Of a stretch of DNA of 40,996 nt, positions 1 to 40,996 are shown piece after piece. This DNA is from a virus: positions 1-40,996 of IMG/VR virus record IMGVR_UViG_3300009158_000087. One strand, 5' to 3'. Position 1 is the first letter of the stretch; each line of letters opens with the position of its first letter. The translations under genes were made by a program, and so were the position numbers. The notes below the pieces were generated by a model that saw only the letters and a program-made list of their open reading frames with translations, had not been told where the DNA came from and made no database searches.

Positions 1-3000
1 AAAAATTGCAATAAGAGGATTTCCTTCTGTGTCATCTTCGGGATCCATAGAATACATTTCAGCAAAAATAGATTTAACAGAGCCATAAGTATGATATCCC
101 CATCTAAATTGATCCCAAATATCTTCTGCTTGCTTTAAGTTTCTTCCATTGCCAGCTATTACTTTTACCTGTCCGTCAAAAGTTTCATCATAAAAACCTC
201 TTGCTATTACAGAAATAGGATCAATAGGATCATACACCGACTTTAGTAAATCTGCATTCTCTCTTTGGTCATACAGCTTATCTTCATTAAGCATCTTGAG
301 ATCTTCTGCATTAGAGCTTTTTACAGTACTAAAATAATCTGAATAGTTTCCCCCAGCAACTAGGGTATCTTGATATTCTTGTTTACTCAAAATCTTAATA
401 GTGTCAGAAACATCATATGTATATTCTGTTTTTATTCCAGTGAATTTAGCCATTGGTCCTTTTAGAACAAAAGGATTTTGAACAAAAGTATAAGGAATAA
501 CTGAGGCATTGGGTGATATTTTATCTGCTTCAGTATATTTTTCATTTACTGCAAAGTTTCCAAAACCAACAACAAACTCTTCTGAAGTTCCTGCAGTTGC
601 AGTTGCTTGATCCTTAAAGAACTTATTAGCAGGATTAAAGGTACTTGTAACCACGCCTAAATCGGTCTCGTCTTCAACAAATGTATACATTAATTCAGGA
701 AGACTAGTTTCTGCCATTGATATAGCTTTCCATGAATTTTCTTCATGTATAGCTGAATCTTGACTATTGTCTGAACTTCTCCAGTCTTCTGGATAATTTT
801 CTTGTAAACCGTTTATTTCTCCATCTTTATTAATTAGCATTCCAAGATAGAATGCTGCATCAGGAGAAACAATTGCTTCTATTTTTCCTCCACCATCAGG
901 ATCTGTTTCTCCCCATAAGAAATAAGCAGGCCTGCACACAACTGCTTTTTGTAAAGCTGGATTATATACAAGAACTTTTCTTTTTTTATAATCAACTACG
1001 CTTCCGGTCAACTCAAAAGAGTTTAAACCATAATCATTTTTAAAATTTTTAACTGCTTTATTTTTTGTGTCATCAGAAATGCCTTTGAACTTATCGCCAG
1101 TTCTATCTGCCATAATGTCGTATGGCCATCTCATGGCTATATAGAATTGTTCATCTTCTGCTGTTACTGGCATTCCCCATTCCGTGAAATCTAATTTTAG
1201 TTCTGGATACTCTAATTGCCTATTGTATGCATTATCTGGAGCAGCAAACAAATCTTTTTTATCTTCTTGAAACTCATATTTTCCATTAACTACTGTTAGG
1301 TCAAAATCTCCACCCGTATGAACTATTGGAAGTGGCATTTCTATAATCGAAGATGCTACAAGTCCAGAAAACTTTACGTTTAACCCAGATGGATCATAAG
1401 CAGCCGTGCCTGCTAGTTGAGGACTGTCATTAACTAAAGATATAGCGCTTGCAAAACTAAAGTTTTCATTTAAAACATACTCTTCGTTTTGACCTTTTGA
1501 GACAAGTTTTGTTTTTCCATCTTTAGAACTAATAATTTGTTTTTCTAATCTAGCTAACTCAACTACGTTGTGAATTTTTTCTTCAAAATCTTCATACTTA
1601 GTTGTATTAGATAGTATTTTATCAAAGTCAAGTGAAGGTAAAGCTCCTGAACTTCTGTTAGTAAAAAACGGATAGGTAAACCTTAAAGGAAGATTAGGTA
1701 TTTGTACATGCTCTTCCTGTACTGTCATATTTGTTACGTCTTTAGCTCCAAATGGCAAGTGAAATCCAACTTGAGCTTTTCCTTTATTTACTGGAAGTAT
1801 TGCTTTTACTTCACCTTTATCATAATATTTATTTCTATTTTGATCTGCAAAATTAATTATTTTTCCTCTTAACCCTTGACCCGCTTTGTAAAGGTTAGAA
1901 AAACTTAATGAATCGTTTGCTGCTTTAGCAATTGAGCCTGCAACAGTTGATTCTTGCAGGCTTTTAAATGCGCTTGAATCTGCAACAGAATTAGTTTCTT
2001 TATTAATTTTATCCATTATTTTTGATAGTTCACTGTCAGGCAAAACGTATGAAGGTGAATCAGAATTTTTATTTTCAGAAGAAGTTATTGCAAATCCAGT
2101 AGAGATTGGAACGACACCAGAAGTATAAAGCCAGTGAGGTTTTCCGTAGAAAACTGTAGATCTATCTTCAAATGGCCTAACAGCAACTATGTAGTTTGGC
2201 AATAGTCTTGCACAAAGTTGGAACATGTCCCACACTGATCTCATATAAGTTTGAGCCCTAAATGAAACTTCATCATAGAGATCGTCATCCGTAGTTGATA
2301 CAAGTCCCATTGTTGCAAATATATTTGTCATTCCCCTTCCTGCAAAAACCTTAGTCAAACTTGATGCTGTTGCTCCTGCAGTTCCAGCAGCTACAGTTCC
2401 AGCAACCAATCCAACTCCTGGCAATAATGTTGCAACAGCTGCTGTAGCACCTATTGCAATTGCTCCACTTAAAAGTTGTGTTGCTCCTGTGGAATGAGAG
2501 GAGTCAACTATTTTATTTCCTATAGTTAATGAGGATAAAGTATTAGATGCATCATTATTATCTTCGTCATTTGCTTGTTCTACAAGCCTTGCCCATGAGC
2601 TGTCTGTTAATCTATCTAGGTAAGTATCTTCTTTCATCTTATCTACGTCAACTGAAGCGATAGAAGCCCAACCGTCATCAATGTCTCCACCCATAAACTG
2701 ACCAATGCCGATACCGTTTCCTGGATATATATTTCTTTTAAATATTTCAAGATCTCTTTGAGTACTAAAGTTAGCCCAAAGGGCACTCATTGCCCCCCAG
2801 ACTGGAGCTCTATCTAAACCTGCTGCAACTCCACCACCCGTTAAGGCATTCATTCCTGCTCCAGCTATTTGATTCCACGTTCCAGTAACTGGGTTTTTAG
2901 CTACAGAATTTAATCCGTTAACTACTGCATCTCTGTAGTTCTGCGCCTGAGCTTCTTCTCTTTTGGTCAATGGCTCATATAGAATAGAACCAAAGTGTCT

Positions 3001-6000
3001 TATGCCAAATTTGTTTTCAGAAAAAACAGTTCCTCTTGTTGCTAACGCAAAACCTTCCCTAACTCTAGATGAGCCCATAGATAAAAGTCTAATCATTAAG
3101 TCTCTTGGCTCTGATAACCAAAATCCAGTATTAACTCCTCCATCTATTTTTCCACTATCACCTTTTTTATTTGTAGAGTTTATTATAGGGCTAAGTTCTA
3201 TTGCATCGGATTGAGCTGTAACTGTTACTATTTCTCCCTGCGCAACGGTGGTTATAACTCCATTAAATAAAGTCTGGAGAGAGTTTGGATTAGACCCATA
3301 ACCACCTCTAAGGTGGACTCTTACTCCTGGCTTTAATCTAATGTTTTCAATTTCTGTTACATATTTAGTTTCAAAATGATTTGATAAATTTCTTGCTGTG
3401 TTCAATAGGCTGTCTACTACAGTGGCTGTTCCCTCTGGTATATCTGTTGCCGTACCAGAAGATGCATTGTTAACTATTTCTGTTAGTGTTAATTCTGGTT
3501 TTGTAAGTTTTGAATAGGCGTTAGAAAGTCTAAGAAGAAGTGTGTCTCCAAGTATGTCTTCAGATTGAACAATAGAAAAATCAACTATAGATTGTAGGCC
3601 ATAAAAGTTATCAAACAACTTCATCCCATAAGAGTATCCACCCTCATCAATTAGCCACAGCATATATGTTGGAAATGCTCTAAGCATTCTGCCAGAGATA
3701 TCTCTATATTGAGTGTCCATCATCATTTTTTGCCAATGTTTTCCAGCTCCCTTATAGGTACCATTTGTGCTAATGGATTCTATTTTATCTGTTTCACCAG
3801 CACTCATTGCGTTCTGATATTGATCTAAGCTAGACATTCCCGTTACGCCCGTATGTACATCCTGAACATCCCTGTTTGGAACAGAGGTGTCAGAAACAAC
3901 ACCCTTGTTTACTCCATTAACCTTAAAGTTTCCCGAAGAATCTTTGGTCATATTTAAACTATCAGAAGCTATATAAAAATTTCCATCTTTTTCATTTACA
4001 TAACCAAGAATGAAACCACCATCAGGTGTTTGATATATTGCAGGTATCTTATCTAATGCTGCACTATCTGCTGCTGGTATATACTGAACAATGCCAAAAA
4101 AGTTTGCGTCATCTGGATTAAAATATGGTAATTTATTTTCTTTTAAGTTGAACTCAGAGCTAGCAACAAGCGCAGTGAATGTGTCCATCTGCTCTTTGGA
4201 ACCCGATACTAAGTCTCCAATTCTTACTTGACCATACTTTGTGTCAAATTTAAGATCTTCAAATTTATACTCTTCAAGTTCGTCTGCTATTTCTGATATA
4301 AAATCTTTCCATAAAGTTGGATATTTATTAGAAAGGTTTCCACTATTATTTAGATTATCCTGTTCTAGTTTAGTATCATTTTCTTGATCAAATATTGCCC
4401 ATCTAAAAACCTGTATTGCAACTTCTGGTTTTAAATTGTTCTCGTTAATTAAGTATTTCTTTACTTCTTCAAGCGAGCCATTATTTTCTATAAGCTTTTC
4501 TTTTACTTTACTTGCCCAAGCTTTTTGTTCTTCAGTTAACTTATTACTTTCTGATGTGCTTAATATCGGAAGTGCATAAGAATTTGAATCCACAATGCTG
4601 TTAATGACATCATTATCAAACATTTCAAAAGATCTAAAATAGAAATCTGGATCCAAACATCCAACAACATTTCCAGCCTCATCTTTAACCTGCAATGGCA
4701 TATCTGGGTAACCATTAAATACTGACCAATTTTGCTTTAAGCGAAGGAATGGATTTCGTTTTGATTTAAAATCTTCTATAAATTTTCTTTGTTGATCAGA
4801 AGATATGTGCTCACGTTTTTGCTGATAAACGTCAAAGTCAACCAAACTTAATTGAACGCTATAAACATGAGGAAAATTAGGAATTGTATCTACATTGTAA
4901 GAAAGTGGCATTGCGTATTTAATCCCGCATAATGCTGTCACTATGTTTTTAATACCTAAAAATCCTATAACTCCAGCTGCATGTTCTAGTCTAGCTAGTC
5001 CGCTAATGAAATCAAAAGTTTTTTTAAGCTTGGTTAATTCCTTTTCTCCAAATACAGTCATTGATATATTTATGTATGAGTCTCTTCCACCTATATGTTG
5101 ATATGTAGGCTCGTCCTGCATTTGCAGTTGCATTTTTGCTAAATTATTTCCAAGAGTAACATTAACAGCATTAACTATGACTGACTTTTCATCTAAGTCA
5201 ACTTGGAGCATTGGGATGTCCCATTCTTTAAACGAGAATGATCCTGACCTGTTTCTTGCTGCTTCTAAAAGAGAAATGATATCTGAATTGCCAAAGAATC
5301 TTTCATACAAAGAAAGATTAAATTGATCGACCAAAGATCCTTCTATTTCTTTTTTATATCTTAACCACTCTTCATTAGTTCTTTTATTTTCGTCAGTAAA
5401 AACTACCTTATTTAATCTAGCTAATTTATCTGCATCTTCTTCAATAGAATGTTGCAAGAGTCCTTTTGCAGTCTGAGTTGCCGTATATAAGGCGTTTTTA
5501 CCAGCAAGAATAATAGCTGCTTTTTCTGGATCACCAGATGTTGGAAGCTCTAATTCCCAAGATGGTTTTGGATTTTTTAAATATTTGATTTGATCTTTAT
5601 CAGAAATGTTTTGTTCAGCTATAAATTCTAAAGCCAATGATATATAAACTTTGTCTTTAATGTTAGTAGAAGATGTTCCTGCAATAGCAATATCAACAAT
5701 TGTTTTAATTCTTTTTTTCTTAGCTGGTAAAATAGATGTGGTTTTTGAAGTTTCTAAAACAGACTCTAAAGTCCTGTGATAACCAGATGATTCATTTACG
5801 TCTAACCCTATGCCCTTTAGTATTCCTTCCCAAAAACTAGTTCCAACGTCTGTTCTAGCAGCCTCTTCTGGTGTTCTGAATGTACTTTCGTCAGGTGTGT
5901 AAATTTTGCTTTGTATCTTTGCTGGTACATATAAAGTTAAATTTTTTCCATCTTGCCATGTTTTATATATGTTAGTTGTTAAAGTTGTGCTATCTTCTAA

Positions 6001-7149
6001 TTCTTTTATTCGAGCCGCTTCTTTTGCATCTATAGCAGCTTCTGCAGTTGGTTGAGAAGTGTATTGACCATCTACGGTAGCTAACTTACTGCCATTAGCT
6101 GTAGTAGCATCTTTAGCTGCTGCTTCATCTACGTCACTTTGTAAGATAAATTCTTCACTGATGTAGCTGTACATTGCCCCGGCAGCCTTGCCCATGTACT
6201 GCCTGAAGTGACCCCATTTAACTGCTTGATTAAAATCTTTAATCATAGGAAGGAATGGTTTGTGATTAAAATTTAATAGCTCTAAATCAACCACAAGTGC
6301 AAATGGGTAGTCTGGAACTGTAGAAACATTCATTGAAGATAGTGCTACGCCAGTTATGCCATGAACTGAATTCAAATAATGATTCTTTATAGGAAGAATT
6401 GGAGCATATTTAAATGCTGCGACAAGGCCTCTTAATGAAGAAAGAAATTTATCAATCTTTGTTTCATCTCCAGTAGTACTAAAGTCTAACTTAAAATCAG
6501 AATTCAATACAATTTTAGACGCATCGTCAATAGACATTCCCCATATTTCTTCATAGTTAGGGAAGTATAACTTTAAGTTGATTGTAGTTTCTCTATAGCC
6601 AGAATTAAATTTTGGAGAAGACTTTTGTCTAATTGAACCACCTGTTAAACTGCCTGTTTTAAAAGCTGTATTAACTGATATTGAAACTGGTGGAACATAA
6701 AAATTTGCACCACCCAATCTTAAATGGAACACATCAGGGGTAGCAGGAGGAGTCCCTGAAGGTAAGCCTATTTTTTTAATAGCTTTTTCTAGATTAATTC
6801 CAGTCATAAAATTCTGCATTGCCCAAGATGCCTGGAATGCTGCAGTTCCGTCTTCGTTCTTCCCAAAGCTATCAAACATCTCTTTTAGTATGAGAGTTTG
6901 ATTGTTTAGTGCATCAACCTCAGTATGGTTATAGTCTGCGGTTGCAGCTAGTGCTGTTATGAATAGGTTAGCAAGGTTTGGGAAAGATCTGTATATTACA
7001 GCAAGTGAGATTGGGTCTTTTTGGAAGAAGTTTTTTACTTCCATTAGTTTAGTCAACCATGCGGTATCTCTAGTTGGATCATTAAACTGTTTTGACGTTC
7101 CCCTGAGGGTGTCTCTTGATGTAAATTTTTTACGAGAGAATTCCCTCAT
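1..7149 (-). CDS. Giant tail/baseplate structural protein, 3' end beyond left edge
   Basis: I translated this strand by hand: the frame stays open from an ATG at 7147-7149 to base 1, giving at least 2383 residues with the C-terminus missing. Only 13 nt separate it from the preceding gene, and GAAGAA lies a few bases before the ATG. Two similar modules (about residues 170-300 and 675-780) share an Arg-x-x-x-Ile-Asn pattern, an aromatic strand, an Ile-Lys-Asn step and an ending like TVPDYPF / TIPNFPH. Around residue 1270 a beta-rich stretch (IRLKPGVRVHLRGG, then GVITTVAQGEIVTVTAQ) resembles OB-fold or hub domains of phage baseplates. An Ala/Gly-rich hydrophobic segment lies near residue 1570. 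Its place after the tape measure fits a baseplate hub or tail-tip protein. The function is inferred from position and general appearance, with no family match. Confidence 0.8.
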   Translation of the reverse strand, partial: MREFSRKKFTSRDTLRGTSKQFNDPTRDTAWLTKLMEVKNFFQKDPISLAVIYRSFPNLANLFITALAATADYNHTEVDALNNQTLILKEMFDSFGKNEDGTAAFQASWAMQNFMTGINLEKAIKKIGLPSGTPPATPDVFHLRLGGANFYVPPVSISVNTAFKTGSLTGGSIRQKSSPKFNSGYRETTINLKLYFPNYEEIWGMSIDDASKIVLNSDFKLDFSTTGDETKIDKFLSSLRGLVAAFKYAPILPIKNHYLNSVHGITGVALSSMNVSTVPDYPFALVVDLELLNFNHKPFLPMIKDFNQAVKWGHFRQYMGKAAGAMYSYISEEFILQSDVDEAAAKDATTANGSKLATVDGQYTSQPTAEAAIDAKEAARIKELEDSTTLTTNIYKTWQDGKNLTLYVPAKIQSKIYTPDESTFRTPEEAARTDVGTSFWEGILKGIGLDVNESSGYHRTLESVLETSKTTSILPAKKKRIKTIVDIAIAGTSSTNIKDKVYISLALEFIAEQNISDKDQIKYLKNPKPSWELELPTSGDPEKAAIILAGKNALYTATQTAKGLLQHSIEEDADKLARLNKVVFTDENKRTNEEWLRYKKEIEGSLVDQFNLSLYERFFGNSDIISLLEAARNRSGSFSFKEWDIPMLQVDLDEKSVIVNAVNVTLGNNLAKMQLQMQDEPTYQHIGGRDSYINISMTVFGEKELTKLKKTFDFISGLARLEHAAGVIGFLGIKNIVTALCGIKYAMPLSYNVDTIPNFPHVYSVQLSLVDFDVYQQKREHISSDQQRKFIEDFKSKRNPFLRLKQNWSVFNGYPDMPLQVKDEAGNVVGCLDPDFYFRSFEMFDNDVINSIVDSNSYALPILSTSESNKLTEEQKAWASKVKEKLIENNGSLEEVKKYLINENNLKPEVAIQVFRWAIFDQENDTKLEQDNLNNSGNLSNKYPTLWKDFISEIADELEEYKFEDLKFDTKYGQVRIGDLVSGSKEQMDTFTALVASSEFNLKENKLPYFNPDDANFFGIVQYIPAADSAALDKIPAIYQTPDGGFILGYVNEKDGNFYIASDSLNMTKDSSGNFKVNGVNKGVVSDTSVPNRDVQDVHTGVTGMSSLDQYQNAMSAGETDKIESISTNGTYKGAGKHWQKMMMDTQYRDISGRMLRAFPTYMLWLIDEGGYSYGMKLFDNFYGLQSIVDFSIVQSEDILGDTLLLRLSNAYSKLTKPELTLTEIVNNASSGTATDIPEGTATVVDSLLNTARNLSNHFETKYVTEIENIRLKPGVRVHLRGGYGSNPNSLQTLFNGVITTVAQGEIVTVTAQSDAIELSPIINSTNKKGDSGKIDGGVNTGFWLSEPRDLMIRLLSMGSSRVREGFALATRGTVFSENKFGIRHFGSILYEPLTKREEAQAQNYRDAVVNGLNSVAKNPVTGTWNQIAGAGMNALTGGGVAAGLDRAPVWGAMSALWANFSTQRDLEIFKRNIYPGNGIGIGQFMGGDIDDGWASIASVDVDKMKEDTYLDRLTDSSWARLVEQANDEDNNDASNTLSSLTIGNKIVDSSHSTGATQLLSGAIAIGATAAVATLLPGVGLVAGTVAAGTAGATASSLTKVFAGRGMTNIFATMGLVSTTDDDLYDEVSFRAQTYMRSVWDMFQLCARLLPNYIVAVRPFEDRSTVFYGKPHWLYTSGVVPISTGFAITSSENKNSDSPSYVLPDSELSKIMDKINKETNSVADSSAFKSLQESTVAGSIAKAANDSLSFSNLYKAGQGLRGKIINFADQNRNKYYDKGEVKAILPVNKGKAQVGFHLPFGAKDVTNMTVQEEHVQIPNLPLRFTYPFFTNRSSGALPSLDFDKILSNTTKYEDFEEKIHNVVELARLEKQIISSKDGKTKLVSKGQNEEYVLNENFSFASAISLVNDSPQLAGTAAYDPSGLNVKFSGLVASSIIEMPLPIVHTGGDFDLTVVNGKYEFQEDKKDLFAAPDNAYNRQLEYPELKLDFTEWGMPVTAEDEQFYIAMRWPYDIMADRTGDKFKGISDDTKNKAVKNFKNDYGLNSFELTGSVVDYKKRKVLVYNPALQKAVVCRPAYFLWGETDPDGGGKIEAIVSPDAAFYLGMLINKDGEINGLQENYPEDWRSSDNSQDSAIHEENSWKAISMAETSLPELMYTFVEDETDLGVVTSTFNPANKFFKDQATATAGTSEEFVVGFGNFAVNEKYTEADKISPNASVIPYTFVQNPFVLKGPMAKFTGIKTEYTYDVSDTIKILSKQEYQDTLVAGGNYSDYFSTVKSSNAEDLKMLNEDKLYDQRENADLLKSVYDPIDPISVIARGFYDETFDGQVKVIAGNGRNLKQAEDIWDQFRWGYHTYGSVKSIFAEMYSMDPEDDTEGNPLIAIF

Positions 7150-7162
7150 TCCACCGATTTCT

Positions 7163-7486
7163 TCAATAAGCCCGAAGAAGACCAGAGTTCTTTATTTGTT
7201 CTAGTACGTTTGCTCTGTATTTAATATCAAGGCCTACAGCACTTTGTGTGGATTTAAATAGGTCATAAATTGTTACTCCACTTATTCCATTTGCACTGCT
7301 ATAGGATGAAGACAACGCTTTAGCATAGGATTCATTAAATGAATTGATGAACTCATCAAACAAATGAGTTGTAGATGTGTTTTCTGATGGGTTAAATTGG
7401 TTTGTTACCTGAGCCAAATAAATATTAAAAGGAACTAATGGAGAGTTATCTTGAGTATCCTGAGTTGTTGGAGGTGTTTCAGCCAT
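7163..7486 (-). CDS. Small tail-module protein, unknown function
   Basis: A 107-residue protein starting MAETPPTTQDTQDNSP, with a Thr/Pro/Asp-rich, probably disordered N-terminus. The central part carries FDEFINSFNESYAKAL and ends in a helical segment (YRANVLEQIKNSGLLRAY). No catalytic motif, signal peptide or membrane segment is visible. It begins just after the 153-residue gene and ends 13 nt before the start of the giant tail protein, so it is probably co-transcribed with them. Its place between the tape-measure genes and the baseplate gene suggests a small tail completion or baseplate component, but the sequence alone does not identify it. Confidence 0.75.
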   Translation of the reverse strand: MAETPPTTQDTQDNSPLVPFNIYLAQVTNQFNPSENTSTTHLFDEFINSFNESYAKALSSSYSSANGISGVTIYDLFKSTQSAVGLDIKYRANVLEQIKNSGLLRAY

Positions 7487-7488
7487 AA

Positions 7489-7950
7489 TTACTTTAACAA
7501 TTTCTCTACTTCTAATTTTGAATTCATTTTATAAGCGGAACTATTCATAGCAGTTATAGAACCATACCTTTGTATATTACCACCTTTTTTAAAGCCAGTA
7601 AAGCTATTCTTAGTATTAACTCCTTGGAATGTTTCTTTTGGTTTAAACCTAGCTGTTTGAATAGCTTGATTAGCATAACCAACTCCATTTGGTTGAAGCA
7701 TAGTTGAAGGAGCGTGCATTAGCCCTTCACTGGAACCCATCACTAAGTCTGAAGGAGCTGATTTTACTTCTGAAGATGTACCACTAACTACTTGATCTTG
7801 TCCTGCTGCTGCTGAAGCAGTAGAAGACTGTTTACTGGTTGCAATCCTTGCAGCCATTTTGTTTCCAGTTATTGTTTTAGCAGCTGATGGCGGTCTGTCT
7901 TTAGCCGAATTGGCTAGAGTCTTGTTTTGATTGTTTGCACCAAATATCAT
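7489..7950 (-). CDS. Low-complexity tail-module protein, unknown function
   Basis: A 153-residue protein rich in Ser, Ala, Asn, Gln, Lys and Thr. The first half (SAAKTITGNKMAARIATSKQ, then SSTASAAAGQ) looks disordered. The second half has Gly/Asn-rich turns (GFKKGGNIQRYGSIT) and ends with a short charged helix (KLEVEKLLK). There are no Cys residues, membrane segments or recognised motifs. It follows the 1659-residue protein after 9 nt and is followed by the 107-residue gene after 2 nt, so it belongs to the tail operon. It may be a linker or assembly factor for the large neighbours; I do not recognise a family. Confidence 0.75.
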   Translation of the reverse strand: MIFGANNQNKTLANSAKDRPPSAAKTITGNKMAARIATSKQSSTASAAAGQDQVVSGTSSEVKSAPSDLVMGSSEGLMHAPSTMLQPNGVGYANQAIQTARFKPKETFQGVNTKNSFTGFKKGGNIQRYGSITAMNSSAYKMNSKLEVEKLLK

Positions 7951-7959
7951 AACTATACT

Positions 7960-10900
7960 TTAAAACCTTGAAGCCACATTCTGATAAGGATCACTGCCTA
8001 ATCGAGGAAGACTATTATACATAGTACTGTTAACTGGGCCATCAACAACACCCTCAGTAAGGGATTGCATTTTTTCTATATCTTTTTGCGATCCATTGAC
8101 ATTAATCTTATATTGCATTCCGGCAACAACTGGATTTAAATATTTTAAATTAGACAAAGAAGGAATATACTTTGGCATATCAGATTCATAAGCACTGCCT
8201 CCAGGAAGGAGAGGTGGGCCTGACATCTCGTCAGATGTTCTATCTTTTCTGGCTGAATAGACAAAGCCAAAGACGGCAAGAGCTGCTAAGCCCATTGCTC
8301 CTCTTCTTATAGTTGGGTTTTCAAATACTTGTTTTAAAGCTGGGCTATCCATAAAGTCTTGGACTCTAGTGTAAGCCCCCTTTGATGCAGAGGAACCCAT
8401 ATTTATTGATGATGGATCAGCAGCTACTATTCTTCTAGTTGAATCAGCTATGTCGCTAGCTGGCATAAGTAGGTCGTCCATTGCTCCTGTTGCAAATTCA
8501 TCTGCTAAAGTGCCTAAGTTTTTTTGAGCATCAAAGTATTTAAAAGCTTCAAAGGCGTCTCCTTTAGCTTCAATAAAATCACCAGTTGAAGATGTTTTAT
8601 AGGACATAAAATCAAAGACATCTTGATCATATCCCATTCCAATATGTTTTTCGCTATCGGTTAAAGATTGGACAGAATCTAAATACTGCTGTGCTTGATC
8701 TCTTGTAACTTCTGCTAAGGAAAGATTTGTTCTTCCAGTGATTGCATTGAACCTTTGCTGAACAGCTTCAGCAGCATCTTGATCGGCGGTTCGCAGATTA
8801 TAATTGCTAATTCTTCTTTGTTTAGATTTCATTAGCATGTCACTCATTACTCCTTCCCTGCCTTCTATTGGGGTTTCTGCGTTCAAGATAGACCCTGCTA
8901 CTGTTCTTCCGTAGCGTGAAGTCAATCCCGCTTCTAACGTATCGGTAATGTCTAACAGGTTAGCACCAGGTGTTTCTAAAGCTATTGCAGACATTCCTTC
9001 ATAAAAACTTGCATTTACCTTCATCGTTTGAAAAGCTCTAATTGCTTTATCTGACTCACCAAGCGTACTTGAGCGTCCGTACTGGCTTATATTTTCTAAC
9101 CTATCTATTTGCGAATCAATAAGTTGATTAACAGAATCCATGTATTGCGCTTTTGGAGTTGGGGCAAACTTATCAGTTGCTAGTCTTGCTCTTTTTTTTG
9201 CTAATGCACTAGCTCCTTCATATTCATCTTTAAGCCTTACTGCCATATCATGCATTGCTGCAGTGCCAGAATATGCCTTATGTGCCACAGTTCCTTCTTT
9301 AAGCTTTACTTTTTCTAAAGCTTGTTCGCTAGTCATATCTCTTAATTCTTTTACAGCGTTATCTATAGCAGAAATTTCTGCTGAATCTGTTAATCCAACT
9401 TTACCTTGTTCCATTTCTTCTATAAAATCTTTAATAATTCTTTCTGAATCTTTTCCTTTTATTCTTCCATAAGGATTATCGCTAATAAGTGATGGGTCAT
9501 ATCCGGCTAAAGAACCTTCATCAACTACTCCAGTTTCTCTTATTTGTTTTGCTATTTGTCTTGCTCTTATGAATCCAACACTCTTGTTTGTTTGATCAAG
9601 TGCATGTTCTCCTGCTGCGCCTATTTTAATTTCACCACTTATACCAAGTCTTGAAGTTAGATCGTTTAAAACTTTTTGTGCTGCCTCTTCGTTGATTACA
9701 ACTCCATCAGCTATTGAAGACTGCATTCCTGCGGCAAATTGCCTTTGCGCAGCATCTCTAACGTCTAAAGCAATCATTCTCTTCATCATTTGGTCAGGGT
9801 TTAATTCCTCAACTGTCAGTAATCCCTTACTAAGGTCAACAACCTCTGAAGGAGGAATGAGTGCTGAAGAATATTTCATTTTTACATAATCAGATAAAGA
9901 TACTGTTCTAGTTATTCCATCTGAAAAAGTAACATCTATCATTTCTCCAGCTAATTGATTTGCTAAAATATCATCAACTTGATGAGACATTGCCACTGCC
10001 GTAGCCTGCCTGTTTATGTATAAACCTAACGTGTCTTCAACATTTGGAATTGCTGATTTTTTCATTTCATCCGATAACAAATCAAGAGCAGCTCTCATTC
10101 TTACATATGCAACAGAGTCTTGTCCTTGACTCTCTGCAAAAGCTTTTATCTCAGTTCTTGTTGCTTTAGGTGTATACCCTGGTTGATCAGCCATTGATTC
10201 ATTATATATTTCAGCAAGTCGGGGATTAGCTATTCTGTCTGCTTCTTTTGTAATAAGGTTTTGGAAATTACCTCTGCTATACATTGGTGCAGCGTTTGGT
10301 TTTACTCCAAAGCTTTCCATAAATTCTCCATGAGTAATTCCACCAGTTCGCAGATGGTCCATAACCTTATCAATGCCTAACGCTGATGACGACTTTGTGG
10401 CAGCCATTTCATCTAAATCTGACTGAAGTATCGGCATCAGCGTTGTAAAACCATGATTCTGTCCATGAGTCTTTCTTAATTTAATTAAAACTTTTTCAAC
10501 ATCAGCTGAAGAATATCCTGAATTTCTTAAATTTATTCCTTTATCTCCATCTAAAACTTTTTGAACTTCTGATAAAACTTGTCTTTCTTTTGCTGATAAA
10601 GAGTATATTGCTGATGGATCATTTATTAATGATTGAAAATCGCCAGAAGATTTTTCTAGTATTGTTTTTAAAGTTTGATTATGTGTAAGATCTGCTTGCA
10701 TAAATATTTTTTCTTGAGCACCTGTCGGCTGACGATATGTCATAAAAGCCATTCTGTCATTACCACGAGCATCTTTAAATGTTGTCATGATGGGAACTCC
10801 TGAGTCGTCTAAGTCAAACGTACCCAATGCATGATGATACAGTTCTGCATTTGGTCCACTTAGGAGCATTCTTTTTCCTTCAAGTTGAAATTGGACAAAT

Positions 10901-12939
10901 CTTACTTCTTCAACGTTTGAGCTTAACCCCATAGAGTCTGCTATATCCTGAGATATGTTAACCATTACTTTTTCGTGTGTAGAAACATTTTTTCCTGAAG
11001 CAAGAGAAGATTCATATGTTCTTAAGTTTACAGCCATTGCATCAGGCATTGCGAGATCAACTCTATCTCCCTTCATCCTATAAGCTTGCGTTGAAAAATA
11101 GTCAGTAATTCTTCTGATCAATGCAGGGATTTCCCTTGGGTCTACGCCAGATTTCATTAGTTGACTGATTGCTTCTGCTTCCTGTCTATTCCTTAAAACA
11201 TTAGCTCTAGCTCCTGTTGTTAAATCACTTAATTTTACCCCTAGTCTTTTTACTGGCGCATCTTCCGAAAGGCCAATGCTCAACTCTTGATCTATTGCTC
11301 CAAAAATAGCTTTTTTAGCTTCTTCTGGAAGAACGCCAGTCCTCTGAAAATCTTGAATTGCAGAAATTTGTTTGTTAACATTTTGTTCAAGAGCTTCTTT
11401 AAATTCTGGACTATTCATATATTTTGGATCATAAGCTATCATTAATGGATCAGTATATACAATGCCTTTTGATTTTTTAGCTACGTTAAAAAGTGCTAGT
11501 GGTTCAGTGTGTCCAATTTCTTTTTTAAATGCACTTTTGGCAGCAATCAAATCGTATCTGCGAGCTTCTGATGGAAGCGTATTATTAGCCCTTATTGCCA
11601 TTTCCCCTTTTAGCCCGCCGTCACCAAAGAATATTCTAGCTATTGTACTTTTAGCTTTGGATCCTCCTAATTTTTTTTCAAGCATTGACTCAAGTCCTTC
11701 AATTTGATCTTGAACCATTTTTATCTCTGAAAGATCTTCTTCTGTTTTTAATCCTGGAATATTTACTAGACCTTCTTTTACTCTAATTAATTCTTTTCTT
11801 TGTGCATTAACAAACTTAGTAGTGCCTATGAACTCTCCATCTCGCATTTTTTCTACACCCTCAATAGCTGCTTGTATTCTTAATGCAAAAGCTCTTTCAT
11901 CATCAGTTGCTCCTGATCCTGTTTTAAGTATTCTATCTAACTCAGACTTAAGACCTTCTACATTTTCTCCACTTCGTCTATACATTAACTGAAGGTCAGT
12001 AAGAACATTAGACCTAGAAAGATTTGGAGACATCTGTTCTAGCTTGTCTATGAGGGATTGTTTATACTTATCAAGAAGCTGAGTTCCCCCTTTAGCATCG
12101 CCGCCTACGGCGTTCATGAGTCTTAATCTTTCTCCTTCAGTCATGTCTAAGCCAGCAGACATCAAGTATCTGTCAAGACCAGAAACATCTTCTGCATTAA
12201 AAATTGATTTAAAAAATAATTCTACATCATCATAGATATAAGTGTTAGCAGGTAAATCTGCTAAAGATGGACCACTAATGGATATATCTCTAGCTGACAA
12301 AAGACCTTGAAGTCTTTTGGGAAGTTTTGAGAAACCAGCGTCGCTTTCTGCCATAACGCTTTTAGTAAAAGAAGGCGTGATCTTTCCAACACCAAGTGCA
12401 TATTGCAATTCTTTTGCTTGTGCTGCACTTAATGTTGTATCGCCTACACGATAATTAATAACAGTCATTCCATCATCTGTTATATTAAGAATGCCAGCAT
12501 CTTTTACTAACTTGTTTGTTAATAAACTTTTAAGGTTTTGAGCTTTTCCACCGTGATCAAAGTGTGCATATGTCATGCTTACTTCTGAGCCAGGGTCTAA
12601 AAGATTCTTTAAACCCAAGTCTTCTAATAACTGCCTTGTTGCTGGGCTTGCACTTCTTAATCTATCATTTATAGTTCTTGCATCGTCGGCTACCTGAGTA
12701 AGACCTCTTCTTGTTCCTAGGGTAGCTTGTCCAGATGAATCAAAAGCTCTAAGATCATTTATGCCTAATGCCTCTACGTGACCTGCTGCACTTTCTATGC
12801 TTGAAAAATCATAATTATCAAATAAAGATCTAAATATTATTCTTCCATTTGAATCTTCTTCAGCTCTTATAAGTCCAGATATCCTAGATTGTTTTCCAAT
12901 TACTCTATTAAAAATATCAAGATTTGATTTTATCTGCAT
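7960..12939 (-). CDS. 1659-residue tail-associated protein downstream of the tape measure
   Basis: A long, mainly helical, charged protein starting MQIKSNLDIFNRVIGKQ, with many Lys/Glu/Gln-rich stretches. A hydrophobic segment near the C-terminus (RRGAMGLAALAVFGFVYSA, about residue 1560) could cross a membrane. It is followed by a Pro/Gly-rich tail and a short conserved-looking strand (MQYKINVNG). A segment near residue 705-715 reads GTFDLDDSG, which might bind a metal ion, but no enzyme family can be assigned. It follows the 2202-residue tape-measure candidate after 11 nt with an AAGG site before its ATG. It could be a second tape-measure-like protein, an ejected internal protein or a tail-tip component. 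No peptidase or lysozyme motif was seen. Confidence 0.8.
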   Translation of the reverse strand: MQIKSNLDIFNRVIGKQSRISGLIRAEEDSNGRIIFRSLFDNYDFSSIESAAGHVEALGINDLRAFDSSGQATLGTRRGLTQVADDARTINDRLRSASPATRQLLEDLGLKNLLDPGSEVSMTYAHFDHGGKAQNLKSLLTNKLVKDAGILNITDDGMTVINYRVGDTTLSAAQAKELQYALGVGKITPSFTKSVMAESDAGFSKLPKRLQGLLSARDISISGPSLADLPANTYIYDDVELFFKSIFNAEDVSGLDRYLMSAGLDMTEGERLRLMNAVGGDAKGGTQLLDKYKQSLIDKLEQMSPNLSRSNVLTDLQLMYRRSGENVEGLKSELDRILKTGSGATDDERAFALRIQAAIEGVEKMRDGEFIGTTKFVNAQRKELIRVKEGLVNIPGLKTEEDLSEIKMVQDQIEGLESMLEKKLGGSKAKSTIARIFFGDGGLKGEMAIRANNTLPSEARRYDLIAAKSAFKKEIGHTEPLALFNVAKKSKGIVYTDPLMIAYDPKYMNSPEFKEALEQNVNKQISAIQDFQRTGVLPEEAKKAIFGAIDQELSIGLSEDAPVKRLGVKLSDLTTGARANVLRNRQEAEAISQLMKSGVDPREIPALIRRITDYFSTQAYRMKGDRVDLAMPDAMAVNLRTYESSLASGKNVSTHEKVMVNISQDIADSMGLSSNVEEVRFVQFQLEGKRMLLSGPNAELYHHALGTFDLDDSGVPIMTTFKDARGNDRMAFMTYRQPTGAQEKIFMQADLTHNQTLKTILEKSSGDFQSLINDPSAIYSLSAKERQVLSEVQKVLDGDKGINLRNSGYSSADVEKVLIKLRKTHGQNHGFTTLMPILQSDLDEMAATKSSSALGIDKVMDHLRTGGITHGEFMESFGVKPNAAPMYSRGNFQNLITKEADRIANPRLAEIYNESMADQPGYTPKATRTEIKAFAESQGQDSVAYVRMRAALDLLSDEMKKSAIPNVEDTLGLYINRQATAVAMSHQVDDILANQLAGEMIDVTFSDGITRTVSLSDYVKMKYSSALIPPSEVVDLSKGLLTVEELNPDQMMKRMIALDVRDAAQRQFAAGMQSSIADGVVINEEAAQKVLNDLTSRLGISGEIKIGAAGEHALDQTNKSVGFIRARQIAKQIRETGVVDEGSLAGYDPSLISDNPYGRIKGKDSERIIKDFIEEMEQGKVGLTDSAEISAIDNAVKELRDMTSEQALEKVKLKEGTVAHKAYSGTAAMHDMAVRLKDEYEGASALAKKRARLATDKFAPTPKAQYMDSVNQLIDSQIDRLENISQYGRSSTLGESDKAIRAFQTMKVNASFYEGMSAIALETPGANLLDITDTLEAGLTSRYGRTVAGSILNAETPIEGREGVMSDMLMKSKQRRISNYNLRTADQDAAEAVQQRFNAITGRTNLSLAEVTRDQAQQYLDSVQSLTDSEKHIGMGYDQDVFDFMSYKTSSTGDFIEAKGDAFEAFKYFDAQKNLGTLADEFATGAMDDLLMPASDIADSTRRIVAADPSSINMGSSASKGAYTRVQDFMDSPALKQVFENPTIRRGAMGLAALAVFGFVYSARKDRTSDEMSGPPLLPGGSAYESDMPKYIPSLSNLKYLNPVVAGMQYKINVNGSQKDIEKMQSLTEGVVDGPVNSTMYNSLPRLGSDPYQNVASRF

Positions 12940-12950
12940 TTTTCTTTACC

Positions 12951-15900
12951 TTAAAAAACTAAACTTTTTATGAGACCACCAGATATATCAGCAGAATTAG
13001 AACCAAACTGATTCATGACTGGCATAACACTTCCGTTTATACCATTTTGGGACATCAACTGACGAAGTTGTGCAGCGGTGTTTCTATTGTCTTGTTTTGA
13101 GTTAAAGACTGGATAGCTTGGATTAGTGAGATTAGATTCTTTTACCTGTTGAGGATAGTAACCCATTTGAGACATCTCTATACCCATAGACTGGCCCATT
13201 TTTATCTTTACATGTTCCATATTATTATTTGGATGCCAGCCTTCCCAATTCGCACTTGGAAGTTCGTGTCTACTAAAGTAATCTTCAAGATCTGGTCTTG
13301 CTTCTACTTCTCTACCCCAAGATGCTTGGTAGATTCTTCTTTCAAGCCTGCCAGATGTTGAAAGTATTCTATCTCTTTCTTCTTCTGGTGCATTAATCAT
13401 TGCTTTAAAGTGTTCACGTTTTCTTTTTGGTATTGCTAAAGAAAGAGTATCTATAGAAGCCCCAAATATATCAGCTCCATACATGGTTCTTTTTGCTGCT
13501 TGGCTAAATTGAGCAGAAGATGCCATGTCGCCAGACTCTTTTGCTTGACTAGCTAAAGAAGTGTTTTTAACATAACTTAAAATATCTGTATACTCTTCAA
13601 GGGCCATTTGCTTCTTGCGTTCTTCTGGAATAAACCTTTCTCCAGTAACCGCTTCTTTAGCATTTCCATAAGCTGAGAATGCAGCTCCTGTTGTCATTCC
13701 AACGATACTTGCAAATGCTTTTGCTCTTCCAGTCTTTGCAAACATGCTGCCAACAACGCTCATTCCAATTCCAGCAGTAAGCGGGCTTCTTTGAGTAGCC
13801 TTGTAATACATAGGCTTTATGAAACTCTCTACAGGGTTTTGCCATTCAGGAAATGTTGATCCATAAACATTTCTTCTTTCCCAATCTTCTTGAGCTGTTC
13901 TTTTCTGCATGAATTTTGTGTTAAAGAAAGTATCTCTGTGAGCGATGTATTCGCCAACCCTACCTAAAGTGTGATCTCTTGTTTTTATTTGCATTTCTTC
14001 TGGACTAGAATATTTAAATTTATATTCTGAAAAATCATACTTCTTTGTAGTCTCATCTACTTGAGATCTTATTCCCTCAAGCCTTACTCTTTGAGCCCCA
14101 TCTAGGCCTGTCATATCTACTGTTCGATTTAACTGTCTAAATTCTTTTGAGTACGGAGCTACGTCTCCCAGTATGCTTAGTTGAGTTAATTGATCATAGC
14201 CTTTTGCATATGGGTTTAATCTTTCGTATCCAATACCTGGAAGCCTTAGTTCACCTTCTTGGACTTTAGTGAATGGGTCACCTTGTTGAAAGTTTGCAAA
14301 GTAATCTGCTCCCGGCAAAAATGGGTATTGATCAGCCATTTTATTTCTAATAGGGTTAAGATAATTAACATCTGTTCTTTCTTTTGGAACAAATCTTCTA
14401 ACAATTTCAGATGCTTCAATATTACCTAAGGCACCTTCTGCTGCTAGTGGAACGTCACCTAAGCCACCTAAGTTAAGGTCCCAGAAAGACCTTGTAGTTC
14501 CATAAGCTTTAGACGCCGATTGCAGTGTTGATCTTTGAGGAGAAAAATCTTGCTGACCAAAACCAAGAGACTTTCTAGCTGCTCCAAAACCAAAACCATA
14601 TATACCCATGGTTTCTTGAACTTTGTATCCTAGCTCACCAGCTTGCAGACTCATGTTGCCATGAGATATCGGAGTGCCTGCTGCAATTACCTGTGGAGAA
14701 ACCATTCCAGGAGTTGGAGCTGGACCATACGGTATTCCTCCTGCAAGTGCTGCGTTTTGACCTGAGATACTATTTCTTGTCATGTTCCTTGCAGTGCCAA
14801 GAGACCCTGCTCTAGAGCCCATAGCGGCGTTGTAAGCACCTATGCCTCCACTACCACCCTGACCTGAATATGAACCAGTCCCCATTCCGCCTGGACCATA
14901 AGAGAATCCTCCACCTCCTTGTATGGCCTGACCCCCACCAGACATCATAGCTATTCCGGCAGTGTTATAGGCTCCTGATTGTCCAGCTAGAGAGTATTGA
15001 GAAAGAGCTTGGTTAACTTCCTGTTCATGCATCTTTAGCTGTGGTTTTAATACTTTTCCAGCAGTGGCGTTTAGCAGTGGCGTTAGTGGCCCCCACGGTC
15101 CACTGAAGTACTCTCCGGTTACAGGGTATGGTCTATCTGTGTAATGATCTTTTTCAAACTTATATGGATTTAATGGCCTTAGTGGAGAAAAGTCATTTCC
15201 GTACATAAACTTTTCAACAGGAGAACCATAGGTGTCTGATGTAAACATCGCTCCACCTTGAAGTTTTCTATACCAAGATGGACGATAGTACATTATCTTT
15301 CCACCCTCAAATGGGGTGGTTCCAAGTGGCCAGAATCTACCTTGTCTTATAGGTACATTACCTTTTAGTAGTTGATCTCTTTTTTCTCCATAGCTTGGTC
15401 CACCAGGAATTGCTCCACTAATTACAGCTTGTGCCTCTACTACGCCTTTTGCTGCTTTTCCAGTAAAGTATGGAGAATATACTCTTTGATTGTTTTGATC
15501 TTTTTCATTAACAAATCCGCCAATAGTTCTATCAGCAGCAAGAAGTCCTGTGCCACCAGCAACAATTGGAAGAACCCTTTTTCCAACCATTCCTCTTGCA
15601 TACAGATCTAAAGGACCTTTGTACTTGTTTGCATCTAGGCCCATACCTAGTGTTCCAAAGTATCTATTTAATCTTTCAAAACCATGAGAGATAGGAATTG
15701 AAGAAAATGAAAAAGCTTCTGGATCAGAATAGGTAGATAATCCTGACGCACTCTTCAGGAGTCTTTTTACTCCAACATTTTTCATTACAGTTCCTGCTGT
15801 AGGAACAAATGTTATATTGCTACCACCAAATGGATCTCCAGCCATTTGGTCCATTTTGTATGGTGCTGTTCCAAAATTTCTTTTCAACATTGGCTTTATT

Positions 15901-18900
15901 AAAGAAGTTGTCTTCTTTAGACCAGTAGTATCTATAATTGATGTAGTGCCCTCAGTAAAAGGTGAGGCTAAGTTTTGAAAAGAAGATTTGTTTGCCCCCC
16001 TTGCCATGTTGATTGCTTCAGAAAGTGCTGCAGCATCATTTACACCACTGTGTAATTGAGGATTAAATGTTTTGTATCCTCCTGTTTCAAGAACCGTAGA
16101 TAAGCCAGCTGCTCTTGCTTCTGCTGCTTGCCCAGCAGAAATTAATCCCCTTTTCCTTAGGTCAAGTACTGCTTGATCAATGAGTTGTAGAACAGCTGAT
16201 GGATCTCCCTGATTTTTTATATAAGCATTTCTTTCAAGTAAATATTTATATATTTCATTCCTAAGTTCATCTTGCCTTGTTGCGATAGACGGTGACTTAG
16301 CTGCCATAGAAGAAGTTGCTGAAGCGGTTGAGTCATCAATCAATCCCGCTATTTTTCCGACCCTCCTAGTTAGCCCAGTTGGATCAATACCCTGGCCTCT
16401 TATTAGGGCTTGTTGCTCTGGATGCATATCGGTAATAAAACGTCCGTAATCGGCAAGGTCTTTACCAGTAGCAGTTGCTACGTCAAAGGCACGACCATTA
16501 AGCATCGGTGTATCATTTATTAATCCTTGCACTGCAGACATTACCCTCTTTGGGGTGCCATACTGCATGGTAGTTCTTCTAAAGCTTTCGTATGCTTCTA
16601 GGACTTGTTTGTGATTATAAATTTCAGTTCCAGGATTTTTGGCGTCAACAACTTTATAAGTGCCGTCAGCTTCCCTGACCATGGACATAGATTTTCCACT
16701 TGTCTTGCCACCAATTGCAACTTCGTCTTGTTGAAGAAGTTTTACAAAAAAGTTTGGATTACTTATATCTTGTTTTCTATTTTTAAATCTTCCAGCTAAA
16801 CGTAATAGAGAGTTTGGTTGTTCTTCATCTATATCAAAAGATTTTTTAAATCTTTCTAAGAAGGTTAAGTTTCTATTAGCTTCTGCTGCTGCTAATTCCG
16901 CTGTACTAATTCCACCTTTGTCTGCTGCATATCCTGCTGCCCTAGAGAATATATTACTTTCTCTACCATTTATAGGCCTGTACATTCCCTGCATTTTTGT
17001 AGAACTAACCATGCCTGTTTGATCAGTTGAAATACTTGACAAGGTTCCTTTGGGGCCAAAGATTCCATTTTTAGCTTTGGTCCAAACAAATACGTCTGCT
17101 GCATGCGTCTCTAGTGCGCCAAACGGTTGAGAGCTCATACCAGATGCTATTTGGAAAGGAGCAGACTTACTAATTCCACCTGGGCCACCAATTCCCAACA
17201 TTTGAAGTGGATTAAACTTTACAACAGGTATATGAAATTCTGTTCCAAAAAAGTTAGCTAAACCGCCAACCATGGACTTTACTCTTGTTAAGTCTACTAT
17301 CTCACCATTTTTATTTTGGTAAACACCATCTAGCTTAGAAAAACCAATTGACTTAGATACCGGATCTCCAACCTTTAATCTTCCAGCTAAGTCTCTAACA
17401 AAATCTCTTTGCTCTGGTTGCATGTGATTAAACATGCCCTTGTCAAAGGCTTCATCAACTAAAAGTTGTTTCATTCCAAAAAGGTTTAAACCACCAGAAC
17501 TAGCCTGAGAAGTCATTTGTTTATTTCGTATTAAGAAAGCTCTTAATTGACCAAAGTTGTTGCTATCAATTCCTCTTTTAGATAATTCATCATTGATTAC
17601 TCTTCCACTAGCTAATCTTCCATCTGCGTTTTTTAATGGAACTCCTAGAACTTGTGCTGCTCTTCTTCTAAGGAAGTCTTCTTTAGCTCCAGTTAGTGGA
17701 CCAACAAAATCTTGATAAACAGCTTTCTGTGGTTTAAGTATTGTATTGCCATATGAAACTACGTCTTCATTATAGAATTTATTCCATTGACTTTGAACTT
17801 TTGTTTTAAAAGAGTCTTGAAATTCTTTTCTTGTAAGGTAATTGTCTGCTTGTTCAATTGATCTTTTTATGACATCAGAATCAGGAGCCCCTACTAAGCC
17901 ATTACTCTTTCTGAATCTTTTAGCCATCTGATCATAAAAATCTTCATCACTCGATGCTATTATCCTTTTACGTCCCAAGCCTATTCTATTTGAGACTTCC
18001 ATTTTTTTATGCGTGTTTGGAAGTTGTTGTATTTTTATTTTTCTGGCAAATTTTGCAGCTGCTTCAGGACTTGTTCCATTATTTCTTAGATAGTCTTCAA
18101 CTTGCCTTCTATATATTGTCTCTTGTACAGCTCTGCCAAATTGACTTCTTTCGATAGAAGAACCACCTGGTCCACCAGATCCCTTTAGCCCTCCAACAGA
18201 ATCTGCAAAAGCAGAGAATTTACTTCTATGTTGGCGTTGAACAACATTGATTGCGTTTTCTAGGGCTGATGTAGCAGACTTATTTGGGCCTAACTTAATT
18301 GCATTTACTGCTTCATCAAAACTTTTAGCTCCAGATACTACATCGTATCCTTGTTTCATTATTTTGAATTCTTCATTAAAAGCTCTAAAGCCATGAGTGA
18401 AGCCCCTCATGGAAGGTAGTGTGTCGACTAACCCCTGATAGCTTTCACTTCCAACTGTTGAACCAAGAAAAAGTGCTTTAGCTTTTTGGGTTGCTATTTT
18501 TAGTCTTGGAGCATTAGCTGTTTCCAGATAATCTCCCATGGCTGCCATGCCTTTTCTTGCCTGCTGCATTGCGAATACAGGAGAGCCTTGATTTGCTGAT
18601 GCGTTTTCAACACCTAGGTTAAATGCACCAGAAGCACTCGATGCAAATCTAGAACCTTTATTTATTAAGTCTCCAGCATCATGGCCAACTTCTCGCAAAA
18701 CAGTTCTTAAGTCTGCAAATCTATCTGCAGTTCTCATCTGCTTTGCGGTTAATGCTAAATTAGGATTATTAGCATAAGGTGCGTTCATGTAGAACTTGCT
18801 TCTAGCAAGAACTCCTCCACCAATTGCAGATCCTCCTGTTATGAAGGCAGCATTTTTGACAGACTCTTTTGCAAAGTCTGCTATTACATCTACTGGGTTG

Positions 18901-19559
18901 TACCAGTTTACTTTACGTTTGTTCTGATTGTGTCCAAAGATTGGATCTACAACAGCTTTTTGACCAACGTAAAGTGCTGGCAATTCGTATGGAAGCCTTC
19001 TTGCTTGCTTTACTAACCTTTGTTGTATGTCATCCCTAAGAGACCATACGGAGGCTGGCTCTCTAGTTGCTCCACCGCCTGCCTGCTGGATTTCTCTTCC
19101 AGTGATGTAGGTTCCATTTTCAAGGATTTCATCGCCATCTGCAATGGTCCTTGTTAGTCCAGTTGTTAGCTTTCCGTCTTGTTCAAAAACAAGTTTTGAG
19201 TATGGATCCACGGTATCATCTACATACCTCGATAGACCCTCTAGCTCGTCAAGCCCTCTTCTTAGTTGAGTGATAGTCTCAACAGCTCTGGTGGATGCTA
19301 TGTTGCCAAGCTCAGCTGAACTCTGGATAGTTTTTGCTAACTTTAGGCCTTGGCCCTTCAGCATCTTTCCTGCAACACTCATGGCAACAACAGAGGCTGC
19401 CGTTGTTGCAAAAAAACGCATAACGGGATGACCGTTAAGCGCTTTGCTTACAAACCCACTATTGGGACTTGGGCCTTCTGATTCACCTTCTTGAATTGGA
19501 AGATCTCTAGAGGTAAGTCCATGCCCTATGCTTGATATTGGTCCACGGTCTCTTATCAC
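12951..19559 (-). CDS. Probable tail tape-measure protein (2202 aa)
   Basis: The longest complete gene in the window, directly after two tail-assembly chaperones, which is the classical tape-measure position. It starts with GTG at 19557-19559, preceded by AGGAG about ten bases upstream; no ATG lies near. Hydrophobic or Ala/Gly-rich segments occur near residues 45-65 (FFATTAASVVAMSVAGKML), near 235-250, near 1420 (VLPIVAGGTGLLAA) and near 1930, as expected for a protein that may enter the host membrane during injection. Around residues 1540-1590 there is a very Gly-rich linker (GGGGFSYGPGGMGTGSY). The C-terminal region has NWEGWHP and HVKIKMGQ. Tape measures span about 1.5 angstrom per residue, so 2202 residues would imply a tail of roughly 330 nm if the whole protein is the ruler. 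Confidence 0.8.
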   Translation of the reverse strand: MIRDRGPISSIGHGLTSRDLPIQEGESEGPSPNSGFVSKALNGHPVMRFFATTAASVVAMSVAGKMLKGQGLKLAKTIQSSAELGNIASTRAVETITQLRRGLDELEGLSRYVDDTVDPYSKLVFEQDGKLTTGLTRTIADGDEILENGTYITGREIQQAGGGATREPASVWSLRDDIQQRLVKQARRLPYELPALYVGQKAVVDPIFGHNQNKRKVNWYNPVDVIADFAKESVKNAAFITGGSAIGGGVLARSKFYMNAPYANNPNLALTAKQMRTADRFADLRTVLREVGHDAGDLINKGSRFASSASGAFNLGVENASANQGSPVFAMQQARKGMAAMGDYLETANAPRLKIATQKAKALFLGSTVGSESYQGLVDTLPSMRGFTHGFRAFNEEFKIMKQGYDVVSGAKSFDEAVNAIKLGPNKSATSALENAINVVQRQHRSKFSAFADSVGGLKGSGGPGGSSIERSQFGRAVQETIYRRQVEDYLRNNGTSPEAAAKFARKIKIQQLPNTHKKMEVSNRIGLGRKRIIASSDEDFYDQMAKRFRKSNGLVGAPDSDVIKRSIEQADNYLTRKEFQDSFKTKVQSQWNKFYNEDVVSYGNTILKPQKAVYQDFVGPLTGAKEDFLRRRAAQVLGVPLKNADGRLASGRVINDELSKRGIDSNNFGQLRAFLIRNKQMTSQASSGGLNLFGMKQLLVDEAFDKGMFNHMQPEQRDFVRDLAGRLKVGDPVSKSIGFSKLDGVYQNKNGEIVDLTRVKSMVGGLANFFGTEFHIPVVKFNPLQMLGIGGPGGISKSAPFQIASGMSSQPFGALETHAADVFVWTKAKNGIFGPKGTLSSISTDQTGMVSSTKMQGMYRPINGRESNIFSRAAGYAADKGGISTAELAAAEANRNLTFLERFKKSFDIDEEQPNSLLRLAGRFKNRKQDISNPNFFVKLLQQDEVAIGGKTSGKSMSMVREADGTYKVVDAKNPGTEIYNHKQVLEAYESFRRTTMQYGTPKRVMSAVQGLINDTPMLNGRAFDVATATGKDLADYGRFITDMHPEQQALIRGQGIDPTGLTRRVGKIAGLIDDSTASATSSMAAKSPSIATRQDELRNEIYKYLLERNAYIKNQGDPSAVLQLIDQAVLDLRKRGLISAGQAAEARAAGLSTVLETGGYKTFNPQLHSGVNDAAALSEAINMARGANKSSFQNLASPFTEGTTSIIDTTGLKKTTSLIKPMLKRNFGTAPYKMDQMAGDPFGGSNITFVPTAGTVMKNVGVKRLLKSASGLSTYSDPEAFSFSSIPISHGFERLNRYFGTLGMGLDANKYKGPLDLYARGMVGKRVLPIVAGGTGLLAADRTIGGFVNEKDQNNQRVYSPYFTGKAAKGVVEAQAVISGAIPGGPSYGEKRDQLLKGNVPIRQGRFWPLGTTPFEGGKIMYYRPSWYRKLQGGAMFTSDTYGSPVEKFMYGNDFSPLRPLNPYKFEKDHYTDRPYPVTGEYFSGPWGPLTPLLNATAGKVLKPQLKMHEQEVNQALSQYSLAGQSGAYNTAGIAMMSGGGQAIQGGGGFSYGPGGMGTGSYSGQGGSGGIGAYNAAMGSRAGSLGTARNMTRNSISGQNAALAGGIPYGPAPTPGMVSPQVIAAGTPISHGNMSLQAGELGYKVQETMGIYGFGFGAARKSLGFGQQDFSPQRSTLQSASKAYGTTRSFWDLNLGGLGDVPLAAEGALGNIEASEIVRRFVPKERTDVNYLNPIRNKMADQYPFLPGADYFANFQQGDPFTKVQEGELRLPGIGYERLNPYAKGYDQLTQLSILGDVAPYSKEFRQLNRTVDMTGLDGAQRVRLEGIRSQVDETTKKYDFSEYKFKYSSPEEMQIKTRDHTLGRVGEYIAHRDTFFNTKFMQKRTAQEDWERRNVYGSTFPEWQNPVESFIKPMYYKATQRSPLTAGIGMSVVGSMFAKTGRAKAFASIVGMTTGAAFSAYGNAKEAVTGERFIPEERKKQMALEEYTDILSYVKNTSLASQAKESGDMASSAQFSQAAKRTMYGADIFGASIDTLSLAIPKRKREHFKAMINAPEEERDRILSTSGRLERRIYQASWGREVEARPDLEDYFSRHELPSANWEGWHPNNNMEHVKIKMGQSMGIEMSQMGYYPQQVKESNLTNPSYPVFNSKQDNRNTAAQLRQLMSQNGINGSVMPVMNQFGSNSADISGGLIKSLVF

Positions 19560-19574
19560 TTAAGATTACTCCTA

Positions 19575-20201
19575 CTAACTTCCCCATAGTTTCTTAGCTA
19601 CAGGGTCTTCATATTTAGCTTCTCCATCTTTTCTTGATGAATTATATCTATTGGCAAGATCTTTTTGCTTTTCTACTTCTTCTTGTGGATCTATCAATTG
19701 TAGAGATATATTTGTTGACTCCATGCCATTTATATTTTGTTTTATCTCTATGATTTTTTCTGCCATTGCAACATTTTCAGCTAGTTTAGAAAATGTCATA
19801 TTATCAAGATCTTCTGGTCTATATGTATGTATAGTAGCCAAGACAAAGGCCTTCATTAAACTTCTTACTTCAGAAGCTTTTGCCCTTTGTTCATCAAGAA
19901 TGTTTTTAGCTTTTTTGGCTGAAGAAAAACCAGATTCTTCTAATATCTCTTGAGCCAAGTAGGATATTATGCCTGCTGGGTATATGTTTGCATCAAAGTT
20001 TTCTGGATACACAACAGATTTTTTAATAATTAATTCTTCTACATCTGCTGAAGAAAAATCTTTATCTTTTTGAAATTGAGCTACCTCATCAAACTCCGCA
20101 AAAGTTAGTTCTCTAAAAAGAACTTCCTGATCTTTAATGTAAGTTTGAAAAACAGATCCATATATTTTTTTTACTTCATATAGAAGATCTGGTGTTACCA
20201 T
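19575..20201 (-). CDS. Tail assembly chaperone, second paralogue
   Basis: A 208-residue acidic helical protein starting MVTPDLLYEVKKIYGSVF. It aligns by eye with the gene just before it: YGSVFQTYIKDQEVLFREL against YGEVYVTSITYDKHVAWRPL, then FSSADVEELI against LSSAEANLW, VVYPENF against VLFPTSE, and LAQEILEESGF against ISQEVLEASGF. It lacks the long acidic N-terminus of that neighbour and has a longer C-terminal tail. Its ATG lies 2 nt after the previous stop (TAATCATG), allowing coupled translation. Position before the tape measure is the standard place for tail chaperones, which in many phages are made as two forms by frameshifting; here they are two separate related genes. Confidence 0.75.
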   Translation of the reverse strand: MVTPDLLYEVKKIYGSVFQTYIKDQEVLFRELTFAEFDEVAQFQKDKDFSSADVEELIIKKSVVYPENFDANIYPAGIISYLAQEILEESGFSSAKKAKNILDEQRAKASEVRSLMKAFVLATIHTYRPEDLDNMTFSKLAENVAMAEKIIEIKQNINGMESTNISLQLIDPQEEVEKQKDLANRYNSSRKDGEAKYEDPVAKKLWGS

Positions 20202-20203
20202 GA

Positions 20204-20743
20204 TTACAGTTGTCTTACCTCTAAGGCAACAAAGCCTGAAGCCTCAAGAACTTCTTGTGAAATAAGGGACGGAAGTCCTGCCATCTCTCTTACCATATCT
20301 CCAACTTCGGAGGTTGGAAAAAGTACGCACAACTCTGTTATAGCTTCTTCGTTCCAAAGATTAGCCTCAGCAGAACTAAGCTGTCCAGACTGAACCATTT
20401 GTTCCATCTTCTTTACGAGTTGCTTATACTCTAGTCTACCAAGAGGTCTCCAAGCAACGTGCTTGTCATAGGTTATGGACGTAACGTATACTTCTCCATA
20501 CTCTTTCTTCCAAGCCTTGATCTGACCAGCTGTTGGCCCATCTGGCCAAACCTCTTCATCGTCAGGGAGATCTTCTACAGAAGATGGCTCAAACTCTTCT
20601 GCGTCGATGTCTGGGATAATCGTGATGGTGTCTTGTTCACCCTCGTCTGCAGCTTCTTCTACGATTGAATAAATCTCATCTGCGCCTACTTCTTTTGCCA
20701 TTTCTGACGAACCAGTAACCGTTACTTTTCTACCTTGTGCCAT
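20204..20743 (-). CDS. Tail assembly chaperone, first paralogue
   Basis: A 179-residue protein starting MAQGRKVTVTGSSEMAKEV. The first 65 residues are very acidic (IPDIDAEEFEPSSVEDLPDD) and probably disordered. A folded helical part follows (KKEYGEVYVTSITYDKHVAW, then LGRLEYKQLVKKMEQM) and ends with QEVLEASGFVALEVRQL. This part is related to the next gene, pointing to a duplication. An AGGAGAAATGTAAAATG sequence gives a good ribosome site, and a candidate extended -10 promoter lies about 35 bases upstream. Chaperones of this kind bind the tape-measure protein and recruit tube subunits. The assignment rests on gene order, size and the paralogue pair rather than on a known family signature. Confidence 0.75.
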   Translation of the reverse strand: MAQGRKVTVTGSSEMAKEVGADEIYSIVEEAADEGEQDTITIIPDIDAEEFEPSSVEDLPDDEEVWPDGPTAGQIKAWKKEYGEVYVTSITYDKHVAWRPLGRLEYKQLVKKMEQMVQSGQLSSAEANLWNEEAITELCVLFPTSEVGDMVREMAGLPSLISQEVLEASGFVALEVRQL

Positions 20744-20778
20744 TTTACATTTCTCCTATTTTAAAATATATAATTAAT

Positions 20779-20787
20779 ATTATATCA
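20779..20787 (-). promoter_or_regulatory. Candidate extended -10 promoter before the chaperone/tape-measure genes
   Basis: On the minus strand the 53-nt gap contains TGATATAAT, a perfect extended -10 element (TGn-TATAAT). It is followed by an AT-rich leader and the AGGAG site of the 179-residue chaperone gene. No convincing -35 box stands at the usual distance, which is allowed for extended -10 promoters. The gap is AT-rich, so a chance match is possible. Confidence 0.4.
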
Positions 20788-20796
20788 CAACTTTTA

Positions 20797-21891
20797 CTAA
20801 AGAGTACCAAATCCAGTAATATTGAGTCCTGCTGCTATTGCTGTTATTTCTGCTGCAGTTAGATCTGCTGTGCCAGTTGTTGCACTTGTTGCTCTTGCTC
20901 CACTTGAGTCACTAGACGCTACAGACGGACTTGTAGACACTGGCTTTCTAATTCCACCATCGGACACATACATGTCCCTAGCTAAAAACTGGTAAGTTTC
21001 AATTAGTGCCTGTCCACCTGGGGCATAAGCTGTTGACATACTCAATAGCTGAATACTCTGAAGCACTATGTCCATACTGCTTGATGCAGTCTTTTGGATT
21101 AGTCTTTCATTATAATCAGTAGCCATCATTCTATCTAGAATGCTAAAGTTATCTTCATTATTGGTGCCTTTGTTAGTGCCAACTGTAGTAACAGAACCTT
21201 CTTGTGTTCCATATTTTACAATAAAGTTAAAAGGTGGATGTGCTGAAAATATGTTTCTGGTATCAGAACTACCTGGATCTCCAGATAGTCTATCTAGACT
21301 TCCAGCACCTGTGTTTCCATTGGCCCAATACTTTAGTATATTCTTTTCATCTTGATCTGACTCAGCTCCACTTAAAAGTTTTGATTGAACTCTTTTTGAA
21401 TCTTTTCCTTCTCCAAAAGCTTTTGCTCTTTCATCTGCAGCCTTAGAAAGTAGGTCTCTCATTCTTCCTGGATACCTTGAATACACAGAAAATTCTCCAC
21501 TTATTATTCTGGTTCCAGTCATCATTACATCATAGTTATATGACCAAAAACCATACAGTGGCTGCTTCTCTTGCTTAATTAAAAAAGCAAAGTTTGCAAT
21601 GTCAAGTTCATCGCCGGCATCGAATAGCCCATCCATATATATTTTAACGTCTTCACCAGAAAAATAATAGTCATAATAATTACTAAACTTTGCTGTATCG
21701 TCTGTTTTGCCTGCCCACTTTAAGTCAATATCTTCATTAAGTGGATCAAAGCTTTTTGGATTTATAATGTCTAAAGTGTTTAAATTACCTTTAGCATCAA
21801 ACGTTTGATTATAGAATTGAGGACTAACGTAAGACGTAAAAGGTCTATACATTTTTCTTCCTGGTTGATTCTGACTATTACCTACTGCCAT
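20797..21891 (-). CDS. Third tail-tube-family protein, enlarged (364 aa)
   Basis: A 364-residue protein that keeps the landmark order of the two tube-like genes upstream. FSGEDVKIYM matches FSG(A/T)DI; IKQEKQPLYGFWSYN matches the REKAPIYTMG / RENAPIRTLG strand; GTRIISGEFSVYSRYP matches the G-x-x-x-x-AGSLIFTVF strand. HPPFNFIVKYG matches IPPFDITITFVNEYG, and LIETYQFLARDM matches the final TYVAREI strand. Extra material includes a charged insert (residues about 155-205) and a Ser/Ala/Thr-rich C-terminus after residue 315. This suggests a specialised tube relative, for example a terminal ring or a baseplate-tube initiator. It follows the 233-residue paralogue after 8 nt, with AAGG before its ATG. 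Similarity was judged by eye; a profile comparison would settle it. Confidence 0.7.
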   Translation of the reverse strand: MAVGNSQNQPGRKMYRPFTSYVSPQFYNQTFDAKGNLNTLDIINPKSFDPLNEDIDLKWAGKTDDTAKFSNYYDYYFSGEDVKIYMDGLFDAGDELDIANFAFLIKQEKQPLYGFWSYNYDVMMTGTRIISGEFSVYSRYPGRMRDLLSKAADERAKAFGEGKDSKRVQSKLLSGAESDQDEKNILKYWANGNTGAGSLDRLSGDPGSSDTRNIFSAHPPFNFIVKYGTQEGSVTTVGTNKGTNNEDNFSILDRMMATDYNERLIQKTASSSMDIVLQSIQLLSMSTAYAPGGQALIETYQFLARDMYVSDGGIRKPVSTSPSVASSDSSGARATSATTGTADLTAAEITAIAAGLNITGFGTL

Positions 21892-21899
21892 TGTAATCC

Positions 21900-22601
21900 T
21901 TATATTTTTGGTATTCTGTCAATAAATGATGTATACGACTTTAGAGTATCTTGACTAAAGAAGTTTTTCTGTCTCTCGTAATAAACAGCTGCTTCATCTT
22001 CTGACAACATCGTTGGGTCGTTCTCTATGGATATTAGAGGTTGAATTCCTCTAGCCATAAAAGTGTAAGTCTGCTCCGTAATAAGGTCGTCTACAGACAT
22101 TGTGCCACCTTCGTCTACTATAGTAACTCCGTATAGCTTCATTTTAGCCCCAAGACCATATTCATTAAAAAATGATAAGACTATGTCAAACGGAGGAAGC
22201 ATGTCCGCCAAGGGAGCAAAGAACAGTCCAGACTCAGACATCATTTGTCTAAACTCTTTAATTCTATAAAAAGCATATTCATTGAATACAGTAAATATTA
22301 ATGAACCCGCTATGGTTCTTCCGCCTTTAACAAATCCTCTGGGATTAACGTGTCCCAATGTTCTTATTGGTGCATTCTCTCTATGTATTGAATATGAGAT
22401 GGTTTGTATCTCTGCCATCTCAAGAACATCGGCTTCACCTATTGTTCCTTTCTCTCTATCTATAGTAGGAAGAACTATTGTAGCTGTAATGTCAGTTCCA
22501 GAGAACGACATGTTAGAGAATGGATCTGGAAGTCCTTTTTGTGCTCTGTATGAACTTATTGAACTCTGGTCATACTTCCAGTTTTGTTGCTTTGATTCCA
22601 T
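21900..22601 (-). CDS. Second tail-tube-family protein (233 aa)
   Basis: Clearly paralogous to the 229-residue protein encoded just upstream: FSGTDI, RENAPIRTLGHVNPRGF, GRTIAGSLIFTVF, PPFDIVLSFFNEYG, a KLYGVTIVDEGG strand and TYTFMARGIQP all have counterparts in the same order. The C-terminal 40 residues are helical and charged (DEAAVYYERQKNFF) and differ from the paralogue. Inner-tube proteins of contractile tails form stacked hexameric rings. The main tube protein is probably the upstream gene, which has the late promoter; this one may form a minor ring such as a tail-completion or baseplate-proximal ring. A terminator lies between the two genes, so this copy is probably expressed at a lower level through read-through. 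Confidence 0.75.
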   Translation of the reverse strand: MESKQQNWKYDQSSISSYRAQKGLPDPFSNMSFSGTDITATIVLPTIDREKGTIGEADVLEMAEIQTISYSIHRENAPIRTLGHVNPRGFVKGGRTIAGSLIFTVFNEYAFYRIKEFRQMMSESGLFFAPLADMLPPFDIVLSFFNEYGLGAKMKLYGVTIVDEGGTMSVDDLITEQTYTFMARGIQPLISIENDPTMLSEDEAAVYYERQKNFFSQDTLKSYTSFIDRIPKI

Positions 22602-22614
22602 TATACCTGCCTAT

Positions 22615-22649
22615 AAAAAAGCATAGAGGACCTGTATTAACAAGTCCTC
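22615..22649 (-). terminator. Rho-independent terminator after the main tube gene
   Basis: Read on the minus strand, the gap after the 229-residue tube gene holds a 9-bp stem (GAGGACTTG with CAGGTCCTC, one G-U pair) and a 6-nt loop TTAATA. Six T residues follow about five bases later (22615-22620). The next gene starts 14 bases after the T run, so some read-through or a separate promoter is needed. This would allow much higher expression of sheath and tube than of the genes behind them. Confidence 0.65.
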
Positions 22650-22677
22650 CACGCCCTAAGATTAATTTATGTTTATT

Positions 22678-23367
22678 TTATGGTCTGATAATTTGAGTAT
22701 TCAAACCGCTCTCTCCAGCGGTGTCTCTACTGATAAGATCCTTAAGATCACCAGTGTTGAATTTACCAAGGTTATCTGTAGTAATTCTGTACATAGGACC
22801 AATTTCTCTAGCAACATATGTCATCGTTTCTTCGATTACAATGTCGTCCATTGAAGCTCCTGAACCTTCGTTCAGAAGTTCTACACCGTAGATTGATCTT
22901 ACAGCACCCTGACCGTATTCATTGACGAAGGTGATTGTAATATCAAATGGTGGAATCTGGTCTGCATAGAATGGGACCTGAGAAACAATATCTCTTGCCT
23001 GATCGCTCAGTTCAGAGATACCTCTCTTGTGGTTTGGATCACCAGGAAGCGTATTGTGCTTTCTGGTAAAGAACTTCATAGATTGATCAGTTGCGTGGTG
23101 TGCCTCAAGCATTTGGTAAAGAGCTGGACGATCAAAAACAGTAAAGATTAATGATCCTGCAATTCCTCTTTTGCCTCTTGAGAATGATCTTGGGTTTGGT
23201 GAACCCATTGTATAGATTGGTGCCTTTTCTCTCGTTACAGAAAAAGTAATTCCTGATAGTGCACCGATTTCAACGCCACCAAAGGTGGCAACAATATCAG
23301 CTCCAGAAAATGTAGTATAAGTATTAAGGTACTTATTTACTGGGCCGTCATAGTATTCGCCTGCCAT
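22678..23367 (-). CDS. Probable major tail tube protein (229 aa)
   Basis: A 229-residue protein starting MAGEYYDGPVNKYLNTYTTF. Ordered landmarks are FSGADIVATF (about 18-27), TREKAPIYTMGSPNPRSFSR (about 44-63), KRGIAGSLIFTVF (about 65-77), IPPFDITITFVNEYGQGA (about 150-167) and ETMTYVAREIGPMYRIT near the end. It directly follows the main sheath gene, the usual sheath-tube order in contractile tails. Expression signals are strong: TATAAATA 38 bases before the ATG, a GGAGGG ribosome site, and a terminator just after the gene. Its DNA is GC-richer than most neighbours. These points support it as the abundant tube subunit among three related genes. Confidence 0.8.
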   Translation of the reverse strand: MAGEYYDGPVNKYLNTYTTFSGADIVATFGGVEIGALSGITFSVTREKAPIYTMGSPNPRSFSRGKRGIAGSLIFTVFDRPALYQMLEAHHATDQSMKFFTRKHNTLPGDPNHKRGISELSDQARDIVSQVPFYADQIPPFDITITFVNEYGQGAVRSIYGVELLNEGSGASMDDIVIEETMTYVAREIGPMYRITTDNLGKFNTGDLKDLISRDTAGESGLNTQIIRP

Positions 23368-23404
23368 AGTATACCCTCCAATTCGGTATTAAAAATATAT
23401 GGTT

Positions 23405-23412
23405 TATTTATA
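23405..23412 (-). promoter_or_regulatory. T4-type late promoter octamer before the major tube gene
   Basis: The minus strand reads TATAAATA here, overlapping the stop codon region of the sheath gene and ending 38 bases before the tube ATG. A GGAGGG ribosome site follows. T4 late promoters consist essentially of this octamer at -10, read by a phage sigma factor (gp55) with the sliding clamp. Being AT-rich, it can occur by chance, but its position matches two other copies in the window. Confidence 0.55.
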
Positions 23413-24670
23413 GGTTAATAGCTACTTGAACTTCAATGTTCTTGAGTTCAAATGCTGGTGTTATCACGAGATCGATAAATGCTTTGTTCTCTGCTGGAAT
23501 GTAAGAGACTGCAAAGTCACTGTCCAGAAGAGCTCCAAGCTGTTGCATCCCGCGCAAGGCAGAAGTAATTGCTGTTTCCATCGAGTTACGTGTTTGTATT
23601 GTTGATGGTTCACCAATAAACTTCTGACAAACTTGTCTGATCAACAACGAAGCTTCTGTTACAATTCTCATTGTAGAAACTCTTGTGTAATCAGAGCTTG
23701 AACCTGCCAAGGTTAAACCTTCGATGAAGGTTGGAACCTTATTGAAGTTAAGTGCTAAGCAGTTTACTCCAAGATTAGAAAGGGTAAGCTGTTGTGATCT
23801 TGTTGGATTGTACCTGATAGAAGATACGTTGTAAGCTGTCTTGTTAACGGGAGAGGTGAATGAAGACATTCTGCTTATTGCAGCAGCAAGTGTTGTTGCC
23901 CCATTGGTGTAACCCCAAGCTGCTGGATAATTAACTGGCTTCAATTCTGTTGCAATCACAACAACGTGACGACCAACTTCTGACAGGTTTGCATTGTCTC
24001 TTGACAATAGATTAGCAGGACCAGCTCCAAGATGCGTTCCAGTCTGACTTGGAGTCATTGACTCGTAGTTAGATGTGGATGGATTCCAGGGCTTGATTCC
24101 CATTACGGCGAAGCATGGGTGTGAGTTCTCTGCGATGTCTTTAACAGCATTTGCAACTTTAACTGCCCAGCTCTTTGTTGGATCAGTTGAGTTATTTGCA
24201 TAAAAACCATAAGCTGCATCGTCGTTAGGAGTAGCAGTTCCCTGCCAGTCGTTAGGATGACCACCACGACCCCAAGGGATGATGATGTCTGGCTGTGATG
24301 CTTCAGCAGCTGCAAAAGCAGCATCAAAGATGTTAACTGGTGTTGCAGCGCCGTCTGTTATAGTTCCATTGGTATGATTCCATACTGTAGCAGCAGGGAG
24401 TGGAACGATATAAATTCTTTCTGCACCACCTGCAATGAGCTCAATAAAACCTTTGTGAATTGGTGAGTTCTCACCAAATGCTGTTATAATGTCAGATTCT
24501 GTAGTAGCCTGAACTACGTCAAGATCCTGAACATATTGAGTGCCGTCTGCATGAACCGGATTAATAGTTCTTTGTGCAATGAGGCACACTCTTGGTCCGA
24601 CAGGAATGTCCTGACGGGAGATGCTATAAAAGCGATCTTTAATTATAGTTTTTACACCTGGTAAAGCCAT
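23408..24670 (-). CDS. Major tail sheath protein (420 aa)
   Basis: A 420-residue protein starting MALPGVKTIIKDRFYSISRQ, with the short N-terminal arm and typical sheath layout. Landmarks are an early strand PVGPRVCLIAQ, FGENSPIHKGFIELIAGGAE with an IYIVPLP strand following, a central variable domain with alternating strands, and a C-terminal part reading IVTEASLLIRQVCQKFIGEP. It ends with IDLVITPAFELKNIEVQVAI, the classic closing strand of contractile sheaths. The length is near that of small sheath proteins. A strong GGAGGA site lies 10 nt before the ATG in an 83-nt leader, and the gene is GC-richer than the cassette genes. A second, longer sheath-like gene lies two genes upstream. Confidence 0.88.
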   Translation of the reverse strand: MALPGVKTIIKDRFYSISRQDIPVGPRVCLIAQRTINPVHADGTQYVQDLDVVQATTESDIITAFGENSPIHKGFIELIAGGAERIYIVPLPAATVWNHTNGTITDGAATPVNIFDAAFAAAEASQPDIIIPWGRGGHPNDWQGTATPNDDAAYGFYANNSTDPTKSWAVKVANAVKDIAENSHPCFAVMGIKPWNPSTSNYESMTPSQTGTHLGAGPANLLSRDNANLSEVGRHVVVIATELKPVNYPAAWGYTNGATTLAAAISRMSSFTSPVNKTAYNVSSIRYNPTRSQQLTLSNLGVNCLALNFNKVPTFIEGLTLAGSSSDYTRVSTMRIVTEASLLIRQVCQKFIGEPSTIQTRNSMETAITSALRGMQQLGALLDSDFAVSYIPAENKAFIDLVITPAFELKNIEVQVAINL

Positions 24671-24753
24671 TAGATTTAAGTCCTCCGATTGCGGCGATTT
24701 GACAATTTTACTTCAGTCATATAGTAATAGCCTAGCTATCGAAACAAACTACA
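24671..24753 (-). promoter_or_regulatory. Leader of the sheath gene
   Basis: This 83-nt gap is one of the longest in the window. It contains a strong ribosome site (GGAGGA, 24681-24686) and a short hairpin (ATAGC/GCTAT with a 3-nt loop, 24727-24739) without a T run. It lacks TATAAATA and a clear sigma70 promoter. The long leader fits a separately controlled sheath gene, but the promoter itself is not identified. Confidence 0.3.
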
Positions 24754-25494
24754 TTAACTATTTGGGGTGGCAGTTTGATGCAAATCTATGATATTTAGTT
24801 CGGTGTTAGCAAAGTTTGGAGTTGCCATAGAGAATCTTTGATCTAGAATGGACTGCTCATAAGCCATGTATCGACGTACATCTATTGCTATTTTTTCAAT
24901 TGTATCAACAGTTGTAGCTATCAGCTTTTCTGTAGTCAACATATAGGTTATGCTTCTTTTAACTACGTCTGTTGAATCCCTATTTATGTCGGAATCTGAC
25001 AATCTTCTTGAATAAACTAGTTCTGCTGCCCCTAGTCTTTTAAAAACTGGAGTATGCTCTAACATAAAGTCTTCAAATATTTCAGCTAAATTATCTGCTA
25101 CTATAGCTCCTGAATATCTTTTTTCTAATTCGTTCTCAGCAATTGCTCCATCTGCTTTTGTTATTATGGTGAAACTTACTACATTCTGGAATCTTTGACC
25201 GAACACCATTACATCTTTAATGTTTTGAGTATTCCTAGTTCTTGGCTTTGGCTCATTGCTGTGCGTCTTTCTGATTTCAAGGCCATAAACTATAGTAGGA
25301 TACTCCGAATACTGACCACCAGATGTTGGCTGCAACTTGATATCTGGGTATGCATTTTCCCATAAAGCTTTGACAACTGCTATAAATTCTAAGTAGCTAA
25401 GGTTTCCAGAAGCTTGAAGTGGTGCACCAAATCTTCTGTCATTATTAATCTCATTGATTCCTGTTACAGGAAATCTGTAAGCGTTCTGTGGCAT
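24754..25494 (-). CDS. Neck/tail-terminator-like protein (246 aa)
   Basis: A 246-residue protein starting MPQNAYRFPVTGINEIN. It combines N-terminal helices (LEFIAVVKALWENAYPD), strands in the middle (EYPTIVYGLEIRKTH and NVVSFTIITKADG), a helix (NLAEIFEDFMLEHTPVFKRL) and a strand ending SITYMLTTEKL before a helical C-terminus. This alternation resembles tail-terminator or completion proteins that cap the tube beneath the connector. It lies between the second sheath-like gene and the main sheath gene, a normal position for such a protein. Its ATG follows the upstream stop directly (TAAAATG). The assignment is structural inference; I do not recognise a named family. Confidence 0.6.
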   Translation of the reverse strand: MPQNAYRFPVTGINEINNDRRFGAPLQASGNLSYLEFIAVVKALWENAYPDIKLQPTSGGQYSEYPTIVYGLEIRKTHSNEPKPRTRNTQNIKDVMVFGQRFQNVVSFTIITKADGAIAENELEKRYSGAIVADNLAEIFEDFMLEHTPVFKRLGAAELVYSRRLSDSDINRDSTDVVKRSITYMLTTEKLIATTVDTIEKIAIDVRRYMAYEQSILDQRFSMATPNFANTELNIIDLHQTATPNS

Positions 25495-25495
25495 T

Positions 25496-27088
25496 TTATA
25501 CCCCTCTACCTGTGGCTACATTAAAACTTATACTTCTTAAAGTCCTAACTGATGTCAAAGAAATATTAAAATAGATCTTTCCTTTTTCTAGTTTATCTGC
25601 AAATGCGTCAAAATCATAATCCCTTATTATGTCGCCAGACTTTAGAGACATTAGAAGAGCATCAACGCCTCTTATCAACTTGTCGTAGGAAAACTTACCT
25701 AAAGAACCAAAGCTCATAGACTGAATTTCAGCTATGAGCATAGCTACTAGTCTAATGTTTGACGCATCAGCGTAGTTCTCGCTAATTGACATTGTCAAGT
25801 CTCCACTTATTCGAACGTTGTAAGGAGTTCCTTTTCTAGTCCTATGTGCTGGAGTAATAGAGTTTATTTTAATATCTGACAGTTGCTTTGCTTGCAGTGA
25901 GGTCAATCCGCCATTTGCCGCAGCTAATGCAGAAGGGACTTGCTTCTTAGCTAGACCATAGTCAACCCTAGTAGAAGCCAGCACAGAGGCAAAGGCCGCT
26001 GCTGAGGATGAAGAGTAAGTTCTTTGTACTTGCTTATGATTGAATATGCATTCTCCATAAACTAAAAGAATATATTTACCTGTATCTTTAGTTATGAATC
26101 CATCTGAAGTAGTCTCAGATAGTAGATTAAAATCTTTTGATATAAGTTCATTAATGTCAGAATCAGTACTATTAACGCTTCTTGATCCTATAACTCCAAG
26201 TTGAACTTCACCTGTAACTAACTGTACTGAATTGCAATGATCTGCTAATTGTCTAACAAAGTTAACATTTTGAGTCGAAACTATAGAAGTTTCAAGTGGT
26301 ACTATTATATCTAAGAACTCATAATCTTTTATTATGTCATAACATTTTTGAAGTCTTGCATAATAAAGCTCATAAAAAGAATACGTATTTGGAGTTGCAC
26401 TAGCATCTGCATAAGTTTTTATATTTCTTTTTGACACGTCAGGTTGGTACTCATTCATGTATCCAGCTGACATAATGTATATGTCTCTTGCTCCGCACGA
26501 GTAGGCGTCTAGCAAGCCTCTAAGCAGTGGTGATTCCATATCTGCCCTTAATGCATTGATGCCATCTTGCATCGATGTTATTCTATAAATTGAATAAGGT
26601 TCCATTGCACTTGTGTGACCAATTAAGATAACAGTATTAGTTTCAGAATAGCCCATGTCTACATATAGTGACCTACTTCCTACTTGTATGCTTTTGTCAG
26701 ATACTGAGTATGCCTGATCAGGCTGCTGAATGGGGGCCTTGCACTGTAGGTTAAATTCTCTTAAGTCACTTAGTTGATCGGCAGTAGTGCTTATTTGAAT
26801 CGTGTACATTCCTTCAAATAAGTTAATTGGAAGAGTCATGTTTAAAACAAAAGATCCAGTTGACAATCTTTTTAAAGTTGTATTTGAATCTAAGTTTTGC
26901 TTCAAAGAAGGAGTCGCTGAATTTATAAGTGATATATTATATTTAAGTGGGCCAACTATTATTGGTCCTGGTGTATTATATCCTCTTTTTAAATAGACAT
27001 AAATATTTTCGTCTGGATCAATATATGTATGTCCAGATCTATAAACAAAAGGTATCTCTATTGATTCACCTGCATTTAAAATTAACAT
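25496..27088 (-). CDS. Second tail sheath-like protein with N-terminal beta domain (530 aa)
   Basis: A 530-residue protein. Residues 1-120 look like an immunoglobulin-like beta sandwich (starting MLILNAGESIEIPFVYRSG, ending GMYTIQISTTADQL). The rest follows a sheath plan: TNTVILIGHTSA, a helix LLRGLLDAYSCGARDIYIMS, YDIIKDYEFLDIIVPLE, a long central part, and a C-terminus with IRLVAMLIAEIQSM and ISLTSVRTLRSISFNVATG, like the closing strand of sheath proteins. The same type of N-terminal domain starts the 320-residue connector upstream. Some large contractile phages carry two sheath-like proteins; this copy may form a collar or neck ring rather than the contracting tube. Its start overlaps the previous stop by one base (TAATG), implying translational coupling. 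Confidence 0.72.
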   Translation of the reverse strand: MLILNAGESIEIPFVYRSGHTYIDPDENIYVYLKRGYNTPGPIIVGPLKYNISLINSATPSLKQNLDSNTTLKRLSTGSFVLNMTLPINLFEGMYTIQISTTADQLSDLREFNLQCKAPIQQPDQAYSVSDKSIQVGSRSLYVDMGYSETNTVILIGHTSAMEPYSIYRITSMQDGINALRADMESPLLRGLLDAYSCGARDIYIMSAGYMNEYQPDVSKRNIKTYADASATPNTYSFYELYYARLQKCYDIIKDYEFLDIIVPLETSIVSTQNVNFVRQLADHCNSVQLVTGEVQLGVIGSRSVNSTDSDINELISKDFNLLSETTSDGFITKDTGKYILLVYGECIFNHKQVQRTYSSSSAAAFASVLASTRVDYGLAKKQVPSALAAANGGLTSLQAKQLSDIKINSITPAHRTRKGTPYNVRISGDLTMSISENYADASNIRLVAMLIAEIQSMSFGSLGKFSYDKLIRGVDALLMSLKSGDIIRDYDFDAFADKLEKGKIYFNISLTSVRTLRSISFNVATGRGV

Positions 27089-27465
27089 TAGCTAGGTACT
27101 TCCTTAGTTGCTCCAACAACCCAATATGCAACTTCCCCGTGCCTTCCCCTAACAGGGTAGGAGTCATCTATTACATACATCATCATAGGCTCTAATGGAT
27201 TAAAAGAACCTTCATATATTCTATCACCTGGTTTTGGATTTACTGTTGATTCAAAATAATATAATAAATCAGAGTTAACAAATATACCTTCTGGAAATTC
27301 TTGCTGTGCTGTAGCTAAAGCAAATTTTCTAGGTAGGTGTGATCTAGTTGTATATCTCTGCATCTCTGCGTCATAAACAAAATCATCAGATAATCTTCTT
27401 TGCAAAAGGATATCGTAACCCCATTGTCTTAGTATTTTTTTAAATACTTTTTGTGCATTAATCAT
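27088..27465 (-). CDS. Probable neck / head-closure protein (125 aa)
   Basis: A 125-residue protein starting MINAQKVFKKILRQWGYDIL. It has an N-terminal helix, then LLQRRLSD and a run of strands (RYTTRSHLPRKFALAT, IYEGSFNPLEPMMMYVIDD, VAYWVVGATKEV). Small proteins with one helix and a beta barrel in this place commonly close the portal/connector (head-closure or stopper proteins). The gene overlaps the 320-residue connector gene by 8 nt upstream and the second sheath-like gene by 1 nt downstream, which suggests coupled translation of the neck set. The assignment is inferred from neighbours and size. Confidence 0.6.
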   Translation of the reverse strand: MINAQKVFKKILRQWGYDILLQRRLSDDFVYDAEMQRYTTRSHLPRKFALATAQQEFPEGIFVNSDLLYYFESTVNPKPGDRIYEGSFNPLEPMMMYVIDDSYPVRGRHGEVAYWVVGATKEVPS

Positions 27466-28420
27466 ATCTCTTTATATTTCTGTCAGGAATTGTATCGCCA
27501 GACTCTCCACTTGTTTCTCCAGGCCTATACATATCTCTTGGTCCATATATGTTGCTATCATTTATGTAAATTAATGCACCAGTTTGCGGATCTAAAGACC
27601 CTCCACTTTGATATATTCTTGAAACTGGAAAGCCCTTTGGTTGAACGCCTTTTAGGCCAACTCTCTTTGTTAGTATTTCTTTTCTTAAGGCTGCTGCAAT
27701 TTGGCACCAAGTTGTTGCATTTGCTCTTGTGACCGTAGCTCTAGGAACGTTTTTGTTGCTTATTTGTAGATCTCCAAGCTGAACACTCAACTCGTCATCC
27801 CCACCAAAACCATATGTCCTGCTTAACTCACATGCAACGGAAGCCCTGATATATTCTAGAACAGAATAAGTAGAGCTTGTTACAGCTACTATTTTTGCTA
27901 AAGGATCTTCCTCTGTACCAGGAAGAGTAGTGATTCCGTATAGTTGATTGATCTCATGAGAATATCTATGGACAATTTCACCAATCTCTAATAGGGTTGC
28001 ATCTGGAAAAATTGGTAATAACTCCTCTGGGTCTAAATACAAGGGAGAAAGGCCTGGCGCAAATACAATTATTTCGTCTTCTCTTAAAGTGACAGTAGGC
28101 TTATATTCAACAGAAGTAGTACTAACATACAGCTGCTGAGTAACCCTAACGTATGAACCATCGGATAGATATCCCAAGAATAAAATACTATATTCGCCTG
28201 CAGTGGTTGGTGTAAAATCGTAATAACACTCTGAGGCTCCACCTGATGGTACTGGAATTCCTGGATTTGGCGTTATTACGCTGTTTCCATCTTTATTAGT
28301 AATGTTAACGGTAACAGATACTGGAGATATTTCTGTTTGCTCAGAAGTTTGTGGATTAACGTCTACAAATTTAACTTTTATACGAACAGTATCGTTAACT
28401 AAAACGTTGCCTATAGACAT
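27458..28420 (-). CDS. Head-tail connector/adaptor-like protein with N-terminal beta domain (320 aa)
   Basis: Residues 1-105 form a probable Ig-like beta sandwich (VTVNITNKDGNSVI, YYDFTPTTAGEYSILFLGYL). After a short linker comes a helical part: FPDATLLEIGEIVHRYSHEI, YSVLEYIRASVACELSRTYG, then the turn VQLGDLQISNK and the helix TWCQIAAALRKEIL. The helical bundle with an LGDL-type turn is the pattern of adaptor proteins that bind beneath the portal. The C-terminal tail is Gly/Ser/Pro-rich and disordered. The gene is the second of the neck set and overlaps the next start by 8 nt. The Ig-like domain may decorate the neck. The family call is by pattern, not by a search. Confidence 0.62.
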   Translation of the reverse strand: MSIGNVLVNDTVRIKVKFVDVNPQTSEQTEISPVSVTVNITNKDGNSVITPNPGIPVPSGGASECYYDFTPTTAGEYSILFLGYLSDGSYVRVTQQLYVSTTSVEYKPTVTLREDEIIVFAPGLSPLYLDPEELLPIFPDATLLEIGEIVHRYSHEINQLYGITTLPGTEEDPLAKIVAVTSSTYSVLEYIRASVACELSRTYGFGGDDELSVQLGDLQISNKNVPRATVTRANATTWCQIAAALRKEILTKRVGLKGVQPKGFPVSRIYQSGGSLDPQTGALIYINDSNIYGPRDMYRPGETSGESGDTIPDRNIKRYD

Positions 28421-28463
28421 ATTTACACCTCAAATTAAAGCAGATTATAGAATAATAGTAGTG

Positions 28464-28742
28464 TTAAATTAACTTTAGTGCAATTTCACCAGATTTCTGA
28501 GACGCTTGATATACTGCTCCTGCTTGACTTGAGCTAACTTGTATGGTCATAACGCCAGATGAAGTATAATCTATTGACATTACAGCAATCGTTGTAGCAT
28601 TAGAGTAGTCTTCTGCAGAAATTTCAATTACATTAACATTTCCTATGATTATCGGGTTAGATATACCTTGTATATTAATTATTAATGAACCATAATAACT
28701 AAGCCCAGATTGGTTATAGGCTATAGCATCATTGTACCTCAT
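28464..28742 (-). CDS. Small beta-rich structural protein (92 aa)
   Basis: A 92-residue protein starting MRYNDAIAYNQSGLSYYGSL. It consists mostly of alternating hydrophobic strands (LIINIQGISNPIIIGNVNVI, TTIAVMSIDYTSSGVMTIQV) and ends in EIALKLI. There are no Cys residues, no membrane helix and no catalytic motif. It is the first gene after a TATAAATA octamer lying 28 bases before its ATG, with GCGAGGG as the ribosome site. It therefore probably opens a late unit covering the neck and sheath-like genes. A small decoration or neck protein is likely; the family is not recognised. Confidence 0.68.
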   Translation of the reverse strand: MRYNDAIAYNQSGLSYYGSLIINIQGISNPIIIGNVNVIEISAEDYSNATTIAVMSIDYTSSGVMTIQVSSSQAGAVYQASQKSGEIALKLI

Positions 28743-28769
28743 GTAACCCTCGCTTTAAATACAAATCCA

Positions 28770-28777
28770 TATTTATA
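28770..28777 (-). promoter_or_regulatory. T4-type late promoter octamer before the neck genes
   Basis: In the 52-nt gap between the cassette's last gene and the 92-residue gene, the minus strand reads TATAAATA, 28 bases before the ATG. The gap thus marks a transcription boundary between the halogenase cassette and the tail genes. It is the best placed of the octamers because it lies fully outside coding sequence. Confidence 0.6.
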
Positions 28778-28794
28778 GTAACATGTTTATATTT

Positions 28795-29076
28795 TTAAAA
28801 CCACCAAAAGTGCTTAACAATTGACAAACTGGCTAGAATTGTCCAAGCAACATTAAAAAGGATAATTGTAGGCAAGGTCTTGCGGGTTGATGTCCAGATA
28901 AGGCTTACGCTTGACATAATGGCAAAAATATATAGCCACCACCATTGTTTATCAAGAAGAAGACCTGGGAAGATAATTGCAATTTTTGTAGCAAAGCCCC
29001 AAGCCTCAACTGTATTAACACTATTCCAGTATTGTTTAGAAGACATCGTTTTTATAGCATTGAAGATCTTATTCAT
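28795..29076 (-). CDS. Tryptophan-rich small membrane protein (93 aa)
   Basis: A 93-residue protein with about three hydrophobic segments: around residues 26-41 (WGFATKIAIIFPGLLL), 45-63 (WWWLYIFAIMSSVSLIW) and 70-87 (TIILFNVAWTILASLSIV). It contains nine Trp residues, including WWW and a terminal WWF, close to ten percent of the protein. Its ATG overlaps the stop of the 58-residue gene (ATGA), so translation is coupled, and it is the last gene of the halogenase cassette. The size and segments would also suit a holin, but the position and Trp content make this only one option. No signal-peptide cleavage site or enzyme motif is visible. Function is unknown. Confidence 0.72.
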   Translation of the reverse strand: MNKIFNAIKTMSSKQYWNSVNTVEAWGFATKIAIIFPGLLLDKQWWWLYIFAIMSSVSLIWTSTRKTLPTIILFNVAWTILASLSIVKHFWWF

Positions 29077-29249
29077 TGTTCACGTTTCTTTTGTTTATTT
29101 TTAGATATTACTTCATTTTGTTTGTTAATATCCCTTATAAAAGTAAGAGCTTCACTGGCCCTCCATTGAGCATACTGTTGTTCAATTGTAGTGACAATTT
29201 TTTCAGGTTCTGCATTATGCTCAGAAGGTGTTAAATGTAGATTTTGCAT
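29073..29249 (-). CDS. Small charged protein, 58 aa
   Basis: A short gene read by hand. It starts with ATG at 29247-29249, three bases after the stop of the 230-residue gene, and ends in a TGA overlapping the next ATG (29073-29076). The protein begins MQNLHLTPSEHNAEPEKI, has a probable helix (TTIEQQYAQWRASEALTFI) and ends in a very basic tail (SKNKQKKREQ). There are no Cys residues and no membrane segment. The exact fit between two genes, leaving no spare bases, supports a real coding sequence. It may be a partner of the membrane protein that follows; the function is unknown. Confidence 0.65.
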   Translation of the reverse strand: MQNLHLTPSEHNAEPEKIVTTIEQQYAQWRASEALTFIRDINKQNEVISKNKQKKREQ

Positions 29250-29252
29250 TGT

Positions 29253-29945
29253 TTATTCTAAAACTTTATCAATTTGTTGTTCAAATGTCAACTCGGGGTA
29301 CTTTTGACATGTATGAACAATCCACTGCTTAAACTGTTGTGACATTGCTGGATGTTCTGGAATGATCTTGTAGTCGTCATTACCCTTTAAAAACTTGGCA
29401 AGGTGCATGTCAGGCATGGCGTCAATCTCGTCTAAAATAACTTGAGGAACTTCAAGCGTATCAAATGCCATCTTTGAATAGATGGCCATGGGATGATCGC
29501 TATTAAATGGCTCTTCGACCATGAACGACCATTCTCTCATAATTTTAAAACATTGGTAAATTGATCTTGCTAACCACATTGACATTGGGGTAGGATTTTT
29601 TTGTAGATCTGGAATAAGTGTACTGCCATCTGCATCGGTCTGTTTCATTTGCAGGTAGTCAATAAAGAAGTTAGGTACGTGAGAAATCACATGACCCCAC
29701 TTGTCAATTGAAGTGGTTTGAACTGAAAAATCTTCGTCATAGTCTGACTTCAATCCAGTTTCCCACGAGTCTTTTTCGTAAGGTGTACCTACTGCTACTC
29801 CTATGCCGCCATAAGAAAGGTTTTCGCATCTTCCGCCTCTATTGGCGTTCTTTCCCTCTTCAATAAAAATACACTTTTGGATAAAGAATACTCCCAGCTC
29901 TAATGGTCCGGCCTCTAATAGAAGTCTGTGTTCATCTATAACCAT
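29253..29945 (-). CDS. Halogenase-cassette protein, unknown function (230 aa)
   Basis: A 230-residue soluble protein starting MVIDEHRLLLEAGPLELGVF. A conserved-looking N-terminal part has GRCENLSYGGIGVAVG and DEDFSVQTTSIDKWGHVISH. The middle is helical (MSMWLARSIYQCFKIMREWS) and the C-terminus is acidic and helical (MPDMHLAKFLKGNDDY, LTFEQQIDKVLE). There are two Cys residues outside any pair motif and no clear nucleotide or metal site. It sits 2 nt after the 81-residue paralogue gene and 3 nt before the 58-residue gene, so it belongs to the cassette operon. A link to the modification chemistry is plausible from context only. Confidence 0.72.
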   Translation of the reverse strand: MVIDEHRLLLEAGPLELGVFFIQKCIFIEEGKNANRGGRCENLSYGGIGVAVGTPYEKDSWETGLKSDYDEDFSVQTTSIDKWGHVISHVPNFFIDYLQMKQTDADGSTLIPDLQKNPTPMSMWLARSIYQCFKIMREWSFMVEEPFNSDHPMAIYSKMAFDTLEVPQVILDEIDAMPDMHLAKFLKGNDDYKIIPEHPAMSQQFKQWIVHTCQKYPELTFEQQIDKVLE

Positions 29946-29947
29946 GA

Positions 29948-30193
29948 TTATTCCTCACTGTTTAGTTGTTCTATTTTTTTTTCAATTGCAACCATTTTTT
30001 CACAATGGCTTTTTAAAAAAAGATTATTTTCATTAAATTGTATACCAATTAAATTTTTTTCTGAATAATTTTTGTAATCAAATGTTTCTGGATCAAAACC
30101 AGCAAGTAAACAGTATTTGTATAGCTCTATTGATATTGATTGTTTTACTTGTGATAAAAAATTAATCTTATCTTGAGGATTTTGAGTTGTCAT
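29948..30193 (-). CDS. Small cassette protein, paralogue of the 76-aa protein at 33459-33689
   Basis: An 81-residue helical protein starting MTTQNPQDKINFLSQVKQSI. Residues about 12-43 match the 76-residue protein that opens the cassette: a helix with VK-x-S, then YKYCLLAGFDPETFDYKNY here against YRLCAILGIDSDTFDPEDY there. Both share Tyr, Cys, Gly, Asp and the TFD-x-x-x-Y turn, and both have a second helix with a Cys near the C-terminus (HCEKMVAIEKKIEQL here). A short two-helix protein of this kind could be an adaptor or substrate-presenting protein. It lies 5 nt before the 261-residue gene in genome order and is probably co-translated with it. Confidence 0.75.
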   Translation of the reverse strand: MTTQNPQDKINFLSQVKQSISIELYKYCLLAGFDPETFDYKNYSEKNLIGIQFNENNLFLKSHCEKMVAIEKKIEQLNSEE

Positions 30194-30198
30194 ATTGT

Positions 30199-30984
30199 TT
30201 ATTTTCTTCTAAAATAACTTTTCTTTTTTATACTGTTTGATTCTAGTTCCGCATCAAAATCTTTTGTTGCTCTTCTATATGCAGCAGAGGTAGAACCTAT
30301 TGGGAATAAAGAACCATTTCCATATCCTCTTGCGTGATACATCTTATACATTGAATCATCTTCAAATGTAATTTTTGAAATATCTTCACTTCTTTTAAAT
30401 GGAATTAGATGCATTAAGGGTGTTCCGTATTCAATCTTAAATGATGAATTACCAGTAATATTTAACACACAATTTAAGTTGTGATAAAAATCAGTATTTA
30501 CGACAGCTGGTATCACATGAAAGTTTTTATTTGGCTCATACATAACTGGAAGAACTAAAGTTGACCAACCTGGCGCTGTTCTAAATAGCCATGGATTAAC
30601 TATCTTTGGATAATAGCCGTCCTGAACATCTCTTACTTCTGACATTGGACATTTGCCGGTAGACTCAAACGGAAAAGGTTCATTTGTAAATTGAAATTGA
30701 GAAAATGGAATATTCTCCATCATAAGATTCCATTTAGAATCTGAATCAGGACTTGGCTCTAAATAAATATTTGTCCATGCAGGAACTGTGACCCCAATTG
30801 ATAAATAGTCCATTACACCAGCACAGCGTCTAACTGATTTGCCTTTTGGTATGAGTCTAAACCATTTCGGAAGAGAAGCTGGATTATTTACAATAGGCGG
30901 CATTTCTAACAGTCTATTATCGTGTGGAGTTATAATTATTTCTCCCGGTTTTGGCTTCTTAGTTTGCCCGTAATGCTTATGCAT
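30199..30984 (-). CDS. DUF6065-like protein of the halogenase cassette (261 aa)
   Basis: A 261-residue protein starting MHKHYGQTKKPKPGEIIITP. Ordered landmarks are LPKWFRLIPKGKSVRRCAGV, VMDYLSIGVTVPAWTNIYL, a segment with IVNPWLFRTAPGWSTLVLPV, FHVIPAVVNTDFYHNLNCVL, and YGTPLMHLIPFKRSEDI. From memory this order (a PxWF-type start, a PWLxxTPPGYS-like centre, a VDTD-F/Y step, then a GTP..HLIPFKR end) is that of DUF6065-type proteins, often near flavin halogenase genes and of unknown role; I could not check it. The fold looks like a cupin-type beta sandwich, but no metal triad is evident. It starts within the last 8 bases of the halogenase gene, so the two are coupled. Confidence 0.72.
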   Translation of the reverse strand: MHKHYGQTKKPKPGEIIITPHDNRLLEMPPIVNNPASLPKWFRLIPKGKSVRRCAGVMDYLSIGVTVPAWTNIYLEPSPDSDSKWNLMMENIPFSQFQFTNEPFPFESTGKCPMSEVRDVQDGYYPKIVNPWLFRTAPGWSTLVLPVMYEPNKNFHVIPAVVNTDFYHNLNCVLNITGNSSFKIEYGTPLMHLIPFKRSEDISKITFEDDSMYKMYHARGYGNGSLFPIGSTSAAYRRATKDFDAELESNSIKKKSYFRRK

Positions 30985-32473
30985 AATTCTCTATCTCTCT
31001 TAATGCCTCAGCATGATCTACAAGTTCGTGGTTATGTCTATTTGAATTAGTCTGACTCATTGAGTTCTTTACTATGCCATGCAAGTTCAATCTTCGCAAA
31101 GAAAGGCCAGCACTATTTCTATTTAATACATTTTGACCCTGTGCTACGTGAATAAAATGAGCGGAAGCAAATAACTGCCCACTATTTGTTGGTATGTCAT
31201 TTCTGTTTGGAGGACGCTCTGACCATAAGTCAAGCAAGTTTTGCAGACCTTCTGGAATTGGCATGTTTGCCATTTCTCTCCAGAATGGAGTATCTCTTCT
31301 ATCAGAAATGTAATGAAGTCTAACCATATCAAGTATGTTAAGCATCATTGCTTCCATGTCTGCATTGTATTTTTTGTGCATTGCGGTTGATTCTGGAGTG
31401 TATGCTGCAAGAGATGGTATTAGCCATCTCATCTGCTGGATTGTTGATCCTATACTAGATGCCTCTAATGGCTCAACAAAACTTGAAGAAAGGCCAACTG
31501 CGCAACAGTTTTTAACCCAAGATTTTTTTAAATACCCTGCGTCAAATCTTATTATTCTATGATTAGGTATTTTTGCACCAATCATTTTTTCTGCTTCTTC
31601 TACAGCTTCTTCTTCAGATAAGAACTTAGAGCTAAATACGTATCCGTTACCTCTTCTGCTTTGCGTTGGAATCTCCCACATCCAACCAGACGATGCTGCT
31701 CTAGCTCTTGTGTATGGTCTTATTTCTCCATTTGGATCAGACTGTGTTGGAAAAGCTATTGCTGAATCGCATAGCAAATAATCCTTAAAAGAAACCCATT
31801 CGGTATTCTGTAGTGAATTCATCAAAACTCTGGAGAATCCTGAAGCATCAATCCAAAAGTCTGATTGTATTTCATTTCCATCTTGTGTTTTTACTGATGT
31901 AATATTTCCATTTTTTTCATCTAAATTTACATCTTTTACTTCTGCGTCAATTATCTTAATCATTCTTTCAAAACAAAGTTGAGAAAAATACTGATTTAAT
32001 TTAAACGTATCAAAATGAAATTGATTTGTATTTTCGTGAAGACCTAGTCTTCTAATTTTATTACTGTGTAATCCAACAGATGCTGTTTGATGAGTTAATA
32101 GTTTTCCCTTTTCTATAAAACCCATATATGTTGGATAGGATGAGAACGACCAAAGTTGATCTTCTCCATTGATGCTATGGAAATAATCTGGAATCTCAGT
32201 ATTCCAATTTTCAAACCTTATACCATACTTGTGAGTTGCCTCAGTTGATATTAATAGTTCATCGGTTGGGATGTCACAGATTTTCATAAACTCTCGCCAA
32301 TGCTCTGTGCTTCCTTCTCCAACGCCAATTATGCCTATTTTTGAAGAAGATAAAATTGTTATTTCACAATTTGGAAAAGCTCTTTTTAACATTAGGGCTG
32401 ATATAAATCCAGCTGTACCAGAACCAATTATAGTTATTTTAAAATTTTCGTTTTGAGTCATCATAAATACCAT
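30977..32473 (-). CDS. Flavin-dependent halogenase (tryptophan halogenase family, 498 aa)
   Basis: An FAD-binding GSGTAG loop lies at residues 17-22. IGVGEGSTEHWREF follows, and THKYGIRFENW (80-90) places Lys82 at the position of the catalytic lysine K79 of PrnA (which reads FKAAxKF). The family motif GWMWEIP is at 263-269. FVEPLEASSI (332-341) holds the glutamate region, and 498 residues is a normal length. Such enzymes use FADH2 from a separate reductase, O2 and halide to make HOX, which the lysine guides to an electron-rich substrate. Viral members exist (VirX1 of cyanophage Syn10 is reported as an iodinase). No reductase gene is seen here. A second ATG at 32464 overlaps the oxygenase stop (ATGA) and may be the true start, three residues inside the coordinates given. 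Confidence 0.92.
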   Translation of the reverse strand: MVFMMTQNENFKITIIGSGTAGFISALMLKRAFPNCEITILSSSKIGIIGVGEGSTEHWREFMKICDIPTDELLISTEATHKYGIRFENWNTEIPDYFHSINGEDQLWSFSSYPTYMGFIEKGKLLTHQTASVGLHSNKIRRLGLHENTNQFHFDTFKLNQYFSQLCFERMIKIIDAEVKDVNLDEKNGNITSVKTQDGNEIQSDFWIDASGFSRVLMNSLQNTEWVSFKDYLLCDSAIAFPTQSDPNGEIRPYTRARAASSGWMWEIPTQSRRGNGYVFSSKFLSEEEAVEEAEKMIGAKIPNHRIIRFDAGYLKKSWVKNCCAVGLSSSFVEPLEASSIGSTIQQMRWLIPSLAAYTPESTAMHKKYNADMEAMMLNILDMVRLHYISDRRDTPFWREMANMPIPEGLQNLLDLWSERPPNRNDIPTNSGQLFASAHFIHVAQGQNVLNRNSAGLSLRRLNLHGIVKNSMSQTNSNRHNHELVDHAEALREIENYA

Positions 32474-33066
32474 GTTACCAGAGAATACTTAGTTCCGTCA
32501 ACAACTGGTCTTGCTATATGTAAGTACGGATAGTTGGAAGGAAAAAAGATAACACTTCCTTCATTCAACTTTATGCTTAAATCAAAATATGGAAACTCTA
32601 ACTGTCCTCCAGTAGAATCATTCTTTAAGCAAGCTACCATTGAGAATACTCTAATAATGTTTGATTTAGTATCTGAATCGCTATGTGCTCTATATTGAGC
32701 GCCATTTAAATACTTAAGAACGCTCATCGGCTCATGAATAAAAGAATTAATATTAAATTCTAAACCATAGTCTTTTACACATTCATCTATTTTTTGATAA
32801 ATAGAATCTTTAAAAAGTGGATATAATCTGTGGGTGTTTTTAGGGTCCATGATAAGAGAAATATCACAAGATATAGAGCTTCTGTATTCAGAATAGTTAC
32901 CAGAACCAGTAAGGGAAGCGTCCCAATAAACGGCTCCTTCTGGAGCACTGCATTCTTTTTCTAACTCTTCTATAAACTTATCTGCATTAAAGATATTTTC
33001 ATATAACACAATTCCAGGTGCTAAAGATGTTATTATTTTTTCAGTTGACAACTTCAATCTCTCCAC
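32461..33066 (-). CDS. 2-oxoglutarate/Fe(II)-dependent oxygenase (prolyl hydroxylase-like, 201 aa)
   Basis: A 201-residue protein with the double-stranded beta-helix signature. His128-x-Asp130 lies in YRAHSDSD, and the second histidine His183 in YLHIARPV. Lys193 in GTKYSLVTWY sits where Arg/Lys binds 2-oxoglutarate. The upstream strand VLKYLNGAQY and the glycine/aromatic strand GSVIFFPSNYPYLHI fit the P4H-type family. It would hydroxylate a protein or small molecule in the cytoplasm, coupled to decarboxylation of 2-oxoglutarate. The start is uncertain: GTG at 33066 is the longest choice, while TTG at 33051 has GGAGAG seven bases upstream. Its stop overlaps a halogenase ATG (ATGATGA), so the two are translated together. 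The product may act on the same substrate as the halogenase. Confidence 0.85.
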   Translation of the reverse strand: MERLKLSTEKIITSLAPGIVLYENIFNADKFIEELEKECSAPEGAVYWDASLTGSGNYSEYRSSISCDISLIMDPKNTHRLYPLFKDSIYQKIDECVKDYGLEFNINSFIHEPMSVLKYLNGAQYRAHSDSDTKSNIIRVFSMVACLKNDSTGGQLEFPYFDLSIKLNEGSVIFFPSNYPYLHIARPVVDGTKYSLVTWYL

Positions 33067-33457
33067 TGTCTAATATGTTGTTGTCTTTTATAATTTTAAT
33101 AGTCCAATTTCCATTTTTAGGAAATCTAATTATATATCTAACAAAGTGTTGTTCCATAAAAGACATTTTTGCTTTAATGTTTAAATCATCTATTGAAGCC
33201 CAGCACTCTACCTGTGGATCTAAGTTTATCCAATCATTTTCATAACCTACTGGACAAGCAAACATCTTTCTTACTTTTTTGGGAAAACCCAAGAATCTTT
33301 CTTTTGGAATAAAAATAACCTGAACAATATTTCTATCAAAATTTAAAGATTTAGTATGTTCGTTTTCACCATAAAGTATTGGAAGACCGGTTTGAACGGC
33401 AATAGATTCTGCTTCTTTTTTATATTCTTCAGAAGGAGAATATACAATTCTATTCAC
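33041..33457 (-). CDS. Cassette protein of unknown function (138 aa)
   Basis: A 138-residue protein that begins with GTG (MNRIVYSPSEEYKKEAESIA); the frame fits the stop of the preceding gene, and a GAGG site is present. The N-terminus has a helix, then VQVIFIPKERFLG and a segment with CPVGYENDWINLD. The C-terminal part looks like a small beta sandwich (HFVRYIIRFPKNGNWTIKII, ending LDSGEIEVVN). There are two Cys residues and no metal or nucleotide motif. It overlaps the oxygenase gene by up to 26 nt (or 11 nt if the TTG start is used), so the two are coupled. It may be an accessory protein of the oxygenase, but no family is recognised. Confidence 0.7.
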   Translation of the reverse strand: MNRIVYSPSEEYKKEAESIAVQTGLPILYGENEHTKSLNFDRNIVQVIFIPKERFLGFPKKVRKMFACPVGYENDWINLDPQVECWASIDDLNIKAKMSFMEQHFVRYIIRFPKNGNWTIKIIKDNNILDSGEIEVVN

Positions 33458-33458
33458 A

Positions 33459-33689
33459 TTAATCCTCTAATTTAGAAGCAACCGCCATATAAGCCTTGCA
33501 AGCTTGTTCTAACATGATTGTTTCATGTTGAACTACTGGAGATGGAGACACATAATCCTCTGGATCAAATGTATCAGAATCTATACCCAAGATAGCACAT
33601 AGTCTATATATATCTCTTGATTTTGAAGCTTTTACTTCTTCAAGAATTGCGTTTTTTTGTTCTTCTGTTAATGAATTTAAAAAAGACAT
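33459..33689 (-). CDS. Small cassette protein, paralogue of the 81-aa protein at 29948-30193
   Basis: A 76-residue helical protein starting MSFLNSLTEEQKNAILEEVK, then a helix-turn with YRLCAILGIDSDTFDPEDY. This matches YKYCLLAGFDPETFDYKNY of the 81-residue protein four genes further on. The C-terminal helix again carries one Cys (LEQACKAYMAVASKLED). A strong AGGAG lies before its ATG, and the gene opens the cassette right after the His-rich fibre. Two related copies bracketing the oxygenase, halogenase and DUF6065-like genes suggest a common partner or carrier role; this is inference. No metal-binding pair or helix-turn-helix is evident. Confidence 0.75.
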   Translation of the reverse strand: MSFLNSLTEEQKNAILEEVKASKSRDIYRLCAILGIDSDTFDPEDYVSPSPVVQHETIMLEQACKAYMAVASKLED

Positions 33690-33704
33690 TTTTTTTCTCC
33701 TATT

Positions 33705-35264
33705 TTATAAGTTTAGTATAACATATGAATATCCACTTGAGGCAGCATAGTTATCTGAATCTGCAGTGAGGCCTGATCTAACGTCTATAGTAATACCAAC
33801 TGGGAGAGAGGCATCTGTTACTATAATTGAACCACCGCCACCACCAGCTCCTCCACGCTTACCTGGGCTTCCGGTTACAGCTGGAGCTCCAGCACCTCCG
33901 TCGCCACCAGCTCCTCCGCTATATACACTGGGAGCAACGTGAGACCCAGCATTAGCTGGTACGTGTGTCCAGTTTTGGGTAGTATGAGAATTGGTGTGAC
34001 CTATATGAGGCTCATGATTGTGATGGGGTCCAGTTCCATGAATGTTTCCATGGTTATTACTTACGTGATAGTGACCAAAGTGACCTGGATGGGAATGCCC
34101 ATAAACATAATGGTTTTGATTTACATTGTCTCCATGGTGACCGCCGTCTGCATGTTGGTAATGGTGATTGTGTCCATACTGATGGCCTGGATGAGTATGT
34201 CCTGCGTGAGCGTGCGTGTGAATACCTTTGTAGCCAATATCATATGCGTAACTGTGAGAATGAAAGTTTCTTCCCACCAAAGCTATATGATGAATTGCGT
34301 AATCTCCATGGCCATGGTGGGGAATATGACCATGGTTATGAGTGTCATATGCTCCATGTGCTCCAGAATTTGCATTTGCATGAGATATTTGTGGAGCCTG
34401 GTGACCATCAACTAAGTCAGAACCAGAAGTTCCTCTTTGTGTAGTTGAAGCGTAAGCAGTTTTTGCCGGACCTGCTGAACCTCCAGTTCCTGCAGTTCCA
34501 GAAGATCCAGTAGCACCGCTGATTCCAATACTAATTACTTTTCCTGATCCTGTAATAGTTTTAGCTGCAATAAGGACAACACCGCCACCAGCTCCACCAG
34601 CTCCACCAGCTCCACCAGGGCCAACTGTTGCTCCCGTTTTTGTCCCTGGATATCCAGTGTTTCCTCTGCCTCCAGCTGCGTTTACAGTTGTAGCATTGGG
34701 GGCATACGTTCCGTTTGTGCCGGCTGCACCGCCGATTCCAGGCCAACTATTTGGTGCATATATTGGTGCGTTTGCTCCAGTGGTTCCAGTTGTACCTGCT
34801 GAGCCACCTTTTACTGAGATAAAAGATTGCGTAGATGGATCAGCCACTGAGCCAAATAATAAAAATTCTATATTTGTTCTATAGGTTTCTGGAAGCTGTG
34901 TAGCGCTTGAAGAAGATCCTCCGCCTCCTGCACCACCAACGGAATATGTTAACGATGTTGAGTTACTAGTTCCAGAATTAGTTCCATTTGATACGGTTCC
35001 AGATGGCTCACCTACTGTACTTCCGCTTAAAGTCCCTATACCTATTCCTCCATTTAGTGTTAGCGTATCTTGAACAAATATTCTAAAACCTGAAGTATTT
35101 AACATAACTCCTGAGTTAACAGTTAAGTTGCTATAATACATATCCCTTGTTAATGTAGTATTGCTAGCAATAGTAACAGTGCCATCAGTTCCTGTTCCAT
35201 AAACAGAATCATTACCAATTCTTTGTACTAATGTTTGTTTATTGTATCTTTCCAGGCCAGCCAT
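33705..35264 (-). CDS. Gly-rich tail fibre with large histidine-rich insert (519 aa)
   Basis: I chose the ATG at 35262-35264 rather than the upstream ATG at 35303. It follows the previous stop by one base (TGATATG), and its start MAGLERYNKQ matches MSGLVRYGAP of the preceding fibre. Residues 1-100 are a beta domain (VYGTGTDGTVTI, RDMYYSNLTVNSGVMLNTSG) shared with that fibre. Gly-rich linkers follow (GGAGGGGSSSS near 120, GGAGGAGGG near 220). Residues about 285-445 are extremely His-rich with many HxH pairs, then another Gly-rich part (GGAGGGGGSIIVTDAS) and a C-terminal strand shared with the paralogue. HxH pairs in the tip of T4 gp37 coordinate iron ions, so metal-stabilised trimer fibres are likely. 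It is probably a receptor-binding or adhesin-type tail protein. Confidence 0.75.
   Translation of the reverse strand: MAGLERYNKQTLVQRIGNDSVYGTGTDGTVTIASNTTLTRDMYYSNLTVNSGVMLNTSGFRIFVQDTLTLNGGIGIGTLSGSTVGEPSGTVSNGTNSGTSNSTSLTYSVGGAGGGGSSSSATQLPETYRTNIEFLLFGSVADPSTQSFISVKGGSAGTTGTTGANAPIYAPNSWPGIGGAAGTNGTYAPNATTVNAAGGRGNTGYPGTKTGATVGPGGAGGAGGAGGGVVLIAAKTITGSGKVISIGISGATGSSGTAGTGGSAGPAKTAYASTTQRGTSGSDLVDGHQAPQISHANANSGAHGAYDTHNHGHIPHHGHGDYAIHHIALVGRNFHSHSYAYDIGYKGIHTHAHAGHTHPGHQYGHNHHYQHADGGHHGDNVNQNHYVYGHSHPGHFGHYHVSNNHGNIHGTGPHHNHEPHIGHTNSHTTQNWTHVPANAGSHVAPSVYSGGAGGDGGAGAPAVTGSPGKRGGAGGGGGSIIVTDASLPVGITIDVRSGLTADSDNYAASSGYSYVILNL
33930..34411 (-). repeat. Histidine-rich insert coding region with HxH repeats
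   Basis: This part of the fibre gene encodes about 160 residues with roughly 40 histidines, arranged as irregular HxH and HxHxH units (HNHGH, HTHAHAGHTH, HGHYH) with Gly, Pro, Tyr, Asn and Thr between. The units are degenerate rather than exact repeats. No equivalent insert is present in the related 236-residue fibre, so it looks inserted between the shared N- and C-terminal parts. Confidence 0.75.
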
Positions 35265-35265
35265 A

Positions 35266-35976
35266 TCACACCAGTTGAAGGTATTTAGAAGTTCCCGATG
35301 CATTCCCTGTAACGGAAGTGGTCACTCCAGCTGGAAGAGCGGCAGAAGAACTAATCACAATTACCACTCCACCACCTGCTGGCGATGTTGCATTAGCGGA
35401 GATAGTTGCAGATCCAGATGTAGGAGGAGTGATGTATCTTGCAGCAACAATGACAACACCTCCACCTTCTTGTGATGTTCCGCCTGCACCCCCGCGAAGA
35501 AACGTTGGCGTGGTTGTTGTTGCACTGACTGCATAACCTTTGATCGCTTGCCATGGAACGTCGTAGTAGTTTGAACTACCAAGACCAGCAATAGGTGCTG
35601 TAGCTGTCTGTGTTGATGATGCACCACCAAGACTGTTTGTGACGGGCGTATTTGCTGCTCCGCCTTGAGCAATGGATCCTGATGTTGAAAAGCCAGTAGT
35701 AAAACCAATAACGGACGATGCATTGAGCGTAAGGATATTCTTAACAAATAGTCTGTAGCCAGCAGTCTTGAGTGTTACGCTTGCATTGATGGTCAGGTTG
35801 TAGCAATAAATGTCTCGAGTCATTGTGTAAACCGATGATGAGGGGGCCATGGAAAGAATGGTTGTGGTGCCATCAAGAGTGACAGAACCATCCATCCCTG
35901 TCCCGTATACAGGGTCCGGAGAGTCGATGAACGATGCCATCGCACTAGGTGCCCCATATCTAACTAATCCCGACAT
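35266..35976 (-). CDS. Short Gly-rich fibre, paralogue of the His-rich fibre (236 aa)
   Basis: A 236-residue protein starting MSGLVRYGAPSAMASFIDSP. The N-terminal domain (VYGTGMDGSVTLDG, RDIYCYNLTINASVTLKTAG, YRLFVKNILTLNAS) matches the first 100 residues of the His-rich fibre, and the end (GGGVVIVISSSAALPAGVTT) matches its C-terminus. The middle is Ala/Thr/Gly/Ser-rich (GGAANTPVTNSLGGASSTQT). It is therefore a compact version lacking the histidine insert. The DNA is GC-richer than that of the His-rich copy, suggesting a different history. It is probably a fibre or adhesin subunit in the same tail-fibre assembly. The stop lies one base before the next ATG. Confidence 0.72.
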   Translation of the reverse strand: MSGLVRYGAPSAMASFIDSPDPVYGTGMDGSVTLDGTTTILSMAPSSSVYTMTRDIYCYNLTINASVTLKTAGYRLFVKNILTLNASSVIGFTTGFSTSGSIAQGGAANTPVTNSLGGASSTQTATAPIAGLGSSNYYDVPWQAIKGYAVSATTTTPTFLRGGAGGTSQEGGGVVIVAARYITPPTSGSATISANATSPAGGGVVIVISSSAALPAGVTTSVTGNASGTSKYLQLV

Positions 35977-35977
35977 T

Positions 35978-36337
35978 TTATGTTTCTTCTATTCCAACCA
36001 CAGTTATGTTAACAGAAGTAGCAGAACTACAAAGAGCAGCTAATTGATCACTATTTGTAGCATTTGCTGTTGATCCATTGTTGTTTAAGACTAATGAACA
36101 GTTGAAGGACATTGATTCATTTGCCGCAAGCGACATTGCGCTAATGATATCATGAGTTGCTGCTTCAGCTACTCCTAATGGCTTTAATCTAACCGTAACA
36201 GTTTTTGCGGATGCTGTTGTATTAGTTAAAATTATTTGTTTAACGATTGTAGTAGTGCTGATCGGAACTGTATAGTAAATGGCAGAAGATGCCGTTAACT
36301 GTGCGGGACCAGCAAGTCGTTTTTGTGTAATTGCCAT
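35978..36337 (-). CDS. Small beta-rich virion protein in the fibre module (119 aa)
   Basis: A 119-residue protein starting MAITQKRLAGPAQLTASSAI, then IYYTVPISTTTIVKQIILTN. Alternating strands include KTVTVRLKPLGVAEA, ESMSFNCSLVLNNNG and SVNITVVGIEET. Proteins with a K-R-L-x-G-P start and a YTVP strand are common small structural proteins near fibres in aquatic and actinobacterial phages (from memory, not checked). The gene begins directly after the collagen-like fibre; its GGAGGT ribosome site lies in the last codons of that gene (ATGGAGGTCATCTAAATG). Likely role: fibre connector or capping protein. There are no enzymatic motifs. Confidence 0.68.
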   Translation of the reverse strand: MAITQKRLAGPAQLTASSAIYYTVPISTTTIVKQIILTNTTASAKTVTVRLKPLGVAEAATHDIISAMSLAANESMSFNCSLVLNNNGSTANATNSDQLAALCSSATSVNITVVGIEET

Positions 36338-37555
36338 TTAGATGACCTCCATGAAAAATCTAATTTCTGTATCTCTAGCTCTACCATAAAATTGAGCAGC
36401 TGTTACATTATTGGTAACCGTTAAACTACTTAAAGTTCCGACTGATGTAAGTGAAGATAGGGTTGTTACTGCTGTATTAACAAGTGTACCACTTGTTGGC
36501 AGAGTTACGCTAGTGGTCCCAGTTGTTGTTAGGGTTAACGAGTTTGCTCCAGAAGTAACAAAATTTCCAGCTAAAGTAATAGTATTTGAACCATTATTAA
36601 CTCCAGTACCACCATAAGTAGGACCTAGTAATGTTCCATTCCAAGTTCCTGTGACTATCGTACCTAGTGAGGTAATATTAGTTGTTGCCGCATTGACCCA
36701 ATTAGTTCCGTTGTATCTTAAAATTTGAGCAGTTGAAGGACTTGTAATGACAGTATCAGACAAGTCATCTAATGTTACAGTACCTATGCTCCCAGAAGGT
36801 CCTGTTGGCCCAGTTGGCCCTGTAGGGCCAGTGGCTCCAGTCGCACCTGCTGGTACTAAGAAGTTAAATGTAGCAGCACTTGATGAACCGACATTGGTAA
36901 CAGAGGCTGAAGATCCAGCTGCGCCTGTTGTTGTAGTTCCTACTGTTATAGTAGCGGCTGAACCGGTAGGGCCTGTAGGACCAGTAGGGCCTGTAGGACC
37001 TGTTGGGCCAGCTACCGTAGAAGCAGCTCCTGTAGGGCCAGTTGGACCTGTTGGCCCAGTAGGGCCAACAGAACCAGTAGTTGCCGTGTCTGCCCAAATG
37101 ATACTAGTGTCAATAGGAGCTGTAGCTTGAACTACTATCCCAGAAGGTCCAGTAGGGCCCTGCTGGACTCCTGCCGTCGCTATATAGACTGATACCCTGA
37201 CCGAGCTAGCGGATGGTGGAGAATCAAAATAAACGGTTATAATATTGCTAGAAGTGGCTTCCCATGATGTTAAAATTAAACCATATGGAGAAGCAGCTTC
37301 TCTAACAGTAACACTTACATCTCTGCTACCAAAGTTATGAGTCAGTACAAATGAAGTACTAGTTCCATCACCTATTGTGGCGTTGTAAACTGTTCCTGCA
37401 AGGTTTACTGCACTTGTAAACTCTACTACGTTGTTTGAACTGTTTTTATAAAATAGTTTTCCATCAGCATAGTTGATTGCTAATTCGCCATATTCTAAAG
37501 ATGAAGGCGTTGAAGATGGTGTGCTTGTACGTTTAAGTTTAATTGTATTTGCCAT
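36338..37555 (-). CDS. Collagen-like tail fibre (405 aa)
   Basis: The protein starts [20 protein letters not shown], a virion-attachment type N-terminus shared with the 688-residue fibre. A beta domain follows ([20 protein letters not shown], about 67-87), then Gly-Pro-Thr collagen-like blocks at residues 133-139, 164-176, 183-198 and 237-254. The remaining part has fibre strands ([26 protein letters not shown]) and ends abruptly with [18 protein letters not shown]. Collagen blocks in phage fibres form triple helices that make long flexible shafts. A consensus sigma70-like promoter lies about 55 bases upstream. The Pro-Thr repeats are possible substrates for the prolyl hydroxylase-like enzyme at 32461-33066; that is a hypothesis. 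Confidence 0.8.
36788..37078 (-). repeat. Gly-Pro-Thr (collagen-like) codon repeats
   Basis: The fibre gene contains clustered 9-base units encoding Gly-Pro-Thr (minus strand GG-CC-AC type), in three main blocks: about 36788-36848, 36962-37010 and 37028-37078. Units are near-identical with third-base variation, so slippage could change the length of the shaft. Confidence 0.75.
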
Positions 37556-37578
37556 CTATTGCCTTAAGTCAAATATGT

Positions 37579-37594
37579 GTTTTAAAATTAAAAC
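37579..37594. repeat. AT-rich inverted repeat in the fibre leader
   Basis: The sequence gttttaa-aa-ttaaaac is a 7-base inverted repeat around two bases, lying between the sigma70-like promoter and the start of the collagen-like fibre. It could be an operator or only AT-rich spacing; no known binding site is recognised. Confidence 0.25.
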
Positions 37595-37608
37595 TATATA
37601 TATTCTAT

Positions 37609-37637
37609 ATTATAGCTTTAGAATGTGCCACCGTCAA
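37609..37637 (-). promoter_or_regulatory. Consensus sigma70-like promoter before the collagen-like fibre
   Basis: On the minus strand TTGACG (37632-37637) is followed by 17 bases and a perfect TATAAT (37609-37614), with the start expected about 45 bases before the ATG at 37555. The -35 box lies in the last codons of the 688-residue fibre. Spacing and both hexamers match the bacterial vegetative consensus, so the gene may be read by unmodified host polymerase. Confidence 0.55.
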
Positions 37638-39684
37638 GGACATAGTTACCAGCAGCTACGTTGTCCAATACTGAGCTGTAAGCTTGTACGTTAGTTCCAA
37701 TGGCTAATCCAAGGGCCGTACGGGCTCCTGAATCAGTTGTAGCACCAGTACCACCATAAGCTATAGCTACTGCTGTGCCATTCCAAGTACCTGCAGAAAT
37801 TGTTCCAAGGGTTGTGATACTGTCATCGCCAGTATACGTGCCACCAGCCACTGCAGCGAGTGTAGAGTTGTAGGCCTGTACGTCAGAACCAATTGCTACT
37901 CCAAGGGCTGTACGAGCTCCTGAGGCGGTCGTAGAGCCAGTTCCACCGTAGGCAACCCCTACAGCAGTGCCTTGCCATGTTCCAGTTGCGATTGTTCCAA
38001 CTGAAGTAAGGCTTGATGCCGTTACTCCTGAACCAAGAGTAGATCCACTAAGAACAGAAGTTCCATTGATTTCATATACTTTTCCGGTTAGAAGGTTCAT
38101 GTTTTCAGATGAAGTCCATGCGTCAGTTGCATCAACCCAGTTAAAGGTCTTGTCTGTTGCGCCCCTAAGGGTAAGACCACCACCATCAGCACCTGCGTCT
38201 GTTGGGCTTGCGACTGAACCAAGCTCGATGTTCTTATCATCAACCGTGATTGTAGTTGAGTTAATTGTAGTTGTTGTACCGTTAACTGTTAGATCACCCG
38301 AAAGAACAAGGGATGTACCAGTAGCAGCACCAATGTTTGGTGTTACAAGAGTTGGCGTATTAGCAAATACTAATGCTCCAGTACCAGTTTCATCTGAAAG
38401 GACTCCAGCAAGTTCTGCTGAAGATGTTGCTGCAAAAGCTGAAAGCTTATTTTCCGTAAGTGCCACAGTACCAGTTGCATCTGGAAGTGTGATTGTTCTA
38501 TCTGCGGTTGGATCTGTGACAGCAAGTGTTGTCTCATGGGCATCAGCAGTTGCACCTTCAAAGACTACCGAACCATCATTGAATACTGCTCCAGTTATTA
38601 CTGGGCTAGTAAGTGTCTTGTTGGTAAGTGTTTGAGTGTTCGTAGTTCCAACTACCGCACCAGTTGCACCATGTGCTTCTGTTGCTGATGTATGAGTCGT
38701 TAGATTACCTGCAACTGTTGAAGCTGAACCGTACGCATCATAGGTATTTGCCGTTACTGAAATTGCACCTGTAGCATCAGTGTAGGTAAGGCCTGTTCCA
38801 ACTGCATTTCCAACTGCATCTTGTGCTGCTTCTGCAAAGTCTGTAATTGCACTTGCTGCAATTGAAATATTTGCTGTTCCAGCTGCGGTCAAGCGACCTT
38901 GGGCATCTACTGTAAAGGTTGATACTGCTGTAGCTGAACCATAAGATCCAGCAGTTACTGCAGTATTGTCAAGGTCTAAAGTTAGCGTGTCAACTGCAGA
39001 AGCTGTTGATGTCAATCCTGTGCCACCAACTACTCTAAAGGTATCTCCACCAGAAATTGTTAAATCTGAACCACTATCTGCATCTACCGTAAATGAAGTA
39101 GATATAGCAGCTGTTCCAGCTGCGGTCAAACGACCTTGAGCGTCAACCGTAAAGGTTGGGATTGCACTAGCAGAACCGTATGATCCAGCTGAAACTGAAG
39201 TATTGTCAAGATTAATCGTAACTGTATCTGTTGCAGAAGCTGTTGAACTTAAGCCAACTCCACCAGAAACAGTTAAGGTGTCACCACTGGCTATGTTTTG
39301 AGTCGTTCCACTATCACCAGCAAAAGTTAATCCACTAAATCCACTGACGGCAGAAACTGCTGAGTCTACATATGCAGTAGTAGCTACTGATGTTGAGTTA
39401 TTGTTAGCTGACTTTGTAGTTGCGGTTGCAGAAGCACCTAGTGCTACAGTGCCAGAGAATGTTTTATTTCCAGAAATTGTTTGAGTGCTAGTTAATGTAG
39501 CAAATGCACCAGATCCAGCTATAGCTGGAATGGTCGTTGCCGTGCCACCTGCACCACCAGTTCCTTTACCATAATACAGAATGTCATCAACTTCATTGTA
39601 AGCAAGTTCTGCATTTTCGAGAGAGGATGGCGCACCGGCTGATCCTCCTGAGGCTCTTCTTTTAATTCTGATTGTATTAGCCAT
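37618..39684 (-). CDS. Large repetitive tail fibre (688 aa)
   Basis: It starts MANTIRIKRRASGGSAGAPS, the same anchor type as the collagen-like fibre. The body is Ala/Ser/Thr/Gly-rich beta fibre with no Cys residues. Two copies of a unit around SYGSA(S/T)A..TFTVDAQGRLTAAGTA lie at about residues 167-196 and 241-270. Two copies of GTW(N/Q)GTAV-type units with YGGTG, ARTALG and AIG occur near the end. The motif QTLTNKTLTSPVI and the strand ATTINSTTITVDD-type are common in cyanophage and other tail fibres. The ribosome site is GGAGGAAAT before the ATG. The gene is visibly GC-rich (hand-counted lines at 50-60 percent), unlike the AT-rich cassette, which may reflect high expression or transfer. Confidence 0.82.
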   Translation of the reverse strand: MANTIRIKRRASGGSAGAPSSLENAELAYNEVDDILYYGKGTGGAGGTATTIPAIAGSGAFATLTSTQTISGNKTFSGTVALGASATATTKSANNNSTSVATTAYVDSAVSAVSGFSGLTFAGDSGTTQNIASGDTLTVSGGVGLSSTASATDTVTINLDNTSVSAGSYGSASAIPTFTVDAQGRLTAAGTAAISTSFTVDADSGSDLTISGGDTFRVVGGTGLTSTASAVDTLTLDLDNTAVTAGSYGSATAVSTFTVDAQGRLTAAGTANISIAASAITDFAEAAQDAVGNAVGTGLTYTDATGAISVTANTYDAYGSASTVAGNLTTHTSATEAHGATGAVVGTTNTQTLTNKTLTSPVITGAVFNDGSVVFEGATADAHETTLAVTDPTADRTITLPDATGTVALTENKLSAFAATSSAELAGVLSDETGTGALVFANTPTLVTPNIGAATGTSLVLSGDLTVNGTTTTINSTTITVDDKNIELGSVASPTDAGADGGGLTLRGATDKTFNWVDATDAWTSSENMNLLTGKVYEINGTSVLSGSTLGSGVTASSLTSVGTIATGTWQGTAVGVAYGGTGSTTASGARTALGVAIGSDVQAYNSTLAAVAGGTYTGDDSITTLGTISAGTWNGTAVAIAYGGTGATTDSGARTALGLAIGTNVQAYSSVLDNVAAGNYVLDGGTF
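37683..37998 (-). repeat. Two 124-bp direct repeats in the large fibre gene
   Basis: Copies lie at 37683-37806 and 37875-37998. Both encode a strand with YGGTG, SGARTALG and AIG, and differ at scattered bases. They look like duplicated fibre modules and could recombine to change the fibre length. A related module ([15 protein letters not shown]) occurs in the collagen-like fibre. Confidence 0.7.
38877..39246 (-). repeat. Two 133-bp direct repeats in the large fibre gene
   Basis: Copies at 38877-39009 and 39114-39246 match over their full 133 bases with scattered, mostly third-position differences. They encode the TFTVDAQGRLTAAGTA unit and the following STASA(V/T)DT strand. They point to tandem module duplication within the fibre. 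Confidence 0.7.
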
Positions 39685-39685
39685 T

Positions 39686-40003
39686 TTAGTAATTTCCTCC
39701 GTCGGTTAAGTTTATTTCAGGGTAATTGACCCATTTAGAGCCGTTATATCTCAGGACATTTCCTGTTGCAACAGATGTAATAGTAACGTTAGTTAATCCG
39801 TTTAGACTCTCTGATGCAGATATTCTATCCTTAACTGTTAAGTAAGACCCTGCTGGATTAAAACCCAATACTGTCTGTATCGCCTCTATGGCGTCATTAG
39901 CGTTAGCATGCTGCAAATGGTGTGGAACCGTTACAGAATCTAGAGTGTCAGTTGCTGAAGGATTCTGCAAAACGTCTAAAGAATTTGGATAATTTGTAGC
40001 CAT
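39686..40003 (-). CDS. Small fibre-module protein (105 aa)
   Basis: A 105-residue protein starting MATNYPNSLDVLQNPSATDT. A helical part (HLQHANANDAIEAIQTVLGF, about residues 28-47) precedes a strand ending VLRYNGSKWVNYPEINLTDG. That end resembles [17 protein letters not shown] in the collagen-like fibre. Small proteins with the VxxHxxxHxxANDAIxAIQ helix are common companions of phage fibres; I know the type by sight only. It stops one base before the start of the 688-residue fibre, with a TAAAATG-type junction, so co-translation is likely. It may cap or connect fibres. Confidence 0.72.
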   Translation of the reverse strand: MATNYPNSLDVLQNPSATDTLDSVTVPHHLQHANANDAIEAIQTVLGFNPAGSYLTVKDRISASESLNGLTNVTITSVATGNVLRYNGSKWVNYPEINLTDGGNY

Positions 40004-40012
40004 TATAAACCT

Positions 40013-40423
40013 TTACAAAGATATAATTTTATTTGAATCGTTACTCCATACTATAGTAATGTTAACTTGTGTACTTATACCTGCAAAAGGTACTCCTGTT
40101 GCAGTATCTATATATGCTATCAATCTTGAGGTAGCATCTGCTCCACTGTCTACATACAGTATGAGTGCATTGAAAGCATAACCTGGATAATTGGTGATGT
40201 TTATGTCATTGGCATCTAAAACCCCTAAAACATTTTGTACATTAACTAATGCGGCAGATCTTGTTTTTATGGAGGAAGATGGGATATCTGAAACAAATTG
40301 GTGCGCGTTTTGAGAAAGAGTATAAGTGCTGTCTACAAAAAGTATTTTTAAAACTTGAGAAGAAACATTTATTTGACCATTTAATAATGATTGTTTAGCT
40401 TTCCCATATATTAAATTAGCCAT
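40013..40423 (-). CDS. Small virion protein in the fibre module (136 aa)
   Basis: A 136-residue protein starting MANLIYGKAKQSLLNGQINV. It has strands SSQVLKILFVDSTYTLSQNA and HQFVSDIP, then a C-terminal part YPGYAFNALILYVDSGADAT, SRLIAYIDTATGVPF and VNITIVWSNDSNKIISL. This pattern (LLNGxI, an FVSDIP strand, ALxxYxDxG, RLIAYIDTATGxPF, W-x-x-x-x-x-K-I end) is a frequent phage structural protein, usually near tail fibres; the recognition is from memory. A late-type octamer TATAAATA lies 37 bases upstream of its ATG. Role: probable virion or minor tail component. Confidence 0.75.
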   Translation of the reverse strand: MANLIYGKAKQSLLNGQINVSSQVLKILFVDSTYTLSQNAHQFVSDIPSSSIKTRSAALVNVQNVLGVLDANDINITNYPGYAFNALILYVDSGADATSRLIAYIDTATGVPFAGISTQVNITIVWSNDSNKIISL

Positions 40424-40425
40424 TA

Positions 40426-40996
40426 TTATATGCCAATGTCTTTTGAAACTATAATTCTATATTTATAATCATTTTCAAAATAAGTAGCTCCAGTAGCAAA
40501 GTAAGAGGGTGTTGCATCTGTGGATGGAAAATCTACATAAACATCAGGCTTCCAAGAGTGAGTAGAAATTTCAGGTTCTAGATTCTGCCACCTAATTGGA
40601 GTTCTTTGTATTCTTTTTCTTTGTATTTTAAAATAGTTTTTATTTAAAAAGTTTGATGCTGGTCTAGCATTAAAACTTATAACAACTCTTCCGTTATTAT
40701 AATCATTATCTAAATAAAAATCTCCATTTTGAGGATCAATTGATTTAATAAAAAAGTTAGGATTTTTAGCAACTACGTGCATGCTTGTGTATGCATCTGC
40801 TCTAATTGAATGATCTTCAATTAGTATCTCTTGTATTTCAGGCACTCTGATAGAAGAGAATGATGACGGTGTTGCGTCATCTGTTTTTGTAAATAAAACC
40901 TGCTCTTCATCAATCAGCTCATTAGCTGCATCAAGGAAACCTTTTACTCTAATAACATAACTTGTATTTGCAGGTAATTTTTTGTCCCAGTACAGA
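40426..40996 (-). CDS. Adhesin/fibre-like protein, 5' end beyond right edge
   Basis: The frame stays open through the right edge: codons at 40846-40996 read LYWDKKLPANTSYVIRVKGF and onward without a stop, so the GTG at 40845 is not the true start and the N-terminus is missing. At least 190 residues are visible. The L-P-A-N-T-S-Y-V-I-R-V pattern followed by D..N.L resembles bacterial Ig-like (Big_5 type) domains. The second part has HVVAKNPNFFIKSIDPQNG and a long beta region ending YFENDYKYRIIVSKDIGI. Such modules are common in phage tail adhesins and tips. It starts the fibre module seen in this window. The stop codon lies 2 nt before the next ATG. Confidence 0.65.
   Translation of the reverse strand, partial: LYWDKKLPANTSYVIRVKGFLDAANELIDEEQVLFTKTDDATPSSFSSIRVPEIQEILIEDHSIRADAYTSMHVVAKNPNFFIKSIDPQNGDFYLDNDYNNGRVVISFNARPASNFLNKNYFKIQRKRIQRTPIRWQNLEPEISTHSWKPDVYVDFPSTDATPSYFATGATYFENDYKYRIIVSKDIGI
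40460..40467 (-). promoter_or_regulatory. T4-type late promoter octamer before the 136-aa virion gene
   Basis: The minus strand reads TATAAATA inside the end of the adhesin-like gene, 37 bases before the ATG at 40423. The distance is nearly the same as for the tube gene copy (38 bases). Being inside an AT-rich coding stretch, it could be chance. Confidence 0.45.

Follow-up and report, generated by a model that had tools for sequence, protein, structure and literature searches.

Why should a phage carry a flavin-dependent halogenase and an oxygenase among its tail genes? The question arises from a stretch of viral DNA of 40,996 nucleotides, in the following termed the window (IMG/VR virus record IMGVR_UViG_3300009158_000087, positions 1 to 40,996). 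An earlier note, made from the sequence alone, had described nine coupled genes between a fibre module and neck genes as an AT-rich modification cassette, which could make a halogenated, hydroxylated product during infection or modify a virion protein. This observation was confirmed: the nine genes are real, lie on the minus strand in the order described and are tightly packed (Table 1). The interpretation is partly supported, as the evidence favours the second of its two options, the modification of a virion protein.

Table 1. Genes of the cassette (g1 to g9) and the fibre-like genes directly upstream; c-numbers denote protein families among the related loci
Gene	Position	Strand	Product	Observations
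c8	35978..36337	-	119-aa protein, first gene of the conserved fibre-like trio	phrog_20100 (unknown function) 1.7e-9; precedes c5/c6 in many relatives
c5	35266..35976	-	236-aa fibre-like protein sharing the N-terminal domain type of c6	in 37 of 39 non-redundant halogenase loci, window included; one weak match in 50,697 phage records
c6	33705..35303	-	532-aa Gly-rich fibre-like protein with His-rich tip, proposed substrate	29% His and 10 Tyr in its best 100-aa window; phrog_13336 (unknown function) 9e-6; directly upstream of the cassette in most halogenase loci
g1 (c0)	33459..33689	-	76-aa small protein	c0 family in 61 of 70 halogenase groups
g2 (c7)	33041..33457	-	138-aa protein of unknown role	c7 family in 51 of 70 halogenase groups; no Pfam match, only chance-level PDB matches
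g3	32461..33066	-	2OG-Fe(II) oxygenase (start uncertain)	PF13640 (2OG-FeII_Oxy_3) 2e-10; phrog_61 3e-25
g4	30977..32473	-	flavin-dependent halogenase (start uncertain)	PF04820 (Trp_halogenase) 8e-109; aligned to solved halogenases
g5	30199..30984	-	DUF6065-like protein with predicted dUTPase fold	phrog_7084 (unknown function) 8.5e-25; model pLDDT 87.7
g6 (c0)	29948..30193	-	81-aa paralogue of g1	28% identity to g1 over 64 aa, E 2e-10
g7 (c9)	29253..29945	-	230-aa protein, no PDB fold match found	45 of 70 halogenase groups; model pLDDT 92.6
g8	29073..29249	-	58-aa lineage-specific ORF	cluster of 3 including the window; 2 of 80 loci by tblastn
g9 (c10)	28795..29076	-	93-aa Trp-rich, probably membrane protein, last gene of the module	tblastn identities mostly 66-92% in relatives; 55 of 59 c10 groups have the halogenase; no match in 50,697 phage records

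The couplings were read in the sequence. The ATGA at 29073-29076 and the 8-nt overlap at 30977-30984 were correctly noted, whereas the ATGATGA placed at 32461-32464 is slightly off: the stop codon TGA of the oxygenase gene is at 32461-32463 and overlapped by an ATG at 32464, with other ATGs at 32473 and 32461, so that the start of the halogenase is uncertain. The start of the oxygenase is uncertain as well, since a GTG at 33066 overlaps g2 by 26 nt. The AT-richness is true but trivial. The GC content is 34.1% in the block, 44.3% in 33705-39684, 38.2% in 23408-27088 and 16.7% in 30001-30060, but the third-position GC is.20-.25 for genes 2-5 and.38/.37 for the 230- and 93-aa genes, against.22-.35 for the fibres. 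The contrast thus reflects amino-acid composition, and a foreign origin inferred from AT content was rejected. The neck genes downstream were not confirmed by name: the 92-aa protein had only a weak tail-fibre match (0.027), the 320- and 530-aa proteins had none, and the 125-aa protein matched 'virion structural' at 1e-4. The PHROG sheath match is located at 23408-24670. Promoter and terminator scans were near shuffle level (53 against a mean of 42.5, sd 6.3; 10 against 8.4, sd 3.1), and TATAAATA occurred 4 times against 4.4 expected, hence co-transcription is inferred from strand and spacing only.

The identities of the two enzymes are solid. The halogenase scored 364.9 bits against a Pfam cut-off of 21 and carries the motifs GSGTAG (17-22) and WMWEIP (264-269) as well as the catalytic K82 and E337, conserved in 36-39 of 39 (K82 in 38, E337 in 39); K82 and E337 aligned to the lysine and glutamate of solved halogenases. 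NCBIfam gave only superfamily matches below the cut-off (QhpG 6.5e-9, CmlS, LodB, GoxB and others). Halogenating activity and substrate were not assayed, and no flavin reductase was recognised in the cassette. The oxygenase scored 41.8 bits against 27, and its metal triad H128, D130 and H183 and the basic 2OG-binding K193 are present in 49, 48, 48 and 46 of 49 relatives. A phmmer search of the PDB with this protein returned no match at E 1e-3. The lysine at the 2OG site is prolyl 4-hydroxylase-like, but the substrate is unknown. The dN/dS values of 0.077 for the halogenase, against the related locus L004, and 0.10 for the oxygenase indicate purifying selection.

The assignment of g5 to DUF6065 (PF19541) failed the Pfam gathering score, with 14.2 against 26.6 bits, and relatives with 22.8 and 19.3 bits were also below; the protein is therefore termed DUF6065-like. 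Its model has a predicted dUTPase jelly-roll fold (Foldseek 5.5e-5; VIA Z 10.1, rmsd 4.0, 122 aligned; profile 7e-4). Only a C-terminal stretch was matched by the profile and the catalytic motifs were not compared one by one nor the activity tested, so the protein is not classified as a dUTPase. A search of the open-licence literature for DUF6065 returned no paper. The 230-aa protein had no match in the PDB, neither by profile nor by fold, and the profiles of c7 and of a further family, c13, gave only chance-level hits (c13 best 1vbf, E 0.28).

The earlier note had named an independent occurrence of the genes in related phages as the observation that would speak against a functional unit. The outcome was the opposite, as strong co-conservation was seen from three anchor genes. 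Among 80 halogenase loci, the 2OG oxygenase was present in 76 and the DUF6065-like protein in 78; the halogenase was present in 73 of 79 c10 loci and in 53 of 54 c6 loci with 5 kb downstream. When 240 related loci were collapsed to 80 groups, 58 of 60 groups with a full fibre and 6 kb of downstream DNA carried the halogenase. The search patterns for c6 came from five halogenase-linked fibres, so close relatives are over-represented. Exceptions exist in the DNA examined: locus L062 has a halogenase without the rest, and L138, L151 and L161 have c10 without the rest. A casual linkage was rejected. The note had missed that the fibre-like genes upstream (33705-36337) belong to the unit, and that the enzyme set differs with the type of fibre tip.

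This second relation was analysed over 89 groups; 116 groups had been formed and 27 were dropped for lacking a fibre of 340 aa or more with 4 kb downstream. Fibres with a His-rich tip (12% or more in the best 100-aa window) have the halogenase in 61 of 61 groups, low-His fibres in 2 of 28. The two exceptions, L241 (0.08) and L064 (0.11), show that His-richness is not required. Among the dropped groups, L310 (His 0.18) and L313 (0.13) show no halogenase in the short downstream DNA. Ten low-His groups carry a PF11397 glycosyltransferase instead, with the same 2OG-oxygenase/DUF6065-like core, and halogenase and PF11397 never occur together (0 of 89). The DUF6065-like protein is present in 63 of 63 halogenase groups and in 21 of 26 others. 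No PF04820 was found in three whole contigs of the sister lineage, which has another tip and PF11397. Five fibres with the same N-terminal domain, but without a His-, Tyr- or Pro-rich stretch as read by eye, have none of the enzymes. Low complexity alone does not mark these enzyme-less fibres, as their window entropy (3.14-3.58) overlaps that of the halogenase-linked ones (2.67-3.52). The Fisher test of His tip against halogenase gave p 1.8e-20, but this value was downgraded: the fibre-domain tree (139 columns, 37 of 86 inner branches open) gives 3 changes for the halogenase and 5 for His-richness, and only 1 (supported branches) to 3 (all branches) independent contrasts. L239 could not be placed in the tree because its contig starts inside the fibre gene.

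The best explanation, held with moderate confidence, is a fibre-tip post-translational modification module. In this view, the phage makes a fibre-like virion protein with a Gly-rich body and a low-complexity tip (c5/c6) and, from genes directly behind it, the enzymes that modify this tip, presumably during assembly. The shared core would be the 2OG-Fe(II) oxygenase for hydroxylation with the DUF6065-like partner as an inferred substrate-presenting scaffold, while the rest differs with the tip: flavin halogenase with c0/c7, c9 or c13, and c10 for His-rich tips, PF11397 glycosyltransferase for Tyr/Asn/Pro- or Arg-rich tips, and in another low-His lineage (checked in locus L264) an FkbM-type methyltransferase and extra oxygenases. 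In the window, the halogenase most likely acts on Tyr (perhaps His) in the His-rich tip and the oxygenase hydroxylates another residue, giving a halogenated, hydroxylated, perhaps metal-binding or cross-linked adhesive tip. Trp as the general target was weakened, since 19 of 63 tips have no Trp and all 63 have Tyr; the tip of the window has one Trp by a loose tip definition and none in its densest 100-aa window. The gene set, its linkage, the conserved catalytic residues, the purifying selection and the different enzyme sets with different tips rest on direct observation, whereas co-transcription, the role of c5/c6 as virion fibres, the tip as substrate, the modified residue and the purpose are inferred. 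No family names c5 or c6 a fibre or virion protein; this reading relies on their position behind fibre-like genes and on composition. There is no biochemistry, and modified residues on virion tips were not looked at here.

Three other readings were considered. The cassette may make or edit a diffusible small molecule, a halogenated metabolite, and merely sit beside the fibre genes. Flavin halogenases with solved structures are mostly named Trp halogenases, a P450 accompanies 4 of 70 halogenase groups, and a role in antibiotic protection has been suggested as speculation for cyanophage prnA (PMC2984593). This reading is unlikely: no scaffold-making, NRPS/PKS, transport or resistance gene was recognised in the nine genes, the set stays beside the fibre and differs with its tip, and the core also occurs with glycosyltransferase instead of halogenase. 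Likewise unlikely is a modification of host molecules (host surface, a host protein or 2-oxoglutarate signalling) during infection, with the linkage to the fibre reflecting a shared host range. A 2OG/NtcA signalling role was proposed for cyanophage 2OG oxygenases (PMC3037559), and c10 looks like a membrane protein by eye. However, hosts here look actinobacterial (WhiB in 10 of 12 large contigs), so the cyanobacterial NtcA argument does not carry over directly, and again the enzyme set differs with the tip type. A search for the sheath family PF04984 gave 0 of 12 over the cut-off; a search for the T4-type capsid PF07068 gave no match anywhere, controls included, and was thus uninformative. Very unlikely is a RiPP-like system with the small c0 proteins as substrates, whose product goes to the virion or the host. 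The c0 genes often occur in two copies next to oxygenase, c7 or c9 genes, but c0 conserves only a few residues (K, G, D, P motif) and no aromatic or Gly-rich core, and 9 of 70 halogenase groups show no c0 in the DNA examined. A dedicated RiPP search was not run, and the alignment leaves it undecided whether a short precursor with leader and modified core is present.

Phage-borne halogenases of the PF04820 superfamily are already known, namely PrnA-like genes of cyanophages and HTVC008M and VirX1 of cyanophage Syn10, sometimes in structural regions, and VirX1 is active on many aromatic substrates (PMC8407142). The halogenase of the window has at most about 42% identity to any isolate phage protein (41.5% for P-SSM5; 29.1% for Syn10), and the halogenase of Actinomycetia phage DSL-LC01 (PMC10611076) is only 21.8% identical. 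The isolates examined lack the conserved fibre/2OG/DUF6065-like/c10 block. In P-SSM2 and S-H38 no fibre gene is annotated beside the halogenase, while the cultured phage S-SRM01 has a 35%-identical halogenase directly before a Gly-rich adhesin-tip gene with a Trp-rich stretch. Tail-fibre tip adhesins of the gp37-gp38 type share the Gly-rich body with a variable tip, but c6 has no sequence match to phage records, and the His-rich tip and dedicated enzymes are not part of that family. RiPP tailoring clusters, including peptide halogenases such as MibH, also place dedicated tailoring enzymes beside a gene-encoded substrate; here the proposed substrate is a large fibre protein, and no leader peptide, protease or transporter was recognised. 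Hydroxyproline glycosylation of the Skp1 type combines a prolyl 4-hydroxylase with PF11397, and the sister lineage pairs a 2OG oxygenase with PF11397 beside a Pro/Tyr-rich tip, although prolyl specificity of these phage enzymes is not shown. As a material analogy only, with no homology claimed, the jaw proteins of Nereis (Nvjp-1, Nai11527) are Gly/His-rich structural proteins in halogenated, Zn-binding material, with 29% Gly and 16% His in Nai11527 (PMC13120676); they are animal proteins, and the halogenating enzyme was not addressed in the text consulted. The earlier note held that the full set inside a structural operon seemed undescribed, and no description was seen in the open-licence literature searched.

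A wider reading is possible, but tentative: a previously unrecognised class of phage modules in which low-complexity tips of Gly-rich tail fibres are chemically finished by dedicated neighbouring enzymes, with interchangeable chemistries (halogenation, hydroxylation, glycosylation, methylation, P450 oxidation) matched to tip composition around a common core of 2OG oxygenase and dUTPase-fold protein. This would be RiPP-like logic applied to virions, making halo-tyrosine (or halo-histidine) adhesive tips comparable to the halogenated worm jaws, and would explain why many phages carry halogenases and 2OG oxygenases.

Phage tryptophan halogenases and 2OG oxygenases have been noted in cyanophage genomes with only speculative roles in the papers seen: antibiotic protection, 2OG signalling and DNA repair (PMC2984593, PMC3037559). 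The cassette, found in environmental phages probably of actinobacteria, ties a phage halogenase to one gene-encoded candidate substrate beside it and supplies natural contrasts in which tip and enzyme set both differ, which would give a first testable role to the puzzling halogenases of phages, with halogen on Tyr or His and +16 Da on the c6 tip as the expected marks. It also gives context to two orphans, the DUF6065-like protein with its predicted dUTPase fold and the 230-aa protein without a PDB fold match. If true, the modification of the fibre tip adds halogenation to virion-protein chemistry, offers protein-level halogenases, and suggests a layer of fibre diversification beyond sequence change.

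The 40,996-base window, a whole IMG/VR virus record, was 99.994% identical over 17.5 kb to a virus contig of 202,697 bases (L002). All 28 non-overlapping ORFs of 100 aa or more are located on the minus strand. From right to left, fibre-like genes, two of them matching tail-fibre or virion PHROGs, are followed by the nine-gene block and then by structural genes, including a tail sheath (phrog_16991, 4.7e-25) and two tandem genes whose proteins match a major-head family (phrog_9206). The earlier note had described nine coupled genes, and this observation was correct: all nine ORFs exist as described. Solid assignments were obtained for a flavin-dependent halogenase (PF04820, 8e-109) and a 2OG-Fe(II) oxygenase (PF13640, 2e-10; phrog_61, 3e-25). 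The assignment to DUF6065 was below the Pfam cut-off, but phrog_7084 matched at 8.5e-25, thus the protein is called DUF6065-like. The 76- and 81-aa proteins (family c0) are paralogues, whereas the other proteins had no convincing family. The AT-richness pointed out in the note was confirmed for total GC (34.1% against 44.3% in the fibres). However, third-position GC is similar, so the contrast reflects the Gly-rich fibres rather than a foreign block.

The earlier note had asked whether the genes occur independently in related phages; instead, strong co-conservation was seen from three anchor genes. A scan of IMG/VR with the halogenase revealed 124 relatives, of which 80 loci were kept. In these, tblastn detected the 2OG oxygenase in 76, the DUF6065-like protein in 78, the 93-aa protein (c10) in 52, the 230-aa protein (c9) in 46 and the 58-aa ORF in 2 loci. 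Clustering of the ORFs showed a recurring order with variations: c8, c5 and c6 (the fibre-like trio), c0, c7 (the 138-aa protein), 2OG oxygenase, [c9, or the ORF clusters c19 and c13], halogenase, DUF6065-like protein, c0, c9 and c10. The upstream genes c5 and c6 were about as tightly linked as the enzymes: among 39 non-redundant loci, window included, c5 was present in 37, the 2OG oxygenase in 37, the DUF6065-like protein in 38 and c6 in 35. As a second anchor, c10 had at least 237 IMG/VR relatives, although no match was found in 50,697 phage records; of the 79 new loci examined, 73 carried the halogenase and 73 the DUF6065-like protein. This Trp-rich, probably membrane protein is far more conserved than the enzymes. 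The N-terminal domain of c6 served as third anchor and gave 79 loci; of 54 with a fibre and 5 kb of downstream DNA, 53 had the halogenase. The scans overlap in contigs, each kept only its best 80 loci, and the c6 patterns were derived from five halogenase-linked fibres, which introduces a bias. After collapsing 240 loci to 80 groups at 90% nucleotide identity, 58 of 60 fibre groups (fibre of 350 aa or more, 6 kb downstream) had the halogenase, 60 of 60 the DUF6065-like protein and 56 of 60 the 2OG oxygenase.

The cassette is not confined to one phage lineage. Downstream of c10 the genes differ between loci, and the capsid protein of the window was detected in 3 of 12 large cassette contigs, though these records may be fragments. 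WhiB, used in the literature as a marker of actinophages (PMC6802176), scored over the cut-off in 10 of the 12, including the contig of L002. A MAG contig labelled Actinomycetota (L244) carries the cassette and one labelled Gammaproteobacteria (L245) a variant, but MAG labels of phage contigs are uncertain. Two further MAG contigs (L246, L247) had two halogenase ORFs and several 2OG-like genes among unassigned ORFs; their assemblies showed 7 and 6 PF04820 matches.

Coordinates of the gene block and of further features in the window and in related loci
Sequence	Coordinates	Feature
Window	28,795-33,689	nine-gene block
Window	29253-29945	c9, 230-aa protein, candidate unusual fold
Window	28795-29076	c10, 93-aa protein
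Window	21900-22601 and 22678-23367	tandem genes matching phrog_9206, next to structural genes
L248	8649-9866	PF11397 'GlcNAc' glycosyltransferase
L239	1718-2956	PF11397 'GlcNAc' glycosyltransferase
L250	3407-4639	PF11397 'GlcNAc' glycosyltransferase
L265	16668-17822	PF11397 'GlcNAc' glycosyltransferase
L264	8977-18009	another cassette type, with FkbM methyltransferase
L039	11232-12479	cytochrome P450 (PF00067, 1.6e-26) in the cassette
L340 (S-SRM01)	5968-10576	halogenase between a fibre-like protein and an adhesin-tip protein
L085 (Halorubrum phage HF2)	7746-8630	DUF6065-like protein

The protein c6 consists of a conserved N-terminal domain, Gly-rich stretches and a low-complexity tip. In 34 of 35 representatives at least one 100-aa window held 15% His or more (range 0.11-0.43); the protein of the studied window reached 29% with ten Tyr. 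No family names c5 or c6 as fibre. Natural contrasts were provided by loci without the halogenase. L239, the single one of the 54 c6 loci lacking it, led to a sister lineage (L248, L249, L250). There the same trio has a tip rich in Tyr/Asn/Pro/Thr without a His-rich stretch, and is followed by a PF11397 glycosyltransferase, two DUF6065-like proteins and a 2OG oxygenase; no PF04820 was found in the three whole contigs of 49, 33 and 65 kb. Glycosyltransferases of this family occurred in the fibre cassettes beside 2OG oxygenases and Tyr/Asn/Pro- or Arg-rich tips. Two further scans increased the collection to 116 groups, 89 of them with a fibre of 340 aa or more and 4 kb downstream. Of the His-rich tips (12% or more in the best 100-aa window) 61 of 61 were accompanied by the halogenase, of the low-His tips 2 of 28. 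Among the 26 groups without halogenase, 10 had glycosyltransferase, DUF6065-like protein and 2OG oxygenase, 11 had only the DUF6065-like protein and the 2OG oxygenase, and 5 had none of these. One of the eleven, L264, was checked and contained a fibre with a Tyr/Asn tip and a short HxH patch, then a protein weakly similar to a pullulanase-associated domain, two 2OG oxygenases, an FkbM methyltransferase and DUF6065-like proteins. The five enzyme-less fibres share the N-terminal domain and the Gly-rich body; by eye they lack a His-, Tyr- or Pro-rich stretch, though their window entropy overlaps with that of the others. Halogenase and PF11397 never occurred together (0 of 89). However, the association is limited by phylogeny: on the fibre-domain tree the halogenase changes 3 times and His-richness 5 times, with only 1 (well-supported branches) to 3 (all branches) independent contrasts. 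Over random pairings these go the expected way in 0.9 and the other way in 0.0. All 63 halogenase-linked tips contain Tyr, while 19 contain no Trp. Tyr, or His, is the likelier common target; Trp may be modified where present.

The halogenase retains GxGxxG, the Lys K82, WMWEIP and the Glu E337, and is under purifying selection in comparison to the locus L004 (dN/dS 0.077; 2OG oxygenase 0.10; DUF6065-like protein 0.05). The 2OG oxygenase retains HxD...H and a Lys. A flavin reductase was not recognised. The DUF6065-like protein gave a good structure model (pLDDT 87.7) and matched dUTPases by profile (7e-4) and by predicted fold (Foldseek 5.5e-5; VIA Z 10.1, rmsd 4.0, 122 aligned). As it is shared by halogenase and glycosyltransferase cassettes, we infer a role as scaffold; its activity was not assayed. 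A DUF6065-like protein was also present in the archaeal virus Halorubrum phage HF2 (26% identity over 60%), a few genes from the gene of the minor virion protein VP1. The AF2 model of c9 was confident (pLDDT 92.6), but no PDB chain matched (best Foldseek E 0.5; none of 780 chains at Z 2), only three models of uncultured phages. c9 and c13 largely replace one another: of 58 groups, 36 had c9 only, 14 c13 only, 3 both and 5 neither. A P450 was found in 4 of 70 halogenase groups; in some relatives P450s of this cluster are located between c9 and c10, on either strand.

Phage halogenases are known from cyanophages, and VirX1 has been characterised (PMC10452541, PMC8407142). Roles proposed in the literature we consulted are speculative (PMC2984593, PMC3037559). 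Phage 2OG oxygenases resemble a human prolyl hydroxylase in predicted structure (PMC12774648). Searches of an open-licence literature library found no description of a fibre-linked halogenase module. Among isolates the closest context was observed in the cultured Synechococcus phage S-SRM01, where the halogenase directly precedes a Gly-rich 'gp37-gp38 adhesin tip complex' protein with a Trp-rich stretch and no His. HTVC008M has a 33%-Gly protein a few genes from four 2OG/phytanoyl-type genes on the other strand; its halogenase lies beside another such gene before the large terminase. In P-SSM2 and S-H38 no fibre gene is annotated beside the halogenase, and S-SCSM2R has two 2OG genes within 2 kb upstream. 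Gly/His-rich proteins of halogenated, Zn-binding worm jaws offer a material analogy (PMC13120676).

The interpretation in the earlier note, which left open whether a product is made during infection or a virion protein is modified, was partly supported, with the second option favoured. The analysis demonstrated a strong linkage of the enzyme genes to the fibre-like genes, whereas the substrate is inferred and the tip correlation has few independent replicates; that c5 and c6 are virion fibres is likewise inferred, from position and composition. A bolder reading is left open. Phage halogenases and substrate-adjacent tailoring enzymes are both known. The best explanation, held with moderate confidence, is a module for the modification of the fibre tip.
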